NCBI RefSeq assembly: GCF_006715095.1
Contig: NZ_VFMO01000001.1
Location: 1,736,001-1,800,000, forward strand
Length of the DNA: 64,000 nt
Origin: Yimella lutea
Lineage (GTDB): Bacteria > Actinomycetota > Actinomycetes > Actinomycetales > Dermatophilaceae
Reading direction: 5' to 3'
Positions 1 through 64,000 of this stretch are shown piece by piece. The position numbers were made by a program, and so were the translations under genes. Positions within the stretch are counted from its first letter, which is position 1. The number at the start of each line of letters is the position of its first letter. The notes beneath the pieces are model-generated. The model searched no databases and had not been told where the DNA came from. It saw only the letters and a program-made list of their open reading frames with translations.

Positions 1-1
1 C

Positions 2-436
2 TGCTGGGAGCAGTACGCGAGCGGGAATGCGCTTGTGCGAGAAGCCCGTTCGATGATCGCAGCGAACTCGCCGATGGCCGCTGACATGGCCGCCATGGTC
101 GATGGCGACGCCTCGAGACTGACCGGCCCGATGATCACCGAGGCCGCGCAAGGCGGCGACCCGACTGCCCAGGAACTCCTGGCCGAGATCGGTACCTGGC
201 TGGGAGTGGGTCTGGCGAATCTGGCCAATGCGTTCGACCCGGGAGCCTTCGTGATCGGCGGAGGCGTCAGCGCGGCCGGTCCGATGCTGCTCGACCCGGC
301 CCGCGCATCCTTCCGCAGGCACCTGTCCGGCCGTGGCTACCGGCCCGAGGCGCGCATCGTGAAAGCCGAACTCAGCAATGAAGCCGGTCTGGTCGGCGCC
401 GCCGACCTGGCACGCACGGAGGTACTGGACGCATGA
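2..436 (+). CDS. glk: ROK family glucokinase, C-terminal part (cut by window edge)
   Basis: This is the last 144 codons of a ROK-family sugar kinase, most likely glucokinase, which phosphorylates glucose with ATP in the cytoplasm. The frame is open from base 2 and opens with CWEQYASGNALVREAR, the segment just after the ROK zinc-binding cysteines. The motif FDPGAFVIGGGVS follows, as in the C-terminal lobe of glucokinases. The N-terminal ATP-binding half lies outside the window, so the internal GTG at 35 is not the start. Its stop overlaps the next start by four bases (ATGA), so the two genes are probably co-transcribed. The exact sugar substrate cannot be read from the sequence. Confidence 0.85.
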   Translation, partial: CWEQYASGNALVREARSMIAANSPMAADMAAMVDGDASRLTGPMITEAAQGGDPTAQELLAEIGTWLGVGLANLANAFDPGAFVIGGGVSAAGPMLLDPARASFRRHLSGRGYRPEARIVKAELSNEAGLVGAADLARTEVLDA

Positions 437-1125
437 GGGCAGCGCACACCCTGCGGGTGGTGTCGTACAACGTCCGCGCCTTCAAGGACGACACGGACGC
501 GTTGAAGGAGATCATCCGGCTGATGGAGCCGGATGTGCTGCTGGTGCAGGAGGCTCCCCGGCATCCGCTCTCCGGGCACCGGATCGCGCGGTTCGCGGCC
601 GACATCGGAATGACCTGGGCGAACGGCAAGCGCGGCTGGATGAGCACCACGTTGCTGACCAGCCTGCGGGTGCACGTGCACGACAGCGTCCACCGCAACC
701 TGGAGGTCCGCAAGGGCGACGAGCCGCGCGGGTATGCGCTGGCGACGATCAGCCTGCCCGGACACTCGCCGCTGCACGTCGCGAGCCTGCACATGTCGCT
801 GCGTTCGGACGAGCGCAAACCGCAGGCGGCGGCTGTGATGAGCGTGCTGCAACCTGACGTCATCCCGGCGATCATCGGCGGCGATCTCAACGAGACCCCC
901 GGGCACGACGTCTGGAAGATGTTCGGCGAGACGCTGCACGAGGCGACGCTGGACGAATTCACTTTCCCCTCGAAAGCTCCGGTCAAGCGGATCGACGCGA
1001 TCTTCGCCTCTGCGTCCCTGCCGCACAGCCGCCCGGTGTTCTCCCTCGATCCGGCGAAGCTCGCCCGCGCGACAGACCACCTGCCGCTCTATGTCGACTT
1101 CGATCTGAGTTCGCTCGCCCTGTGA
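433..1125 (+). CDS. Endonuclease/exonuclease/phosphatase (EEP) fold hydrolase
   Basis: A 230-residue protein of the EEP superfamily (DNase I-like or Mg-dependent phosphodiesterase fold). Visible signatures are VVSYNVRAFKDD near the N-terminus, VQEAPR with the metal-binding glutamate, GGDLNETPG in the middle, and the C-terminal TDHLPLYVDF containing the catalytic Asp-His pair. The length fits a minimal EEP domain with no extra modules and no signal peptide. The start overlaps the glucokinase stop, suggesting one transcript. The substrate could be a nucleic acid, a phospholipid or another phosphodiester; the family alone does not decide. Confidence 0.8.
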   Translation: MRAAHTLRVVSYNVRAFKDDTDALKEIIRLMEPDVLLVQEAPRHPLSGHRIARFAADIGMTWANGKRGWMSTTLLTSLRVHVHDSVHRNLEVRKGDEPRGYALATISLPGHSPLHVASLHMSLRSDERKPQAAAVMSVLQPDVIPAIIGGDLNETPGHDVWKMFGETLHEATLDEFTFPSKAPVKRIDAIFASASLPHSRPVFSLDPAKLARATDHLPLYVDFDLSSLAL

Positions 1126-1128
1126 GGA

Positions 1129-1572
1129 CTACAGCCGGGCGCCGTCGTCGAAGGGGTCGTCCTCGTCGCGATTGGCGGGTTGACGAACCACCATCAGCAC
1201 GATTCCGGCGATCGTGATGAGCACCGCCGCGACCCACCAGAGTGCGGCGGCGTAGCGGTCGAAGAAGAACAGGTAGAGCAGCCAGAGCGGCCCGCCGACC
1301 AGGCAGGCGATCGTCGCCCAGAAACCTTCGTCCTTGGGCAGTGGCGGGGGAGCGGGAGGCTGGAAGTCCTCCTCGTGCTCCTCGACGAAACCGGGGCCGG
1401 TGCCGGCGCGCCACTGCCTCGGGACGGTGAACGCCGCGGGTGCGGAAGGCTTCGGATCTTCGAGATCGATCGGTTCGGCGGCTGAGCCGTCCCAGTCGGT
1501 CATCATCTCCTCGAACCGCCGGTCGACCTCCTCGTCGGAGTGCGGGTGTTCGTCGGGGCGCTCGTCGCTCAT
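1129..1572 (-). CDS. Small conserved actinobacterial membrane protein, function unknown
   Basis: A 147-residue protein with an acidic, proline-rich N-terminal half (about residues 1-85) and two closely spaced hydrophobic helices (about 86-130, around FWATIACLVGGPLWLLYLFF and AALWWVAAVLITIAGIVLMV), then a short acidic tail ending DDPFDDGARL. There is no signal peptide and no catalytic motif. Its start overlaps the stop of the esterase gene upstream on the same strand by four bases, so the two are translationally coupled. I do not recognise a function. Confidence 0.7.
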   Translation of the reverse strand: MSDERPDEHPHSDEEVDRRFEEMMTDWDGSAAEPIDLEDPKPSAPAAFTVPRQWRAGTGPGFVEEHEEDFQPPAPPPLPKDEGFWATIACLVGGPLWLLYLFFFDRYAAALWWVAAVLITIAGIVLMVVRQPANRDEDDPFDDGARL

Positions 1573-2327
1573 GCGTTTCCTGCAACTCGTCGGGTGAAGT
1601 CGGTGACCGCTTCATGAATGCGCGGAGCGTCGTTGTCGAGAGTCGCGACGTGGTAGCTGTTCTCGAGCACGACATCGGTGACGTCGGTGCTCGAGATCCG
1701 GGAGAGAAACAGCTGCGAACTCGCCGGAGCCACGATGTGATCCACCCGAGAACGCAGCACCAACACCGGCTGCGTGATCTGCGGCAGGTCGCGGGTCACG
1801 CGGTGCCACAACTGCGCCTGGGTGTGCAGCGGACGCAGCGGCATGCGCTCGTATGCGTCGTGCGACACGCCGTCCTTCTTGATGTCGCCGCCGATTCCGG
1901 AGACCGTCGAGCGCAGCCGTCGGGCAACCGGGATGAGGCGGAACTTCAGGTTCTTGGTGCGCATGACCGGGTTGATCACCACGAGTCCGGCGATCTCCGG
2001 GTTCCGTTGCACCAGAAGGGTGCTCAGCGTTGCGCCCATCGAGAGGCCACACGCGACCACGGTGTCGCATCGTTCGGTGAGTTCGGCGTACGCGCCCTCC
2101 AGTTCGGCGTACCAGTCGGTCCAGGTCGTGCCGTCGAGGTCCTGCCACGCGGTGCCGTGCCCGGGGAGTCGGGGAGCGCGAACGCTGAACCCCTCGTCGA
2201 CCAGATGCTCGGCCAACGGGCGCACCGCGGCCGGCGAGCCGGTGAATGCGTGGCAGACCAGGACGCCGGTCCGGGAGCCGTCGTGGACGATCGGGGTGGC
2301 ACCCTCGCGGATCTGCATGACGTCCAT
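1569..2327 (-). CDS. Alpha/beta hydrolase, carboxylesterase (Est30-like)
   Basis: A 252-residue alpha/beta-hydrolase. The oxyanion-hole region LVCHAFTGSP is near residue 25, the nucleophile elbow GLSMGA is near residue 90, RSRVDHIV supplies the probable catalytic Asp, and NSYHVATLD the catalytic His. Length and motif order match cytoplasmic carboxylesterases of the Est30/monoacylglycerol-lipase-like group, which hydrolyse short acyl esters. It is coupled by a four-base overlap to the downstream small membrane protein. Substrate is unknown. Confidence 0.82.
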   Translation of the reverse strand: MDVMQIREGATPIVHDGSRTGVLVCHAFTGSPAAVRPLAEHLVDEGFSVRAPRLPGHGTAWQDLDGTTWTDWYAELEGAYAELTERCDTVVACGLSMGATLSTLLVQRNPEIAGLVVINPVMRTKNLKFRLIPVARRLRSTVSGIGGDIKKDGVSHDAYERMPLRPLHTQAQLWHRVTRDLPQITQPVLVLRSRVDHIVAPASSQLFLSRISSTDVTDVVLENSYHVATLDNDAPRIHEAVTDFTRRVAGNA

Positions 2328-2397
2328 CTTTACGCATGCCTGCGAGGTGGTGGCGGTGGGCGTTATGGTTCAGGCCGAAGCAATTCTTGGAGGCGCG

Positions 2398-3306
2398 GTG
2401 CTGTACTGGTTCTTGAAGCGGGTCCTGATCGGTCCTATTCTCAATCTGCTGTTCCGACCCTGGGTCGACGGTGAGAAGAACATCCCTGATAAGGGGCCGG
2501 CGATCTTCGCCAGCAACCACCTGTCGTTCTCCGACTCCTTCTTCCTCCCGCTGGTCGTGCCGCGCCGGATGACCTTCGTCGCCAAGGCCGACTACTTCAC
2601 CGGCACCGGTATCAAGGGCCGCCTCACGGCCGCCTTCTTCCGTGGGGTCGGGCAGATTCCGATCGACCGCGCCGGCGGATCCGCGTCGAGCGGGGCGTTG
2701 CAGTCCGGCCTCAACGTGCTACGCCGGGGCGAACTGTTCGGCATCTACCCCGAGGGGACCCGCAGCCCCGATGGGCGTCTCTACAAGGGCAAGACCGGCG
2801 TCGCTCGGCTCGCTCTGGAGGCCAAGTGCCCGGTCATCCCGGTCGCGATGATCGACACGGACAAAGCGCAGCCGACCGGTAAGAAGATCCCGAAGATCAT
2901 GAGGATCGGCATCCGCATCGGCAAGCCGATGGACTTCTCGCGCTACGAAGGCATGCAGGACGACCGGTTCGTGCTGCGCAGCATCACCGATGAGGTGATG
3001 TACGAGCTGATGCTGTTGTCCGGCCAGGAGTACGTCGACGTGTACGCGTCCACGGTCAAGGACCGGATCGCGGCCAAGGCCAAGGAGATCGGCGGCGCGG
3101 CCGTCGCCGTCGGCAGCGGTGCCGCCCAGGCCATCGGCAACAAGGTGTCCCGACGTTCCGGCGAGGACGCCGGCGCGAAGGACGAGACCTCGCCGGAGGC
3201 ATCCGAGGGCGGTCTCGCGATCGACCTCGAGACCGACGCCGACACGGTTGCTGGCACTGTCCACGACGCCGACGGTGACGCCGCTCACACCCCTTCGCAG
3301 AGCTGA
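2398..3306 (+). CDS. plsC: 1-acyl-sn-glycerol-3-phosphate acyltransferase (PlsC type)
   Basis: A PlsC-family acyltransferase, expected to acylate lysophosphatidic acid in phospholipid synthesis at the inner face of the membrane. It shows motif I NHLSFSD (the NHxxxxD catalytic motif), motif II around GQIPIDRAGG and motif III YPEGTRSPDG. I chose the GTG at 2398 because GGAGG sits at 2389-2393 and the protein then begins MLYWFLKRVLIGP, a usual actinobacterial beginning; the ATG at 2365 and longer frames lack a comparable site. About 60 low-complexity acidic/Ala-rich residues at the C-terminus follow the catalytic domain. It lies just upstream of the DAHP synthase, as the related Rv2182c lies near aroG in mycobacteria. 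Confidence 0.88.
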   Translation: MLYWFLKRVLIGPILNLLFRPWVDGEKNIPDKGPAIFASNHLSFSDSFFLPLVVPRRMTFVAKADYFTGTGIKGRLTAAFFRGVGQIPIDRAGGSASSGALQSGLNVLRRGELFGIYPEGTRSPDGRLYKGKTGVARLALEAKCPVIPVAMIDTDKAQPTGKKIPKIMRIGIRIGKPMDFSRYEGMQDDRFVLRSITDEVMYELMLLSGQEYVDVYASTVKDRIAAKAKEIGGAAVAVGSGAAQAIGNKVSRRSGEDAGAKDETSPEASEGGLAIDLETDADTVAGTVHDADGDAAHTPSQS

Positions 3307-3363
3307 CGTCCCGCGCATCGGGCACCTGATTCGGACGTGGTGAGCGGCGCGTACGCTTGCCGG

Positions 3364-4731
3364 GTGAGTACCACCGCACTGAACCCCGACGCCCTGAACG
3401 AGATGCCCGAGTGGCCGCAGCTGCCTGCCATGCAGCAGCCCACCTGGCCCGACCGTCATGCCGTCGAGTATGTGCGCTCCGAGCTGGCTTCGCTGCCGCC
3501 GCTGGTGTTTGCGGGGGAGTGCGACGTGCTGCGCGATCGCCTTGCCGCGGCCGCGAAAGGTGAGGCCTTCGTGTTGCAGGGAGGCGACTGCGCCGAGATG
3601 TTCTCCGCGGCGACCGCAGCGAACATCCGCGACCGCATCAAGACGATCCTGCAAATGGCCGCAGTCCTCACCTATGGCGCGAGCACCCCGGTCGTGAAGC
3701 TCGGTCGCATCGCCGGCCAGTACGCCAAGCCGCGCAGCAAGGACACCGAGACCCGGGGCGACGTCACCCTCCCGGCGTACCGCGGCGACATGGTTAACGA
3801 CTTCGCGTTCACCGAGGAATCCCGCACCCCCGACCCCCAGCGACTGCTGCGCGCCTACCACACCAGTGCCTCGACGCTGAACCTGGTGCGAGCCTTCACC
3901 ACCGGCGGTTTCGCCGACCTGCGTCACGTGCACGAGTGGAACCGCGGGTTCATCGCCAACTCGGCGTACGCCCGCTACGAGTCGACGGCCCGCGACATCG
4001 ACCGTGCGATGAAGTTCATGAAGGCGTGCGGCGCCGACTTCGATGCGATGAACGCCCGCACCGTGGAGTTCTTCGCCAGCCACGAGGCGTTGCTGCTCGA
4101 TTACGAACAGCCGTTGACGCGGATCGACTCGCGGACCGGCAACCCGTACGCGGTCTCGGGCCACTTCGTCTGGGTGGGCGAGCGCACCCGCGACCTCGAC
4201 GGCGCACACATCGACTTCGTGTCCCGCATCCACAACCCGATCGGCGTCAAGCTCGGCCCGAATGCCGACCCCGACGACGTGCTGCGGATGATCGACCGTC
4301 TCGACCCGCAGCGCACTCCCGGCCGCCTGACGTTCATCACCCGGATGGGCGCCGGTGTCGTCCGCGAGAAGTTGCCGAACCTGGTTCGGCGGGTGACCGA
4401 GTCGGGTGCCCAGGTCGTCTGGGTCTGCGACCCGATGCACGGCAACACCTTCGAGTCGCCCAGTGGCTACAAGACGCGTGAGTTCGACCAGATCGTCGAT
4501 GAGGTGCGCGGCTTCTTCGAGGTGCACGCCGCGCTCGGCACGATCCCCGGTGGCGTGCACGTCGAGCTCACCGGCAACGACGTGACCGAGTGCCTCGGCG
4601 GTTCGGAACAGATCCTGGACGCCGACCTGGAGAAGCGGTACGAGACCGCGTGCGACCCGCGACTCAACCACCAGCAGAGCCTGGAGTTGTCCTTCCTGGT
4701 CGCCGAGATGCTCGCGCAGCGCAGCCGCTGA
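3364..4731 (+). CDS. aroG: 3-deoxy-7-phosphoheptulonate synthase, class II (AroA-II)
   Basis: Class II DAHP synthase, which condenses phosphoenolpyruvate and erythrose 4-phosphate in the first committed step of the shikimate pathway. Diagnostic segments are QGGDCAEMF, YAKPRSKDTE, VWVCDPMHGNTFES and the C-terminal GGVHVELTGNDVTECLGG, which carry the metal ligands and PEP-binding Arg/Lys. With the GTG at 3364 the protein is 455 residues, the family length; the frame extends nine codons upstream but those residues are not family-like. A strong hairpin follows the stop. A PASTA kinase gene converges on it, as aroG and pknL are neighbours in mycobacteria. Confidence 0.95.
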   Translation: MSTTALNPDALNEMPEWPQLPAMQQPTWPDRHAVEYVRSELASLPPLVFAGECDVLRDRLAAAAKGEAFVLQGGDCAEMFSAATAANIRDRIKTILQMAAVLTYGASTPVVKLGRIAGQYAKPRSKDTETRGDVTLPAYRGDMVNDFAFTEESRTPDPQRLLRAYHTSASTLNLVRAFTTGGFADLRHVHEWNRGFIANSAYARYESTARDIDRAMKFMKACGADFDAMNARTVEFFASHEALLLDYEQPLTRIDSRTGNPYAVSGHFVWVGERTRDLDGAHIDFVSRIHNPIGVKLGPNADPDDVLRMIDRLDPQRTPGRLTFITRMGAGVVREKLPNLVRRVTESGAQVVWVCDPMHGNTFESPSGYKTREFDQIVDEVRGFFEVHAALGTIPGGVHVELTGNDVTECLGGSEQILDADLEKRYETACDPRLNHQQSLELSFLVAEMLAQRSR

Positions 4732-4737
4732 CGATCA

Positions 4738-4785
4738 GCAACAGAAAGGGACCGGTTCACAGGTGAACCGGTCCCTTTCTGTTGC
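4738..4785. terminator. Long perfect hairpin between convergent aroG and the kinase gene
   Basis: Positions 4738-4760 are exactly complementary to 4763-4785, giving a 23-bp inverted repeat with a two-base centre. The left arm contains AGAAAGGGACC and the right arm GGTCCCTTTCT. It sits between the stop codons of two convergent genes and has pyrimidine-rich tracts on both strands, so a bidirectional intrinsic terminator is the natural reading. Confidence 0.8.
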
Positions 4786-4795
4786 GGCTGACGCG

Positions 4796-6751
4796 TCAGA
4801 CGATCGACAGGGTGATCGTGCTGCCCTTCTTCACCGAGGTGCCGGGGCGCAGGCTTTGATCCCGGACGGTGTCGAAGAGCCCGCCGAAGAACCGGTCGAG
4901 TTCGACGGTGAATCCCTGTGACTCCAGGAGAGTCTTGGCGGCGCCGCTCTTCATGTCGATGACTCTGGGGACCTGGACCATCTCCGGCCCCTTGGAGACG
5001 ATCAGTTCGACCGAGTCGCCCTTGTACAGGTTCGCGCCGCTCGCGGGAGTGCTGCGGATGACCGAACCCTTGGCGACCGTTTCCGAGAACTCCTCCGTGC
5101 CGTAGGCCACCTTCAACCCGAGACTGGTCAACGAACCTTCAGCCTCAGCTCGAGGTTGACCGGCAACGTTCGGGACCGGCACCGGCTGCTTGCCCTTGCT
5201 CACGACGAAATTGACCTTGGCACCCTTCTTAAGCGCGGTGCCAGGTGCCGGGGTAGACGAAATGACCGAGCCGGTCGGGACGCTCTCGTGGAAGGCCTGC
5301 GTCACGGTGCCCACGCCCAACTGCGCCTTCGTGATCGCCGCCCGCGCTGCGGCCTGCTTCGACCCCGCAAGTTTCGGGGCACTGAACCGCTCGGGCCCCT
5401 TGGAGACGGTGAGGGTGACGGTGGAGTTCTTGCGCTGCTCAGACCCGGCGCCCGGTTCGGCCCTGATGACCTTGCCTTGGGCGACGCTCTCGCTGAAGGT
5501 CTGTCGGACGCGTGCCTTGAGATCAGCCTTGCTGATCCGTTCGACCGCCGAGCCCTGGGCCAAACCGTTCACCGTCGGCACCTTTGTCGACCCCAACGGG
5601 CCGGACGTGAAGGCCCAAGCGGCGGCTGCGCCGAGCAGCAGCAACGCCAATAGGAACAGGACGACCAGCGAGAGACCGCGTCGAGGACGCCGGGAGTTCT
5701 CACCCGGCTGATAGCCGCGGGTGTCGAGCGGGTTGGTCTTGCTGTGGATGGCAGTGGTGTGCGACCTGCCGGCGTCCACCGGCTCGTGGTCGACCTGTGC
5801 ATCGGTGGTCTCGGTGGTCTCGGTGGTCTCGGTGTCCGAGGGGAGCGCACGGGTGCGCCGGTCGCCGTGATCGGTGTGATCGGTGTGATCGGTGTGTCCG
5901 GACTCGAGCCCGCGTCGCACCGTCCGCAGCGCGACCAGCAGGTCGGCGGCAGTGGCCGGGCGATCGTCCGGATCCTTGGCGGTGGCCTGGGCGATGAGGT
6001 CGTCCACAGTGTCCGGGATACCGGAGACGGCGTCCGACGCGCGCGGCATCGTGCCGTGCACGTGCTGGTACGCGACATGGATCGGCGAGTCGCCCGGGAA
6101 CGCCTTCTCGCCGGTGAGGATCTCGAAGAGCAACAGACCGGCGGAGTAGACGTCCGAACGCGCGTCGGCCGATCCGTGCTCCACCTGCTCGGGGGACAGG
6201 TAGGAGGCGGTGCCGAGCAGGATGTCGCTGTCGCCCGTGAGTGTGCTCGTGGTGACCGCACGTGCCAGTCCGAAGTCGGTGACCTTCACCTGGCCGGTCT
6301 GGCTGATCAGGACGTTCTCCGGCTTCACGTCACGATGTACCAGGCCGGCACGGTGCGCGGCGGCGAGGCCGTCGAGGATCGGGTCCATCAGGCCGAGGGC
6401 CTCGTCGACCGGTAGCGGTCCGCGCCGCCGGATCAGCTGGCGCAGCGTGTCACCCAGCACCAACTCCATCGCCAGGAACGCGTACTGCCCGTCCGAGCCC
6501 TGGTCGGTCACGGCGACGACGTTGGGGTGCCCCAGCCGGGCCGCCGAGCGCGCCTCGCGTCGGAACCGCGCGACGAACGCGTCGTCGCGCGCGAGGTCCG
6601 CACGCATTACCTTCAACGCGACGTCACGCTCGAGGCGCTCGTCGATCGCCACGAAGACCGAGCCCATCCCGCCGTCGGCGAGGTGCCGGGTGACGCGGTA
6701 TCGACCGTCGATCACTCGTCCCACGATCGAGGCTTCACTGGCTGGACTCAC
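4796..6751 (-). CDS. PASTA-domain serine/threonine protein kinase (PknB/PknL type)
   Basis: A 651-residue transmembrane Hanks-type kinase. Kinase domain at about residues 15-270: glycine loop DGGMGSVFVA, VALKVM lysine, catalytic HRDVKPENVL, DFGLA, and SYLSPEQ. A low-complexity linker rich in HTD and TTE repeats follows, then one transmembrane helix near 355-378 (LVVLFLLALLLLGAAAAWAF), then four extracellular PASTA repeats of about 65 residues. PASTA domains bind muropeptides or lipid II, so the protein probably couples cell-wall state to cytoplasmic phosphorylation. The GTG at 6749-6751 was preferred over an upstream TTG. It is divergent from an Rv2175c-like gene; in M. tuberculosis that protein is a PknL substrate, but PknL lacks PASTA domains, so orthology is by context only. 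Confidence 0.92.
   Translation of the reverse strand: MSPASEASIVGRVIDGRYRVTRHLADGGMGSVFVAIDERLERDVALKVMRADLARDDAFVARFRREARSAARLGHPNVVAVTDQGSDGQYAFLAMELVLGDTLRQLIRRRGPLPVDEALGLMDPILDGLAAAHRAGLVHRDVKPENVLISQTGQVKVTDFGLARAVTTSTLTGDSDILLGTASYLSPEQVEHGSADARSDVYSAGLLLFEILTGEKAFPGDSPIHVAYQHVHGTMPRASDAVSGIPDTVDDLIAQATAKDPDDRPATAADLLVALRTVRRGLESGHTDHTDHTDHGDRRTRALPSDTETTETTETTDAQVDHEPVDAGRSHTTAIHSKTNPLDTRGYQPGENSRRPRRGLSLVVLFLLALLLLGAAAAWAFTSGPLGSTKVPTVNGLAQGSAVERISKADLKARVRQTFSESVAQGKVIRAEPGAGSEQRKNSTVTLTVSKGPERFSAPKLAGSKQAAARAAITKAQLGVGTVTQAFHESVPTGSVISSTPAPGTALKKGAKVNFVVSKGKQPVPVPNVAGQPRAEAEGSLTSLGLKVAYGTEEFSETVAKGSVIRSTPASGANLYKGDSVELIVSKGPEMVQVPRVIDMKSGAAKTLLESQGFTVELDRFFGGLFDTVRDQSLRPGTSVKKGSTITLSIV
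5802..5893. repeat. Two short tandem repeat arrays in the kinase linker
   Basis: Two 9-bp arrays lie inside the kinase gene: TCGGTGGTC three times at 5802-5828 and GTGATCGGT three times at 5867-5893, each with a further partial copy. On the coding strand they give Thr-Thr-Glu and His-Thr-Asp repeats in the juxtamembrane linker. Units are multiples of three bases, so copy changes keep the frame. Confidence 0.85.
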
Positions 6752-6873
6752 CCGCAAATTCTAAGTTCCTTCCGCATCAGCGCCGGGGAGGTTGGGCTGC
6801 GTGTATGGCTCTGCCCGTCACGACGAGACCCGGCGCCGCATCGATCCGACGCACGACATGCCAAGCTGGTGCC

Positions 6874-7233
6874 GTGAACGACGTGGAAACCCTGGTCGGC
6901 TCCTGGCTGTCCGTGCCCGAAGTCGCCGATGCTCTCGGCCTGCCGCACCGCACCGTCCGCCGGATGATCGATGACGGCGAGTTGCTCGCTGCACGCATCG
7001 GCTCCAACGAGGCGCTGGCGGTACCGGCCGCCTTCGTCAAGGACGGCGAACTGCTGCCGGCGCTGATGGGCACGATCACGGTGCTGCGCGATGCGCATCT
7101 CACCGCCGACGAGGCGCTGCGCTGGTTGTTCACCCCGGACGAGACCCTGCCGGTGGTCGGTTCACCCATCACTATGTTGCAGCTCGGCCGCAAGGCAGAA
7201 GTGCGCAAACGGGCCAGCGAACTGGCCTGGTGA
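6874..7233 (+). CDS. Rv2175c-like winged-helix DNA-binding protein
   Basis: A 119-residue protein with an N-terminal winged helix-turn-helix (WLSVPEVADALGLPHRTVRRMI, about residues 11-32) and a C-terminal domain ending in LQLGRKAEVRKRASELAW. This resembles M. tuberculosis Rv2175c, a DNA-binding protein phosphorylated by PknL. I chose GTG 6874 because the family begins just before the SWLSV helix; the longer frame from 6805 would overlap the likely kinase promoter. The divergent arrangement with the PASTA kinase suggests a kinase-regulator pair. Its target genes are not evident from sequence. Confidence 0.85.
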   Translation: MNDVETLVGSWLSVPEVADALGLPHRTVRRMIDDGELLAARIGSNEALAVPAAFVKDGELLPALMGTITVLRDAHLTADEALRWLFTPDETLPVVGSPITMLQLGRKAEVRKRASELAW

Positions 7234-7257
7234 GGCACGCCCTCCCGGGCTGAACGG

Positions 7258-8340
7258 TCAGGCTGCGCGCGCGACGGCGATGCCGATCAATTCGCGCAAC
7301 ATCTGCTCGCCCTCCGGATCGAGGTCGGCCCGGTCGAGTGCCGAGCCGGCTTCACGGCTCAGGTCGGTGATCATCTGCTCGACCCGCTCGACCGCGCCGG
7401 ACGCGGTGATCCAGTCCCGCAGTCGACCGATCCCGTCGTCGTCGAGATCGTCGCGTCCGAAGGATTCGTTGAACAGACGGACCTCCTCGGCGGAACTGTT
7501 GTCGAGCGCCAGGGCGATCAACACGGTGCGCTTGCCCTCGCGCAGGTCGTCACCGGCGGGCTTGCCGGTGGCTTCCGGGTCGCCGTAGACACCGAGCAGG
7601 TCATCGCGCAGCTGGAACGCTTCGCCGAGTGCGAGGCCGTACTCGGACAGCGCCGACTCGGTGTCGGCGTCGACGCCGAACGCGGTCGCGCCGATGAGCA
7701 GGGGCTGTTCGACGGTGTACTTGGCACTCTTGTAGCGGATCACGAGTCGGGCCCGTTCGATGCGGTCCTGCGTCGAGGCCGACTCCCACGGGCGCACCGA
7801 TTCCAGGACGTCGAGGTACTGGCCGCCCATGAGCTGAGTCCGCATCCGGTCGAACACGACGCGACCTCGAGCCAGTTCGTCGGCCGGCAGCCCACTGGTG
7901 CTGTACAACTCGTCGGTCCAGTTCAGGCACAGATCGCCGGCGAGAATCGCGGCGGCTTCGCCGAATCGGTCCGATTCTCCGTCCCAGCCGTGCTCCCGAT
8001 GCAACGCCGCGAGCGTGCGATGTGCGGTGGGCATGCCGCGACGGGTGTCGCTGCGATCCATCACATCGTCGTGCAGCAACGCCGCTGCCTGGAAGACCTC
8101 CATGGCGGTCGCCACCTGCACGATCGCGTCGTCGTGTCGTCCGCCGGCGGCACGGTAACCCCAGTAGCAGAACGCGGCACGTAGTCGCTTCCCGCCGCGC
8201 AGCAGCGCGTTGATCGGCGCGATCAGGGCGTCCATCTCCGGGCCGATCGGCGCGAGCTCGGCGGTGTGGTGGGCGTGTGCGCGATCAAGGACGGTCTGAA
8301 CCTGGGCGCGCAACTCCTCGAGGGGAAGGGGCTGGTTCAC
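7258..8340 (-). CDS. Polyprenyl diphosphate synthase (IdsA-like)
   Basis: A 360-residue trans-isoprenyl diphosphate synthase, elongating prenyl chains by adding isopentenyl diphosphate. The first aspartate-rich motif is DDVMD in LLHDDVMDRSDTRRG and the second is the DDLLGVYGD segment. Length and motifs fit the IdsA2/GrcC group that supplies geranylgeranyl or longer chains for quinones or lipid carriers. GTG 8338-8340 begins MNQPLPLEEL. It is divergent from metF; the same pair (idsA2 and Rv2172c) adjoins in mycobacteria. Product chain length cannot be deduced by eye. Confidence 0.9.
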   Translation of the reverse strand: MNQPLPLEELRAQVQTVLDRAHAHHTAELAPIGPEMDALIAPINALLRGGKRLRAAFCYWGYRAAGGRHDDAIVQVATAMEVFQAAALLHDDVMDRSDTRRGMPTAHRTLAALHREHGWDGESDRFGEAAAILAGDLCLNWTDELYSTSGLPADELARGRVVFDRMRTQLMGGQYLDVLESVRPWESASTQDRIERARLVIRYKSAKYTVEQPLLIGATAFGVDADTESALSEYGLALGEAFQLRDDLLGVYGDPEATGKPAGDDLREGKRTVLIALALDNSSAEEVRLFNESFGRDDLDDDGIGRLRDWITASGAVERVEQMITDLSREAGSALDRADLDPEGEQMLRELIGIAVARAA

Positions 8341-8430
8341 GCGGGGTCCTCTCGGCGGGCGTTCATCGGGGGTTACTCACGAGTCGGTCACTGTCGGGTC
8401 GAGGGCCGGGTAACCGCTAAGGTCGCCCAC

Positions 8431-9324
8431 ATGCCCGATGCGAGCGCTCGTCCGCACCCAAGCATTCCAGACCTGCTCCACGCGCCCGACACGGCGTTCA
8501 GTTTCGAGTTCTTCCCGCCGAAGGACGACGCGAGTGAAGCGATCCTGTGGGATTCCATCCGGCGCGTCGAGCGGATCCGACCCTCGTTCGTCTCCGTCAC
8601 CTACGGCGCAGGGGGCTCGACCCGTGACCGGACGGTACGCGTCACCAGCCGGATCGAGCACGAGACGACACTCACCACGATGGCGCACCTGACCTGTGTC
8701 GGTTCCTCGACGACCGAGCTGCGTCAGATCGTCGGCCAGTACGCGGGTGCGGGCATCCGCAACATCCTCGCCCTGCGCGGCGACCCCGCCGGTGGACTGG
8801 GCACGCCGTGGACCCCCCACCCGGGGGGTCTCGACCACGCCGACCAACTGGTCGGCCTGATTCGAGAGCTCGGCGAGTTCACCGTCGGAGTGGCCGCATT
8901 CCCCGACAAGCACCCGGAGTCGGGGTCGCTCGAGGAAGACGCTCAGGTTCTGATCCGCAAGGCGCAGGCGGGTGCGTCCTTCGCGATCACCCAGATGGTC
9001 ACCGACGTCGACGCCTACCTGCGCCTGCGCGACCTGGTCGCCGCATCCGGGCGATCGATTCCGATCGTTCCCGGACTGATGCCGGTGACTGCCTACGGCC
9101 AGCTGCAACGGATGACCGAACTCAACGGTCAGCCGTTGGCCGCGGAGGTCGTCGAGCGCATCGAGGCGGTGAAGGACGACAGGTCGGCCGTCCGGGAGGT
9201 CGGCATCCAGATCTGCACGGAGCACGCGCAGCGCATGCTGGCCGAAGGTGCGCCCGGTCTTCACTTCATCACGATGAACCGGTCGACCGCGACGCTGGAA
9301 GTGCACCGCAACCTGGTCGGCTGA
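8431..9324 (+). CDS. metF: Methylenetetrahydrofolate reductase (MetF)
   Basis: A 297-residue FAD-dependent methylenetetrahydrofolate reductase making 5-methyl-THF for methionine synthesis. Motifs: FSFEFFPPKDD at the N-terminus with the catalytic Glu, SVTYGAGGS, ILALRGDP, and FAITQMVTDVDAY. ATG 8431 begins MPDASARPHPS; the frame continues upstream into the divergent promoter region but without family-like sequence. Length is that of the bacterial catalytic domain. Confidence 0.94.
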   Translation: MPDASARPHPSIPDLLHAPDTAFSFEFFPPKDDASEAILWDSIRRVERIRPSFVSVTYGAGGSTRDRTVRVTSRIEHETTLTTMAHLTCVGSSTTELRQIVGQYAGAGIRNILALRGDPAGGLGTPWTPHPGGLDHADQLVGLIRELGEFTVGVAAFPDKHPESGSLEEDAQVLIRKAQAGASFAITQMVTDVDAYLRLRDLVAASGRSIPIVPGLMPVTAYGQLQRMTELNGQPLAAEVVERIEAVKDDRSAVREVGIQICTEHAQRMLAEGAPGLHFITMNRSTATLEVHRNLVG

Positions 9325-9371
9325 ACGCTTGCGCGACGGGTTGTCGGTGGGGGAACCTACTGTATGAGCGT

Positions 9372-9387
9372 TCGAACATGAGTTCGA
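9372..9387. promoter_or_regulatory. LexA (SOS) box in front of the HEPN gene
   Basis: The sequence TCGAAC-ATGA-GTTCGA is a perfect 16-bp copy of the actinobacterial LexA operator, 37 bases upstream of the next start codon. A second imperfect half-overlapping site (CGAAC, five bases, GTTCG at 9385-9399) adjoins it. SOS control of the gene at 9424 is inferred from position. Confidence 0.8.
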
Positions 9388-9423
9388 ACAACTCGTTCGG
9401 TCCACCCCTTCGCAGGAGGCGCC

Positions 9424-9873
9424 ATGTCCACCGTCACCAGCAGCCCGACCCCGCTCGCCACCGGGGTCCTCGATCTCATCGATCGCTCCCGCGGTTGCCT
9501 GCTCGAGGCCTGTCATCAACAGGACGTCATCGAGCGGTACCGCTGCGCACAGCTGGCCGCCTTGCGCGCAGCGGCTGCGTTACTGGCCGCGCGGAGCCGG
9601 CGCAACGCCAGGTCGGGTCCTCGGTCGGTGTGGGAGGTCGTCCCGACCGTCGCTCCCGAGCTCGCCGAGTGGGCGATCTACTTCACCGACACCGGACGCC
9701 GGGGGCAGATCTTCGATCGGGGAGCACAGCGACCCACCGTGCGCGAAGCCGACGATCTGATTCGCGCCGGTGAGACCTTCCTCGGGCTCGTGCTTCGCTG
9801 TCTGGGTCTGCCGATGGCATCCGTTCTGGGCGCCGGGCTCGACGCCGCGGTGGCTCCGTCGATGGCGCGGTGA
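9424..9873 (+). CDS. SAV_6107-type HEPN domain protein, SOS-regulated
   Basis: A 149-residue, mostly helical protein of the small actinobacterial SAV_6107 HEPN group. Helical segments include SRGCLLEACHQQDVIERYRC and LAALRAAAALLAARSRR, with WAIYFTDTGRRGQIF before the last helices. A strong Shine-Dalgarno (AGGAGG, 9414-9419) precedes ATG 9424, and a perfect LexA box lies just upstream. HEPN domains are often RNases or partners of nucleotidyltransferases, but the Rx4-6H catalytic motif is not obvious here. No nucleotidyltransferase partner is adjacent. Function in the DNA-damage response is inferred from the operator only. Confidence 0.72.
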   Translation: MSTVTSSPTPLATGVLDLIDRSRGCLLEACHQQDVIERYRCAQLAALRAAAALLAARSRRNARSGPRSVWEVVPTVAPELAEWAIYFTDTGRRGQIFDRGAQRPTVREADDLIRAGETFLGLVLRCLGLPMASVLGAGLDAAVAPSMAR

Positions 9874-10003
9874 GTCGCGGCCGGAAATTCAAAGTGACGA
9901 GTTCTGCTGCCCGGCCTACCATGCGGCCCGCCGGCGACTTATCCTCAGAGGTACACGTCGATGCTCGACGTGCATCCGGAACATTCCTGCTGGGAGGTCG
10001 ACC

Positions 10004-10447
10004 GTGCCGCTGTCGGAGCACGAGCAACGCATGCTCGAGCAGATGGAACGCGCGTTGTCCGAAGAGGACCCGAAGTTCGCCTCCCAGATGCGTGCGGTCA
10101 CCAGCCCGCGACGCGGACGCCTGATGATCGCCGCGTTCGGGATGATGATGGGCCTCGCGGTCGCCGTCGTCGGGGTGATGAACAACCTCATCTGGCTCGG
10201 CGTCGTGGGCTTCGTGGTGATGGTGGCTGTCGCGGCATGGGCCTTCAACGGCTCTGGTTCGGCCGCGAACCTCGGCACCGTGCAGGACGACGGCACCGTT
10301 CGTCCGGCTGAACCCCGCGGGCACCGTCCGCGCGGTGGGCGAGGTCGCGGCGTGAGCGTGAGTCGCCCGGGCAAGCAGCGATCCTCCGGTTCATTCATGC
10401 AGCGGCTCGAGGCGCGCTGGGAGAAGCGTCGTCGAGAGCAGTGGTGA
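10004..10447 (+). CDS. DUF3040 membrane protein
   Basis: A 147-residue protein starting MPLSEHEQRMLEQMERAL, the hallmark of DUF3040, followed by LMIAAFGMMMGLAVAVVGVM and IWLGVVGFVVMVAVAAWAF, two transmembrane helices at about 40-85. The C-terminal 60 residues are Arg/Gly-rich and basic. GGGAGG at 9991-9996 supports GTG 10004. The family (M. tuberculosis Rv2169c) sits near the division and cell-wall cluster in many actinomycetes; its molecular role is unknown. Confidence 0.85.
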   Translation: MPLSEHEQRMLEQMERALSEEDPKFASQMRAVTSPRRGRLMIAAFGMMMGLAVAVVGVMNNLIWLGVVGFVVMVAVAAWAFNGSGSAANLGTVQDDGTVRPAEPRGHRPRGGRGRGVSVSRPGKQRSSGSFMQRLEARWEKRRREQW

Positions 10448-10463
10448 CTCGTCGGTCGGCTTC

Positions 10464-10946
10464 TCAGCGAGTGAGAAGTAGCCCGCCCACCCACAGCAAT
10501 GACACAGTGACCGCTGCCGCGAGTTCGATTCCGATGCTGGACAGCACCGCTCTTAAGGCCATCTTGGTCGAGGTCCACGCTGCCGAGGGATTGCGCAGGC
10601 GTACCTGCTCGGCGAGGTATACGCCGGCGATGAAACCGAGGAAGAGCCCCACATAGGGGATCACGAAGAAGCCGATCGTGGCCAGCACGATGCCCGCGAG
10701 GCGGGACCGCCCGGGGACGCCTGCCTGGCGCAGCGACCTGTTCGGGATCTGGTACTGCAGGAACCAGCCGATCAGCGCGATCACGACACTGATCCCGAAG
10801 ATCACCCAGGCGGTCGTCGATCCGTTGTCCCAGGCCCACAGCAGGACACCGGCCTCGACCACGAGCAGGCCGGGCAGGACCGGCACGATGAGGCCGAGGA
10901 TGCCGATGAGGATGAGTGCGCCGGCCAGAAGAGTCACGGGTTCCAC
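10464..10946 (-). CDS. DUF456 family membrane protein
   Basis: A 160-residue integral membrane protein with hydrophobic helices around LLAGALILIGILGLIVPVLP (N-terminus), VIFGISVVIALIGWFLQY, GIVLATIGFFVIPYVGLFLG and a final segment near the C-terminus. The glycine-rich helices and the PVLPG and FFVIPYVGLFLG segments are typical of DUF456. There is no signal for transport substrate or enzyme activity. It converges on DUF3040. Function unknown. Confidence 0.8.
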   Translation of the reverse strand: MEPVTLLAGALILIGILGLIVPVLPGLLVVEAGVLLWAWDNGSTTAWVIFGISVVIALIGWFLQYQIPNRSLRQAGVPGRSRLAGIVLATIGFFVIPYVGLFLGFIAGVYLAEQVRLRNPSAAWTSTKMALRAVLSSIGIELAAAVTVSLLWVGGLLLTR

Positions 10947-10971
10947 GCGATGAACCTATCGCCCGGACAAG

Positions 10972-11007
10972 CGAATCGCCCGCACCGAGAACGGTGCGGG
11001 CGATTCG
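10972..11007 (-). terminator. Hairpin downstream of the DUF7455 gene
   Basis: A perfect 16-bp inverted repeat (10972-10987 with 10992-11007) around the loop AGAA lies after the stop of the leftward gene at 11045. A second perfect palindrome, CACCGGCATGCCGGTG, lies at 11012-11027 between them. The T-tract on the leftward strand is poor, so termination efficiency is uncertain. Confidence 0.6.
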
Positions 11008-11044
11008 TTCTCACCGGCATGCCGGTGGGGTGTCTATCGCGCTG

Positions 11045-11248
11045 TCAGTCCTGAGCAGCGTGCAGGCGGTCGGTCTCGTCGATGACTTCTTCGGCGACGT
11101 CCTGAAGCTTGTCCAAGTGGCTGCGTCCGTGGTGGGCGCAGAACAGCAGCTCCATGTCGCCGGCAAGACGGGCCCGGATGAATGCCTGAGCGCCGCATCG
11201 GTCACAGCGGTCAGCGGCGGTCAGCGTAGGTGCGAGTGCAGTGGCCAT
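11045..11248 (-). CDS. DUF7455 zinc-ribbon-like small protein
   Basis: A 67-residue protein: an Ala/Thr-rich start MATALAPTLTAADRC, then CDRCGAQAF and FCAHHGRSH, which give Cys and His pairs able to bind zinc, then an amphipathic C-terminal helix. I chose the ATG at 11246-11248; longer frames run into the divergent gap. Members of this family commonly sit beside the primary sigma factor and the topoisomerase IV B gene in actinomycetes, as here for the latter. Function unknown; a nucleic-acid or protein-binding zinc finger is a guess. Confidence 0.8.
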   Translation of the reverse strand: MATALAPTLTAADRCDRCGAQAFIRARLAGDMELLFCAHHGRSHLDKLQDVAEEVIDETDRLHAAQD

Positions 11249-11537
11249 TGGGTCCATCCTTTCGTCGGGCGCCGAGACGCCGTCAGTTTCCTCTCGAGGA
11301 GGTCGTTCGTCACGACGGTCGATGCCCCCTCGCGGTTGCAACGGTGTGCGCCGTTCCGATGAGACAACATCCAAGCACCTCCGTGTGTTCCCGGAGGGGT
11401 TCTGCACCGGCGTGGCGTGTGCCATATCCGATCTGTGACCAGAACTGTCACCAGCCTCCGTCGGCCAGCCTCCCGGGCGATGTCGGTGGGCGCGGTTACG
11501 CTGCGAGCGCCGTCCCGCACGAAGGAGTTCGACCCCC

Positions 11538-13646
11538 GTGGTTCCTCGCAGTACATCGTCCGCCTCCGAATACAACGCTCGGCACCTGCAGGTGCTCGAA
11601 GGTCTCGAAGCGGTGCGCAAGCGTCCGGGCATGTACATCGGCTCGACCGATGGGCGCGGTCTCATGCACTGCCTGTGGGAGATCATCGACAACGCCGTCG
11701 ACGAGGCGCTCGGCGGTCACGGCGATCGCATCGAGGTCACGTTGTTCGCCGACGGGTCGGTGCAGGTCAGCGACCACGGCCGAGGCATCCCGGTCGACAT
11801 CGAACCGCGCACCGGACTCTCGGGTGTCGAGGTCGTGTTCACAAAGCTGCACGCGGGTGGCAAGTTCGGCGGAGGCTCCTACACCGCCTCCGGTGGCCTG
11901 CACGGCGTCGGCGCATCGGTCGTCAACGCGCTCTCGGCGCGACTCGACGTCGAGGTCGACCGGGCGGGAAAGACGTACGGGATGAGCTTCCGCCGCGGCG
12001 AACCCGGCACGTTCGCCGGCGACGGCCCGGACGCGCCGTTCACTCCGTTCGAGGTGGGCAGCGAACTCGCGGTCGTGGGCAAGGCCAAGCGTGGGGTCAC
12101 CGGTTGCCGCATCCGTTACTGGGCCGACGACCAGATCTTCCTCAAGAACGCACGGTTCGACTACGACGGTCTGCTGGATCGTGCACGCCAGACCTCGTTC
12201 CTGATTCCCGGTCTGGCGATCGCCATCCGCGACGAACGCGGTCTGCCAGAGACTTCCGGTGCCGATGGTCCCCACGAAGAGTTGTTCCTGCACGACGGTG
12301 GCATCAGTGAGTTCACCGAGTACCTCGCCGCCGACCCTGCGGTCACCGACGTGTGGCGCTTGCAGGGTGAGAGCACGTTCACCGAGACGGTGCCGGTGCT
12401 GGACGACAAGGGCCACATGATGCCGACCGAGGTCGAGCGCAACTGCGTCGTCGACATCGCGCTGAGGTGGGGCACGGGCTACGACACGAAGGTGAAGTCG
12501 TTCGTCAACATCATCGCGACGCCCAAGGGCGGCACCCACGTCAGCGGGTTCGAGCAGTCGCTGCTCAAGGTCTTCCGCAAGCAGTTGGAGGTCAACTCAC
12601 GTCGGCTGAAGGTCGGCAACGACAAGGTCGAGAAGGACGACATCCTGGCGGGACTCACCGCCGTCGTCACCGTCCGGCTGGCGGAGCCGCAGTTCGAGGG
12701 GCAGACCAAGGAGGTGCTGGGCACCTCGGCGGTGCGGGCCATCGTCAGCAAGGTCGTCGAACAGGAACTCACCGCCAACCTCACCTCGGGCAAGCGTGAC
12801 TTGAAGACCCAGTCGACCCAGCTGCTGGAGAAGGTCGTGTCGGAGATGAAGACGCGCATCAGCGCGCGTCTTCACAAGGAAACCCAGCGCCGCAAGACAG
12901 CGCTCGAATCCTCTTCTCTGCCATCGAAATTGAAGGACTGTCGCTCAACCGACTCCGAGCGCACCGAGCTGTTCATCGTCGAGGGAGACTCCGCGCTCGG
13001 CACCGGCATGGCGGCCCGTAACTCCGAATATCAGGCGTTGCTGCCGATCCGCGGCAAGATCCTCAACGTGCAGAAGGCGTCCGTGGGCGACATGCTCAAG
13101 AACGCCGAGTGCGCCTCGATCATCCAGGTCGTCGGTGGTGGTTCAGGTCGTTCCTTCGACCCGGAGATGGTGCGTTACGGCAAGGTCATCCTGATGACCG
13201 ACGCGGACGTCGACGGTGCGCACATCCGCACCTTGCTGCTGACGTTGTTCTTCCGGTACATGCGTCCGTTGGTCGAGGCCGGCAAGGTGTACGCCGCCGT
13301 GCCTCCGCTGCACCGCATCGAGACCAGTGCGCAGGGCCGCAGCAAGGGCGAGGTGATCTACACCTACTCCGAGGCGCAGATGCGCAAGACGATGGCCGAC
13401 CTGCAGAAGAAAGGCCGTCACATCAAGCAGCCGCAGCGCTACAAGGGGTTGGGCGAGATGGACGCCGACCAGCTGGCCGAGACGACGATGGAGCCGCGCC
13501 ATCGCACACTGCGCCGGGTCACACTCGCCGACGCCGAGGCCGCCGAGCGGATGTTCGATCTGCTGATGGGCTCGGAGGTCGCGCCCCGCAAGGACTTCAT
13601 CGTCGACAACGCGGCGGGCCTCGATCTCGAGCGCATCGACGCCTGA
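11538..13646 (+). CDS. parE: DNA topoisomerase IV subunit B (GyrB/ParE family)
   Basis: A 702-residue type IIA topoisomerase ATPase subunit. GHKL ATPase motifs: EIIDNAVDEAL, DHGRGIPVD and GGLHGVGASVVNALS; transducer lysine region GKRDLKTQS; TOPRIM motifs VEGDSALG and TDADVDGAHIRTLL. It lacks the insert typical of many GyrB proteins and its length fits ParE. GTG 11538 follows GAAGGAG at 11520-11526. With the A subunit at 19485-21953 it forms the decatenating enzyme; the gyrase proper is presumably elsewhere. Gyrase B cannot be ruled out without the rest of the genome. Confidence 0.9.
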   Translation: MVPRSTSSASEYNARHLQVLEGLEAVRKRPGMYIGSTDGRGLMHCLWEIIDNAVDEALGGHGDRIEVTLFADGSVQVSDHGRGIPVDIEPRTGLSGVEVVFTKLHAGGKFGGGSYTASGGLHGVGASVVNALSARLDVEVDRAGKTYGMSFRRGEPGTFAGDGPDAPFTPFEVGSELAVVGKAKRGVTGCRIRYWADDQIFLKNARFDYDGLLDRARQTSFLIPGLAIAIRDERGLPETSGADGPHEELFLHDGGISEFTEYLAADPAVTDVWRLQGESTFTETVPVLDDKGHMMPTEVERNCVVDIALRWGTGYDTKVKSFVNIIATPKGGTHVSGFEQSLLKVFRKQLEVNSRRLKVGNDKVEKDDILAGLTAVVTVRLAEPQFEGQTKEVLGTSAVRAIVSKVVEQELTANLTSGKRDLKTQSTQLLEKVVSEMKTRISARLHKETQRRKTALESSSLPSKLKDCRSTDSERTELFIVEGDSALGTGMAARNSEYQALLPIRGKILNVQKASVGDMLKNAECASIIQVVGGGSGRSFDPEMVRYGKVILMTDADVDGAHIRTLLLTLFFRYMRPLVEAGKVYAAVPPLHRIETSAQGRSKGEVIYTYSEAQMRKTMADLQKKGRHIKQPQRYKGLGEMDADQLAETTMEPRHRTLRRVTLADAEAAERMFDLLMGSEVAPRKDFIVDNAAGLDLERIDA

Positions 13647-13679
13647 GATCGGGCCCGCCGGGCCAGGGCTGCCGCGCGG

Positions 13680-14156
13680 TCAGTCCTCGAACTCGACGTC
13701 CTCGTCCTCGATGTCGACATCCTCTTCGTCGGGGGACTGCTCATCGTCGTCCACGACGTGCAGCGCCGCTTCCTCCGCGGGTTCGGCGTCGTCGCGCCGC
13801 TGGTACGCCGAGTCGTCGACCTCGTCGGGGTCACCGATGAAGTCCTGATCGGCCGGGATCGCGTCCGGGTCGTCACCGCCGGCCATGGCGTGGTCGCGTA
13901 ACACGTCCGCCTCCTCCTCCGGCGCGCCGTAGGCGGTGCCTTCCTCGGGGATTTCCTGCCCGATGCGCTGGTCGATCGTCTCTTCCTCGTCGTCGTCGAG
14001 GAACTCCCCAGCCCGCGGCTGTCGCTCCGGCGGCGTCCAGGGTTCATCGTCGCTGTCGTTCGGGTCGTCGAGATAGGTCTCGGTGTCCCGGCGCTCCTGC
14101 GGGTCGAGTTCGGTGCTGCCGAAGTCGCTGTTCCATTCCTTCGATTCGTCGCTCAT
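13680..14156 (-). CDS. DUF5709 acidic protein
   Basis: A roughly 158-residue, very acidic protein (many DDDEEE and DEEDVDIEDEDVEFED runs) matching the actinobacterial DUF5709 pattern, with central DQRIGQEIPEEG. No membrane segment or catalytic motif. ATG 14156 was preferred over the GTG one codon before it. It is divergent from dinB and converges on parE with a 33-base gap. Function unknown; the charge suggests a disordered protein. Confidence 0.75.
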   Translation of the reverse strand: MSDESKEWNSDFGSTELDPQERRDTETYLDDPNDSDDEPWTPPERQPRAGEFLDDDEEETIDQRIGQEIPEEGTAYGAPEEEADVLRDHAMAGGDDPDAIPADQDFIGDPDEVDDSAYQRRDDAEPAEEAALHVVDDDEQSPDEEDVDIEDEDVEFED

Positions 14157-14224
14157 CACCCCACCGTACGACCCGGAAGAGGTGGTCGGGTCGCTGCGCA
14201 GGGTGGCCGTTGTCGGCGGCTGAT

Positions 14225-14240
14225 GCGAACATATGTTCGT
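14225..14240. promoter_or_regulatory. LexA (SOS) box overlapping the dinB start codon
   Basis: GCGAAC-ATAT-GTTCGT contains the perfect core CGAAC-N4-GTTCG. The ATG at 14233 lies inside the operator. LexA binding here should block transcription of dinB. Confidence 0.82.
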
Positions 14241-15447
14241 GTCCGGTGAGGGAGTGGTCGAGGGGCCGATGCTGCACGCCGATCTCGACTCGTTCTACGC
14301 CTCCGTCGAGCAGCGCGACGACCCTCGGCTGCGTGGGCGTCCCGTCGCGGTCGGCGGTGGGATCATCATGGCGGCCTCCTATGAAGCCAAGGCGTACGGC
14401 GTCTCGACACCGATGGGCGAGCGCATCGCCCGCCAACTGTGTCCTGATCTGCTGGTCGCGCCGATGCGGCCGAAGGTCTACATGGAAGCCAGTCGGGCGG
14501 TTTTCGAGATCTTCCACGACCTCACGCCGAATGTCGAAGGAATTTCGGTCGACGAAGCGTTCCTGGACGTCGGCGGACTCGCCCGTCTGGTCGGTTCACC
14601 GTCCCAGGTCGCTGCGCTGCTGCGGCAGCGGGTGCGGGACGAGGTGGGGTTGCCGATCTCGGTCGGGGTAGCTCGCACGAAGTACCTCGCAAAGATCGCG
14701 AGCGCGGTCAGCAAGCCCGACGGCTTGCTGGTCGTTCCACGTGACGGCGAGGAGGATTTCCTGTACCCGCTCCCGATCGAACGGCTGTGGGGAGTCGGTA
14801 AGAAGACGTCGGAGAAGTTGCACGCCAGGGGAATTCGCACGATCGGTCAGCTCGCCGAGCTCGAGCTTCGGTCATTGTCCGAGACAGTCGGCAAGGCCTC
14901 GGGGCGACACCTGTTCGCACTGGCGCATTTCCAGGATCCGCGTCCGGTCGAGCGGGGTCGGCGTCGCCGATCGATCGGCTCGCAGCGGGCGTTCGGCCCC
15001 GGGCGGCGTAGTGACGCCGAACTCGACCAGATCCTCGTCGGCATCGTCGACCGGGTCATGGGTCGAGTCCGTGACGGTGGCCGACCAGGGGCGACAATCA
15101 CCGTCCGGGTTCGGTTCGGCGACTACGAGCGGGTCACCAGATCACGCACGCTGCCTCGACCCACGATGGCCACCGAGACCGTGCTGCGGATCTCCCGTGA
15201 ACTGTTGCTCGGGCTACGCCCGCTGATCGCTGACCGCGGAATCACGTTGCTGGGCTTGACGATCGGTGCTCTCGACGCAAGCGGCACCACGCAGTTGATG
15301 CTGCCCTTCGACGCCCACCAATCCGGTGTCCTCGACACTGCGTTGGACGAGGTGCGCGAGAAGTTCGGGTCGGGTTCGGTGCGGCGCGGTGTGTTGGTCG
15401 GCAGCTCGGACGGGTTCGACGTGCCGATGCTGTCCGACGGAATGTGA
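14233..15447 (+). CDS. dinB: DNA polymerase IV (Y-family), SOS-controlled
   Basis: A 404-residue Y-family translesion polymerase. Palm motifs HADLDSFYASVEQ and SVDEAFLDV carry the catalytic acidic residues; helix-hairpin-helix region LPIERLWGVGKKTSEKL; little-finger domain with RSIGSQRAFGP. There is no obvious C-terminal beta-clamp QLxLF motif, but TTQLMLPFD at about 352-360 is a plausible clamp-binding peptide. The ATG at 14233 begins MFVSG and lies within the LexA box, which implies a leaderless or very short leader transcript; GTG 14239 and ATG 14269 are alternatives. Confidence 0.92.
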   Translation: MFVSGEGVVEGPMLHADLDSFYASVEQRDDPRLRGRPVAVGGGIIMAASYEAKAYGVSTPMGERIARQLCPDLLVAPMRPKVYMEASRAVFEIFHDLTPNVEGISVDEAFLDVGGLARLVGSPSQVAALLRQRVRDEVGLPISVGVARTKYLAKIASAVSKPDGLLVVPRDGEEDFLYPLPIERLWGVGKKTSEKLHARGIRTIGQLAELELRSLSETVGKASGRHLFALAHFQDPRPVERGRRRRSIGSQRAFGPGRRSDAELDQILVGIVDRVMGRVRDGGRPGATITVRVRFGDYERVTRSRTLPRPTMATETVLRISRELLLGLRPLIADRGITLLGLTIGALDASGTTQLMLPFDAHQSGVLDTALDEVREKFGSGSVRRGVLVGSSDGFDVPMLSDGM

Positions 15448-15575
15448 CTCAGTCGGGGTCCTGCGGCCAGGTCCACCGCACCCCGACGGTGCCCGGACCG
15501 ACATTGCATATCCTCGGAATCGAGGTGGCAGGTGCTCCGGCCGATTCGCCCTGGGGGCGGCCTAGACTGCGCCGC

Positions 15576-16163
15576 ATGGTGAAGCTGCAGATCGCCCAGG
15601 ATGTCGAAGCCGACGAGTTGCTCTCCAGTGATCCGTTCGCGCTGTTGGTCGGAATGCTGCTGGATCAGCAGTATCCGATGGAGCACGCCTTCCGTGGTCC
15701 GGCCAAGATCGCGTCCCGCCTCGGCACGATCGACCCGAGAGTGATAGCCGCGCAGGAGCCCGAGCAGTTCGCCGACCTTGCCTCCACCCCTCCGGCGATC
15801 CATCGGTACGGCCGTTCGATGGCCGGTCGCGTGCAGCAGCTGGCTCAGGTCGTCGTCGCCGAGTACGACGGCGACGCGTCGAAGATCTGGTCGACTGCCG
15901 GCGACACCAAGGAACTGCTCAAACGATTGAAGGCTCTGCCGGGCTACGGCGACCAGAAGGCCCGCATCTTCGCCGCCCTGCTGGCCAAGCGGCTCGACGT
16001 CCGGTCGCACGGCTGGCGTGAGGTGATCGGACCCTACGCAGAGGAAGGGAGCTTCCGGTCGGTGGCGGACGTCGTCGACGGTGAGTCGCTGCAGAAGGTG
16101 CGCGACTTCAAGAAGCAGACCAAAGCCGCGGCCAAGGCGAAGGCGGCCGAGCAGTCGAGCTGA
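15576..16163 (+). CDS. HhH-GPD-type base excision repair protein
   Basis: A 195-residue protein of the actinobacterial HhH-GPD family: FALLVGMLLDQQYPMEHAF gives the N-terminal helix pair, LKALPGYGDQKARIFAALL the helix-hairpin-helix (LPGYG). The catalytic Asp region is degenerate compared with Nth/MutY and there is no Fe-S cysteine loop. A Lys/Ala-rich basic tail follows. ATG 15576 opens at MVKLQIAQD. It lies after the SOS polymerase, consistent with DNA repair; the lesion recognised, and whether it is a catalytic glycosylase, are unknown. Confidence 0.78.
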   Translation: MVKLQIAQDVEADELLSSDPFALLVGMLLDQQYPMEHAFRGPAKIASRLGTIDPRVIAAQEPEQFADLASTPPAIHRYGRSMAGRVQQLAQVVVAEYDGDASKIWSTAGDTKELLKRLKALPGYGDQKARIFAALLAKRLDVRSHGWREVIGPYAEEGSFRSVADVVDGESLQKVRDFKKQTKAAAKAKAAEQSS

Positions 16164-16201
16164 ATGTAGGCAATAGCCTTCATCCGTAGTAATTTAGACA
16201 T

Positions 16202-16834
16202 ATGCCTGAATCGGACGCAGTGAAGGGTTCGGTCGTCGTCACGGCCGACCAGATCGGTAGTCGCAAGGGAGGCGACAACGTCCCGGCGGCGTTGGACGCC
16301 CTCGCGCAACTGCGGCTCGGACGAAGCTCGCGCCGATTCGCGCGTACAGCCGGTGACGAGATTCAGGGCTTGGTCACCGATTCGGCTGCGGTGGTGTCTG
16401 TCATCGAGACCCTCACGCGGCTCGGTGGCTGGCGTATAGGCATCGGTATCGGCGATGTCGACCGTCCTGTCCCGCGTGACGTCCGTGCCGCGAACGGTCC
16501 GGCCTTCCTCGCCGCCCGCGATGCGCTCAACACCGCGCGCAGCGCGCCGCAGGATCTACGCGTCGTGGGCCCTCCCTCATGCGCTGAAGCCGAAGCAGTG
16601 CTGTGGCTGTTGCTGAGTGTGTGGCGTCGCCGGACGCCGGCCGGCTGGGAAGCGTGCACCGTCGCCGCCGACGGTCGACCACAGCAGCAGGTTGCCAAGA
16701 GCCTGGGTATCACCGCTTCGGCGGTGAGCCAGCGGCTGCGATCGAGTGGGTTCGCCGAGACGCAGGCGGGGGCGCGGCTGGTCGAGCGACTGCTTGACCG
16801 GGCTCGCGCCGAGACTGTCGGTGGTCCCGGCTAG
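16202..16834 (+). CDS. SatD-family protein with C-terminal helix-turn-helix
   Basis: A 210-residue protein. The N-terminus VVVTADQIGSRKGGD resembles the start of SatD-family proteins (a G/A-D-x-I-x-S-R motif), the middle contains TAGDEIQGL and RIGIGIGDVD, and the end carries a helix-turn-helix (QQQVAKSLGITASAVSQRL). The 38 bases upstream are unusually AT-rich for this genome, a likely promoter. The next gene encodes a small membrane protein like the SatE C-terminus, reproducing the satD-satE pairing known from streptococcal acid tolerance. A DNA-binding regulator role is inferred. Confidence 0.68.
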   Translation: MPESDAVKGSVVVTADQIGSRKGGDNVPAALDALAQLRLGRSSRRFARTAGDEIQGLVTDSAAVVSVIETLTRLGGWRIGIGIGDVDRPVPRDVRAANGPAFLAARDALNTARSAPQDLRVVGPPSCAEAEAVLWLLLSVWRRRTPAGWEACTVAADGRPQQQVAKSLGITASAVSQRLRSSGFAETQAGARLVERLLDRARAETVGGPG

Positions 16835-16844
16835 CGTGCACACC

Positions 16845-17243
16845 ATGGATGGGGGATCGGCGCTCATCGTCACCGTGATCGGCTTCGTGGCCGTCCTGGT
16901 CGGCGGGCTGCTCACCATGCTCTGCTTCCGGGTCGTCGACCGCGGCAACCACTCGACGCGGCCGGCGGCGGACGCCGACGAACACTCCGTCGAGGCCGCA
17001 GGATCGAGCCTGCGCGGGGGCGCGTGGATTGGGGGTCTGGAGCGGCTGGCGATCTACTCGGGACTTCTGCTTGGTTGGCCCGAAGCGATCGCGATCGTGC
17101 TGGCTGTCAAGGGCCTCGGTCGATACCCGGAACTGAAGAACGGCGACAACTCGGCGGTGGCCGAGCGATTCATCATCGGCACGTTCGTCAGCGTGCTCTG
17201 GGCGTGCGGGTGCGCGGGAGTTGCGCACTGGTTGATCGGCTGA
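16845..17243 (+). CDS. SatE-like small membrane protein
   Basis: A 132-residue membrane protein: an N-terminal helix (LIVTVIGFVAVLVGGLLTML), a polar loop, then GAWIGGLERLAIYSGLLLG, EAIAIVLAVKGLGRYPELK and RFIIGTFVSVLWACGCAGV. The W-I-G-x-L-E-R and K-x-L-x-R-x-x-E-L-K signatures match the C-terminal part of DUF3307/SatE proteins; the usual N-terminal multi-helix part appears reduced to one helix. The start is ATG 16845 (GTG 16836 is possible), 10 bases after the SatD-like gene, so they are co-transcribed. Function unknown. Confidence 0.65.
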   Translation: MDGGSALIVTVIGFVAVLVGGLLTMLCFRVVDRGNHSTRPAADADEHSVEAAGSSLRGGAWIGGLERLAIYSGLLLGWPEAIAIVLAVKGLGRYPELKNGDNSAVAERFIIGTFVSVLWACGCAGVAHWLIG

Positions 17244-17507
17244 GCGTGGACGGACGGCTGACCCATCTGGGCCGAATCCATAGCCACACACGAACGTCAG
17301 CGCGGAACAAGACCTGAAGCGAGGGATCCGTCAGGAGACCCAGCGCAGGTCGATTCCTGCTCGGTCACTTTGGTGTTCGATCGACTGGCGGGCGACGGAT
17401 CGTCGTGGACGGTGGATGTGCGGCGCCGTGGACCAGTAGGTCTTGCCCGTCGTCCGGACGGTGAAAATCGCTCGCTGTCGCGAGATGACGCAGGCTACGT
17501 TCGGGCG

Positions 17508-18032
17508 GTGACCGACAATCGATTCGAAGCTCCCATGGCCGGCGACGAGGTTGCCACCGTCCTCGGCTTCCTTCAGTACCTGCGCGACACTTTCCGATGG
17601 AAGATCGAGGGACTCGACGACGAGCAATTGCAACAGCCCCTCGCGCCGTCCACCATGACGCTCGCTGGGATGACCACGCACCTGGCGTTCGTCGAGAACT
17701 ACTGGTTCACCTACGTATTCGAGGGCAAGCGTCCACTCGAAATGTTCGCCGACAACGATTGGGACGCGGCTCCGGACTACGACTGGGAGATGGCTGCCGG
17801 CATGTCACCGGACCAACGCACCGAGTTGCTGAGCCGGATGCAGCAAGAGTCAGACTCCGTCGTCGATGCAGCGCTCACCAGCGGCGGACTCGACCTCACT
17901 GCGCAGAACCCGGGCCAGGACGATCGGGTCAGCTTGCGGTGGATCCTGGTGCACCTGGTCGAGGAGTACGCGCGGCACAACGGCCATGCCGATCTACTCC
18001 GCGAGGCGATCGACGGACAGGTCGGCGAATGA
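17508..18032 (+). CDS. DinB-fold (DUF664) protein
   Basis: A 174-residue four-helix-bundle protein of the DinB/DUF664 superfamily (unrelated to polymerase IV). Segments TMTLAGMTTHLAFVENYWF and ILVHLVEEYARHNGHADLL supply the three histidines that bind a divalent metal in this fold. Members include thiol-dependent S-transferases using mycothiol or bacillithiol; many are uncharacterised. GTG 17508 gives the family-like start. The stop overlaps the following GNAT gene by three bases. The substrate is unknown. Confidence 0.82.
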   Translation: MTDNRFEAPMAGDEVATVLGFLQYLRDTFRWKIEGLDDEQLQQPLAPSTMTLAGMTTHLAFVENYWFTYVFEGKRPLEMFADNDWDAAPDYDWEMAAGMSPDQRTELLSRMQQESDSVVDAALTSGGLDLTAQNPGQDDRVSLRWILVHLVEEYARHNGHADLLREAIDGQVGE

Positions 18033-18532
18033 GCACCATCCGTGCGGCGACCGATGCCGACTGGGCTCAGATCTGGCCGTTCTGGAGGGACATCGTCCAG
18101 GCCGGCGAAACCTACGCCTTCCCCTTCGACCTGACCAGTGAGCAGGCTCGCGGTTGGTGGATGGAACAGCCGCCTGGGCAGACCGTTGTGTGGGTAGACG
18201 ATGACGGCAGTGAGTCAGGCGCCGTGCTGGGCAGCGCGAAGATGGGCCCCAACCGGCCGGGCAACGGTTCCCACATAGGCACGGCCAGCTTCATGGTCTC
18301 GCCCGACGCCCGGGGCAGGGGCGTCGGCCGCACGCTGGGGGAGTACGTCGTGCAGTGGCACCGCGACCAGGGGTTCCACGGCATCCAGTTCAACGCGGTG
18401 GTCGAGACCAACGAATCCGCCGTCAAGCTGTGGAAGTCGTTGGGGTTCGACGTGATCGGCACTGTGCCTGACGCTTTCCGGCATCCGCAGCAGGGTCTCG
18501 TCGGCCTGCATGTGATGTACCTGGCGCTCTAG
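18029..18532 (+). CDS. GNAT family N-acetyltransferase
   Basis: A 167-residue GNAT acetyltransferase starting MSTIRAATDADW. Acetyl-CoA-binding motif A is FMVSPDARGRGVGRTLGEY, and motif B is NESAVKLWKSLGFDVIGTVP. It resembles the L-amino-acid or phosphinothricin N-acetyltransferase-like branch, but the acceptor is not identifiable. The start overlaps the DinB-fold gene (ATGA) and the stop overlaps the convergent downstream gene by four bases. Confidence 0.85.
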   Translation: MSTIRAATDADWAQIWPFWRDIVQAGETYAFPFDLTSEQARGWWMEQPPGQTVVWVDDDGSESGAVLGSAKMGPNRPGNGSHIGTASFMVSPDARGRGVGRTLGEYVVQWHRDQGFHGIQFNAVVETNESAVKLWKSLGFDVIGTVPDAFRHPQQGLVGLHVMYLAL

Positions 18533-19452
18533 TCGAGCAACTCCACGGTCCAGTAGTTCGACGGTTTCGGCTGCTTCAGGCACGAGTCCTTGAGGTCTGG
18601 CCCGGCGCACGAGGTGACTTGCACACGCCAGGTGCGCCCGTTCCGGTGCTGCACCCGCATTCGGTCGACGTCCTCCTCCTCGACGGTGAATGCGTCCAGG
18701 GCGAGTTCACCGCTCTCGGCGCGGACGGCGGCTTCGGCGGCCTGCGCGGGTGGTGCGAGCACGCTGCGCCCCCGGTTGTGCGACAACGAATTCAGCGAGG
18801 CCGCCACCTCGCGCCGGCGTTCCGCGTCGTATGCGTCGAGCGCCGTCTGCCCGGTCAGTCGGGCGTAGGTCTGACCGGAGGGAAGCATGACCGCAGTGGG
18901 TGCGAACCGGTGTCCGCCCGTGTGCGAGCACTCCCACACGCGTCCGGGGTGTTGTTCGGACGCGTGTGCCGCCACCGGTCGGCCCCGTACCGCACAACAC
19001 TGGTCGCGTTTACTGTTGGCGCAGACCAGGAGGGCGACGTCGCGTGTCTCCTCCAGCAGCGGCACCACCTGGCTCACAGCATCCGGACCTTCGGCGATGT
19101 GCAGGCGCCAATCGATACGGAGCAGGTCAGCCGGATCACCCAGCGATCCTTCCAACAGCCACGGGTCATCGGCCAATCCGCCTGCGACGAAACAGAATCG
19201 TGAGAGTGAAGTGTCGTGGGTGTCGACGTGTCGACCCGGTCGGCGGATGAGCAACAGCCGACCTCCGGCGTCCGAGATCGCGCGTTCGAGCGCAGGGCCG
19301 ATACCTTCCGGCAGATGAGCTGTCGCGATGGCGTCATGACCCCACGGTCCGTTCTGTTCCAGCGCGACCCAGAACTGCGCCACCGATGCCGAACCCGGCG
19401 CCGGGAGCCCGGCTTCGTCCCACTGCCGCGAACACTGCGTCACGTCACTCAT
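18529..19452 (-). CDS. Sucrase/ferredoxin-like (thioredoxin-like Fe-S) protein
   Basis: A 307-residue member of the sucrase/ferredoxin-like family (yeast Apd1 relatives), a thioredoxin-like fold binding a [2Fe-2S] cluster. The segment LLVCANSKRDQCCAVRGRPV and the motif WECSHTGGHRFAPTAV carry the Cys and HTGGH histidines used as ligands in Apd1-type proteins. The C-terminal third is a separate small domain. No membrane anchor or transport motif. It is probably a redox protein; electron partner unknown. Confidence 0.8.
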   Translation of the reverse strand: MSDVTQCSRQWDEAGLPAPGSASVAQFWVALEQNGPWGHDAIATAHLPEGIGPALERAISDAGGRLLLIRRPGRHVDTHDTSLSRFCFVAGGLADDPWLLEGSLGDPADLLRIDWRLHIAEGPDAVSQVVPLLEETRDVALLVCANSKRDQCCAVRGRPVAAHASEQHPGRVWECSHTGGHRFAPTAVMLPSGQTYARLTGQTALDAYDAERRREVAASLNSLSHNRGRSVLAPPAQAAEAAVRAESGELALDAFTVEEEDVDRMRVQHRNGRTWRVQVTSCAGPDLKDSCLKQPKPSNYWTVELLD

Positions 19453-19484
19453 GCGGGCCAGTCTGCCGGGCCGATCGTCGACGG

Positions 19485-21953
19485 TCAGTCGTCGGACGGT
19501 TCGGTTGCGGTGTCTGCGACCGAGCCGGCGATCGCAGCGAGGTTGCCGGTGAGGGGCACGCCACTGCCGTCGCGGCGGGTGTCGGCGTCCGGCAGGTCGA
19601 CCGCGACACCTGCGCCGGTTGCGGCGCGTGGTGCACGTCCGGCCCAGGCGAAGACGAGCTCGTCCTCACCGCGCAGGAAACGCTGGCAGCGGACGCCGCC
19701 GGTGGCCCGACCCTTGCCGGGGTAGGCGGCGAATTCGGTGACCTTGATCGACCCGCCTCCGGTGCCCGGCAGCGCACCGGAGGAGTCGGCAACCGTGACC
19801 AGCACCGCGTCGGCCGATTCGACGGCGCCGAACCAGATCGCCTTTGCGCCGGCGCCGAGCTTGATGCCTGCCACGCCACCACCGGTGCGACCCTGCGGCC
19901 GCACGCCGGACGCGGGGAAGTGCAGGAGCATGGCCGCCGACGTCACGAATGTAAGTTCGGCTGTGTCGGAAGCGGGTTGAGCTGCACCGACCACCTCATC
20001 GCCGTCCTTGAGCGTGATCACCTCGAACGAATCACGGTTCGGGTACTCGGTGGTGACCCGCTTGACCACACCGTTCGCCGTACCGATCGCGAGCGGCGGA
20101 GCCGAAGCGTCCAGGCTGATCAACGTGAGCACCTTCTCCCCGGCGGGCAGATCGACGAACGCCGCGAGCGGGGCTCCGCCCGACAACGCCGGCGCCTCAT
20201 TGGTGGCGACCAGGGTCGGCAGGTCGAGGGCGGTCAGCCGGGTGACCCGTCCGGAGGAGGTCACCACGCCGAAGTCGCCGCGGACCGTCGTGCGTACTGC
20301 GCCGACGATCGCATCATGATTTCTACGAGAACCGCTGTCGGACAACGGATCCGCTGTCGTCGTGCGAGCCAGCAGTCCGCTGGAGGACAGCAATACCCAG
20401 CACGGGTCATCAGTGACCTCGAGCGGCGTGGCCGTCTGCTTCGGAGCTCCGGAGGACTCAAGCAGCACAGTCCGGCGAGGAGTGCCGTGCGCCTTGGCGA
20501 CGTCGGCGAGTTCGGTCGAGACGAGCTTGTTGAGCACCTTCTCATCGCCAAGGATCGCCTCGAGTTCCTCGATGGCCTTGCGCAGTTCGTCGGCCTCCTG
20601 CTCCAACTCGATGCGGGAGAACTTCGTCAGTCGGCGCAGTTGGAGGTCGAGGATGTAGTTGGCCTGCGCTTCGGACAGATCGAACACCTGCATCAACCGG
20701 GCGCGGGCGGCAGCGGAGTCGTCGCTGGTGCGGATCACCTGGATGACCTCATCGATGTCGAGGATCGCGATGAGCAGACCCTCGACCAGGTGCAGACGGT
20801 CCTTCTTCTTCGCCAGCCGGAACTCGGTGCGGCGGCGCACCACGTCGATGCGGAAGTCGACGTAGACCTTCAGAAGTTCCTTCAGGCCGAGGGCGCGCGG
20901 CTGACCGTCGACGAGCGCGACGTTGTTGATGCCGAACGACTCCTCCATCGGGGTCAACTTGTACAACTGCTCCAGCACTGCGTCCGGGTTGAAGCCGTTC
21001 TTGATCTCGATGACGAGTTCGAGGCCCTTGTTGCGGTCGGACAGATCCTTGACGTCGGAGATGCCCTGGATCTTCTTGCCCTGGTGCAGATCCTTGATCT
21101 TCTCGATGACCTTCTCCGGACCGACCAGATAGGGCAGTTCGGTGACGACCAGACCCTTCTTACGCGGCGTGACATTCTCGACCCGCACCGTCGCACGAGT
21201 ACGGAACGAACCGCGTCCGGTGAGGTAGGCGTCCCGGATGCCTTCGAGCCCGACGATCTGGCCGCCCATCGGCAGGTCCGGGCCCGGAACGAACTTCATC
21301 AGGTCGTCCAGCGAGCAGTCGGGGTTGGTGATCAGGTGCCGCGCGGCGCCGATGACCTCGACCAGGTTGTGCGGGGGCATGTTGGTGGCCATACCGACCG
21401 CGATACCGCTGGCGCCGTTGACCAGCAGGTTCGGGAACGCCGCCGGCAGCACGGCGGGCTGCTGCTCGGATTCGTCGTAGTTGGGTACGAAGTCGACGGT
21501 GTTCTCGTCCAGCGACGCGGTCATCAGCAGCGCGGCGGGTGCCGGCCGGGCCTCGGTGTACCGCGACGCAGCGGGGCCCTGGTCGAGCGAGCCGAAGTTG
21601 CCGTGGCCATCGACCAGGGGAAGGCGCATCGTCCATGGCTGGGCCATACGCACCAGCGCGTCGTAGATCGCGGTGTCGCCGTGCGGGTGGTACTTACCCA
21701 TGACTTCGCCCACGACGCGCGAACACTTGACGTGATTGCGATCCGGACGCAGACCCAACTCGTCCATCGAGAACAGGATCCGGCGCTGCACCGGCTTCAG
21801 ACCGTCGCGGGCGTCCGGCAGAGCACGGGAATAGATGACCGAGTACGCGTACTCCAGGAACGCCGTCTGCATCTCGTCCTCGACCGTGATGTCGACGATG
21901 TTCTCGACGAAGTCGGGTTCGAGCGGTTGGTCGTCCTTACGACGGCGGGCCAT
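19485..21953 (-). CDS. parC: DNA topoisomerase IV subunit A (GyrA/ParC family)
   Basis: An 822-residue type IIA topoisomerase cleavage subunit. The winged-helix region has [21 protein letters not shown] (quinolone pocket Ser replaced by Thr-Ala here) and the active-site tyrosine is in [10 protein letters not shown]. The coiled coil and C-terminal pinwheel follow (residues about 500-800). The C-terminal domain has [14 protein letters not shown], a degenerate GyrA-box (canonical QRRGGKG), supporting a decatenating topoisomerase IV rather than a supercoiling gyrase. It partners the B subunit at 11538-13646, separated here by about 6 kb of repair and stress genes. Confidence 0.9.
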
Positions 21954-22103
21954 GGGTCTCCCTCGGTGGTGCCGGACAAGCTGAGTGTCCTGTCACCGCC
22001 GACGGCGACAGGCCATCTGCAAGTGTTGTTCAGCAGGCGCCGTCACGCCCGTTCCGACACGCGTTCGCCGCGCAATTCCGGGACGAACGAAGGGAATCGG
22101 AAC

Positions 22104-23129
22104 TCAGCGCTTGGCCCGGCGCCAGCCTGCGTCCCGGGCTTCCTGCTCGGAGCAGAACCAGCGTTCGCCCTTGGACGTCGTGATCCTGGTCTTGTCGTAC
22201 GCCGATTGACCGGGAAGGTGGTAGATCTTCTCGCCCTCGCTGTTGATGTTGCCCTTGATCGAGCAGCCGGCCGGCTCGGCCGCGGGCGGAGGCGTTGTCG
22301 GGCGTGCGGTCGGGCGTGCGGTCGGGCGGGGTGCCGGCGGCTGGGTGGATGTGCTCGGCGGGACGAAGGGAGCCGGTGCGGTCGCGGACGGGACGGCGGA
22401 GGCCGGGTTGAAGGCCGCGTCATAGCTGCAGGCACCCCACAGGCCGAGCTTGGCCGACTGAGCCTGGGTCTGCGCGGTGCGGAACGTATCCTGCTTGCCG
22501 TACGCCGCCGCGTAGGTGTACTCGCGACCGAACCCGCCGGCGATCATCGCCTGAGACACGTCCGTTCCGTCGGGCAGCACGACATATCGCACCAGCCGGT
22601 GGTACCGATCACGGTCGACCTGGGTCGGGTCGGCGACCAGGTGAACCTGCTTGGACTGGACCAGGCTCTGCATCCTGCTGGTGGCTTCCTTGGCGTAGCA
22701 GGCCACGGCGGTGTTCGGTTTACGACTCTCGGGTGTGTCGACGCCGAGCAGGCGCACCGGCTGCCGGACCCCGTTGATCCACACCTTGATCGTGTCCCCG
22801 TCGGTGATGCCGGCCACCTGCACCAGGCTGCCGGCTGGCCGAGCAGAAGCGGTGCTACCGGGTGTCGTGGCCGTCGTCTCACCACCTGTGGACGGTGCGG
22901 CTGCCGCCGCTGCCGAGGTAGAGGTGCCGTTGGTCGGCTCGTCGCTCGCTGCTTCCGGTACCGCTGAATTCTCTTGCGCTGCAGTGGATCCGGCGTTCAC
23001 GGATGCCGTCGAAACGGCCGATGTGTGCTGCGCGACGGAAGTCTGGGTCGTGTCCGGGGCCGGGTTGCAGCTCGCCAGAAGCGGCACGAGCAGGGCAGGA
23101 GTCAGCGCACGGAGTGAAAGGCGGGGCAC
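22104..23129 (-). CDS. Thermonuclease-family lipoprotein with C-terminal wall-type domain
   Basis: A 341-residue secreted nuclease. The N-terminus has a lipobox (LLASC, lipidated Cys21), then an Ala/Ser/Thr-rich spacer to about residue 100, then a staphylococcal-nuclease fold: VAGITDGDTIKVWING, VRLLGVDTPESRKP, AMIAGGFGREY. A Pro/Thr-rich linker leads to a C-terminal segment KGNINSEGEKIYHLPGQ and GERWFCSEQEARDAGWR, a small domain frequent on extracellular actinobacterial nucleases. Likely anchored outside the membrane and degrading DNA or RNA for nutrient use or against other DNA. It stands alone between parC and a VOC gene. Confidence 0.85.
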   Translation of the reverse strand: MPRLSLRALTPALLVPLLASCNPAPDTTQTSVAQHTSAVSTASVNAGSTAAQENSAVPEAASDEPTNGTSTSAAAAAAPSTGGETTATTPGSTASARPAGSLVQVAGITDGDTIKVWINGVRQPVRLLGVDTPESRKPNTAVACYAKEATSRMQSLVQSKQVHLVADPTQVDRDRYHRLVRYVVLPDGTDVSQAMIAGGFGREYTYAAAYGKQDTFRTAQTQAQSAKLGLWGACSYDAAFNPASAVPSATAPAPFVPPSTSTQPPAPRPTARPTARPTTPPPAAEPAGCSIKGNINSEGEKIYHLPGQSAYDKTRITTSKGERWFCSEQEARDAGWRRAKR

Positions 23130-23209
23130 CTCACGAGATTAGATTGCAGTACTCATCCCGCGCAGGCGTTTCGCCGTTTCCGAGTCGACCCAGGAGCACA
23201 ATCGTCGGT

Positions 23210-23626
23210 ATGGCACTTCGCTGGTACACGATCGTCGTCGACAGCCACGACCCCGCACGACTGAGCAGGTGGTGGGCCGAGACCCTCGGCTGGGTGATCG
23301 TGTACGAGGCCGACGACGAGGTCGTCGTTGTTCCGCCGGGCACCAGTATCGATCCGGTGAAGTCGCTGGACGACTGGCTGGCCGAGGGGCAGGGTCTGGT
23401 CTTCGTGCCGGTGCCCGAGGACAAGACCGTCAAGAACCGGCTGCACATCGACCTCGCGCCGCACTCATCCCAGGATCGCGAAGCCGAGATCAAGGCGTTG
23501 CTCGAACGCGGGGCCACCGAGGTCGAGGTCGGTCAATCGGACGCCGACAAAGGCGCGGTCACCTGGACGGTGCTGGCTGATCCGGAGGGCAACGAGTTCT
23601 GCGTGCTGTCCACCCGCGACCGCTGA
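23210..23626 (+). CDS. VOC (glyoxalase/bleomycin-resistance fold) protein
   Basis: A 138-residue VOC-superfamily protein with two beta-alpha-beta-beta-beta units: YTIVVDSHDPARLSRWWAET at the start, LHIDLAP in the middle and VLADPEGNEFCVL near the end (the last containing the metal-binding Glu position). ATG 23210 was chosen; longer frames lack VOC-like sequence. The group is often annotated glyoxalase-like; a specific substrate cannot be assigned. Confidence 0.82.
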   Translation: MALRWYTIVVDSHDPARLSRWWAETLGWVIVYEADDEVVVVPPGTSIDPVKSLDDWLAEGQGLVFVPVPEDKTVKNRLHIDLAPHSSQDREAEIKALLERGATEVEVGQSDADKGAVTWTVLADPEGNEFCVLSTRDR

Positions 23627-23675
23627 ACGTCCGCAATCGCAGCGAGTTGACCCGCGAGTTTCGCGGACTTTCGGA

Positions 23676-24485
23676 TCAGTTGCCGTTGATCTCGTCGCGC
23701 CAACGCAGCCACGGCTCGACCGGAGCGAGGTCGTAGTCAGGCCCGCCGGTGCCCATCGTGAACAGACGCGCACCCAGGTCGTACAGCGGTTGTCCCTCGA
23801 CCTGCGGAGCGTCCGGGGAGCGTCCCTCGCGCCCCTTACCGCCCACCCCGACGGAGATCTCGATCTCCTCGATGGGGCGACCTTCCCGCTCGCAATGCCC
23901 CTGCAGCACCGACAGCTTGTGCTTCAGCACCGCGGGATCGGCGAAGGAGTGCCACGTATCGGCGTACTGAGCGACGAGCTTGAGAGTCTTCTTCTCGCCG
24001 CCTCCGCCGATGAGCGTGGGGATCTTGCGCGTCGGTGCGGGGTTCAACTGCTCGTAGCGCTGCTCGATCTTCGGCAGCGCGGTCGCCAGCTCGTCCAATC
24101 GGCTTCCGGCAGTGCCGAATTCGTAGCCGTACTCGTCGTAGTCGCGCTCGAACCAACCCGAGCCGATGCCGAGGATCAGCCGTCCGTCGCTGATGTGGTC
24201 GACGGTGCGGGCCATGTCGGCCAGCAGGTTCGGGTTGCGGTAGCTGTTGCAGGTGACCAAGGCGCCGATCTCGACCCGGGTGGTCTGCTCCGCCCAGGCG
24301 GCGAGCATCGTCCAGCACTCGAAGTGCATGCCGTCGGGGTCGCCGTTGAGCGGGAAGAAGTGGTCCCAGTTGAAGATCACGTCGACGCCGAGGTGCTCGG
24401 CGCGGCGTACCGCGTCCCGGATCTTGTCGTACGAGCCGTGCTGGGGCTGGATCTGGACGCCGATGCGGACGGGGCGCTTGGTCAT
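23676..24485 (-). CDS. LLM-class F420-dependent oxidoreductase
   Basis: A 269-residue luciferase-like (TIM barrel) oxidoreductase of the F420-dependent class: RIGVQIQPQHGSYDKIRDAV, FNWDHFFPLNGDPDG, GALVTCNSYRNPNLLADMA, and LILGIGSGWFERDYDEYG. I chose ATG 24483-24485 (MTKRPVRIG) over one three codons upstream. It presumably uses reduced F420 or FMN on an unknown substrate. It is convergent with the VOC gene and divergent from the alpha-hydroxy-acid oxidase. Confidence 0.85.
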   Translation of the reverse strand: MTKRPVRIGVQIQPQHGSYDKIRDAVRRAEHLGVDVIFNWDHFFPLNGDPDGMHFECWTMLAAWAEQTTRVEIGALVTCNSYRNPNLLADMARTVDHISDGRLILGIGSGWFERDYDEYGYEFGTAGSRLDELATALPKIEQRYEQLNPAPTRKIPTLIGGGGEKKTLKLVAQYADTWHSFADPAVLKHKLSVLQGHCEREGRPIEEIEISVGVGGKGREGRSPDAPQVEGQPLYDLGARLFTMGTGGPDYDLAPVEPWLRWRDEINGN

Positions 24486-24511
24486 GAAACCCACGCTAAC
24501 GCGGTCCTAGG

Positions 24512-25570
24512 ATGGCAGGTATGCACCCGATGATCGAAGCTTTCCGGGAGACCGCTGCGCACCGTCTCGACCCACCGTTCTGGGAGTACGTCCAGCGCGG
24601 GTGCGGGATGGGAATCTCGGTGGCCGAGGCCGAATCCTCGTGGGCCGCCTACCGTCTGCGTCCACGGACGCTGCGCGATGTGTCGACCGTCGATCTCGGC
24701 CTCGACCTGTTCGGCACCTGGTCGAACCCCGTCGGGGTGGCACCGACCGCCTTCCACAAGCTCACGCACGCCGAGGGTGAGATCGCGACGGCCGGCGCCG
24801 CCGGCGCGGTGGGCAGTCCGTTCGTGCTCTCCAGTCGCTCCACCTGTCGGATCGAGGACGTCGGTGCGGCCGTGTGGGGGCCGTGGTGGTTCCAGGTCTA
24901 CATGACGCTCACGCGCGAGGTCACCGAAGGGATGGTGCGGCGCGCGGTCGCAACCGGTGCCACCGCCTTGGTGTTGACCGTCGACACCCCGTACGTCGGA
25001 CACCGCAACATCCCCGACTCCGGGCGTCCGATGGAGATGACCGACGAACTCGCGCTGGTGAACATGGGCGATCACCTCACTCCCCAACAGGCCCGCGCCC
25101 CGTGGTCGCACATCGACCAGGACCCGGCGATCGGGGTCGAGACGATCGAGTGGTTGAAGCAGATCAGCGGCCGGCCGGTCGTCGTGAAAGGCGTGCTCCG
25201 CGAGGACGACGCACGCTTGTTCGTCGATCACGGCGCGGACGCCGTTTGGGTGAGTGCGCACGGCGGACGCCAGCTCGACCGTGCCGTGACGCCCGCCAGT
25301 GTTCTTCCCGAAATTGTCGAGGCGGTGGGTGATTCGGTGCCGGTGGTCGTCGATGGCGGAGTGCGTGACGGCTTCGACATCCTCACCGCTTTGGGCCTCG
25401 GGGCGTCAGCGGTCTTCGTCGGTCGCCCTGCCCTCTGGGCGCTCGCGTCGCAGGGCCGTCCCGGCGTCGAGTCGTTGCTGCTCGAGTACGCCGCCGAGCT
25501 GAAGCACGTGATGGGCTTGGCCGGCGTCACCGACCTGCATCAGATCCGGGACGCCTGCCTTGTCCGATGA
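24512..25570 (+). CDS. FMN-dependent alpha-hydroxy-acid oxidizing enzyme (lactate oxidase/dehydrogenase family)
   Basis: A 352-residue (beta/alpha)8-barrel flavoenzyme oxidising 2-hydroxy acids to 2-oxo acids. Signatures: NPVGVAPTAFHKLTHAEGE, SSRSTCRIEDV, the FMN-binding lysine in VVKGVLREDDA, and the active-site VSAHGGRQLD (usual form SNHGGRQLD; here Ser-Ala replaces Ser-Asn). Lactate 2-monooxygenase, lactate dehydrogenase or glycolate oxidase are possible. ATG 24521 is an alternative start. The Asn-to-Ala change at the usual SNHGGR position is common in actinobacterial members but may tune specificity. Confidence 0.87.
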   Translation: MAGMHPMIEAFRETAAHRLDPPFWEYVQRGCGMGISVAEAESSWAAYRLRPRTLRDVSTVDLGLDLFGTWSNPVGVAPTAFHKLTHAEGEIATAGAAGAVGSPFVLSSRSTCRIEDVGAAVWGPWWFQVYMTLTREVTEGMVRRAVATGATALVLTVDTPYVGHRNIPDSGRPMEMTDELALVNMGDHLTPQQARAPWSHIDQDPAIGVETIEWLKQISGRPVVVKGVLREDDARLFVDHGADAVWVSAHGGRQLDRAVTPASVLPEIVEAVGDSVPVVVDGGVRDGFDILTALGLGASAVFVGRPALWALASQGRPGVESLLLEYAAELKHVMGLAGVTDLHQIRDACLVR

Positions 25571-25655
25571 CGAGGCCGATATGTCGCAGGAACAGTTCTG
25601 CTCGGTGTACGACCAGGTATCGGCAGGGTGGTGTGCAGGACGAGATGCACCTTCA

Positions 25656-26066
25656 TCAGCTGGTGAGGTGCTTGCCCTTCGCTTCGAGCGCGCGCCGCGC
25701 CTCGCTGTCGCACTTGTCGAGCGAGGCTCCGGTGGACGCGGTGACGCCGGCGATCACGAGCCCTTCGACCAGCGGTCCGCCGCACAGGCGTACCCGTGAG
25801 GCGAGGTCGGGGTCGAGGAACTCCAGCGCCATCTCGGCACTCATCACCGAGCTGCCCAGATCCATCAGGACGAGCACGCCGTCACCGGAGTCGGCCGCCT
25901 CGATCGCCGCGCTGACTGCGGTGGCATCCGTGCCGAATCCGCCGTCTGCGGTGCCGGACGCCACCACGATCGTGGGCGGGGTGCCGGCGCCGAACAGTTC
26001 GGACGACAACTCGACCGCGGCATCCGCAAGAGCTCGACTGTGCGAGACGACGACGATACCGATCAC
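25656..26066 (-). CDS. dhaM: Dihydroxyacetone kinase phosphoryl donor DhaM (EIIA domain only)
   Basis: A 136-residue EIIA-type (mannose-family fold) protein starting MIGIVVVSHSRALADAAVEL, with the phospho-accepting His at residue 9, and VLVLMDLGSSVMSAEM. It receives phosphate from PTS HPr and regenerates ATP-bound DhaL. Unlike the E. coli DhaM it lacks HPr-like and EI-like domains. Its start overlaps the dhaL stop by four bases, making it the last gene of the leftward operon. Confidence 0.9.
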   Translation of the reverse strand: MIGIVVVSHSRALADAAVELSSELFGAGTPPTIVVASGTADGGFGTDATAVSAAIEAADSGDGVLVLMDLGSSVMSAEMALEFLDPDLASRVRLCGGPLVEGLVIAGVTASTGASLDKCDSEARRALEAKGKHLTS

Positions 26067-26680
26067 GCGGAATCACCTACGAGAGTGCGGGCGGCCGACT
26101 CCAGCAGCAAGGTGAGGCTGGTGGCTCCTGGATCCTGGTGATCCTTCGAGCGTTCTCCGAGGTAGGACGCGCGACCCTTCCGGGCGACCAGCGGGGTGGC
26201 TTCGTCGCGACCCTTCGCGGCCGCTTCGGCCGCCGCGTTCAGCGCTTCATCGAGCGAGCCGGCTGCGTCGAACGCGTCGACTGCGGGGGAGAGGGCATCG
26301 ACCATCGTCTTGTCGCCCACCTCGGCCTTGCCACGTTGCACGACGCCGTCGAGTCCGGCCCGGAAGGCTGCGGTCAGCGCGTCCTTGCCACCGTCGCCCA
26401 CCGCGCCGGCGAAGCGGAGCAGGAAGGTGCCGTACAACGGGCCGGACGCGCCACCGACGGTGGAGACGAGTGTCATGCCCGCCTTCTTGAGGTACGCCGC
26501 CGCATCGTCGAACTCCGAGGGGTCAAGTGCGGCAACGGCTTTCATTCCGCGTTGCATGTTGCTGCCGTGATCGGCGTCACCGGTCTGACGGTCGAGGTCG
26601 GTGAGCATCGCCGCGTTCTCGTCGATGACACTCGCGTAGTCGGACATCCAGGCAGCTGCCGTTTCGAGATTCAACGTCAT
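26063..26680 (-). CDS. dhaL: Dihydroxyacetone kinase ADP-binding subunit DhaL
   Basis: A 205-residue DhaL: DRQTGDADHGSNMQRGM carries the Mg/ADP-binding aspartates, and GGASGPLYGTFLLRFA and RKGRASYLGERSKDHQDPGA match family positions that bind nucleotide. The helical barrel keeps ADP bound and is rephosphorylated by DhaM. ATG at 26678-26680 (MTLNLE) begins two bases after the dhaK stop; longer frames run into dhaK. Confidence 0.92.
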   Translation of the reverse strand: MTLNLETAAAWMSDYASVIDENAAMLTDLDRQTGDADHGSNMQRGMKAVAALDPSEFDDAAAYLKKAGMTLVSTVGGASGPLYGTFLLRFAGAVGDGGKDALTAAFRAGLDGVVQRGKAEVGDKTMVDALSPAVDAFDAAGSLDEALNAAAEAAAKGRDEATPLVARKGRASYLGERSKDHQDPGATSLTLLLESAARTLVGDSA

Positions 26681-26682
26681 GC

Positions 26683-27684
26683 TCAGCACCCCCACCGAAG
26701 GCCGGGAGTGTTGACCGGTGCATCCCACAGGCTCACCAGCTCGTCGTCCGCGCGCAGCAGCGTCACCGAACAGCCGGCCATCTCCAGCGAGGTGATGTAG
26801 TTGCCCACCAGGTTGCGAGCGATCGCAACGCCCTGGGCCTCGAGAATCTTCGCCACTTCCCCGTACATCAGGTACAGCTCCAGCAGCGGCGTGCCACCCA
26901 TGCCGTTCATCATCACGATTGCCGGAGCGCCCTTGAAGTCGTGGTCCTTCAGGATCGGGTCGAGGAGTTGCTCGGCGATCTCGCGTGCCGACGCCAGAGG
27001 CCGCTTCTCCCGGCCCGGCTCGCCGTGGATGCCGATGCCGACCTCCATCTCGTCCTCGCCGAGTTCGAAGGTGGGTTCACCGGCCGCCGGGACGGTGCAC
27101 GAGGTGAGCGCCATGCCCATCGAACGACCGTTCCCGTTCACCTTCTTCGCGACCTCGAGGACGGCGTCGAGGTCACGTCCCTCCTCGGCGGCAGCACCGG
27201 CGATCTTCTCCAGCAGCACGGTCACGCCGACGCCGCGGCGCCCGGCCGTGTACAGCGAATCCTGAACTGCCACATCGTCATCGGTCACGATCGAGGCAAC
27301 GCGGATGCCCGAGTCGGCCTCGGCCATCTCGGCTGCCATCTCGAAGTTCATGACGTCACCGGTGTAGTTCTTCACGATGTGCAGGACGCCCGCGCCACCG
27401 TCGACGGCGGTGGTCGCCGCCATCATCTGGTCAGGCACCGGGGAGGTGAACACCTCGCCGCAGCAGGCCGCGTCCAACATGCCCGGTCCGACGAACCCAC
27501 CGTGCATCGGCTCGTGACCCGAGCCGCCGCCGGAGATGAGCGCGACCTTGCCCTTCTTCGGGGCGTCCTTGCGGTAGATGGTCTTCAGGTCGAGGTCGAC
27601 GCGGACCCGGTCGGAGTGAGCCGCCTCGAATCCACGCAACGCGTCGACGACGACATCAGCCGGGTCGTTGATGAGTTTCTTCAT
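26683..27684 (-). CDS. dhaK: Dihydroxyacetone kinase substrate-binding subunit DhaK
   Basis: A 333-residue DhaK that binds dihydroxyacetone covalently. Motifs: [17 protein letters not shown] in the substrate loop, [15 protein letters not shown], and [10 protein letters not shown] with the hemiaminal-forming histidine (about residue 220). Start ATG at 27682-27684 overlaps the nitroreductase stop by four bases and is preceded by GGAAGG, so it is translated from the end of that gene. Supplies dihydroxyacetone phosphate to glycolysis. Confidence 0.93.
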
Positions 27685-28364
27685 GTCTTCATCCTTCCGG
27701 AAGGAACCCCTTGAGATGGGTTCTTTGTCAGCACATTTCGATCGGTGGACCAGGGCGAGCCGAAACGACCGTCGTGCACCACCTCGCCCGTCGGACGACG
27801 ACGGCGCGCCAGGGTGCTGCCACTCGGACGCTGGGTGCGCGCGTACCCCATCGCGACCACACCGACCAGCGACCGGTCTCCGGGGATGCCGAACGTCTCC
27901 CGGACGACATCGCACCGCTCGACCGGCACTCCGAAGAAGAGACCGCCCAGGCCTTCGTCGACAGCGACGAGCAGCATGATGAGGGCGGCCATCCCGGTGT
28001 CGACGTCCCAGTAGGGCACGGGCCAGTGCGATTCGTCCATGTCCTGCCACGGCTTGTCAGGCTGGGCGTAGCGGCGAAGGTAGGTGTCCTTGTCGCCGCA
28101 GCACAGAATCAGCACCGGAGCCGAACTCACCTTCGCCAGCCAACGGTCGAGTTCCTCGTCGGCGTTGGTGGTGACCTCCCAGAACCGTTGCCGGTCAGCG
28201 GGATCGGTCAACACGACGAAGTCCCAGCCCTGGCTGAAGCCTGCACTCGGTGCCCGCAATCCGAGAGTCACCGCCGTGTCGACGACGTCGCGCGGGACCG
28301 GCCGGTCGGGGTCGAAATCGCGGATCATCCGGCGGCGACGGATCGCCTTCTGCAGTTCCATCAT
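27681..28364 (-). CDS. Nitroreductase family protein
   Basis: A 227-residue FMN-dependent nitroreductase-fold protein: [20 protein letters not shown] at the start, [17 protein letters not shown] with FMN contacts, and [20 protein letters not shown] in the central helix. The C-terminal 25 residues (beyond about 200) are Arg-rich and unlike the family core. Its stop overlaps dhaK (ATGA), and its start overlaps the stop of the upstream acyl-CoA synthetase by four bases. Substrate unknown. Confidence 0.85.
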
Positions 28365-30115
28365 GACCTCAGATCCGGGAAGTCGGCTTCCCAGAACTCG
28401 AGCTCGGAGGCACGCGAGGTGGAGTCGCCACCGTCCCCGTGCGAACTGGCTTCCCGTTGCCGCAACTCGACCCGACGGATCTTGCCCGAGATCGTCTTGG
28501 GCAGGTCGAAGAACTCGATGCGCCGGATCCGCTTGTACGGCGCGAGATGCTCTCGGGTGAACACGAGGATGTCTCTGGCGATCTCGGCGGACGGTGAATT
28601 TCCCTCCGTGAGAACGACATACGCCTTCGGGACGGCGAGTCGGGTCGGGTCGGGCGAGGGCACGATCGCCGCTTCCGCGACGAGCGGGTGCTCGATCAGC
28701 ACCGACTCGAGTTCGAAGGGGGAGATGCGGTAGTCGGACGCCTTGAACACGTCGTCCGCGCGTCCGACGTAGTTGACGTAGCCGTCCTCGTCCCGGGCCG
28801 CGACGTCACCCGTGTGATACACGCCGTCGCGCATCACCTGCGCGGTCTTCGCCTCGTCGCCGTAATAACCGGTCATCAGTCCGGCCGGCCGGCCGAGCGG
28901 TCCGGACAGGCGCAGGCAGATCTCACCCTCGTCGCCCGGACCGTTGCGCTCCTCACCGGTGGCGGGATCCACCAGCACCACGTCGTAGCCCGGCAACGGG
29001 CGGCCCATGGAGCCGGGTTTGAGGGGCTGCCCGGGAGTGTTGCCGACCTGGGCCGTGGTCTCGGTCTGGCCGAAGCCGTCGCGGATGGTGAGCCCGAGGG
29101 CCTTCTCCACCTGCTGGATGACCTCGGGATTGAGCGGTTCGCCGGCCCCGACCATCTCGCGCAGCGACAACTTGCCACGGTAGGCGGCGAGGTCGGCCTG
29201 GATCAGCATCCGGTACACGGTGGGCGGGGCGCAGAACGTCGTCGCCTTCTCCTGTGCCACCCACTCCAGCAGTTCGCGGGCATCGAACCGCGGCTGGTTG
29301 ACGACCAGCACGGTCGCGCCTGCGTTCCACGGTGCGAAGACGTTGCTCCACGCGTGCTTGGCCCAACCCGGAGAGCTGATGTTGAGGTGGACATCGCCGG
29401 GCTGCAGCCCGATCCAGTACATCGTCGACAGGTGGCCGAGCGGGTAGGAGGTCTGCGTGTGCAGCACCAACTTGGGACGGGACGTGGTGCCGGAGGTGAA
29501 GTACAGCAGCATCGCGTCGTCCGGTGCCGTGGTCACCGCGGGAGCGGGCGTCGTCGAGGCCTCGGAGTCGGAGTACGACAGCCAACCGGACGCCGGGTCA
29601 CCGACGGCGATGCGCGTGAAGTCGCCCTCGACGGATGTGAATGCACCGGTGACCGCCGAGGCGGCGATCACGTGCTTGACCTCGCCGCGCTCGACCCGAT
29701 CGCGCAGGTCCGCGGAGGTCAGCAGCATCGTCGCGGGGATCGTCACCGCGCCGAGACGGATGCAGGCGAGCATGCATTCCCACAACTCCACCTGGTTGCC
29801 GAGCATGAGCAGTACGCGGTCGCCCTGGTGCACGCCGGCGTCCGACAACCAGCCGGCGACCTGCTCGGAGCGGGCCGAAAGATCCGCGTAGCTGCGTTCG
29901 AGGCGTTCGTCGGCCGACTTCACGATCAGCGCAGGACGGTCGGGGTGTCGCGCAGCGATTGCGTCGAACCAGTCCGTCGCCCAGTTGAACGATTCGAATG
30001 CGGGTGTCTGCCAGGCGTTCGCGGCCGCAGCCGGGTCTTCCCGGGCGTCCAGCAACGCGTCCCGCAGACGGCCGAAGAGATTCGTGGGAGTGCTACCAGG
30101 CTCTGTGGTCGGCAT
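28361..30115 (-). CDS. AMP-forming acyl-CoA synthetase
   Basis: A 584-residue ANL-superfamily ligase forming an acyl-adenylate then acyl-CoA. Motifs: YFTSGTTSRPKLVLHTQ (P-loop), DGFGQTETTA, YHTGDVAARDEDGYVNYVGR and the A10 lysine in LPKTISGKIRRVEL. N- and C-terminal extensions are short. It resembles medium-chain or benzoate-type synthetases; chain length cannot be read. It is the first gene of the leftward operon with nitroreductase and dhaKLM, all overlapping or nearly so. Confidence 0.9.
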   Translation of the reverse strand: MPTTEPGSTPTNLFGRLRDALLDAREDPAAAANAWQTPAFESFNWATDWFDAIAARHPDRPALIVKSADERLERSYADLSARSEQVAGWLSDAGVHQGDRVLLMLGNQVELWECMLACIRLGAVTIPATMLLTSADLRDRVERGEVKHVIAASAVTGAFTSVEGDFTRIAVGDPASGWLSYSDSEASTTPAPAVTTAPDDAMLLYFTSGTTSRPKLVLHTQTSYPLGHLSTMYWIGLQPGDVHLNISSPGWAKHAWSNVFAPWNAGATVLVVNQPRFDARELLEWVAQEKATTFCAPPTVYRMLIQADLAAYRGKLSLREMVGAGEPLNPEVIQQVEKALGLTIRDGFGQTETTAQVGNTPGQPLKPGSMGRPLPGYDVVLVDPATGEERNGPGDEGEICLRLSGPLGRPAGLMTGYYGDEAKTAQVMRDGVYHTGDVAARDEDGYVNYVGRADDVFKASDYRISPFELESVLIEHPLVAEAAIVPSPDPTRLAVPKAYVVLTEGNSPSAEIARDILVFTREHLAPYKRIRRIEFFDLPKTISGKIRRVELRQREASSHGDGGDSTSRASELEFWEADFPDLRS

Positions 30116-30198
30116 GTTTTCGACACTAGCGACGAAGACGTCGTCGCGCGGGCCAACCGGTGAGTAGCGGTCGGCGTCCTGCTGTTCATGACAGCAGT

Positions 30199-30360
30199 GA
30201 CGTTGACCCCGATCCGGGTCGCCCGGTGTTGCTGCAATATTAGGCTGACCTTTCCGTCGCCCAGGTGGCGCAGAGCCTCGGCAAGTCCGAGGGCACGATC
30301 AAGCGGGATCTGTTCGATGCGCGCAAACTGTTGATGGAACGTCTGGAGGGACAGCGATGA
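30199..30360 (+). pseudogene. Remnant of an ECF RNA polymerase sigma factor (region 4)
   Basis: The frame ending TGA at 30358-30360 reads ADLSVAQVAQSLGKSEGTIK and continues RDLFDARKLLMERL, a good sigma region 4 helix-turn-helix. Just upstream, in the same frame, RPVLLQY is followed by TAG at 30241-30243, where ECF sigmas usually have a second Tyr (TAT to TAG). The N-terminal region 2 is missing: only about 120 bases separate it from the divergent acyl-CoA synthetase start. The stop overlaps the following ATG at 30357 (ATGA), as in a sigma/anti-sigma operon. So this is a decayed sigma factor gene. Confidence 0.7.
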
Positions 30361-31814
30361 ACGATTCGCCTTTCGGACGACGTCATGGCGACGACCCATC
30401 CCAGGATCCCGTGAACGAACCGGACCTGGTCGATGACTTCTTCGCCAAGCACCGCGACGCGATCGAGCCCGCTACGCCGAACGACGTGCACTGGCAACAG
30501 GTGGTGCAGACCGCCCGTCGCAGCCCGATGCGCACCGCCGGCAAGGCCTGGGGAGGCGTCATCGCCGCCGGAGTCGCCGCGATGCTCGTGCTGGCCGGCG
30601 TATGGACCTGGAAGCAGGAACCCTTCGGAGCCGGCAACATCCGTCCGGGGCAGACCGTGGCCGCCAGCGAGGACGGGTCTGAGCGGGGCACTGCCGACGC
30701 CGGTGACGACATGGGAGCTGCCCAGCTGCCGCAGGGCGTGCCGGCCACGTTCCGCACCTGGTCGGTCAGCAATGCCGGCAGCGGCACCCTGTACAACCTC
30801 GGGTCGACCGAGTGTGGTTCGGACATCTGCCCGACACTGTTGCGCTCCGGCGCCGACGGTGAGTCCTGGCAGGCCGTCCACATCTTCAACGGCACCGACA
30901 CCTCGAGTGCGTCCGGCGCCGATGTGCCGAACATCCAGCCGGACGGTGCGCTCAGCGACGTCCGCTTCGTCGACTCCCAGGTGGGCTACGTCTACGGCGG
31001 CGACCTGTGGGTCACCTCCGATCGCGGCGCCAGCTTCGACAAGGTCAACCACCCCGGACAGACCGTGCTCGATCTGGAGATCTGGGAGGGGCAGGTCTAC
31101 CTGCTCACCGCGGACGGCTGCGTCCAGGGCACGTGTTCGGGCCCGGTCTACGTCTCCTTCAGTAGCCGCGCCAACCCCAGCTCGTTCACGACTGTCGACT
31201 CGGCGGCGCTCTCCGGACCGATCGACGACGCCTCCGTCGTGGTCAAGGACGCGCTGGTCATCGTGCAGACCAGCAACGACGGCCGCCCGACGCAGCAGCC
31301 GTGGATGCTGGCTGCCGAACGGCTGGAGCCCATGAAAGCCCCCGAGGTCTGCGGATCAAGCCCCCTCGAAGCGGTGACGATCACCGCCAGCACCGACGCG
31401 CACATGTTCGCGCTGTGCCGGCTGTCACAGGACCGCGGAGCCTTCCGTGTGGTGAGCAGCAACGATCAGGCGCAGAGTTGGGTCGAGCACTCCGTCGGGA
31501 CGCTGCGCCTTCCCCAGATCGGACAGCTGAGCCTCGGTGCCGCCGACCCGCAGCACCTGGTGGTGACCGTCGGCGGCCCACGTGGTGGTGGCACGAGTTC
31601 CGGGGACGACGCGCGCAGGGTCCTGCAGATCTCCGCCGACGGCGGACGCAGTTGGACCGTGCCCCGATTCCCGCAGCCGCCGCCGGTGAACGGCTTCGAC
31701 TGGACCGGTAGCCCGGGCGGGGCGGAGTTCTACGCGGTTCCGCGCACGACCCCGGGTTTCTGGGTGAGTTCCGACTTCGGGAAGTCCTGGAAGGTCGTCG
31801 TCCCGAAGTCGTGA
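30357..31814 (+). CDS. Membrane-anchored BNR/WD-like beta-propeller protein, anti-sigma-like layout
   Basis: A 485-residue protein. Residues 1-55 are cytoplasmic and acidic (DLVDDFFAKHRDAIEPAT), then one transmembrane helix (AAGVAAMLVLAGVWTW, about residue 65-82), then an extracellular part with propeller-like repeats such as VGYVYGGDLWVTSDRGASF and EFYAVPRTTPGFWVSSDFGKSW. WxSxDxGxSW-type units are BNR signatures. The layout, and its coupling to a sigma remnant, suggest an anti-sigma-like sensor left without its sigma partner. No ZAS-type zinc motif is visible. Confidence 0.7.
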   Translation: MNDSPFGRRHGDDPSQDPVNEPDLVDDFFAKHRDAIEPATPNDVHWQQVVQTARRSPMRTAGKAWGGVIAAGVAAMLVLAGVWTWKQEPFGAGNIRPGQTVAASEDGSERGTADAGDDMGAAQLPQGVPATFRTWSVSNAGSGTLYNLGSTECGSDICPTLLRSGADGESWQAVHIFNGTDTSSASGADVPNIQPDGALSDVRFVDSQVGYVYGGDLWVTSDRGASFDKVNHPGQTVLDLEIWEGQVYLLTADGCVQGTCSGPVYVSFSSRANPSSFTTVDSAALSGPIDDASVVVKDALVIVQTSNDGRPTQQPWMLAAERLEPMKAPEVCGSSPLEAVTITASTDAHMFALCRLSQDRGAFRVVSSNDQAQSWVEHSVGTLRLPQIGQLSLGAADPQHLVVTVGGPRGGGTSSGDDARRVLQISADGGRSWTVPRFPQPPPVNGFDWTGSPGGAEFYAVPRTTPGFWVSSDFGKSWKVVVPKS

Positions 31815-31833
31815 ACATGACATGCTGGGCCGC

Positions 31834-34506
31834 ATGAGCGAGAATCCGGCGCCCTATCCGGCTGGATGGGAGGCGGACGTCGTCCTGCGAGACGGCTCCG
31901 TCGCGCAGATCAGGCCGATCCGCCCCGACGACGTCGCGGCCCTGCAGGACTTTCACCGCAAGCAGTCGCCGGAGTCGATCTACCTGCGCTTCTTCGCACC
32001 GATGAAGGAGTTGTCCGACAAGGACGCCAAGCGTTTCGCCAATGTCGACCACGTGGAACGGGTCGCGCTGGTGCTGGAGGGCAACGAGGAACTGATCGGG
32101 ATCGGCCGGTACGACCGGCTCGGCGGGCCCACCGGGACATCGGCCGAGGTCGCCTTCAACGTCTCGGATCATTTCCAGGGGCGCGGTATCGGGTCGGTGC
32201 TGCTGGAACACATGGCGGCCATCGCCCGTGAGGCCGGGGTCGAGGAGTTCACCGCCGACGTCCTGCCGCAGAACCGCAAAATGATGGGCGTCTTCATCGA
32301 TGCCGGGTTCGGCGTCAAACACCACTTCGACGACGGCGTCATCTCGCTCGCGTTCCCGATCGAGCCCACGGACGCCAGTGAAGCCGTCCGGATCGCACGG
32401 GAGCAACGAGCCGAAGCCGCAAGCATCCGCGCACTGCTGAACCCGCGCAGCGTCGTCGTGATCGGGGTGTCCCGCAACCGTGAGTCCACCGGCCGTGACT
32501 TGTACGAACACCTGCGCACCGGTGGTTTCGCCGGTGACCTGTACGCGGTGAACCGCACCGCGCACGCCGAGGTCGAGGGCGACCTGTACACCTGCCTCGC
32601 CGACGTCCCGGGCGACATCGACCTCGCGGTGATCGCGGTCCCGGCGTCCGAAGTCCCGGGCGTGGTCCGCGAGTGCGCCCAGCACGGCGTCCGCGGCGTG
32701 CTGGTCGTGTCGTCCGGATTCGCCGAGGCGGGTGAGGCCGGAGAGCAGTTGCAGCAGGAGTTGCTGCGAACCGCCCGCAACCACGGGATGCGTGTGGTCG
32801 GCCCGAACTCCTTCGGTCTCATCAACACCGCGGACGATGTGCAACTGAACGCGTCGCTGGCACCGGAGCTGCCGGCTGCAGGCGACCTCGGCCTGTTCTC
32901 CCAGAGCGGTGCGCTCGCGATCGCTGGGTTGGAGTCCGCTGCGCGTCGTGGCCTGGGCATCAGCACCTTCGTGTCGGCCGGTAACCGCGCCGACGTCTCC
33001 GGCAACGACCTGATGCAGTTCTGGCTGGACGACGAGCAGACGCGTGCGGTCGGCATGTACCTGGAGTCGATGGGTAACCCGCGCAAGTTCAACCGCATCG
33101 CACGGCGCTTGTCGAAGGCCAAGCCGGTGATCGTGGTGAAGTCGGGTGTCTCGGAGTACGGCGTGCCGCCCGGGCATCGGGTGCGTCCGACCCGGATCCG
33201 GCCGGAGGCCTTCCGGGCGATGCTGCGTCAGGCCGGCGTGATCCGCGTCGAGAACGTGCACCAGATGTTCGACATCGCTCAGCTCGTCGTCCACCAGGAG
33301 ATACCGAAGGGGGAGCGGGTCGCGGTCGTCGGCAACTCTTCAGCGCTGGGTGCACTGGCCGCCGACGCGTGTGTGTCCTGGCGCCTGCAGGTGACCCACG
33401 GACCGGTCAGCCTCGATCCCGAGGCAACGGCACAGGAGTTCGCCGACGCCGTCCGGGCAGCCTTCGAGGACCCGCACGTCGACTCCGTCGTCACCGCGTT
33501 CCTCCCGCCCCGCCAGTCGGCTGGTCTCGACATCGCCGAGGCACTCGGCGAGGTTGCCGGACGCTACGAGAAGCCTTGTGTGACAACGTTCCTCGGTATC
33601 CGCGGGGTATCCGAGGTGCTGGCCGGGCAGCCCCGCGAGGACGGCCGACGCGAGGTCGTCCCGTCGTACGCCATGCCCGAGGACGCGATCCGTGCGCTGG
33701 CCGCCGCCACGCGGTACGGGCAGTGGCTCGACCGGCAGAGCGACGACCTCGTGCTCCCCGAGGGCATCGACCAGGACAAGGCCGCAGCAATCATCGCCAC
33801 GGTGCTGGAATCCGACCCCGACGGCCGCGAGCTCACCGCCCTGGAGACACGGGAGTTGCTGGCGGCGTACGGCATCACCGTCTGGCCCTCGACGGCCGTG
33901 ACCTCGGTGCAGGAGGCGGTCGCAGCCGCCGACGAGATCGGCTACCCGGTGGTGCTGAAGTCGACCTCGCCGATCGTGCGGATCCAGCCGGTGTCGTCGG
34001 TGCGAGCAGATCTTGGCTCCGCCGACGCGGTCGCCGAGGCCTACCGCGCGCTCGATGACCGGCTCGCCCCGATCGGTGCCAACACGTTCGTGGTGCAGAG
34101 GATGGCCGAACCCGGCATCCCGTGCGTGGTGATGTCGGAGGAGGACGAGTTGTTCGGTCCCGTCGTGCGGTTCAGCCTGGCGGGTGTGCCGACCGAGGTG
34201 ATGAACGACTTCGGCTACCGCATCCCGCCGTTCAGCAGCAACGACATCGACGACCTGATCGACTCCGTCCGGGCCGCCCCGATCCTCGACGGTTTCGGGC
34301 ACCGGGTGCCGATCGACCGCGACGCGCTGCGCGACGTCATCGCCCGGGTCTCGGTGCTCGCCAACACCAACCCGCAGATCTACGAACTCAACCTCAACCC
34401 GGTCAACACCCACCGGTGGGGCGCGGAGGTGCTGGGAGCGTCGATCGTCGTCGCGCCGCCGGTCGGCCGCAGCGACAGCGGTCGCCGCGCGATGAGCGGG
34501 TGGTGA
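31834..34506 (+). CDS. GNAT N-acetyltransferase fused to NDP-forming acyl-CoA synthetase (Pat-like)
   Basis: An 890-residue fusion protein. The N-terminal GNAT domain (about 1-175) contains EVAFNVSDHFQGRGIGSVLLE; then a CoA-binding Rossmann domain (from about 190, VVIGVSRNRESTGRDLYEHL), a succinyl-CoA ligase-like domain (FSQSGALAIAGLESAARRGL) and a C-terminal ATP-grasp domain (about 660-890, GYPVVLKSTSP). The domain order is the reverse of E. coli PatZ. It is expected to acetylate protein lysines, typically regulating acetyl-CoA synthetase. The segment GPNSFGLIN replaces the usual GPNCxG, so the ligase half may be a regulatory domain. ATG 31834 is preferred over 31822. Confidence 0.88.
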   Translation: MSENPAPYPAGWEADVVLRDGSVAQIRPIRPDDVAALQDFHRKQSPESIYLRFFAPMKELSDKDAKRFANVDHVERVALVLEGNEELIGIGRYDRLGGPTGTSAEVAFNVSDHFQGRGIGSVLLEHMAAIAREAGVEEFTADVLPQNRKMMGVFIDAGFGVKHHFDDGVISLAFPIEPTDASEAVRIAREQRAEAASIRALLNPRSVVVIGVSRNRESTGRDLYEHLRTGGFAGDLYAVNRTAHAEVEGDLYTCLADVPGDIDLAVIAVPASEVPGVVRECAQHGVRGVLVVSSGFAEAGEAGEQLQQELLRTARNHGMRVVGPNSFGLINTADDVQLNASLAPELPAAGDLGLFSQSGALAIAGLESAARRGLGISTFVSAGNRADVSGNDLMQFWLDDEQTRAVGMYLESMGNPRKFNRIARRLSKAKPVIVVKSGVSEYGVPPGHRVRPTRIRPEAFRAMLRQAGVIRVENVHQMFDIAQLVVHQEIPKGERVAVVGNSSALGALAADACVSWRLQVTHGPVSLDPEATAQEFADAVRAAFEDPHVDSVVTAFLPPRQSAGLDIAEALGEVAGRYEKPCVTTFLGIRGVSEVLAGQPREDGRREVVPSYAMPEDAIRALAAATRYGQWLDRQSDDLVLPEGIDQDKAAAIIATVLESDPDGRELTALETRELLAAYGITVWPSTAVTSVQEAVAAADEIGYPVVLKSTSPIVRIQPVSSVRADLGSADAVAEAYRALDDRLAPIGANTFVVQRMAEPGIPCVVMSEEDELFGPVVRFSLAGVPTEVMNDFGYRIPPFSSNDIDDLIDSVRAAPILDGFGHRVPIDRDALRDVIARVSVLANTNPQIYELNLNPVNTHRWGAEVLGASIVVAPPVGRSDSGRRAMSGW

Positions 34507-34587
34507 CCGCCGGGCGCTGACAGCGCGGCGATCCACATCGCCGCCATCACGCAGCTGCCCCGGTGAGGACATGGGAAGATGGCCCCC

Positions 34588-35190
34588 ATGTCCGCTTCGC
34601 ACCTGACCGCCGCCACCTTGCCCGACGCGTTGTTGCATGACATCGAGCAGGCGGGCTACTACCCGGCCTTGGTCGCCGACGTGTTGAAGGCGGCCCTGGG
34701 CACTCAGGCCGTCGACGCCCACCTGGTACACGCGGAGACCACGATCGACACCGACACCGTGCGTCGGCACATCACCGTGCTGGTGATCAGCGGCGGACGC
34801 CTGGTCATCGCCCACGCCGACGACCACACCCCGTCCCTGGACGCACCCACGATCGTCGCCCGCAACGTCGCCACCGCGACCACCGAGACGGTGCCGCTGT
34901 CGGCGATCCGCGGAGTGATGCTCACCCACGTCATCAACTCGCCGGAGAAGTACGCCGAAGGGTCACTCGGACGTGAGGTGACGGTCACTATCGGTTGGGG
35001 CACGGTCAGCCGCGTCGACCTGCTGCCCGCAGCCTGCGCCGACCCCGACTGCGTCGCCGACCACGGCTACGAGGGCACGGTCACGGCCGACGACATCAGC
35101 GTCCGGGTCAGCGCCGACGCCGACGGCGAACGCAACCTGCAGAACGCACTCGACTTCGCTGCAGCGCTGTCCGCGGTCACCGGTCGCTGA
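34588..35190 (+). CDS. DUF5998 family protein
   Basis: A roughly 200-residue protein with LPDALLHDIEQAGYYPALVADVL, ISGGRLVIAHADDH and VSADADGERNLQNALDFAAAL, matching the actinobacterial DUF5998 pattern. No membrane helix, no catalytic motif; the middle is rich in beta-strand-like segments. It is five bases before the start of the phosphodiesterase gene, so they form an operon. Start 34588 (MSAS) is used; 34579 is an upstream alternative. Function unknown. Confidence 0.8.
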   Translation: MSASHLTAATLPDALLHDIEQAGYYPALVADVLKAALGTQAVDAHLVHAETTIDTDTVRRHITVLVISGGRLVIAHADDHTPSLDAPTIVARNVATATTETVPLSAIRGVMLTHVINSPEKYAEGSLGREVTVTIGWGTVSRVDLLPAACADPDCVADHGYEGTVTADDISVRVSADADGERNLQNALDFAAALSAVTGR

Positions 35191-35195
35191 AGCCG

Positions 35196-36323
35196 GTGAT
35201 ACGCCCGCTGCCCGCAGCGCCGAGCTACGGGGCCACCGACCTCGCCGGGGTGTTGCCGTCGGCGGCAGCTTCGCTCGGCGTCAAAGGGTTTCGCGGCGCC
35301 CTGCCGCAGGCTCGTGGCGCGGTGGTCGTGCTCGTCGACGGTCTGGGCGCCGAACTTCTTCGGGCCCGTTCCGGTCACGCACCGTTCATGCGGACGCTGA
35401 TGATCGACGCGGCGAGTGCGACCGCGGGCTTCCCGTCGACGACCGCGACCAGCATGGGCACGTTCGGCACCGGACTTCCCCCCGGCTCGCACGGTCTGCT
35501 CGGCTACCAGGTGGTCGATCCGGCCACCGACCTCCTGTTCAACGAACTCTCCTGGGAGAACGGACCCGATCCGCGCCGCTGGCAGCGTGAACCGACCGTC
35601 TTCGAGCGCGTTGCCCCTGCCGGGATCGAGACGACGATGGTCGCCAACGACTACTTCAACGGCTCCGGCCTGACGACGGCTGCGCTACGCGGTGCCGGTT
35701 TCGCCACGGCCGCCACGCTGGCCCAACGCGTCGACATCGTGCTGGCCCGCGTGGCTCGGCAGCCCCGCAGCCTCACCTACCTCTACTGGGGAAACCTCGA
35801 CCGCACTGGTCACGAATTCGGTTGCGGCTCATGGGAATGGGTCGATGAACTCGAAGCGGTGGACGCCGAACTGCAACGCTTGTCCGCTCGTCTTCCGCGC
35901 GGCGTCAGCCTCACGATCACCGCCGACCACGGCATGATCGACATCCCCGAATCCAACAAGACCGATATCGCCTTCGACCCCGAGCTCGCCGCCGGCGTCC
36001 GGCACACCGGGGGTGAGATGCGATCCCTGCAGCTCTACTGTGAGCCCGGCGCGACCGACGACGTCCTGGCCGCCTGGACCGCGCGGCTGGGCGAACAGGG
36101 CTGGGTGTTGCCGATGGCCGATGCCGTCTCGAAAGGACTGTTCGGCCCGGTGCAACCACATATCGCGCCCCGCCTCGGCGACGTGCTCGTGGCGATGGAC
36201 GGCCCGTACGGCTACTGGGACTCCCGCGTGATGACCATCACGGTCGGAGAACTCATCGGTCAGCACGGCTCGCTCACCTCGGCTGAGATGGCCGTTCCGG
36301 TGCTGCACCGTCCCGCCGACTGA
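35196..36323 (+). CDS. Alkaline phosphatase-superfamily nucleotide pyrophosphatase/phosphodiesterase
   Basis: A 375-residue protein of the type I phosphodiesterase/nucleotide pyrophosphatase group. GAVVVLVDGLGAELL holds the first metal Asp, ASATAGFPSTTATSMGTFGT the nucleophile Thr, LYWGNLDRTGHEFG and TITADHGMIDIP the remaining metal ligands. GTG 35196 gives the usual start. Probably hydrolyses phosphodiester or sulfate bonds; substrate unknown. No signal peptide, so it may act in the cytoplasm. It is co-transcribed with the DUF5998 gene. Confidence 0.85.
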   Translation: MIRPLPAAPSYGATDLAGVLPSAAASLGVKGFRGALPQARGAVVVLVDGLGAELLRARSGHAPFMRTLMIDAASATAGFPSTTATSMGTFGTGLPPGSHGLLGYQVVDPATDLLFNELSWENGPDPRRWQREPTVFERVAPAGIETTMVANDYFNGSGLTTAALRGAGFATAATLAQRVDIVLARVARQPRSLTYLYWGNLDRTGHEFGCGSWEWVDELEAVDAELQRLSARLPRGVSLTITADHGMIDIPESNKTDIAFDPELAAGVRHTGGEMRSLQLYCEPGATDDVLAAWTARLGEQGWVLPMADAVSKGLFGPVQPHIAPRLGDVLVAMDGPYGYWDSRVMTITVGELIGQHGSLTSAEMAVPVLHRPAD

Positions 36324-36326
36324 GTC

Positions 36327-36342
36327 GACCGGCCAGCCGGTC
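36327..36342. terminator. Weak hairpin between convergent genes
   Basis: GACCGGC at 36327-36333 pairs with GCCGGTC at 36336-36342 around CA, four bases after the stop codon of the phosphodiesterase and just before the convergent amidase stop. The stem is short and lacks a T-tract, so this is only a possible terminator. Confidence 0.35.
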
Positions 36343-36349
36343 AGCACGC

Positions 36350-37435
36350 CTAGGCGAGCAACCGTGACCAGGTATCGAGGCCGATCACTGCGTCGGCGGT
36401 CAGCGAGCGACTGCTCTGGAACGCCTTCACGGCGCGTGAGGTCGCATCGTCGAAGGTGCCGCTGACGGTGGTCCGGTGACCGCGGGCGGTGAGCATCGTC
36501 TGCGCCGCGCGGACCGCATCCCGCGCGGTCGAGCCGGTGCGCAGGGTCGGGGTGAGTCCGGACTCCCAGGTCACCGCGCCGATGATCCCGTCGACGAAGA
36601 ACATCCCTTTGGCGCCCTGGTAGGACTTCACGACGGAGGTCATGGCGGAGTCGTACCCTCCGTCGACCGGCACCGACCGTCCGGCCTGCCGCAGGAGCAA
36701 CTGGGCCGCTCGGACGTTCGGGCTCACGTCGCCGGGCGACACCCTGCCCCACGGCCGAGCTGCCATCGCGGTGCGTACCGAGGCGCGCAGGGCGGGCAGC
36801 TTCTTGTACAACTGTTCCCCCGGACAGTCGGTGCTCTGGTGGTCGCGATGCCCGACGATGATCTTCGGATCGACTCGGTAGATGCTGCAGACGAAGGCGC
36901 ACGTCTCGACCAGACGCTTCCACAACGCCGCGGGTGGCAGGACCTCGCTGTACGTGCCTTCGTTCTCGATGCCGAATGCAATGGGATTCATGTCGGTGCA
37001 GTGGGCGCCGAGCGGGAACTGACTCCGTGTGGCCAGCGACTCCAGCGTGCGGTGACGACCCTCCAGGACGTGCCCGCCCCGGCTGATCGTCAGGTGCTGG
37101 CCGGTGTCGATCCAATCGCGTGCGAAGTGCGACTGCTGAACCGAGCGGGCGAACGCGAATGCGTGCTTCTGGCTGTAGTCGGTGCCGTTCGGGGTTGCCG
37201 TGTGATGAACGATCAACTGTTGCAGCGGCGAGGTCAGACGCACCGGCTCGGTGGGGGGCTTCGCGCCCCACGTGGCACAGGAGGTGATCGGCACCGCGAC
37301 AGCTCGCGCGCCGGCCCCGGACACTGCACCGAGGGCCGACGGCCGGGAGCCGAGGGTGAGCAGGGCACCGGCACCGAGCGTGCCGGTGAGCATGGCTCTG
37401 CGAGAGACGTCCATCGAGCGGTCGAGCAGGTTCAT
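36350..37435 (-). CDS. Secreted N-acetylmuramoyl-L-alanine amidase with peptidoglycan-binding repeats
   Basis: A 361-residue exported Amidase_2 enzyme that cleaves the MurNAc-L-Ala bond. A twin-arginine signal (SRRAMLTGTLGAGALLTLG) is near residue 11. The zinc-binding catalytic region has IVHHTATPNGTDY, FGIENEGTY and IVGHRDHQSTDCPG. Two C-terminal peptidoglycan-binding repeats (about 240-360) are seen. It is the third gene of a leftward set with the MepA-like and M15 hydrolases. Tat export is inferred from the RR motif. Confidence 0.88.
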   Translation of the reverse strand: MNLLDRSMDVSRRAMLTGTLGAGALLTLGSRPSALGAVSGAGARAVAVPITSCATWGAKPPTEPVRLTSPLQQLIVHHTATPNGTDYSQKHAFAFARSVQQSHFARDWIDTGQHLTISRGGHVLEGRHRTLESLATRSQFPLGAHCTDMNPIAFGIENEGTYSEVLPPAALWKRLVETCAFVCSIYRVDPKIIVGHRDHQSTDCPGEQLYKKLPALRASVRTAMAARPWGRVSPGDVSPNVRAAQLLLRQAGRSVPVDGGYDSAMTSVVKSYQGAKGMFFVDGIIGAVTWESGLTPTLRTGSTARDAVRAAQTMLTARGHRTTVSGTFDDATSRAVKAFQSSRSLTADAVIGLDTWSRLLA

Positions 37436-37529
37436 CAGGGTCCTTCCATAGGAGGTCGGGTGTTGACGAGGCCGGCGTCGGAATGGGGGAATCCGGCGCC
37501 GGCCCCCGGTAGGTCGTGCACAGCAGGTG

Positions 37530-38510
37530 TCAGCGGTACCGCACGTGCACGTGGTTGTCGTGATTCGGGTACGCCGTGGTCAGCCCTTCCTTGATCAACA
37601 CCGGATCGTTGAAGTAGACGAGTGCGATCTGCCCGGGAGCTGCGGCACGGATCGACTTGACCAGTTGCCGGGTGGCCGATCGGTCGTAGGCGGAGGATTT
37701 CCAGGTGATGCGACCCGCCGTGCACTGAGCGTTGTCGGTGCGGATCGGCCACAGATCGACATCGACCCCGAGTTCGTGGGAGGCGTGACCGGCAATGTCG
37801 CCGCCGTGCTCGAAGCTGATGTCGCCCACGGGGACCTTGCCCTGCCCGGTCGCACGGAAGGAGGCCGCTGCCTTGTTCAGCTGGGCGATGGTCGAGGCAG
37901 CACCCCAGTTGGCGGTCTTGTTCCCGTCCGGATTCTGGTCACAGATGTTCGTCCACGACGGCGTCATGTAGTGCCACGTCAGGTTGCGCCAGGTCGTTGC
38001 TCCGGCCACACCGTCGGCGCTGATGCCAGCGTGCTTCTGGAACGCGGCCACCGCGGATCGGGTACCTGCGCCGAACTTGCCGTCGACCGTGAGGCCGGCG
38101 CCGCGCTTGTTGTTCAGCAACATCTGCAACGCCTTGACGTCGTTGCCGGACGAGCCGCTGCGGACGGTCACGGTCAGGGCATCCCAGGTGCGGGCGCCCA
38201 CCACGCCGTCGGCGGTCAGACGCTTGGACTTCTGGAACGCGACGACAGCCGTCTTGGTGGCGTTGCCGAACGTTCCGTCAGCTCCTACCGAGTGGCCACG
38301 TGCGGTCAGCAGGTACTGCACTGCTTGCACGTCGGCGCCGCGGTTTCCCGCAGAGAGCACGGGATACGCCGCCCGGCTGAATGCGTCGGCGCTCGGGGCG
38401 AGCGCCGCAGCGGTGGCGAAAACGGAACCGGTAGCAACCGCGGCCGCCGCGATCCGCAACGCGATTCGCCTCCTTTGCGTGGTCGGTGTCATGTGTGTCA
38501 TGCGTGTCAT
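37530..38510 (-). CDS. Secreted MepA-like murein endopeptidase with two peptidoglycan-binding repeats
   Basis: A 326-residue exported protein. After a signal peptide (IAAAAVATGSVFATAAALAP) come two peptidoglycan-binding repeats (about 55-165; VQYLLTARGHSVGADGTFG and the parallel LQMLLNN unit), then a LAS-type metallopeptidase domain like penicillin-insensitive murein endopeptidase: GDISFEHGGDI, HASHELGVDVDLWP and the final PNHDNHVHVRYR supply His-Asp-His zinc ligands. It should cut D-Ala-mDAP cross-links or related bonds. Six bases after the M15 gene, so one operon. ATG choice among three clustered ATGs is uncertain. Confidence 0.86.
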   Translation of the reverse strand: MTRMTHMTPTTQRRRIALRIAAAAVATGSVFATAAALAPSADAFSRAAYPVLSAGNRGADVQAVQYLLTARGHSVGADGTFGNATKTAVVAFQKSKRLTADGVVGARTWDALTVTVRSGSSGNDVKALQMLLNNKRGAGLTVDGKFGAGTRSAVAAFQKHAGISADGVAGATTWRNLTWHYMTPSWTNICDQNPDGNKTANWGAASTIAQLNKAAASFRATGQGKVPVGDISFEHGGDIAGHASHELGVDVDLWPIRTDNAQCTAGRITWKSSAYDRSATRQLVKSIRAAAPGQIALVYFNDPVLIKEGLTTAYPNHDNHVHVRYR

Positions 38511-38516
38511 CGCGAC

Positions 38517-39254
38517 TCACACCCCGCACTTGGACGCGGACCAGATCTTGCCCGAGCGCCAGTCGGCGTGCACATGGTCGCTGTGGGCGGGGTAACCAGG
38601 ACCGAAGATGCCGCCGTAACCGTTACGGGTGGCGGCCTTGGTGATCGAGCAGTAGGTCTGCGAGCCCATCGGCACGAAGTCGATCGCCATGCCGGTCGTG
38701 TGCATCCCGCTTCCGCTGCCGCCGACGGAACGGTCGCAGGCCGGGTCGCGGTAGCCGGAGGTGATCTTCAGCGGCTTGTCACCCATCTTCCTGCGCAGCC
38801 CCTCCGCCTGCCACAGCGAACGGCGCAGGTTCGCCTTGTGCCAGGAATTCCCGGTGAAGCCCTTGCCGCAGTTGTTGCTCGCCTCCCGGTAGGTGAAGTG
38901 GATCGGAGTGCAGTCGGAGGAGGTGAGGGAACGCAGCTTGCTGAAGGTCTTCGTGCCGGCCACGCCGTCCGCCGTGAGTCCGTAAGCTTTTTGGAAGCCG
39001 CGGACGGCAGCAACGGTCTGGTCGCCGTAGACGCCGTCGGCACCCATCACCTGACCCGAGGGCACGAAGGCGGCGACACGGATCTGCAGTTCCTTCACGG
39101 CGGCGCCTCTGCTGGACTTGCGGAGTGTCGAGCTCCACGAGTCGCATCCGGCGGCCGACGCCGTGTCCGAGTTGTTGACACTGACAGCGACCGCTCCGGT
39201 GAACGTGAGGGCGCCGGCCGCGGCGATCGCGGCCACTCGCTTGGTTAGCTTCAT
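38517..39254 (-). CDS. Secreted M15-family D-alanyl-D-alanine carboxypeptidase with peptidoglycan-binding domain
   Basis: A 245-residue exported protein with signal peptide (VAAIAAAGALTFTGAVAVSV), one peptidoglycan-binding domain (about 45-115, FQKAYGLTADGVAGTKTFS) and an M15_3-type peptidase domain: SGSGMHTTGMAIDFVP and HSDHVHADW with the zinc ligands. It should trim peptide stems. AAGGAG is 8 bases before ATG 39252-39254. First gene of the leftward hydrolase operon, divergent from a STAND regulator. Confidence 0.87.
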   Translation of the reverse strand: MKLTKRVAAIAAAGALTFTGAVAVSVNNSDTASAAGCDSWSSTLRKSSRGAAVKELQIRVAAFVPSGQVMGADGVYGDQTVAAVRGFQKAYGLTADGVAGTKTFSKLRSLTSSDCTPIHFTYREASNNCGKGFTGNSWHKANLRRSLWQAEGLRRKMGDKPLKITSGYRDPACDRSVGGSGSGMHTTGMAIDFVPMGSQTYCSITKAATRNGYGGIFGPGYPAHSDHVHADWRSGKIWSASKCGV

Positions 39255-39353
39255 CGTTCTTCTCCTTGTGTGATACCTGTGGTGTGACTCCGTGTGAACT
39301 GAAGTGGAACGGAACCAGCTTTCAGCGGGAGCGCGTCTCACGCCACGGACAAC

Positions 39354-39367
39354 CCGGACATGTCCGG
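39354..39367. promoter_or_regulatory. Perfect 14-bp palindrome in the divergent hydrolase/regulator gap
   Basis: CCGGACATGTCCGG reads the same on both strands. It lies 100 bases upstream of the carboxypeptidase start and 98 bases upstream of the chosen regulator start, with an adjacent partial copy (CGGACA at 39347-39352). It is a likely operator for the neighbouring HTH regulator or a related protein; this is inferred from position. Confidence 0.5.
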
Positions 39368-39464
39368 TCGCCCTTTCGGTCGTACGGGCTGGGAAGTCCA
39401 TACGCTCGTCAGGCCCGAAGCCGACGAAGCGTTGGTCATGGGGAGTGGCGATGGAGGCTCGTGG

Positions 39465-41951
39465 ATGTCTTTGGAAGCGATCGACAATGCGTTGGACTTC
39501 GCGCACTTGCTGCGGGCGTTGCGGCACGACGCCGGGCTGACCCAGGAGGCTCTCGCCGAACGCAGCGGCCTGAGCATCGAAGGCATCAGCGCCCTGGAGC
39601 GGGGGCACCGGCTGCACCCTCGACGGTCCACGATCGATTTGTTGGCTCGTGCATTACAAGTCGATGAGTCGGTTCGTCGCCAGATGGATGAGCGGGCTCG
39701 GCGACCCGCACCCACCCGAGCCTCGCCCCCGGACTCGGGCACGCCCGCGTCGGCACGGGAGTCCGATCGAAGGCCCACGGACAACCGCGCCGACCACCAC
39801 CGCATCGTGCCCGACCAGTTACCGGCACCACCGACGTGTCTGTTCGGACGTGCGGAGCTCGTGGACCACGTCGTCCGCGCTGTTCGTGGGGGTGCTCGCA
39901 CGGTCGTACTGAGCGGAATGGGTGGTTTGGGAAAGTCGGCGGTGCTCGTCCAGGCTGCGCACCTGTTGGCCGACGAATTCACCGACGGTCGGATTCACCT
40001 CGATATGTGTGGGGGACAGCGAGATTCGGCGGTGACAGCGGACGACGCCCTGTCCTTCGTCCTGGAGTCGTTGCTCGCTGAAGGCGCGCCCGTACCGACC
40101 CGACGTGCGGCGGCGGTCGCCATGTACCGATCGCTCAGCGCGGGTCGAAAGTTGCTGATCGTGCTGGACGACATGCCCCCCGACCTTCCACTGGACGATC
40201 TCGTGCCCGGAGGCGACTGCGTTCTGCTGGTCAGTGGACGCGCCGCGCCACCGGTCGGCGTGGATCTGGTGCACGCGGCGGTGCCGGTGCTCGATGACCG
40301 AGCCGCTCGCGCGTTGCTGCAGGACCTCGTCGGTGCGCCACGTCTGGAAGCCGAACCGGAAGCGACAGCGTCCCTGCTGCACAGTTGTGCGGGCCTGCCG
40401 CTGGCGCTCAAGATCGTCGGCGCGCGGCTCCAGCGCCGCACGTCATGGCCGATCTCTTACCTGGCCGAACGCGTTGCGAGACAGGGCGATCGCCTCCAGG
40501 AGTTGCGGATCGGCGATGTCGCCGTCCGCAGGTGCATCGAAGAGACGTTGTGGCATCTGGAGACGGGGCGCAGTGACCTGCATGATGCACACCGTCTGTT
40601 CGTGCGGATCGGGATTCTGCGCAGGCGCTCGGTCTCGGTCGTCACCGCGGCAGCGCTGGCGGACATCTCGCTGGACCGTGCGCGGGCCGCGTTGGAGCGG
40701 CTGACCGACACGAGCCTGCTGGACAGCACCGGCCCGGGGCAGTTCAGTGTTCACGACCTCGTCCACGACCACGCACGCGCACTTGCCGATGAACTCGACG
40801 GCGCCGAGGTCGCCGAGATCAGGCGTCGCTGCCGGCGCGCGTACGCCGCCTTGGGTTGGACTGCCCGCGAGCAGGTGCGTCCGAGCCACCCCGAGGGCTT
40901 GGCGCAGCACCACGCGCAGGCTTGGCCGCACGACTTCGACGCGGTGGGGTCTTTGTCGGCGATCGCCCTCGAGGTCGACCACATCCGCGAACTGTTGGCC
41001 ACCGGGCTGGCGTCGCAGGACGAGGCGGAACAACGCGAGTCCGTGCTGCTGGCGCTCGCCTTCACTGCGTACTGCGTCACTCGGTCGATGTTCTTCGACT
41101 GGTCCCAGCATCTGCAGGACGCACTGCGCACCTCGGTCGGCCAGGAACCGGTGCTGCGGGCGTCCTTGTTGCTGGATCTCTCCACGGCACAGACCTCGCG
41201 AGGCGCGCAGCAGGAGAGCCTGAGGTCGGCACGCGAGGCGGACCGTATTGCCGAGGAGCTCGGCTCGCCAAGGCTGCAGGCTACAGCGGCGATGGCACTG
41301 TCACTGACCTCCGGTCGCGTCGGCGCGCCGGACGCCTACGGGTTCGCGGTCCGCGCGCTGGAACTCGCCCGGCAGGTCAAGGACGACTTCCTGGAGGCGG
41401 CGGCGCTGCGCGATGTCGGACTTCAACTGTGCCGTGACGAGCACCTGCACGAGGGGCTGGATGCCGCGACCCGCTCACTGGAGATCTTCGAACGCATCGG
41501 CAATGAGCGTGGCCGCTGCATGGGTCTGATCAATGTGGGCGTCATGCGCAGGCGGCTCGGACAGCGTGAGCCGGCCAGACAGTTGCTGGAGGACGCGGTG
41601 GCGTCCGCGCGTGCCTGTGGCGATCGCGAGTTGGAGACCGAAGCACTCGATGAACTCGGCCGTTGGCATCTCGGGGCCGGTGACCGCGACCGTGGCCTCG
41701 AACTCATGGAATCCGGTCTGTCCCTCGTCGACGCGCGTGGCGCGAGGCAGTGGGAAGCCGGAATCCGGACGCGGATGGCGTCCGCGCTGGCCGAAGCCGG
41801 CATGTGGGACGACGCCATCGAACACTGGGATATCGCTCTGCAGATCTGTCGACAGCGCGGGGAGGAAGGCATTGCAGCGGATCTGCAGCGGCAACGAGAA
41901 CGAGCTCTGTGCGGCGAGGCAAGTGACCACTCGCGTCCCCTGTCGGGCTAA
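39465..41951 (+). CDS. STAND regulator: XRE helix-turn-helix, NB-ARC ATPase and TPR repeats
   Basis: An 828-residue signal-transduction ATPase. N-terminal XRE-type helix-turn-helix (LRHDAGLTQEALAERSGLS, about 15-65), a Pro/Arg linker, then an NB-ARC domain: P-loop LSGMGGLGKSAVL (about 148-160), Walker B LLIVLDDM, and GLPLALKIVGARL. The C-terminal half is a TPR superhelix of about ten helical hairpins. I chose ATG 39465 because GGAGG sits at 39453-39457 with seven bases of spacing; the upstream ATG at 39360 lies inside a palindrome and has no ribosome site. Expected to oligomerise on ligand binding and control transcription. The divergent hydrolase operon is a possible target. Confidence 0.88.
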   Translation: MSLEAIDNALDFAHLLRALRHDAGLTQEALAERSGLSIEGISALERGHRLHPRRSTIDLLARALQVDESVRRQMDERARRPAPTRASPPDSGTPASARESDRRPTDNRADHHRIVPDQLPAPPTCLFGRAELVDHVVRAVRGGARTVVLSGMGGLGKSAVLVQAAHLLADEFTDGRIHLDMCGGQRDSAVTADDALSFVLESLLAEGAPVPTRRAAAVAMYRSLSAGRKLLIVLDDMPPDLPLDDLVPGGDCVLLVSGRAAPPVGVDLVHAAVPVLDDRAARALLQDLVGAPRLEAEPEATASLLHSCAGLPLALKIVGARLQRRTSWPISYLAERVARQGDRLQELRIGDVAVRRCIEETLWHLETGRSDLHDAHRLFVRIGILRRRSVSVVTAAALADISLDRARAALERLTDTSLLDSTGPGQFSVHDLVHDHARALADELDGAEVAEIRRRCRRAYAALGWTAREQVRPSHPEGLAQHHAQAWPHDFDAVGSLSAIALEVDHIRELLATGLASQDEAEQRESVLLALAFTAYCVTRSMFFDWSQHLQDALRTSVGQEPVLRASLLLDLSTAQTSRGAQQESLRSAREADRIAEELGSPRLQATAAMALSLTSGRVGAPDAYGFAVRALELARQVKDDFLEAAALRDVGLQLCRDEHLHEGLDAATRSLEIFERIGNERGRCMGLINVGVMRRRLGQREPARQLLEDAVASARACGDRELETEALDELGRWHLGAGDRDRGLELMESGLSLVDARGARQWEAGIRTRMASALAEAGMWDDAIEHWDIALQICRQRGEEGIAADLQRQRERALCGEASDHSRPLSG

Positions 41952-41979
41952 GCGGGCTCGGCCTCTACAGTCGTACCTC

Positions 41980-42681
41980 GTGGCTGAACTCGTCTTCTTC
42001 TCCGGCACCATGGACTGCGGCAAGTCCACACTCGCCCTGCAGATGGAGCACAACCACCGAGCGCGCGGGCGCGAAGGAATCATCTTCACCAAGAACGACC
42101 GCGCCGGCGCGGCCGTCATCTCCTCCCGTCTCGGCCTGTCGCGTGAGGCGGTCGAGGTGACCGACGAGCTGGACTTCTGGGAACTGGTCATCGCGCAGAC
42201 CGCCCATGGCCGCGAGATCCATTACGTCATCTGCGACGAGTCCCAGTTCTACGAGCCGGAGCAGATCGAGCAGCTCGCGCGGGTCGTCGACGAATGCGAC
42301 ATCGACGTGTACGCGTTCGGCATCATGGCCGACTTCCGCACCCAGCTCTTCCCGGGTTCGAAGCGACTGATCGAACTCGCCGACAGGTTGCAGGTGCCGC
42401 AGGTCGAGGCGCTGTGCTGGTGCGGTCGCGGTGCCACTCACAACGCCCGCGTCGTCGACGGACACATGGTCATCGAGGGCGAACAGGTCGTCGTCGGCGA
42501 CGTCGCCGGTGAAACCGCGCACGCGGTCGAGTACGAGGTGCTGTGTCGACGTCATTACATGCGCCGGATGACCTCGGCCGCCGCCCGCCTGCAGAGCGGT
42601 TCCGCGGACATTCTTCCCTTCGATCTCGGATTGTGCCCCCTGCCTTCGGCGCCGATGGGCGATACTTCATCCGGGCAGTGA
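41980..42681 (+). CDS. tdk: Thymidine kinase (type II)
   Basis: A 233-residue thymidine kinase for the dTMP salvage pathway. P-loop FFSGTMDCGKSTLALQ at residue 8, DESQFYEPEQIEQLA with the catalytic Glu, lasso/zinc region CWCGRGATHNARV and VLCRRHYM. GTG 41980 fits the family start. The C-terminal 35 residues are family-unlike and probably disordered. It is 28 bases after the STAND gene stop on the same strand but likely has its own promoter. Confidence 0.93.
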   Translation: MAELVFFSGTMDCGKSTLALQMEHNHRARGREGIIFTKNDRAGAAVISSRLGLSREAVEVTDELDFWELVIAQTAHGREIHYVICDESQFYEPEQIEQLARVVDECDIDVYAFGIMADFRTQLFPGSKRLIELADRLQVPQVEALCWCGRGATHNARVVDGHMVIEGEQVVVGDVAGETAHAVEYEVLCRRHYMRRMTSAAARLQSGSADILPFDLGLCPLPSAPMGDTSSGQ

Positions 42682-42733
42682 CACCGGCGGATGGAAGCAT
42701 GATCGACATGGACGCCGGGCAGGGGACGAGGCG

Positions 42734-44356
42734 ATGAGCGAGCGGGACGAACACCGGCCCACCGCCCCGTTGCCGCGCCCGCGCACGGAGCACTCGGACG
42801 ACCGGCGGCGGGAGTCCCGTCGCTACGACGATCGTGGCTACGAATCCCAGTACGGACGTGACGACGACGATCGCCGTGACCGACGCCGGTTCGACGACAG
42901 GTACGCCGACCGCCGAGATGGACCGTCAGGTGGCACCGCGATGTCGTCCTCGCGCACCCGGGTAGTCGGTCGAGGAGTAGCACGCTCGGCCGGCGCTGTC
43001 GCCCGGATGACCGCCGGTGCCGGACGAAGCACCCTGAAGGCTGCCCGTCGGGCGAGCAACTCGCACGGCGCCGGTGAGTCCGGTCTCGGCCGCCTCATCG
43101 AGGTGCACGCGTTCAGTTCGGCCGGCGACGCCGCCGTCGCCATCGGTCTGGCCGGCACCGTCTTCTTCGCCGCACCCGGGGAGCAGGCCAAGACCCAGAC
43201 GCTGCTGTTCCTGCTCCTCACGATGCTTCCGTTCGCGATCGTCGCGCCCCTGATCGGTCCCGTGCTCGACCGGCTGCGCCACGGTCGCCGGTGGGCGATC
43301 GGCGGCACGCTCGCGATCCGCGCCTTCTTCTGTTGGGTGCTCGCAGGAGCGGTTGCCGCTGAATCCACCCTCCTGTTCCCGGTCGCGATGTGCGTGCTGG
43401 TCTCGTCCAAGGCGTATCTGGTCAGCCGATCCGCGGCGACCCCACGCCTGCTGCCCGATTCGATGACGCTGGTGAAGGCCAACAGCCGGCTGTCGCTGGC
43501 CGGAGTCGTCGGCGCCGTCATGGCCGGTGCACTTGCCGGTGGTGCGGCGAAGTTCGGCGGGTCGGAGTGGGCACTGCGAGTTGCATTCGTCCTGTTCACG
43601 ATCGGCACGATTTTGGCGATCCTGCTGCCGCCCCGGGTCGACTCGACCATCGGCGAGAAGCCCGCGCCGATGTTCCGGCGCAAGACGAAGTTCCCGATCT
43701 CCGGCGACGTCATCTCCGCGCTGCGGGCGAACGCCGGCCTCCGCTGGCTGTCCGGCTTCCTGACGCTGTTCATGGCCTTCCTGATGCGCGCCGAACCGTT
43801 CCCGGGCTGGGAGAACAAGCAGACCCAGTTGCTGGCCCTCGTGCTCGGCGCAGCGGGACTCGGCAATGCTCTCGGCACGGTGATGGGCAACCTGATGAAG
43901 GTTGCCTCACCGCGGATCATCGTCCTGGTGATGTTGATCGTCGACGCTGCCGTGGTGGTGTTCGCGGCGCTGAACTTCCGCCTGTGGACGGCCGTCCTGG
44001 TGGCGCTCGTCGCCGGTGTCGGACAGCAGTTGGGCAAGCTCGCGCTCGACTCATTGATCCAGGACCGCGTACCCGAACACATGCGCACCAGCGTCTTCGG
44101 GCGCTCGGAGACGCTGCTTCAGCTCTCGTGGGTCATCGGTGGCATCGTCGCCGTCGTCATCCCCACCGACGCGACGCTCGGCATGTACCTGTCCGCGGCT
44201 TTGCTGGTGGTGTGGGCGGGCCTGGTGCTGTGGTGGCACACCGGGCGCACGGTTCGTTCCGGTTCGACCGGCCCGTACGACCGGGTGCATGACAGCCCGA
44301 CGATGGGCATCAGTCGCAAGCAGGCGATGAACCCGGCACCGCGCGAACGACGCTGA
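42734..44356 (+). CDS. MFS transporter
   Basis: A 540-residue major-facilitator-type membrane protein. Residues 1-100 are cytoplasmic and strongly charged (RRRESRRYDD and DDDDRRDRRRFDDRYADR), then about 11-12 transmembrane helices, e.g. GLAGTVFFAA, LLFLLLTMLPFAIVAPLIGP, and YLSAALLVVWAGLVLWWHT. GPVLDRLRHGRRW is the loop-2 MFS motif. It is likely an exporter or a permease of unknown substrate. 52 bases after tdk. The charged N-terminal extension is unusual for the family. Confidence 0.85.
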   Translation: MSERDEHRPTAPLPRPRTEHSDDRRRESRRYDDRGYESQYGRDDDDRRDRRRFDDRYADRRDGPSGGTAMSSSRTRVVGRGVARSAGAVARMTAGAGRSTLKAARRASNSHGAGESGLGRLIEVHAFSSAGDAAVAIGLAGTVFFAAPGEQAKTQTLLFLLLTMLPFAIVAPLIGPVLDRLRHGRRWAIGGTLAIRAFFCWVLAGAVAAESTLLFPVAMCVLVSSKAYLVSRSAATPRLLPDSMTLVKANSRLSLAGVVGAVMAGALAGGAAKFGGSEWALRVAFVLFTIGTILAILLPPRVDSTIGEKPAPMFRRKTKFPISGDVISALRANAGLRWLSGFLTLFMAFLMRAEPFPGWENKQTQLLALVLGAAGLGNALGTVMGNLMKVASPRIIVLVMLIVDAAVVVFAALNFRLWTAVLVALVAGVGQQLGKLALDSLIQDRVPEHMRTSVFGRSETLLQLSWVIGGIVAVVIPTDATLGMYLSAALLVVWAGLVLWWHTGRTVRSGSTGPYDRVHDSPTMGISRKQAMNPAPRERR

Positions 44357-44379
44357 GGCGCAAGCGGGTTCGAGCGCGC

Positions 44380-45741
44380 CTACTCCTTCGGCCCGCGCTT
44401 ACCGAACATGATGTCGTCCCAACTGGGCACCGACGGGCGACCCTTGCGGGCCTGACTCGGACGAGACGGCACGGCCTCAGGTTCGTCGTCGCCCCGGCCG
44501 TCGGACGGCTCGGCCGGCGTATAGACGGCCTGCTTCGAGGCAACCTCGTCGACGTCTGAATCGGCGTCGGACACGTCGTCGCCGAAGCTCGGACCCGGTT
44601 CGATGTCCGGGTGATCCGAGGCGTCTTCGAAGGCATCATCCCCAGCCTCGTCGACGGCGACGTCCTCAGGATCCTGGGCGACCACCTCATGTCGCAACGG
44701 CTCGACCTCGCCGAGACCGAACAGGTCGACCGTGCCGGTGACGGGGTCGTGGCCCAGTTCGTCGACCGTGGGCTGATCCGGCTCCTCGGCGCCCCCGTCC
44801 GTGTCGTTGCCGGCTGCGGCGGACTGCTTGCCCGCCGGGTGATTGCCGGACGGGTGGCTCTCGCCCTTGCGGCGCGCGTTCGCCTTGCGACGGTTCTTCG
44901 ACCGCTCGCGCATCACCGATACCAGGTCGACCGGACGGTCGTCCTTGTTCGCGACCGGCGTGGCCGCGTCGGCGTCGGTGTCAGCGGAGTCCGACGGCTC
45001 CGGTGAGCTGTCCGTCTCCTGCGCCTCGTCCGGCGCAGCGTGCGGGATCTTCGGTGCGGAGACACGTGCGGGACGGTGGGGCGCGGGCGACTGCTGATCG
45101 AGACCGCCTTCGGCAACGACGTCGTAGACGACCGATTTGGCGGGGTTCTTGCCGAACGGCATCGTCGCGGTCGGCTGGTCGTCCTCGCTCAGCCAGCGTG
45201 CTTCGTCGTCGGTCGGGTGCAGGCTCTGGGTCTGCGCGTCGTAGCGCCAGGTCGCGACGCGGGCACGTCCGCCGGCGGGGAAGCGGCACTCGATCGTCCA
45301 CCCGCGGTCGCCGCGGTAGGCGTCCCAGTTCATGTCGGATGCGGCCACGCCACGGTGCGAAAGACGGCTGCTGACGCGTTCGCCGACCGTGGTGCCCTGC
45401 TCACGTCCGCCGACGCGGACGTGCAACGGCAGCTTCTGTGCGGTGAGCGCCACGTGGTCGCGCTCGGCGCGGATCGGCGGTTCGAATCGGCCGACCTTGT
45501 CGGTGGACCAACCGGTGCGCTCGGCGACCTCGTCGATCGTCAGACCGGAGCGCAACAACGCCTGGATGTCGCGGGGACGCACGTTCGGGTCGACGCCGTC
45601 GTCGTTCAGCCGGGAGCGCACGGCGCGGACGGCGCTGCGCAGGGCATCGTCGATCTCGACCTGGTGCTGTTCACCGTCCTCGTCGACGAGGAGCAGTCGC
45701 GTGCCTTCGTCATCGACACCGACGAATCGCAAGTCGCGCAT
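44380..45741 (-). CDS. sepH: Septation protein SepH (DUF3071)
   Basis: A 453-residue cell-division protein. N-terminal DUF3071 with MRDLRFVGVDDEGTRLLL, the helix-turn-helix segment LRSGLTIDEVAERTGWSTDKV, and the long disordered C-terminal half rich in Asp, Pro and Arg ending SWDDIMFGKRGPKE. In Streptomyces SepH binds FtsZ and stimulates its assembly. ATG 45739-45741 (MRDLRFVG) is the usual start. Convergent with the MFS gene and divergent from hemH. Confidence 0.9.
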   Translation of the reverse strand: MRDLRFVGVDDEGTRLLLVDEDGEQHQVEIDDALRSAVRAVRSRLNDDGVDPNVRPRDIQALLRSGLTIDEVAERTGWSTDKVGRFEPPIRAERDHVALTAQKLPLHVRVGGREQGTTVGERVSSRLSHRGVAASDMNWDAYRGDRGWTIECRFPAGGRARVATWRYDAQTQSLHPTDDEARWLSEDDQPTATMPFGKNPAKSVVYDVVAEGGLDQQSPAPHRPARVSAPKIPHAAPDEAQETDSSPEPSDSADTDADAATPVANKDDRPVDLVSVMRERSKNRRKANARRKGESHPSGNHPAGKQSAAAGNDTDGGAEEPDQPTVDELGHDPVTGTVDLFGLGEVEPLRHEVVAQDPEDVAVDEAGDDAFEDASDHPDIEPGPSFGDDVSDADSDVDEVASKQAVYTPAEPSDGRGDDEPEAVPSRPSQARKGRPSVPSWDDIMFGKRGPKE

Positions 45742-45892
45742 GTGTATGTATGCCTTCCCGGGCTTCGACAAACCGTGGTTCACCTTGCCACGGTGAGTGT
45801 GATCGGACCGGACGGCACGCCGGGCGCGAGGCACACACGAGACATCGACGGGTGCCGCGCCCCGCCCCGGGGACGAGGGTGACAATGGACCC

Positions 45893-47161
45893 ATGAGTTC
45901 TCCCACCGCCGACCCCCGTGACCCTGCGGACTCCGGCTCCGCACCCATGAACCCCGAGGCAGCGTCGGATGCCACCACGGATCCCACCACGGATCCCACC
46001 ACGGATCCCACCACGGACATCGGGCAGACCACCCCTGAGCCCCAGCCGTCGGGCGAGGGTGGGGACACCGCTCTGCCGCCGTACGACGCGATCGTCCTGC
46101 TGTCGTTCGGTGGTCCGGAGTCACCGGAGGAGGTCATGCCCTTCCTGCGCCGGGTGACCGGTGGACGTGGCATCCCCGACGAGCGACTGGAAGAAGTGGC
46201 CCACCACTACATGGAGTTCGGCGGTCGCAGCCCCATCAACGACCAGTGCCGGGCCCTGCAGTCGGCGTTGCACGACGAACTGCGCCGGCGGGGCATCAGC
46301 ACCCCCGTGCTGTGGGGCAACCGCAACAGCGAACCGTTCCTGACCGATGTGCTGCGGGAGGCCTACGACGGCGGCATGCGCAATGTCGTCGCGCTCACCA
46401 CGAGCGCCTACTCCTCCTACAGCTCGTGTCGGCAGTACCGCGAGAACATCGCTGCCTCGCTGGCCGAACTCGCCGAGGAAGGCAAGGAACTCCACGTCGA
46501 CAAGGTGCGCCAGTACGCCACGCATCCCAGCTTCGCACGCACCAACATCCGGCTGATCACCGACGCCGTCCGTGCGGCCGACCAGCCTGACGACTCCAAA
46601 CTGCGGGTCGTGTTCGTGACCCACTCCATCCCCGAGGCGATGGACGACACCTCCGGCCCGGGCGATGGGGAGGGAAACCTGTACGAGCACCAGCACGACG
46701 AACTGGCGCACGTCGCACTCGACGAGATCGGCGCGACGCTCGACCGCGACCTCGACGGCGCACTGGTCTACTGCTCGCGGTCCGGCCCGCCCAGCCAGCC
46801 CTGGCTCGAGCCCGACATCAACGATCACCTGCGTTCGCTCGCCGAGGACGGCGTCACGGACGTCGTCGTGGCACCGATCGGCTTCATCTCCGACCACATG
46901 GAGGTGAAGTTCGATCTCGACACCGAGGCCGCCGAAACCGCACAGGAAGTCGGGCTGCGCATGACGCGCGTCCCGACCGTCGGTATCGACCTGGAGTTCG
47001 TCAGCGGGCTGGTCGACCTCGTCGAGGAGCGCGCCGCTCAGGCCCGCGGTGAGCAGGTGACGATGCCGGCGTGGCCGGGTGAGGCGATGCCGCCGATCTG
47101 TCGCCCGGGCTGTTGCCCGAACCTGCGTACCGCGCTGCCGGCTGCCTGCGGCTCCGACTGA
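45893..47161 (+). CDS. hemH: Ferrochelatase (CpfC/HemH type), with cysteine-rich ends
   Basis: A 422-residue ferrochelatase. The first 70 residues are a Pro/Asp/Thr-rich tail with TTDP repeats; the enzyme core begins at YDAIVLLSFGGPESPEEVM. Core motifs: VVFVTHSIPEAM with the catalytic His, and EVKFDLDTEA. Cysteines in YSSYSSCRQYREN and in the C-terminal MPPICRPGCCPN match the pattern of actinobacterial [2Fe-2S] ferrochelatases. In Gram-positives the substrate is usually coproporphyrin III (CpfC). Stop overlaps the inositol monophosphatase gene start (TGATG). Confidence 0.9.
   Translation: MSSPTADPRDPADSGSAPMNPEAASDATTDPTTDPTTDPTTDIGQTTPEPQPSGEGGDTALPPYDAIVLLSFGGPESPEEVMPFLRRVTGGRGIPDERLEEVAHHYMEFGGRSPINDQCRALQSALHDELRRRGISTPVLWGNRNSEPFLTDVLREAYDGGMRNVVALTTSAYSSYSSCRQYRENIAASLAELAEEGKELHVDKVRQYATHPSFARTNIRLITDAVRAADQPDDSKLRVVFVTHSIPEAMDDTSGPGDGEGNLYEHQHDELAHVALDEIGATLDRDLDGALVYCSRSGPPSQPWLEPDINDHLRSLAEDGVTDVVVAPIGFISDHMEVKFDLDTEAAETAQEVGLRMTRVPTVGIDLEFVSGLVDLVEERAAQARGEQVTMPAWPGEAMPPICRPGCCPNLRTALPAACGSD
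45974..46017. repeat. Tandem 12-bp repeat in the ferrochelatase N-terminus
   Basis: ACCACGGATCCC occurs three times in a row (45974-46009) followed by a partial fourth copy. It encodes TTDP units of the disordered tail. Units are multiples of three bases, so copy-number change keeps the frame. Confidence 0.88.
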
Positions 47162-47979
47162 TGGCATCGCACGACGCCGCAGCGCTGGAACAGGTTGCGC
47201 GCGACGTGGCGGTGCTCGCCGGCCGGTTGATCGTCGAGGAACGCCCCGCCGGGCTCGGTGTCGCGCAGACGAAGACCAGCCTGACCGACGTCGTCACCGA
47301 GATGGACCGGCGCAGCGAACGTCTGATCCGCGACGAGCTCGCACACCGTCGTCCGGACGACGGTGTGCTCGGCGAAGAAGGCACCAGCGACGCGGGCTCG
47401 AGTGGGATCACCTGGGTGGTCGACCCGATCGACGGGACGGTCAACTACCTGTACGAGATTCCGGCGTACGCGGTGTCGATCGCAGCCTGTACCGGCGACA
47501 TCTCCCGGCCGGAGGAACTCGTCCCCGTCGCGGGCGCGGTCTACAACCCGGTGACCGACGAACTCTTCCACGGCCATCGTGGCGGGGGAGCGCACCTGAG
47601 CATCGGGTTGCGTCAGCAGCCGCTTTCGGTGAGCGGCACGAAGGATCTGGGGATGGCGCTGCTCGGTACGGGCTTCGGGTACGAAGCGGCCAAGCGGGAG
47701 CGACAGGGCGCTGTGCTGGCCGAGCTCATCGGTGACGTGCGCGATGTGCGCCGGATCGGGAGCGCGGCGCTCGATCTGTGCTCCATTGCGGCCGGACGCC
47801 TGGACGTGTACTTCGAGTCCGGCCTCAATCCGTGGGACCGTGCGGCCGGTCAGTTGCTGGTCCGGGAAGCGGGCGGAGTGGTCCGCGGGGCAGACCAGGA
47901 GCCCGACAAGCACATGGTGATCGCAGGCCCGGCGGGGTTGGTCGAGCAGGTGGCGCTCCGGGTGCTTGCTGACGGATGA
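47161..47979 (+). CDS. Inositol monophosphatase family protein (SuhB-like)
   Basis: A 272-residue Mg-dependent sugar phosphatase. Metal-binding motif WVVDPIDGTVNYLYE, GEEG, and LNPWDRAAGQLLVREAGG near the C-terminus. Could act on inositol-1-phosphate (for mycothiol or phosphatidylinositol) or on other phosphates. Starts at ATG 47161 within the hemH stop (TGATG), so it is translationally coupled to hemH. Substrate specificity is not visible. Confidence 0.88.
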   Translation: MASHDAAALEQVARDVAVLAGRLIVEERPAGLGVAQTKTSLTDVVTEMDRRSERLIRDELAHRRPDDGVLGEEGTSDAGSSGITWVVDPIDGTVNYLYEIPAYAVSIAACTGDISRPEELVPVAGAVYNPVTDELFHGHRGGGAHLSIGLRQQPLSVSGTKDLGMALLGTGFGYEAAKRERQGAVLAELIGDVRDVRRIGSAALDLCSIAAGRLDVYFESGLNPWDRAAGQLLVREAGGVVRGADQEPDKHMVIAGPAGLVEQVALRVLADG

Positions 47980-48142
47980 CCACCCACGAGGGTGAAACCG
48001 CGGACCCGGTGCGCACTCCTCGGCCGCGATGGTGCACAATTCCCGCGCGGCGGGCACAAAAAACGGGTCGGGAGCGTTACCGCGACTGAAGCCGGGGTAC
48101 CGCCCGGCCGACGCACCGAACTGACGACGAAGAAGGACCTCG

Positions 48143-48436
48143 ATGGCCACCGATTACGACGCTCCACGAAAGACCGACGACGACCTCTCCGAGGACAGCC
48201 TCGAGGAACTCAAGTCGCGTCGCAACGACACCAGCGGTCAGGTCGACGTCGACGAGACCGAGCAGGCAGAAGGCTTCGAGCTGCCGGGTGCGGACCTCTC
48301 CGGTGAGGAGATGGAGATCCGCGTCGTCCCGCGTCAGGCCGACGAGTTCACCTGCTCACGCTGCTTCCTGGTCAACCACCGCAGTCAGCACGCCGGCGAG
48401 CGTGACGGCCTGCCGATCTGCAAGGACTGCGCCTGA
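48143..48436 (+). CDS. DUF4193 zinc-ribbon-like protein
   Basis: A 97-residue acidic protein starting [20 protein letters not shown] and ending [15 protein letters not shown]...CKDC; the C-x2-C and C-x2-C pairs form a likely zinc site. Family DUF4193 is widespread in actinomycetes, often next to dut. Function unknown; some family members are co-ordinated with RNA polymerase binding in mycobacteria, which I did not confirm. It precedes dut by six bases. Confidence 0.85.
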
Positions 48437-48441
48437 GCGCT

Positions 48442-48966
48442 GTGCCTGACCGACTGCCGCTGATGATCCAGCAGCTCGACCCGGAGCTGCCACTGCCCGC
48501 GTACGCCAAACCCGGCGACGCGGGCATGGATCTGTATGCGGCGCAAGGGGTTTCACTGCCACCCGGTGAGCGCTCGTTGGTGCGCACCGGTATCGCGCTC
48601 GCCATACCCGACGGCTTCGTCGGCCTGGTTCACCCGCGGTCCGGGCTGGCCGCGAAGCACGGCATCACCATCGTCAATGCTCCTGGCACCATCGACGCCG
48701 GCTACCGCGGCGAGGTGCTGGTGAACCTGATGAATCTGGACCCGCGCGACACCTTCCAGGTGCAGCGGGGTGACCGCATCGCCCAACTCGTGGTGCAGGC
48801 ATGTGCCCGGGTCGAGTGGGAACCCGTGGATGCCCTTCCCGATAGCGTGAGAGGTGTGAGGGGACACGGAGCCAGTGGTGGCTTCGGTTCGTCCACGACA
48901 CCGACAGATCGCCCTTCGGACCGACCGTCCGACAGCACGACTTCCGACAGCACGAGCAAGGACTGA
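48442..48966 (+). CDS. dut: dUTPase (deoxyuridine 5'-triphosphate nucleotidohydrolase)
   Basis: A 174-residue trimeric dUTPase, which removes dUTP and makes dUMP. Motifs: [11 protein letters not shown] (1), [10 protein letters not shown] (2), [14 protein letters not shown] (3), [10 protein letters not shown] (4) and the C-terminal [12 protein letters not shown] (5). GTG 48442 fits the start. The 15-residue C-terminal tail beyond motif 5 is Ser/Thr/Asp-rich. Co-transcribed with DUF4193 and DUF3710. Confidence 0.93.
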
Positions 48967-48971
48967 GAACC

Positions 48972-49817
48972 GTGGGTATTTTCCGTCGCAAGGACAAGGC
49001 GGCCGAGGTCGAGAAGCCAGCCGCGACCGAGGTCGACACCGAAGAGGTGCGTGACGTCGAGACGGACGCCGCAGCCGGCGAACCGGTGACCGGGACCTCT
49101 GACGACAGCGCCGACGACGCACGCACCGACCCGGCTGTTGCCGCCGACGAGAACGCCGACAAGCTTGCCCGCACCCCGCGCCTGAACTCGCGTGAGGTCG
49201 ACCGCAGCAAGGGCCCTTTCGACCGCGCGGAGGTCGACGACCTCGAGGGCCGCGTCGATTTCGGTTCGATCGCCATCGTCCCGATCGCCGAGATGGAACT
49301 TCGCCTGGACGTCGACGAATCGGGACAGGAGATCACCGGCCTGACTGCGATCGTCGGCGAATCTGCGTGTCAGATGCAGGTCTTTGCTGCACCGAAGTCC
49401 AGCGGTGTGTGGGACGGAATCCGTGGCGAGATCCACGACAACCTGCTGAGCACCGGCGGTACCGCGCAGGAGATGGTCGGCGAACTGGGGTACGAACTGC
49501 ACGTCCGGACGCCGGCCACCGGCCCTGACGGTCGCACCACGCACTCCGCCGCGACCTTCGTCGGCGTCGACGGCCCACGCTGGTTCCTGCGGGCCGTCCT
49601 GTCCGGCAGGGCCGCGATGGAGGACGAGGCCGCCGAGCAGATGCTGGAGTTCATCCGTGGCGTGGTCGTGACCCGTGGCGGTGAGCCGCGCGCTCCCCGC
49701 GAACTCCTGCCGCTTCGACTGCCGGAGAACACCGAGCCGGTGCGCGAGTACGACGAGGCGGGCGAGGAACTCCCGAACCCGTTCGACCGCGGTCCGGAGA
49801 TCACCGAGATCCGTTGA
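48972..49817 (+). CDS. DUF3710 domain protein
   Basis: A 281-residue protein: acidic disordered N-terminus (about 1-75), then DUF3710 with GRVDFGSIAIVPIAEMELRL and QMQVFAAPKSSGVWDGIRGE, and a C-terminal LPLRLPENTEP. No membrane helix. GTG 48972 follows dut by five bases. Function unknown; genomic context is the conserved dut-OB-fold-trkA block. Confidence 0.85.
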   Translation: MGIFRRKDKAAEVEKPAATEVDTEEVRDVETDAAAGEPVTGTSDDSADDARTDPAVAADENADKLARTPRLNSREVDRSKGPFDRAEVDDLEGRVDFGSIAIVPIAEMELRLDVDESGQEITGLTAIVGESACQMQVFAAPKSSGVWDGIRGEIHDNLLSTGGTAQEMVGELGYELHVRTPATGPDGRTTHSAATFVGVDGPRWFLRAVLSGRAAMEDEAAEQMLEFIRGVVVTRGGEPRAPRELLPLRLPENTEPVREYDEAGEELPNPFDRGPEITEIR

Positions 49818-50191
49818 TGGATTCCCGCCTGCGTCGCTGGGCCCGAAAAATCTCGGGTTCGAGCGTCGAACACGACCGAGAAGCGTTGCAGCGCAACGCC
49901 CTTGCCTCGGGCAGCAGCCGTGTCGCCGAGCTCGTCGACCGTTCATCGGCGACCTGCACGGGCACGATCACCGAGGTCTCTGCTCAGCAGTTGGGTGAGG
50001 ACGGTTGGGCCCTGCTCGCTGCCGTCGACGACGGTTCGGGCGTACTGACGCTGAGCTGGCTCGGTCGGCGCAGCATCGCCGGAATCGAACCGGGCGTGAT
50101 GCTGACCGCGCACGGTCGGGTGTCGTTCAAGCGCAGCCTGCCGGTGATGTTCAACCCGCGCTACGAAATCATCCCCTGCAGCGACCGCTGA
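49817..50191 (+). CDS. OB-fold nucleic acid binding protein
   Basis: A 124-residue protein with a predicted OB-fold (tRNA_anti-like) domain: TCTGTITEVSAQ, VLTLSWLGRRSIAGIEPGVM and the terminal FNPRYEIIP. Fits the actinobacterial OB-fold protein that follows DUF3710. Starts at ATG 49817, overlapping the DUF3710 stop (TGATG), so translationally coupled. It may bind single-stranded nucleic acid; target unknown. Confidence 0.82.
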   Translation: MDSRLRRWARKISGSSVEHDREALQRNALASGSSRVAELVDRSSATCTGTITEVSAQQLGEDGWALLAAVDDGSGVLTLSWLGRRSIAGIEPGVMLTAHGRVSFKRSLPVMFNPRYEIIPCSDR

Positions 50192-50213
50192 CCACTGCCG
50201 CCCATCTCCGAGG

Positions 50214-50912
50214 TCAAAGGACGTCTGGGGTCACCAGGCGGATCTCGGACGCGTCCTGACCGGTGAGCGCGGTGCCGAGCAACGGCTCGGACGCGGGAGT
50301 GGTGAGGAACAGCAGTTCGTCGAACCCTTCGACGACGTCGTGCGGCTTCGGCGCGATTGGCGTCTCGTCGCGAATGATCGCGACCAGCACGGTGTCCTTC
50401 GGCAGCTCCAACTCGGCGATGGTGCTGCCCACGACGGGTCCGTCGGCGGGAACGGTGATCTCGACCATCGCAGCGCGACCCTGCTGGAACTGGAACAGCC
50501 TTACCAGGTCACCGACGGAGACAGCCTCCTCGACCAGGGCGGTCATCAGGCGCGGGGTCGACACCGCGACGTCGACACCCCAGCTCTCGTCGAACATCCA
50601 CTCGTTCTTCGGGTTGCTGATGCGGGCGACCGTGCGCCCGACGCCGAACTCGGTCTTCGCGAGCAACGAGACGACGAGGTTGACCTTGTCGTCGCCGGTC
50701 GCGCAGACCACGACATCGCAGTCCTCGAGGCCGGCCTCGTGCAGTGTGCTGGTCTCGCACGCGTCGGCCAGCAACCAGGACGCCTCGGGCACGGACTGGC
50801 TCTTCGCCTCGTCCGCGTACTTGTCGATGAACAGCACCTGGTGCTTGTTGACGAGCAATTCACGGCCGATCGAACGGCCGACCGAACCTGCTCCGACGAT
50901 GACGACTCGCAT
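50214..50912 (-). CDS. TrkA family potassium uptake regulatory protein
   Basis: A 232-residue Trk/Ktr regulatory subunit: N-terminal Rossmann RCK-N domain (VVIVGAGSVGRSIGRELLV) and C-terminal RCK-C domain (VVGSTIAELELPKDTVLVAI). It senses nucleotide (ATP, ADP or c-di-AMP) and gates a K+ channel. It is the second of two adjacent TrkA genes on the minus strand; the channel subunit is not in this window. Confidence 0.9.
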   Translation of the reverse strand: MRVVIVGAGSVGRSIGRELLVNKHQVLFIDKYADEAKSQSVPEASWLLADACETSTLHEAGLEDCDVVVCATGDDKVNLVVSLLAKTEFGVGRTVARISNPKNEWMFDESWGVDVAVSTPRLMTALVEEAVSVGDLVRLFQFQQGRAAMVEITVPADGPVVGSTIAELELPKDTVLVAIIRDETPIAPKPHDVVEGFDELLFLTTPASEPLLGTALTGQDASEIRLVTPDVL

Positions 50913-50926
50913 CGAAATTCCCTCGC

Positions 50927-51592
50927 TCAGACTTCGGTCGGACGCTGACCCGCGAGCAACTGCTCGAGGGCGGCGAGACGGTCGGTGCGCACCAGCATCT
51001 GCAACAGGTCGCCGTCCTGCAGGACGGTGTTCTTGACTGGGAGCATCCCTTCACCCAGCCGCGTCAGGTAGGCGACGCGGGCGCCGGTGATCGCCTCCAG
51101 TTTGACCAGCGCAGTGCCGACCCAGCTGGGGTCGGTCGGGATCTCGGCCAGTGTCACCGCGCCGCTCACGTCGGTGTGCACCGGGACGGCTCCGGCAGGC
51201 ACCAGCCGGCGCATCACCTGGTCGGCGGTCCACTTCACGGTGGCCACCGTGGGGATGCCGAGCCGCTGATAGATCTCCGCGCGGCCCGGGTCGTAGATAC
51301 GGGCGACAACGTGCTCGACGTCGAACGTCTCACGGGCCACCCGGGCGGACAGGATGTTGGAGTTGTCACCGCTGCTGACTGCCGCGAATGCGTACGCCCG
51401 GTCGATGCCGGCTGCACGCAGGGTGTCGCGGTCGAATCCGACGCCGGTGATGCGTCGTCCCTCGAACGCTGCGCCGAGGCGCCGGAAGGCGGCCTCGTTC
51501 TGGTCGATGACGGCGACTGAGTGTCCCTGTGCTTCCAGCGACATAGCCAAGGTGGAGCCCACACGGCCGCAGCCCATGATCACGTAGTGCAC
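50927..51592 (-). CDS. TrkA family potassium uptake regulatory protein
   Basis: A 221-residue paralogue of the neighbouring TrkA. N-terminal VIMGCGRVGSTLAMSLEAQG dinucleotide-binding loop, C-terminal LPVKNTVLQDGDLLQMLV RCK-C segment. The two genes are 14 bases apart and presumably co-transcribed; two single-RCK subunits acting as a heteromer is a known Trk layout. Channel partner is not seen nearby. Confidence 0.9.
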   Translation of the reverse strand: MHYVIMGCGRVGSTLAMSLEAQGHSVAVIDQNEAAFRRLGAAFEGRRITGVGFDRDTLRAAGIDRAYAFAAVSSGDNSNILSARVARETFDVEHVVARIYDPGRAEIYQRLGIPTVATVKWTADQVMRRLVPAGAVPVHTDVSGAVTLAEIPTDPSWVGTALVKLEAITGARVAYLTRLGEGMLPVKNTVLQDGDLLQMLVRTDRLAALEQLLAGQRPTEV

Positions 51593-51735
51593 TCAGCAGA
51601 CGCTACCGGAGCAGGTGGGTGCATTCCCAACCTCGGCGGTTCGCCCCATGCCGTACCTGCTGCCTATGCTCCGAACATGTCCCTTCCATGCATTCCCGGC
51701 CCGTCCTGCCCGTGCACCGCCGCGTGGGTCGCGCG

Positions 51736-53001
51736 ATGAGCCGTCCGTCGGGTTCGGGACGTGGTCGTCGACGTGGCGACCAGCGCCGTCCGCGGTCGCG
51801 TTCCAACCAAGGCCGATCGCTGGTCGGTCAGGAGTTCGAGGTCGAGATCGGTCCGGTCGCGCACGGCGGTCACTGCGTGGCTCGCCACGAGGGACGCGTG
51901 TTGTTCGTCAGGCACGCGTTGCCCGGCGAGCGCGTGATCGCGCGGGTGACCGACGGGGGAGACAAGTCGAGCTTTCTGCGGGCAGATGCCGTCCGGGTGC
52001 TCGAAGCATCGGACGAGCGAGTGGACGACGGGTGTCCGTTCGCCGGTCCGGGCAAGTGTGGCGGGTGCGACTGGCAGCACACGACCGCCGCCTATCAGCG
52101 CGATCTGAAGACCGCCGTGGTGCGCGAACAGTTGCAGCGGCTGGCCGGCATCGAATGGAACGGTCAGGTGCAGGCCGTGCCGGGTGACGACGACGGTGCC
52201 GGCTGGCGCACCCGGGTCGAGTTCACGATCAGTGGGGGAGGGCGTCTCGGCCTGCGTGGCCACCGCTCGCACGACATCATCAAGATCGACAACTGCCGGA
52301 TCGCGCACCCGCTGATCGGTCAGGTCGGTCTCTACCAGGAGCGTTTCAAGCCCGGTCTGTCGGGTCTCGACGTCGCGGTGACCTCTGAGAACGAAGTGAT
52401 TGCAGTCGAGTTGCCGCTGGAGTCGGGGGACGAGATTCCGGTGCTGGGCGAGGTGGTCGCGGCGAACGGACGCGAACACGAGTTCGAGGTGAGCGCGCGC
52501 GGCTTCTGGCAGATCCACCCGGGGGCCACCACGACCTTTGTCGAGCACGTGCTGTCGAAGTTGGCGCCGGTCGAGGGCGAGAAGGTGCTCGATCTGTACT
52601 GCGGTGTGGGCCTGTTCTCCGCGTTCTTCGCAGATGTCGTCGGCGCGCCGAACGTCCTCGGTGTCGAGGGCTCGGAGCCGGCCGTGGAGCAGGCGCACGC
52701 GAACGTCCCCGGCGCGAGTTTCATCGCCGGTGACGTGCGAGAGCAGTTGGACTTCCTGGAGGCCGAGGCCGATCTGGTCGTGCTCGACCCGCCACGCACG
52801 GGCGCGGGGCGTGAGGTCATCGAAGCCATCGCAGCCCGTGCGCCGCGGGCTGTCGCGTACGTCGCGTGCGATCCCGCAGCGTTGGCGCGCGACCTGGCGT
52901 ACGCGTCCGAGGTCGGTTACGCGCCGACCTCGATCGAGGCGTTCGATGCCTTTCCCATGACCCATCACGTCGAGACGATCGCGATCCTCGAACCGCGGTG
53001 A
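51736..53001 (+). CDS. TRAM/TrmA-family RNA methyltransferase
   Basis: A 421-residue SAM-dependent RNA methyltransferase (RumA/TrmA family). N-terminal TRAM domain (about 30-85, GHCVARHEGRVLFVRHALPG), Fe-S cysteines in DGCPFAGPGKCGGCDWQH, SAM motif VLDLYCGVGLFSAFF, LDPPRTGAG, and catalytic Cys in AYVACDPAALARDL. Expected to make m5U in rRNA or tRNA. Start ATG 51736; a longer frame from 51619 has no family match. It precedes acnA, the usual actinobacterial order. Confidence 0.9.
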   Translation: MSRPSGSGRGRRRGDQRRPRSRSNQGRSLVGQEFEVEIGPVAHGGHCVARHEGRVLFVRHALPGERVIARVTDGGDKSSFLRADAVRVLEASDERVDDGCPFAGPGKCGGCDWQHTTAAYQRDLKTAVVREQLQRLAGIEWNGQVQAVPGDDDGAGWRTRVEFTISGGGRLGLRGHRSHDIIKIDNCRIAHPLIGQVGLYQERFKPGLSGLDVAVTSENEVIAVELPLESGDEIPVLGEVVAANGREHEFEVSARGFWQIHPGATTTFVEHVLSKLAPVEGEKVLDLYCGVGLFSAFFADVVGAPNVLGVEGSEPAVEQAHANVPGASFIAGDVREQLDFLEAEADLVVLDPPRTGAGREVIEAIAARAPRAVAYVACDPAALARDLAYASEVGYAPTSIEAFDAFPMTHHVETIAILEPR

Positions 53002-53138
53002 GACCGGGTCGGGCGCTCACGAGGATCTTGCCCGGCAGGGGCGTGTCGCGCGGTCGAACGGTGTTGAATCGGGGCAGGCACACCACGCGCGTGAGTTAGG
53101 TGAACCTTCGTGATTCCGCGCCCATCCGGTGTGATTGG

Positions 53139-53160
53139 ATTATCTTGACGTCAAGATAAT
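53139..53160. promoter_or_regulatory. Perfect 22-bp palindrome upstream of acnA
   Basis: ATTATCTTGAC / GTCAAGATAAT is an 11-bp perfect inverted repeat, 47 bases before the aconitase start and containing the best -10-like hexamer (GATAAT, 53155-53160). A dimeric repressor operator controlling aconitase is inferred. AcnR-type regulation is known in other actinobacteria but its published box differs. Confidence 0.7.
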
Positions 53161-53207
53161 CGGGCTGTTGCCCGTGACAGCCAGACCGATGCGATGAAGG
53201 AGTTGGC

Positions 53208-55865
53208 GTGAGCACCAACAGTTTTGGGGCCAAGGGCACCCTCGGGGTGGGGGATCAGTCCTACGAGATCTACCGGTTGAACACGGTCGAGGGCAGCAGC
53301 AACCTCCCGTTCAGCCTCAAGGTGCTGCTGGAGAACCTACTGCGCACCGAGGACGGCGCGAACATCACCAAGGAGCACATCAACGCGCTCGGTCAGTGGG
53401 ACGAGAACGCCGAGCCCGACACCGAGATCCAGTTCACGCCGGCACGCGTGATCATGCAGGACTTCACCGGTGTTCCGTGTGTGGTCGACCTCGCCACCAT
53501 GCGTGAGGCAGTCGCCGAGCTCGGTGGCGACGCGAAGAAGATCAACCCGCTCGCACCGGCCGAGATGGTCATCGACCACTCGGTGATCATCGACGTCTTC
53601 GGCACGCCGGACGCGTTCGAGAAGAACGTCGAGTTCGAGTACGGCCGAAACAAGGAGCGCTACCAGTTCCTGCGCTGGGGTCAGACCGCGTTCGACGACT
53701 TCAAGGTCGTGCCCCCGGGCACCGGCATCGTCCACCAGGTCAACATCGAGCACCTGGCCCGCACCGTGATGGTGCGCGACGGCGTCGCCTACCCCGACTC
53801 CTGCGTCGGCACCGACAGCCACACCACGATGGTCAACGGCCTGGGCGTGCTCGGCTGGGGCGTCGGTGGCATCGAGGCCGAGGCCGCGATGCTCGGCCAG
53901 CCGGTCTCGATGCTCATCCCGCGCGTCGTCGGCTTCAAGCTCAGCGGCGAGATTCCCGCCGGTGCGACCGCGACCGACGTCGTCCTCACGATCACCCAGA
54001 TGCTGCGCCAGCACGGCGTAGTGGGCAAGTTCGTCGAGTTCTACGGCGACGGTGTCGGCGCCGTGCCGCTGGCCAACCGCGCCACCATCGGCAACATGAG
54101 CCCCGAGTTCGGTTCAACCTGTGCGATCTTCCCGATCGACGAGGTCACGCTGGACTACCTGCGCCTGACCGGCCGCAGCGACGAGCAGGTCGCGCTCGTC
54201 GAGGCGTACACCAAGGAGCAGGGTCTGTGGCACGACCCGTCGCACGAGCCGCGCTACTCCGAGTACCTCGAACTCGACCTGTCGACCGTCGTTCCCTCGA
54301 TCGCCGGCCCGAAGCGTCCCCAGGACCGCATCGTGGTCTCGGAGGCCAAGGAGCAGTTCAAGCTCGACATCAAGAACTACGGCGTCGATGGTGACCTGCG
54401 CTCCGCGTCCGTCAACAAGGAGGGCGACACCTTTGAGCTGAAGGACGGCGCGGTCGTGATCGCGTCGATCACCTCGTGCACCAACACCTCGAACCCCTCG
54501 GTGATGATGGGCGCCGCTCTGCTGGCGAAGAAGGCCGTCGAGAAGGGTCTGACGGTGCCGCCGTGGGTCAAGACCTCGATGGCTCCCGGTTCGCAGGTCG
54601 TCACCGGTTACTACGAGAACGCGGGCCTGTGGCCCTACCTGGAGAAGCTCGGCTTCTACCTGGTCGGTTACGGCTGCACCACCTGTATCGGTAACTCCGG
54701 TCCGCTGTCGGACGACATCTCCGCAGCCATCAACGAGAACGACCTGTCGGTCGTCTCGGTGCTGTCGGGTAACCGCAACTTCGAGGGCCGCATCAACCCT
54801 GACGTAAAGATGAACTACTTGGCTTCACCGCCGTTGGTCATCGCTTACGCGCTCGCCGGCACGATGGACTTCGACTTCGACACCGACGCGCTGGGCAAGG
54901 ACGCCGAGGGCAACGAGGTCTTCCTCAAGGACATCTGGCCGACCCCGGACGAAGTCGAGTCGACGATCGCGCAGGCGATCAACAAGGAGTTGTTCGTCAA
55001 GGACTACGCCGACGTGTTCGCCGGCGACGAGCGCTGGAAGTCGTTGCAGACCCCCGAAGGCGACACCTTCGAGTGGGACGGCGAGTCGACCTACGTTCGC
55101 AAGCCCCCGTACTTCGAAGGGATGAAGCTGGAGACCACTCCCGTCGAGGACATCTCCGGTGCTCGGGTGCTGGCCAAGCTGGGCGACTCGGTCACCACCG
55201 ACCACATCAGCCCGGCCGGCGCGATCAAGGCCGACAGCCCGGCCGGGCGTTACCTGAACGAGCACGGTGTGGAACGCAAGGACTTCAACTCCTACGGCTC
55301 GCGTCGCGGTAACCACGAGGTGATGGTGCGCGGCACGTTCGCGAACATCCGCCTGAAGAACCAGCTGCTGGACGGTGTCGAAGGTGGCTTCACCCGCGAC
55401 TTCACCGCCGGTGGCGAGCAGGCCGCGATCTACGACGCCGCCGAGAACTACGCCAAGGAGGGCATCCCGCTGGTGATCCTCGGTGGCAAGGAGTACGGCT
55501 CGGGCTCCTCGCGTGACTGGGCCGCCAAGGGCACCCGTCTGCTGGGCGTCAAGGCCGTGATCACCGAGTCGTTCGAGCGTATCCACCGCTCCAACCTCAT
55601 CGGCATGGGCGTGCTGCCGTTGCAGTTCCCGAAGGGTGAGTCGACCGACTCGCTCGGCCTGGACGGCACGGAGACCTTCGACATCTCGGGCATCACCGAG
55701 CTCAACGAGGGCAAGACCCCCAAGACGGTCCACGTCACCGCCACCAAGGAGGGCGGCGACACGGTCGAGTTCGACGCGGTCGTCCGCATCGACACCCCGG
55801 GTGAGGCGGAGTACTTCCGCAACGACGGCATCCTGCAGTACGTCCTGCGCAGCCTGGTGAAGTGA
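53208..55865 (+). CDS. acnA: Aconitate hydratase A
   Basis: An 885-residue aconitase, isomerising citrate to isocitrate in the TCA cycle. [4Fe-4S] cysteines in [18 protein letters not shown] (Cys) and [13 protein letters not shown] (Cys-x2-Cys); C-terminal swivel region [20 protein letters not shown] with active-site Ser and Arg. GTG 53208 with family start [12 protein letters not shown]. Preceded by a 22-bp palindrome, followed by a hairpin terminator. Confidence 0.96.
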
Positions 55866-55887
55866 TTCGCCTGTAACGCAAGGCAAT

Positions 55888-55922
55888 ACGAAGCCCCGGT
55901 TCGATTCGGACCGGGGCTTCGT
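55888..55922 (+). terminator. Hairpin terminator after acnA
   Basis: Left arm ACGAAGCCCCGGT (55888-55900) pairs with ACCGGGGCTTCGT (55910-55922) around a nine-base loop; 13-bp stem, 22 bases after the acnA stop. A short run of pyrimidines follows. Confidence 0.75.
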
Positions 55923-55937
55923 CGTGCAGGTCGAGGA

Positions 55938-56666
55938 TCAGGCGTGCAGTTTCGCCGCGAGCCAGTCGGGCGTGTGGGCGGCGTCGCGCGGGAACACCCT
56001 CGCGTCCTCGACGTACGCCAGGTCGGACGGTGGGACGTGGAATGCGGGCTCGGAGTCGTAGTCGAAGCGTGCGTCGGCGGTGCCTTCGCGCCGCACGAGC
56101 ACTTCCATCGTGAACCAGGTGCCGGCTCCTGGCTTGTACATGAGCGTCCGTAGCCTTTCGGCGGCCAACTTGGCATCGCGGGCCGCCAACGTCCGCCGCT
56201 CATCACCGCCGTCGCTGATGAACACCGCGCACGAACTCACCGCAGCGGTCATGTGCGCCACGAAGCGAGCGGTGCGCCAGTCACCTGTCGCATTGGATCC
56301 GACGGACTGCGCGATCTCGCGGATGACGGCCGCTTGCTCCAGCGCCGCCGGTTGCGGTTCTGCGACGTGCTGAGTGGGTGGCGCCGAATGCTTTTGGCCG
56401 TGCTCCGCCGCCCGTTTCGCTCGGTATTGCCGCGCGCTCTTGCCGGCGCGTAGCCGGTGGACGAGGCTGTCGAGCGCATCGGACTCCTGCTCGAAGCGGG
56501 CCACGCCCGAGACCGTCGCCCGTTCGTTCGTTGCGTACGTGTACCAGCCGTCGGCGTCCGCGCCGATGCCCACGATCTCCGTCCGGTTGGTCGGGTCAGC
56601 GAACCAGACACAGTCGTGCAGACCCTCGGCCGCAATGATGGCCTGCGCTTCGTCGCGAGTCGTCAT
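55938..56666 (-). CDS. Immunity-protein-like orphan, function unknown
   Basis: A 242-residue soluble protein. The N-terminal part contains CVWFADPTNRTEIVGIGADA and WYTYATNERATVSG; the C-terminal part contains LYKP-like and FDYDSEPAFHVPP and FPRDAAHTPDWL, a layout recalling polymorphic-toxin immunity proteins of the DUF600-like kind, but I cannot assign the family firmly. No signal peptide or membrane helix. No toxin gene is adjacent. The start (ATG 56664-56666) lies only 20 bases from an IS3-family element, so its native upstream region has been lost. Confidence in function is low. Confidence 0.5.
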   Translation of the reverse strand: MTTRDEAQAIIAAEGLHDCVWFADPTNRTEIVGIGADADGWYTYATNERATVSGVARFEQESDALDSLVHRLRAGKSARQYRAKRAAEHGQKHSAPPTQHVAEPQPAALEQAAVIREIAQSVGSNATGDWRTARFVAHMTAAVSSCAVFISDGGDERRTLAARDAKLAAERLRTLMYKPGAGTWFTMEVLVRREGTADARFDYDSEPAFHVPPSDLAYVEDARVFPRDAAHTPDWLAAKLHA

Positions 56667-56753
56667 GTCGGCATTGTCACGGGGCCTGACCCCGGTTCTT
56701 GGACACGCTGAATCCAGCACCTGGTGCTGGGGAAGCGAGATGATCCGAGAATC

Positions 56754-57122
56754 ATGGCCAGGAAGAACTACTCCGAGGAGTTCCGTCGTCAGGCCGTCGA
56801 CTTGTACGAGTCCACCCCGGGCGCCACGGTCCGCGGCATCGCCGAGGACCTCGGCATCGTGCGTGGCACGCTGCGGGGTTGGCTCGAGGTCTACGGGACC
56901 GGCAAGAAGACCGCCGCTGACGGGACGTTGACCTCCAGCCCGCTGCAAGCCAAGACGTCCGCCGCGAGCTCGTCGGCACCGACGGACGAGACGCCGGAGC
57001 AGAGGATCGCCCGGCTCGAGGCCGAGAACGCGGCGTTGCGAGCGGAGACCACCAAGCTCACGACCGAGCGGGAGATCCTGCAGCGGGCGGCCAAGTATTT
57101 CGCCGGGGAGACGCGCTGGTGA
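56754..57122 (+). CDS. IS3-family transposase OrfA
   Basis: A 122-residue DNA-binding protein: helix-turn-helix (YSEEFRRQAVDLYESTPGAT and GIAEDLGIVRGTLRGWL) then a leucine-zipper coiled coil (RIARLEAENAALRAETTKL). Begins MARKNYSEEF at ATG 56754 and its stop overlaps OrfB (GTGA) in a -1 relationship, the typical IS3 organisation for producing an OrfAB fusion. Confidence 0.9.
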   Translation: MARKNYSEEFRRQAVDLYESTPGATVRGIAEDLGIVRGTLRGWLEVYGTGKKTAADGTLTSSPLQAKTSAASSSAPTDETPEQRIARLEAENAALRAETTKLTTEREILQRAAKYFAGETRW

Positions 57123-58027
57123 GTCGCTTCCAGTTCGTCGCCGACAACTCCGCCACCTTCGAGGTGAAGCGACTGTGCGAGCTCGTCGAGATCGAGCGCT
57201 CGTCCTACTACGCCTGGCTCAAGGCCGCGCCGGCCCGCGAAGCCAGAGCAGCTGACGACGCAGCGCTGGCTGAGCGGATCAGAGCGGTCCATGCCGAGGA
57301 CAACACTCAGGGCGCGCCGCGGATCACCGCCGAGCTCAACGCTCAACTCGGTGACAGCGCGGCTGCCGGTGAGCGGGTCAACCACAAGCGTGTCGCGAGG
57401 GTGATGCGCTTTGAGGGCATCCGCGGCTACATGAAGAAGCGCCGGGTCCGCACCACGATCCCCGAGCCGTCGGGGCAGAAGTACCCCGACCTGCTCCAGC
57501 GTGACTTCACCGCCGAGCGCCCCAACGAGCGCTATGTCGGCGACATCACCTACCTGCCGCTGGCCGACGGGACGAACCTGTACTTGGCGACCGTGATCGA
57601 CTGCTACTCCCGTCGGCTGGCCGGGTGGGCCATCGCCGACCACATGCGCACCGAACTCGTCGAGGACGCCCTCAAGGCCGCCGCCGCGACCCGGGGCAGC
57701 CTCAAGGGCGCTGTGTTCCACAGCGACCACGGGTCGGTCTACTGCTCGAAGGCCTACGCCAAGCTCTGCCGCAAGCTCGGCGTGACCCAGTCCATGGGCG
57801 CCGTCGGATCCAGCGCGGACAACGCCCTCGCAGAGTCGTTCAACGCCACGATGAAGCGTGAAGTCCTCCAAGACGCCGCCTGCTGGAGTGACGAGCTGAC
57901 CTGCCGTCGGCAGGTCTTCAGATGGCTCGTCCGCTACAACACCAAGCGACGCCACTCGTGGTGTCGCTACACCTCGCCGGTCGCCTTCGAGACCGGCTAC
58001 ACCGCTACGCTGCGACCTGCTGCGTAA
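57119..58027 (+). CDS. IS3-family transposase OrfB (DDE integrase core)
   Basis: A 302-residue transposase catalytic subunit. DDE residues: D in VGDITYLPLADG, D in VFHSDHGSVYC and E in DNALAESFNATMKRE; the rve core runs about residue 125-290. The N-terminal portion has the helix preceding the core (RFQFVADNSATFEVKRLCEL). It is intact, so the element could be active. Stop is 29 bases before the right end. Confidence 0.92.
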   Translation: MSRFQFVADNSATFEVKRLCELVEIERSSYYAWLKAAPAREARAADDAALAERIRAVHAEDNTQGAPRITAELNAQLGDSAAAGERVNHKRVARVMRFEGIRGYMKKRRVRTTIPEPSGQKYPDLLQRDFTAERPNERYVGDITYLPLADGTNLYLATVIDCYSRRLAGWAIADHMRTELVEDALKAAAATRGSLKGAVFHSDHGSVYCSKAYAKLCRKLGVTQSMGAVGSSADNALAESFNATMKREVLQDAACWSDELTCRRQVFRWLVRYNTKRRHSWCRYTSPVAFETGYTATLRPAA

Positions 58028-58510
58028 TCACACCCCGTGTCCAAGATCCGGGGGTAGGGCCCTAACCCAAACCCGGTTCGGTGCCGGCGCGGTGAAGTCA
58101 CGATCCAGCAGGTCCCCAGCGCGCACTCCATCGCTGGCCGGGACCGTGGTCCGTACGCCCTTGGAACGTCGAACACCGTTGAGTCCCAACTGTTTCATTC
58201 CACGGTCCACCGATCCGGGCGTGGCCCACGGGTGTCTCTTGCGGACTTCGACCAACATTTTCCGGCGTCCGTACAACCCTTCAGGGTTCATCCGGACAAC
58301 ACCGGTGTCCGGATCCTTGGTCCACACGATCGAACGGATCGCGTGCACGACAAACGCGTCGCTCACGGTCCGCTGCGCCGGACACCGGCGGGCGGACCAG
58401 GCGCGGTAGGTGCGTGCGGCGACCTGGCAGCCCTGCTCACGCAGCACTCGACAGACCGACTCGACCGCGTGCCCCTGCCCCCGCATCTCGTGGATGAATT
58501 TCATGATCAT
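58028..58510 (-). pseudogene. Truncated IS3-family transposase OrfB
   Basis: 160 residues remain of an OrfB. The segment FIHEMRGQGHAVESVCRVLR and APNRVWV match IS3 OrfB up to just before the DDE core; after PNRVWV the frame runs into the neighbouring element and ends LPPDLGHGV. All three catalytic residues are absent, so it is inactive. Confidence 0.85.
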
Positions 58511-58852
58511 CGGCTGCGGGGGTCGAGCTCCCCCGCGAAGAAAGTCGTGGCTGCTTTCAAGATGGCCACGTCCTCTCGCAGGCGACGGTTCTCAGCCCTC
58601 AGCCGCTTAACCTCCTCCGACTCCTGGCTCGTGACCCCAGGCCGGGCACCACTGTCAACCTCGACCTGGGCCACCCACCGTCGCAGCGATTCATGTCCCA
58701 CGCCCTGCTGACGAGCGACCGCAGCCACGGCCGCGGTCAACGACGGATACTCCTGGCGGTGCTCCAGCACCAACCTCACAGCCCGAGCCTTCAACTCAGG
58801 ATCAACCTTCTTCGGCATGAACAACATCCTTCCAACTCAGAAAGATGCGGCA
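58063..58852 (-). mobile_element. Truncated second IS3-family element
   Basis: About 790 bp carrying orfA and the first half of orfB of a different IS3-family element in the opposite orientation to the complete one. Its presumed outer end is at 58852, where the leftward strand reads TGCCGCATCTTTCTG, an end-like sequence. The other half is missing, cut at the left boundary where the complete element now lies. Confidence 0.65.
58507..58818 (-). CDS. IS3-family transposase OrfA of the truncated element
   Basis: A 103-residue OrfA: MPKKVDPELKARAVRLVLEH, the helix-turn-helix VAAVARQQGVGHESLRRWV and a C-terminal coil (RLRAENRRLREDVAILK). Intact in itself, but its partner OrfB is truncated. It overlaps the OrfB remnant by four bases (ATGA). 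Confidence 0.88.
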   Translation of the reverse strand: MPKKVDPELKARAVRLVLEHRQEYPSLTAAVAAVARQQGVGHESLRRWVAQVEVDSGARPGVTSQESEEVKRLRAENRRLREDVAILKAATTFFAGELDPRSR

Positions 58853-59152
58853 TTAAACCTGGGGCGATTCAACCTGTTGGTCGATCCCGTTGAGGTCGGT
58901 TTCGGTGAAGAACCGGTCCCCACCGGGCTGGACGGTGAACGGGTCCTCTCCGTTGAGGCGTTCGAACGCGTTGTGTGTCAGCAATTGTGCGATGAGCAAC
59001 TGGATGGTGGCGGGGTTCGCACCCGGCACCAGTTCGGGGTGCGATGCCAGTTCGATGGCTGCGTCGACGCCGTCTTCGAGCATCACGGCTTCGAGCAGAT
59101 CGCGTGGGGTGATCGCGTCCTGTCCGAGGGGTTTCGCCGTGGTGTTCGACAT
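58853..59152 (-). CDS. Small ORFan next to the IS junction
   Basis: A 99-residue protein beginning MSNTTAKPLGQDAITPRDLL and ending GIDQQVESPQV. Helical segments include LLEAVMLEDGVDAAIELAS and QLLIAQLLTHNAFERLNG. I do not recognise a family. The TAA stop (58853-58855) lies immediately against the presumed IS end, so the C-terminus may have been truncated by the insertion. Upstream are two GTTCGAAC repeats and DnaA-like boxes. Function unknown. Confidence 0.5.
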   Translation of the reverse strand: MSNTTAKPLGQDAITPRDLLEAVMLEDGVDAAIELASHPELVPGANPATIQLLIAQLLTHNAFERLNGEDPFTVQPGGDRFFTETDLNGIDQQVESPQV

Positions 59153-59169
59153 GCCTTCATCGTACACCT

Positions 59170-59197
59170 GTTCGAACTTCAGTTGAAGGGTTCGAAC
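59170..59197. promoter_or_regulatory. Operator-like pair of GTTCGAAC palindromes
   Basis: GTTCGAAC occurs at 59170-59177 and 59190-59197, separated by 12 bases with a near-palindromic centre (TTCAGTTGAA). The half-sites resemble LexA sites but the spacing (CGAAC to GTTCG, 12 bases) differs from the canonical four, so this is not a standard SOS box. Likely a regulator site for the leftward ORFan. Confidence 0.45.
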
Positions 59198-59211
59198 GGA
59201 TCAATTGTGTT

Positions 59212-59250
59212 TGTGGACAACCGGATTGGTTACTCACCGGTTGTGGAGAA
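59212..59250. other. Two DnaA-box-like 9-mers
   Basis: TGTGGACAA (59212-59220, reverse complement TTGTCCACA) is a perfect match to the actinobacterial DnaA box; TGTGGAGAA (59242-59250) is one mismatch off. Only two sites and no AT-rich unwinding element, so a replication origin is not supported. Confidence 0.4.
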
Positions 59251-59372
59251 CGCGTGGGTCGGGTGGCCGTTGATGGTTGCCGTGGTTTCGGCGCGTACAC
59301 CCTCGTGCCTCGGGCGTCCGGCTCAACCAGCGGTGACGGGCGTTCGGCTGGACGAGCGGACGCGGGTGGCGA

Positions 59373-59762
59373 TCAGGTGTACAGGCAGAAGGGGTGACCG
59401 GCGGGGTCGAGGAGCACTCGCACGTCGTCCTGCGGCTGGTGGTCGGGCAACGTCGCACCGAGCGAGATTGCGCGCTCGGTCTCGGCGGCCAGATCCTCGA
59501 CCTCGAAGTCTAGGTGCAACTGCATCTGCTGACTGCTGGGGGAGCACGGCCAGATCGGCCGCACGTAGTCGGGATTGCGTTGAACGGCCAGGTAAGCCAC
59601 GCCCTCACCGCAATCAAGGGCCGCGTCGTCCTCGTCCATCTTGTAGATAGCCCAGTCGCGTAACTCGCTGTAGAACCTGGTCAGTTCGGCGACATCAGGA
59701 GCATCGAGCACGACACCCCACCAGTCCTTGCGCTTCCACCGATCCTTGCCTGCTGTACCCAT
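59373..59762 (-). CDS. VOC (glyoxalase-fold) protein
   Basis: A 129-residue VOC-superfamily protein: WWGVVLDAPDVAELTRFYSE at the start, LHLDFEVEDLAAETERAISL in the middle and VLLDPAGHPFCLY at the end. Resembles the glyoxalase/bleomycin-resistance family; substrate unknown. ATG 59760-59762 begins MGTAGKDRWKRKDW; longer frames have no VOC-like sequence. It is divergent from dxs and downstream of the accessory region. Confidence 0.8.
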   Translation of the reverse strand: MGTAGKDRWKRKDWWGVVLDAPDVAELTRFYSELRDWAIYKMDEDDAALDCGEGVAYLAVQRNPDYVRPIWPCSPSSQQMQLHLDFEVEDLAAETERAISLGATLPDHQPQDDVRVLLDPAGHPFCLYT

Positions 59763-59867
59763 GCCGCCACCGTAGGGGCTGATCCGGAACGACAGCCCGT
59801 CCGACGTTCGTTGGAGCCCTGGATCGCCTAGACTCGACTGACCCCTGTGGAAGGAACGTGCACACCC

Positions 59868-61736
59868 GTGGGACTGCTTTCCGGCATTCACGCACCGGGC
59901 GACGTCAAGAACGTCCCGGTCGAGCAAATCGACGAACTCGCGCGGGAGATCCGCGATTTCCTGGTCGACTCGGTCTCCCGCACCGGTGGACACCTCGGCC
60001 CGAACCTCGGGGTCGTCGAGTTGTCGATCGCGCTGCACCGCGTGTTCGATTCACCGATCGATTCGATCGTCTTCGACACCGGTCACCAGTCGTACGTCCA
60101 CAAACTGCTCACCGGGCGGCACGACTTCTCCGACCTCAAGAAGCAGGGAGGTATCTCCGGCTACCCCTGTCGCGCGGAGTCCGAGCACGACATCGTCGAG
60201 AATTCTCACGCCAGCACGTCCCTGTCCTGGGCGCACGGCATCGCCAGGGCTCGCAAGCTCAAGGGCGAGGATCGCCACACCGTCGCGATCATCGGTGACG
60301 GTGCACTCACCGGCGGCATGGCCTGGGAAGCGCTCAACAACATCGCGGTCGACCGCGAACTCCCGCTCGTCATCGTGATCAATGACAACGAGCGGTCCTA
60401 CGCCCCGACCATCGGCGGTCTTGCCGAACATCTCGCCACGCTGCGCACCACCCGCCAGTACGAGCAGGTTCTCGACTGGGGCAAGGCGCGGCTACAGCAG
60501 ACCCCTGTCGTCGGCAACGCGATGTACCAGTCGTTGCACGGCATGAAGAAGGGCATCAAGGATGTCCTCTCGCCGCAGCGTGGCATGTTCGAAGACCTCG
60601 GTCTGAAGTACGTGGGACCGGTCGACGGCCACGACGAGCAGGCTGTCGAACATGCGCTGGAGAAGGCAAAGACCTACGGCGGCCCATGCTTGGTGCACGT
60701 GATCACCCAGAAGGGCCGCGGCTACGCGCCGGCGGCCGAACACGAGGGCGATCAATGGCACGGCATCGGCAAGTTCAATCCCGAGACCGGGCTACCGTTC
60801 GAGGTGTCCGGGCGCATCTGGACCGATGAGTTCAGCGACGAGATGGTCCGCCTAGGAGCCCAACGCGACGACATCGTCGCCATCACCGCGGCGATGCTGA
60901 TCCCGGTCGGCCTGGACCAGTTCGCCGCCAAGTACCCCGAGCGGGTCTTCGACGTCGGCATCGCCGAGCAGCACGCCGCCACGATGGCCGCCGGTCTCTC
61001 GTTCGGCGGCATGCACCCGGTCGTGGCGATCTACGCCACCTTCCTCAACCGCGCATTCGATCAGTTGCTCATGGACTGCGCGCTGCACAAGCAGGGCGTG
61101 ACCTTCGTGCTCGACCGCGCCGGCATCACCGGCTCGGACGGCCCGTCGCACAACGGCATGTGGGACATGGCGATCTGCTCGATCGTGCCCGGACTGCGCC
61201 TGGCCGCACCGCGCGACGGGGAGCAGGTCAAGGCGCAGCTGCGCGAGGCGGTCGAGGTCGACGATGCCCCGACGGTCATCCGCTTCCCGAAGGGCGACGT
61301 CGCCGAACCGCTCACTGCTGTTCGGCAGAACAATGGTCTCGACGTGCTGCACGACGCGTCCGCGCCGCACGTACTGGTGGTGGCGGTCGGCTCGATGTGC
61401 GCGGCCGCGATCAGCGTCGCGGAAAAGCTTGAAGCACAGGGGCATTCGACTCTGGTGATCGACCCGCGATGGGTCATCCCCGTGAACGAAGCGATCGTAG
61501 AGCAAGCGCGGTCGGTCGGGCGCGTGGTCGTGATCGAGGACAACCTGGTTACTCACGGTGTCGGCGTCGCCGTCTCGCATGCGCTGCGATCCGCGGGTGT
61601 CGACGTGCCGGTTCACACCTACGGCATTCCGCATCGGTTCCTCGATCACGCGTCGCGCGGTCAGGTGCTGGAGTCGATCGGCCTGACGCCTGACGTCATC
61701 ACGACCGACGTCCTGGCCCGTATCGCGTCCCACTGA
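59868..61736 (+). CDS. dxs: 1-deoxy-D-xylulose-5-phosphate synthase
   Basis: A 622-residue thiamine-diphosphate enzyme, first step of the MEP isoprenoid pathway (pyruvate plus glyceraldehyde 3-phosphate to DXP). TPP motif [18 protein letters not shown], the N-terminal [36 protein letters not shown] and [23 protein letters not shown] 59868 after GGAAGGAA (59849-59856) is the chosen start. Supplies precursors also used by the polyprenyl synthase at 7258. Confidence 0.95.
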
Positions 61737-61739
61737 TCG

Positions 61740-62714
61740 TTGGGCGAGTACTTCACGACTGATCTGTGGTCCTCGCGCGACTGGTTGCGCGATGCGACGG
61801 CCTGGATCGACGACAACCTCGAACGCCGCGGTGTCACGCGCATACCCACGTCACCGCGGCAACCGCGCCTGCGCCCATGGTCGACCCTTCTCGTGGTCGA
61901 TACCGATCACGGACGCGTGTGGTTCAAGGCATGCGCACCGCAGCAACGAGCCGAGGTGCCGGTGCTCGACGCGCTCACCGACGTCGCGCCTGACCTCGTC
62001 CCTACGTTGTGGTCCGCCGATGCCGAGCGGGGTTGGTTGCTCGTGCCGGATCAGGGGCCGACCCTGCGCGACGTTGCCGACGCGCAGAACATCACGGGGC
62101 ACCTCTCGGCGGTGCTTCGCCGATATGCTCGGGCGCAACGAGCGTCCGTCAAGGCGGTCGATGCGATGGCGGCGGCCGGCGTGCCCACGCTCCGTCCCTG
62201 CGATCTGGTGCAGGAGTGGACGAGTGAGGGCCTGTCCGCAGAGGCCACACCCGCGTTACGTGACGCCGCGGCGCGCCTCGACGCGGTCGGCCTGCCGACC
62301 ACCGTCCAGCACGACGACCTGCATGCCGGCAATGTCTTTGTCGCCGACGCGGCCAGTGCCAGCATGCATGACTCGCGCATTTTCGACTGGGGTGACACCT
62401 ATCTCGGAAATCCGTTGTGCTCGTTGCTGATTCCGCTGCGTGGCCCGTCGTACCACTTCGATCTGCCCGCTGACCCAGAGCGCGACGCTCGCATGGTGCG
62501 GGCCTACCTGGCGTGCTGGTCGGACGTCGCGTCGTCGGCCGAATTGTCGAAGGTACTTCCCGACGCGCTGCTGCTGGCCCGGGTCGGTCGCATCATCGGG
62601 TGGCGCCGAGCGCTGGCGAATGCGACAGATGCCCAGAAGCGGCAGTGGTCGGACCACCCGATGCAATGGGTGAAGGAAGTCGTCGCAGCCGTACGGTCTG
62701 CACGCCGGCGATGA
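61740..62714 (+). CDS. APH (aminoglycoside phosphotransferase) fold kinase
   Basis: A 324-residue protein of the APH/choline-kinase fold: VQHDDLHAGNVFVAD (catalytic loop, HxDxxxxN) near residue 190 and IFDWGDTYLGNPLCSL (DWGD metal motif) near 215. N-lobe less well conserved. Substrate could be a small metabolite; the family name alone does not imply antibiotic resistance. Start is a TTG, three bases after the dxs stop, so co-transcription is probable. No in-frame ATG or GTG nearer than this suits the length. Confidence 0.75.
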   Translation: MGEYFTTDLWSSRDWLRDATAWIDDNLERRGVTRIPTSPRQPRLRPWSTLLVVDTDHGRVWFKACAPQQRAEVPVLDALTDVAPDLVPTLWSADAERGWLLVPDQGPTLRDVADAQNITGHLSAVLRRYARAQRASVKAVDAMAAAGVPTLRPCDLVQEWTSEGLSAEATPALRDAAARLDAVGLPTTVQHDDLHAGNVFVADAASASMHDSRIFDWGDTYLGNPLCSLLIPLRGPSYHFDLPADPERDARMVRAYLACWSDVASSAELSKVLPDALLLARVGRIIGWRRALANATDAQKRQWSDHPMQWVKEVVAAVRSARRR

Positions 62715-62809
62715 GGCGAGCCGCATCCGTGCTGGGTAGTGGTCGTCCAGGGGCCACTAATCGCTCGATCGCGTGGTTCATCCAGCGCTCCTCGGCCGCC
62801 ACCCCAGGG

Positions 62810-63643
62810 TCACAGCATTTCTAGTCGTCGCGGTCCGCTCGGCGGCGGGAACGCACGGTCCAGAGCGTCCAAGTCTTCGCGGGTCAGCTCCACCTCCAGT
62901 GCTGTGGCGTTGTCGCGCACGTGTTGCGGGCTGCTCGCCTTGGGGATCGTGCAGAGCGAGTCGCGGCGCAGCACCCAGGCGAGGGCCGCCGCCGCGGGGC
63001 TGACGCTGTGTCCGGCCGCGACGTCGTTCAACGTCGCGTCGTGAAGGATGCGGCCCTGCTCGATCGGCGAGTACGCCATGACCGGCAGCTGGTGGTCGGT
63101 GCACCACGGCAGTAGGTCGTACTCCGGTCCTCGCCGCGACAGGTTGTACAGCACCTGATTCGTGGCCAGCCCGCTGCTGCCCGGCACGTCTCGCAGGTCG
63201 GCGAGGGCCAGGTGGTCGAAGTTGCTGACGCCCCAGTATCGGATTTTCCCGTCCGCGACGAGCTGTTGGAAGGCCGCGACGGTGTCCTGCAGCGGGTACC
63301 TGCCCTGCCAGTGCAACAGGTAGAGGTCAATCCGATCGGTGCCCAGGCGTTCCAGGCTGCGTTCGCAGGCCGCGATCGTGCCGGAACGGGAGGCCTGGGA
63401 CGGCCGGACCTTGCTGACCACGAACGCCTCGTCGCGGCGACCCGCCAATGCTTCGCCGACCACCTCCTCCGCGCCGCCGTCGGCGTACATCTCGGCGGTG
63501 TCGACCAGTGTCATGCCCAGCTCCAGGCCGGCGTGCAGCGCGGCGACCTCGTCGCCGCGTCGGCCGGGGTCCTCACCCCAGCCCCAGGTGCCCTGGCCCA
63601 GCACAGGGATGGACTCCCCGCTCGGTAGCGTTATCCGTCGCAT
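62810..63643 (-). CDS. Aldo/keto reductase
   Basis: A 277-residue NADPH-dependent TIM-barrel oxidoreductase. LVDTAEMYADGGAEEVVGEA gives the Asp and Tyr of the tetrad, FVVSKVRPSQASRS the lysine, and YLLHWQGRYPLQD the histidine. Length fits a bacterial AKR5-like enzyme. Convergent with the APH-fold kinase gene and preceded by about 100 bases. Substrate unknown. Confidence 0.88.
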   Translation of the reverse strand: MRRITLPSGESIPVLGQGTWGWGEDPGRRGDEVAALHAGLELGMTLVDTAEMYADGGAEEVVGEALAGRRDEAFVVSKVRPSQASRSGTIAACERSLERLGTDRIDLYLLHWQGRYPLQDTVAAFQQLVADGKIRYWGVSNFDHLALADLRDVPGSSGLATNQVLYNLSRRGPEYDLLPWCTDHQLPVMAYSPIEQGRILHDATLNDVAAGHSVSPAAAALAWVLRRDSLCTIPKASSPQHVRDNATALEVELTREDLDALDRAFPPPSGPRRLEML

Positions 63644-63748
63644 TCCGCGATCACTTCCTGGTTGTCCTGAGGTGGGAGGTGGGCTGAGATCCTCGAAGGG
63701 CCGGCGCGTACCCGGCCGGTACTCAGCGTCGACAAACGACCTGGCCGC

Positions 63749-64000
63749 TCAGGCCCACTGACCGCGTTCCTGCAGAACGGTTTTCAGCAGGTCGGCACGG
63801 TCGGAGATCAGGCCGTCGACGCCGAGGTCGAGCAACTCGTGCATCTCCTCGGGGTCGTTGATCGTCCAGACATGCACCTGTACTCCGGTGCTGTGCGCCC
63901 GCTGCACCAGCGCTCTGGTCACCACGGTCACCCGACCATAGTGATGGGGGATCTGCAGAGCGTCGACCGGGCCAAGTGCTCGGCGCGCCAGCGGGGAGAA
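63749..64000 (-). CDS. Glycerophosphodiester phosphodiesterase, C-terminal part (cut by window edge)
   Basis: The final 83 codons of a GDPD TIM-barrel protein, open from the right edge of the window. Motifs: GVQVHVWTINDPEEMHELLD and GVDGLISDRADLLK, both diagnostic of the GDPD C-terminus. It would hydrolyse glycerophosphodiesters to glycerol 3-phosphate. The metal-binding N-terminal half is outside the window, so the internal start at 63931 is not real. Confidence 0.85.
   Translation of the reverse strand, partial: FSPLARRALGPVDALQIPHHYGRVTVVTRALVQRAHSTGVQVHVWTINDPEEMHELLDLGVDGLISDRADLLKTVLQERGQWA

Follow-up and report, generated by a model that had tools for sequence, protein, structure and literature searches.

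STAND and NLR-like regulators are plentiful in actinobacteria, and to our knowledge few of those in bacteria have known targets. Enzymes that attack the bacterial wall are better known as secreted weapons, among them lysostaphin and zoocin A, peptidoglycan hydrolases (some of the M23 type) that come with immunity genes, and the "actinomycetin" of Streptomyces albus G, in which complementary wall enzymes are secreted together. The STAND regulator most similar to the one considered here is AfsR of Streptomyces, a SARP/BTAD-NB-ARC-TPR activator. Passages of one account give the AfsR box as two 11-bp direct repeats in the target promoter, describe the NOD and TPR parts of AfsR as inhibitory until ATP binding, and name MalT among STAND activators (PMC10936776). 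A passage of another notes that some operons with peptidoglycan-attacking effector domains also encode a STAND component, in a different type of system (PMC7159879). The literature searched, with most subscription journals outside it, yielded no published account of a STAND-hydrolase pairing. Here, we describe such a pairing in the window (the whole 64,000-nt stretch of Yimella lutea DNA that was analysed), and we read it with a fair degree of confidence as a mobile STAND-controlled regulon of lytic enzymes, probably aimed at other bacteria.

Genes and setting of the cassette

The cassette (36324..41979) lies between the stop codon of a phosphodiesterase gene and the start of a thymidine kinase gene. 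These two genes are adjacent in all three cassette-free genomes examined (G002, G006 and G019), and the cassette interrupts this pair as a clean insertion. No gene was called in it beyond a STAND gene and three hydrolase genes. The first-pass annotation had described an XRE-NB-ARC-TPR ATPase facing divergent genes for a secreted amidase, a MepA-like enzyme and an M15 enzyme, and domain searches bear out this gene set, with the STAND start moved from 39360 to 39465. All three hydrolase genes are on the minus strand. The amidase (36350..37435) combines an Amidase_2 domain (55.1 bits against a cut-off of 26) with two PG_binding_1 repeats; its His77/His78, His196 and Cys204, which we take to be the zinc ligands, are unvarying across alignment A3, and its signal peptide, judged by inspection to be of the Tat type, predicts export. 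The secreted MepA-like LAS metallo-endopeptidase (37530..38510) carries two PG_binding_1 repeats and a Peptidase_M74 domain, with both the M74/LAS fold and the HxxxxxxD...HxH motif present. Relatives of this protein occur in Herpetosiphon, which is predatory, and in Streptomyces. The secreted M15 DD-peptidase (38517..39254; PG_binding_1 and M15_3) is an end-to-end relative of muramoyl-pentapeptide carboxypeptidase (phmmer against 1lbu_A, E 1.3e-55, query residues 36-245). Its His185, Asp192 and His229 are unvarying in alignment A2 and align with the ligand positions of 1LBU, whose zinc-ligand numbering we presume to be matched correctly, and the protein is by predicted activity a 1LBU-type DD-carboxypeptidase.

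The STAND gene (39465..41951) is on the plus strand and encodes AfsR-like NB-ARC and TPR parts behind an XRE head. The motifs GMGGLGKS, LLIVLDD, GLPL and VHD were located and presumably serve as Walker A, Walker B, GLPL and MHD-like motifs, and the NB-ARC domain match (30.6 bits, cut-off 23.5) places the protein among NB-ARC-type STANDs. The closest structure in the PDB is AfsR 8k60 (E 2.3e-97 for positions 47-801 of the A1 profile). The head matches HTH_31/HTH_3 with no BTAD match, and the NCBIfam AfsR model gives 189.4 bits against a cut-off of 1430, so that the protein falls outside the class defined by an OmpR-type domain plus BTAD (SARP). A scan for promoters and terminators was uninformative, with no promoter (0.3 expected) and two terminator-like sites (2.4 expected).

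Among the three genomes seen of the genus, the window genome (G000) and G001 contain the STAND gene and G002 gave no match. Identity between the window and G001 is 97.0% over 8,099 aligned positions of 36000-44100 and falls to 80.5% on one flank (32000-35800, 3,782 positions) and 75.2% on the other (44500-50500, 5,900 positions), the change being sharp at both ends, near 36.05 kb and near 44.1 kb. This tract (36050..44100) points to a probable recent exchange, between the two species, of a block comprising the cassette, the kinase gene and an MFS gene, and together with the presence in G001 and absence from G002 it fits an accessory trait. A recent phage origin of the hydrolases was rejected: of 50,697 phage records searched by tblastn, 24, 268 and 17 matched the three queries, in every case at under 60% identity and with less than 80% of the query covered. 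A plasmid origin was likewise rejected: the STAND protein had matches in 185 plasmid records, all below 60% identity, and at 27-29% among the matches listed (20).

An accessory, recently exchanged cassette with a STAND ATPase, a protein class frequent in conflict systems, could also be an immune or stress device: the STAND protein would sense infection, and the infected cell would be lysed by the hydrolases. PADLOC returned no specific match to a catalogued anti-phage protein, the STAND protein drawing generic HTH/TPR matches that were all weak (best E 5.2e-7) and the three hydrolases none; moreover, secreted enzymes behind a dedicated promoter element would be a slow route to abortive infection, and the NB-ARC-TPR part is AfsR-like. 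We regard such a suicide function as the least probable of the readings considered here.

Hydrolases beside related STAND genes

A close STAND subfamily (above 800 bits, with the next match at 436.6) comprises 10 genes in 7 of 186 family genomes when at most the best five candidates per genome are scored. G000, G001, G029 and G127 contain one gene each and G020, G025 and G126 two each; seven of the ten are themselves rows of the query alignment, and the two of G126 and the one of G127 are outside it. A first contig scan with the window protein alone as query found no relatives. A single-sequence protein search scoring 7,989 candidates returned at least 13 clusters down to 360 bits, followed by a drop to 220, and its list is incomplete since it lacks the two G020 proteins, which score 312 and 339 bits elsewhere.

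At all eight loci of the close subfamily, which hold the ten genes and span five genera, a hydrolase gene is located within 3 kb of the STAND gene. Co-occurrence in the neighbourhood of the NB-ARC gene was the test named by the first-pass annotation, and its reading of a regulated lytic unit passes that test; the exact amidase-MepA-M15 trio was seen in the window genome and one congener only, with different enzymes and orientation elsewhere. Because the eight loci are related by descent, they do not represent eight independent events. In the controls, a hydrolase or PG_binding protein was found at 6 of 21 other STAND loci of the family, four of the six being BTAD-headed arrays, and none was seen with our home-made profiles at the other 15; these 21 and one further match inside L139 are all the remaining matches of the family scan. 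None of nine hand-picked loci among the order-level matches had a hydrolase, and neither did most named loci (4 positive of the 78 taken from the 80 matches listed). The hydrolase profiles were seeded from STAND-adjacent hydrolases, so other kinds of hydrolase in the controls may be missed.

The enzymes themselves vary. The window has amidase, M74 and M15 by Pfam, and G001 has the same set by identity. G029, which is Intrasporangium flavum by sequence identity, has Phage_lysozyme2 and amidase by Pfam and M15 by alignment; the first G025 locus has an amidase, a second amidase and M15 by alignment, and the second has M74 plus M15 by alignment. By Pfam, G020 has M23, Phage_lysozyme2 and amidase, G126 has GH19, M23, Phage_lysozyme2, Amidase_2 and YkuD, and G127 has CHAP and M23. 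The relative orientation of STAND and hydrolase genes is divergent, convergent or tandem depending on the locus. This pattern of changing enzymes and a constant STAND protein argues more for a functional link than for a frozen block. Separately, M15 genes were found with neither a STAND nor another hydrolase gene (by profiles) in G198, G494 and G449 (L144-L146, 20 kb each), and no close operator site was seen in these three promoters, indicating that M15 can occur alone.

The main rival to outward lysis invokes the same circuit with enzymes that act on the producer's own wall during growth, separation, recycling or stress lysis. Exported enzymes first meet the wall of the producer, their PG_binding domains favour attachment, and the cassette has no evident immunity gene, so that self-damage is possible; immunity could be unlinked or may reside in wall chemistry. 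For housekeeping wall turnover, however, the patchy presence of the cassette (7/186 family genomes, and not in congener G002), its changing enzyme sets and its recent exchange would be unusual, and we consider self-directed lysis the less likely of the two. Outward lysis is favoured instead by a cassette that is patchy, exchanged and enzyme-swapping, by the likeness of the M15 protein to a secreted DD-peptidase and by the occurrence of MepA relatives in Herpetosiphon and Streptomyces.

Candidate operators and DNA-binding heads

Between the M15 and STAND genes of the window lies an operator-like element, TGTCCGGGTTGTCCGTGG (39343-39360), formed by a 9-bp direct repeat, TGTCCGGGT-TGTCCGTGG; with an abutting inverted TGTCC copy it makes up the proposed operator (39343..39367, minus strand), which lies upstream of both genes, 88 nt from the start codon of M15 and about 98 nt from the start of the STAND gene. 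At all seven loci compared, TGTCC/GGACA elements are present in the gap that separates the first secreted gene from the gene next to it, and the core TTGTCCGTGG occurs at the seven, with 0-2 mismatches, in the sense direction 55-97 nt upstream of the start codon of the first secreted gene, which at L049 and L138 was picked after the motif had been seen. At L049, the core precedes a small secreted gene beside the STAND gene, and the M15 promoter there is a poor match (3 mismatches). Judged by eye, the element is a 9-bp direct repeat at four loci and takes the form of inverted repeats in G029 and G126. The window word GGGTTGTCCG recurs with at most one mismatch at six of the six other loci, compared with best words reaching one, two or three loci in 72, 118 and 10 of 200 shuffled sets, and CGGGTTGTCCGTG recurs with at most two mismatches at five of the six against a shuffle maximum of two. 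The corresponding test with a 10-mer and two mismatches was uninformative, as the observed count of six was equalled in 30 of 200 shuffles.

Genome-wide, TGTCCGGGTTGTCCGTGG has one exact site each in G000, G001 and G127, always at the STAND locus. Within two mismatches, G000 and G001 have no other site, the two sites of G025 are solely its two M15 promoters, and the sole site of G020 is the amidase promoter. Sites away from the locus number three with two mismatches in G127, one with one mismatch and one with two in G029, and one with two in G126; genomes without an XRE-STAND have none (G002), one (G125), one (G006) and four (G019) at two mismatches. A further G025 candidate (C2:151790-151816) was rejected as a promoter site because it falls inside a coding frame. 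The exact pattern TGTCCGGGTTGTCMSKGK occurs nine times in the 186 genomes: five occurrences are at STAND-hydrolase promoters (G000, G001, G025 twice and G127) and four are within predicted coding sequence (G079, G094, G105 and G139), and no exact 18-mer site was found in three of the seven STAND genomes (G020, G029 and G126) or in the STAND-less congener G002. Because the pattern was drawn from these loci, only its absence elsewhere constitutes independent evidence. In G020, an unlinked gene for a secreted PG_binding protein, NlpC/P60-like by eye, has a 3-mismatch site 115 nt upstream of its start (L216). This site is suggestive of a wider regulon, but that genome has 14 sites within three mismatches.

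Four STAND loci with hydrolase arrays, in two genera, have a SARP/BTAD head in place of XRE: those of Luteipulveratus G125, G126 and G127 and one of G020, from another genus. The head was assigned by Pfam at L136 and by sequence likeness at the other three, and L136 and L156 are the same stretch of G125. Their neighbours are M15-like (our own label, with no Pfam assignment), M23 and Phage_lysozyme2 genes, G020 being without M23. All four promoters contain the triple repeat RTAGC-N6-RTAGC-N6-RTAGC, with units 11 bp apart, 71-78 nt upstream of the first start codon, and this repeat, which was defined on these four loci, three of them of one genus, is found nowhere else in the 2.70 Mb of partly overlapping stretches searched. 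TTGTCCGKG is absent from all four promoters; the XRE core is matched with two mismatches in the L158 promoter and, on the other strand, in that of L227. Both operator patterns were thus built from the same loci in which they were counted. The repeat type follows the DNA-binding head, TGTCCG with XRE and 11-bp repeats with BTAD, and this is the best argument for the STAND proteins as regulators.

The same comparison bears on whether STAND and hydrolase genes merely travel together, the element serving another regulator. Varying gene orientation, divergent, convergent or tandem, leaves no single shared promoter and speaks for such hitch-hiking. Against it, the type of element tracks the type of STAND head, all five exact TGTCCGGGTTGTCMSKGK matches outside coding sequence among the 186 genomes belong to XRE-STAND loci, and the STAND-less congener G002 has no exact element. 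We consider hitch-hiking very unlikely, and from these sequence patterns we strongly infer that the STAND protein controls the hydrolases.

A proposed gated lytic regulon and its relatives

We propose that the STAND protein acts as a signal-gated transcription factor whose XRE head would bind the TGTCCG element between the M15 and STAND genes. By analogy to AfsR, the NB-ARC and TPR parts would keep the protein inactive until a signal and ATP release it, and the released protein would switch on the M15-MepA-amidase operon and possibly its own gene. The analogy makes a gated activator most likely, and a repressor is also conceivable. The exported enzymes would jointly cut the amide bond, stem peptide and cross-links of peptidoglycan, and their likeliest target would be other bacteria, whose walls they would attack in competition or for scavenging. 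More tentatively, we speculate that the loci may represent mobile "lytic arsenal" regulons of one family. Its AfsR-like STANDs with exchangeable XRE or SARP heads, each with its own operator type, would control swappable secreted hydrolases and release a lytic mix on demand in response to an imported cue, for example fragments of neighbours' walls. If so, a transcriptional weapon system would replace constitutive bacteriolysins. The window STAND comes with a candidate operator and a candidate regulon, and its output, wall lysis, can be read, making binding, gating and the inducing signal directly testable; a cassette that acts outward would supply mixes of complementary antibacterial enzymes in a mobile and inducible form.

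Each of the known systems shares part of this arrangement. Bacteriolysins such as lysostaphin and zoocin A carry immunity genes, and none is evident in the window cassette. The actinomycetin mix shares with the window a 1LBU-type M15 enzyme, the source of the 1LBU zinc DD-peptidase presumably being Streptomyces albus G; gene linkage and a STAND regulator, neither of which we know of for actinomycetin, set the window apart, and among the papers listed for that mix no title concerns this subject. MalT-type activators resemble the window protein as STAND activators gating a regulon, in MalT in response to an inducer, and differ in their targets and DNA-binding head. The window STAND resembles AfsR along the length of its NB-ARC and TPR parts; AfsR, however, couples a SARP head to 11-bp repeats and antibiotic genes, whereas the window STAND combines an XRE head, a 9-bp TGTCCG element and wall hydrolases.

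Small secreted proteins beside the STAND genes

In G126, a gene for a small secreted protein (L138 9140-9613) adjoins the STAND gene, and a relative occupies the equivalent position in G020 (L052 4883-5404); the G126 protein had no matches in Pfam or NCBIfam. In Intrasporangium flavum (L049), a small secreted gene lies between the M15 and STAND genes (3287-3736), and it is this gene that has the best-placed candidate operator core of the stretch; its product appears I36-like by eye and was without a match in Pfam and NCBIfam searches. In the Luteipulveratus array whose STAND protein has a SARP/BTAD head (L136 12198-14056), Phage_lysozyme2 and M23 hydrolases are fused to Inhibitor_I36 domains. 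Two further loci with BTAD-headed STAND proteins, L158 and L227, look similar by eye.

Other PG_binding clusters in the Yimella lutea genome

Two other clusters of PG_binding proteins occur in this genome (L159 6689-10866, at C1 ~256.7-260.9 kb, and L160 5003-8435), with no STAND gene within the stretches examined; the closest 13-mers with one mismatch to the candidate operator lie ~3-4.5 kb from them.

Flanks and chromosomal surroundings

Downstream, a short way past the recombination tract's right-hand boundary, is a minus-strand reading frame (window 44380-46173) that looks SepH-like. Among the seven close loci searched for both genes, disA and/or radA, labelled by sequence resemblance, lie at or adjoining three (L050 7369-16339, L052 10429-17689 and L139 15276-16601), which suggests that this neighbourhood is an insertion hot spot. 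Connecting the STAND loci to c-di-AMP, the product of DisA, would be bare speculation.
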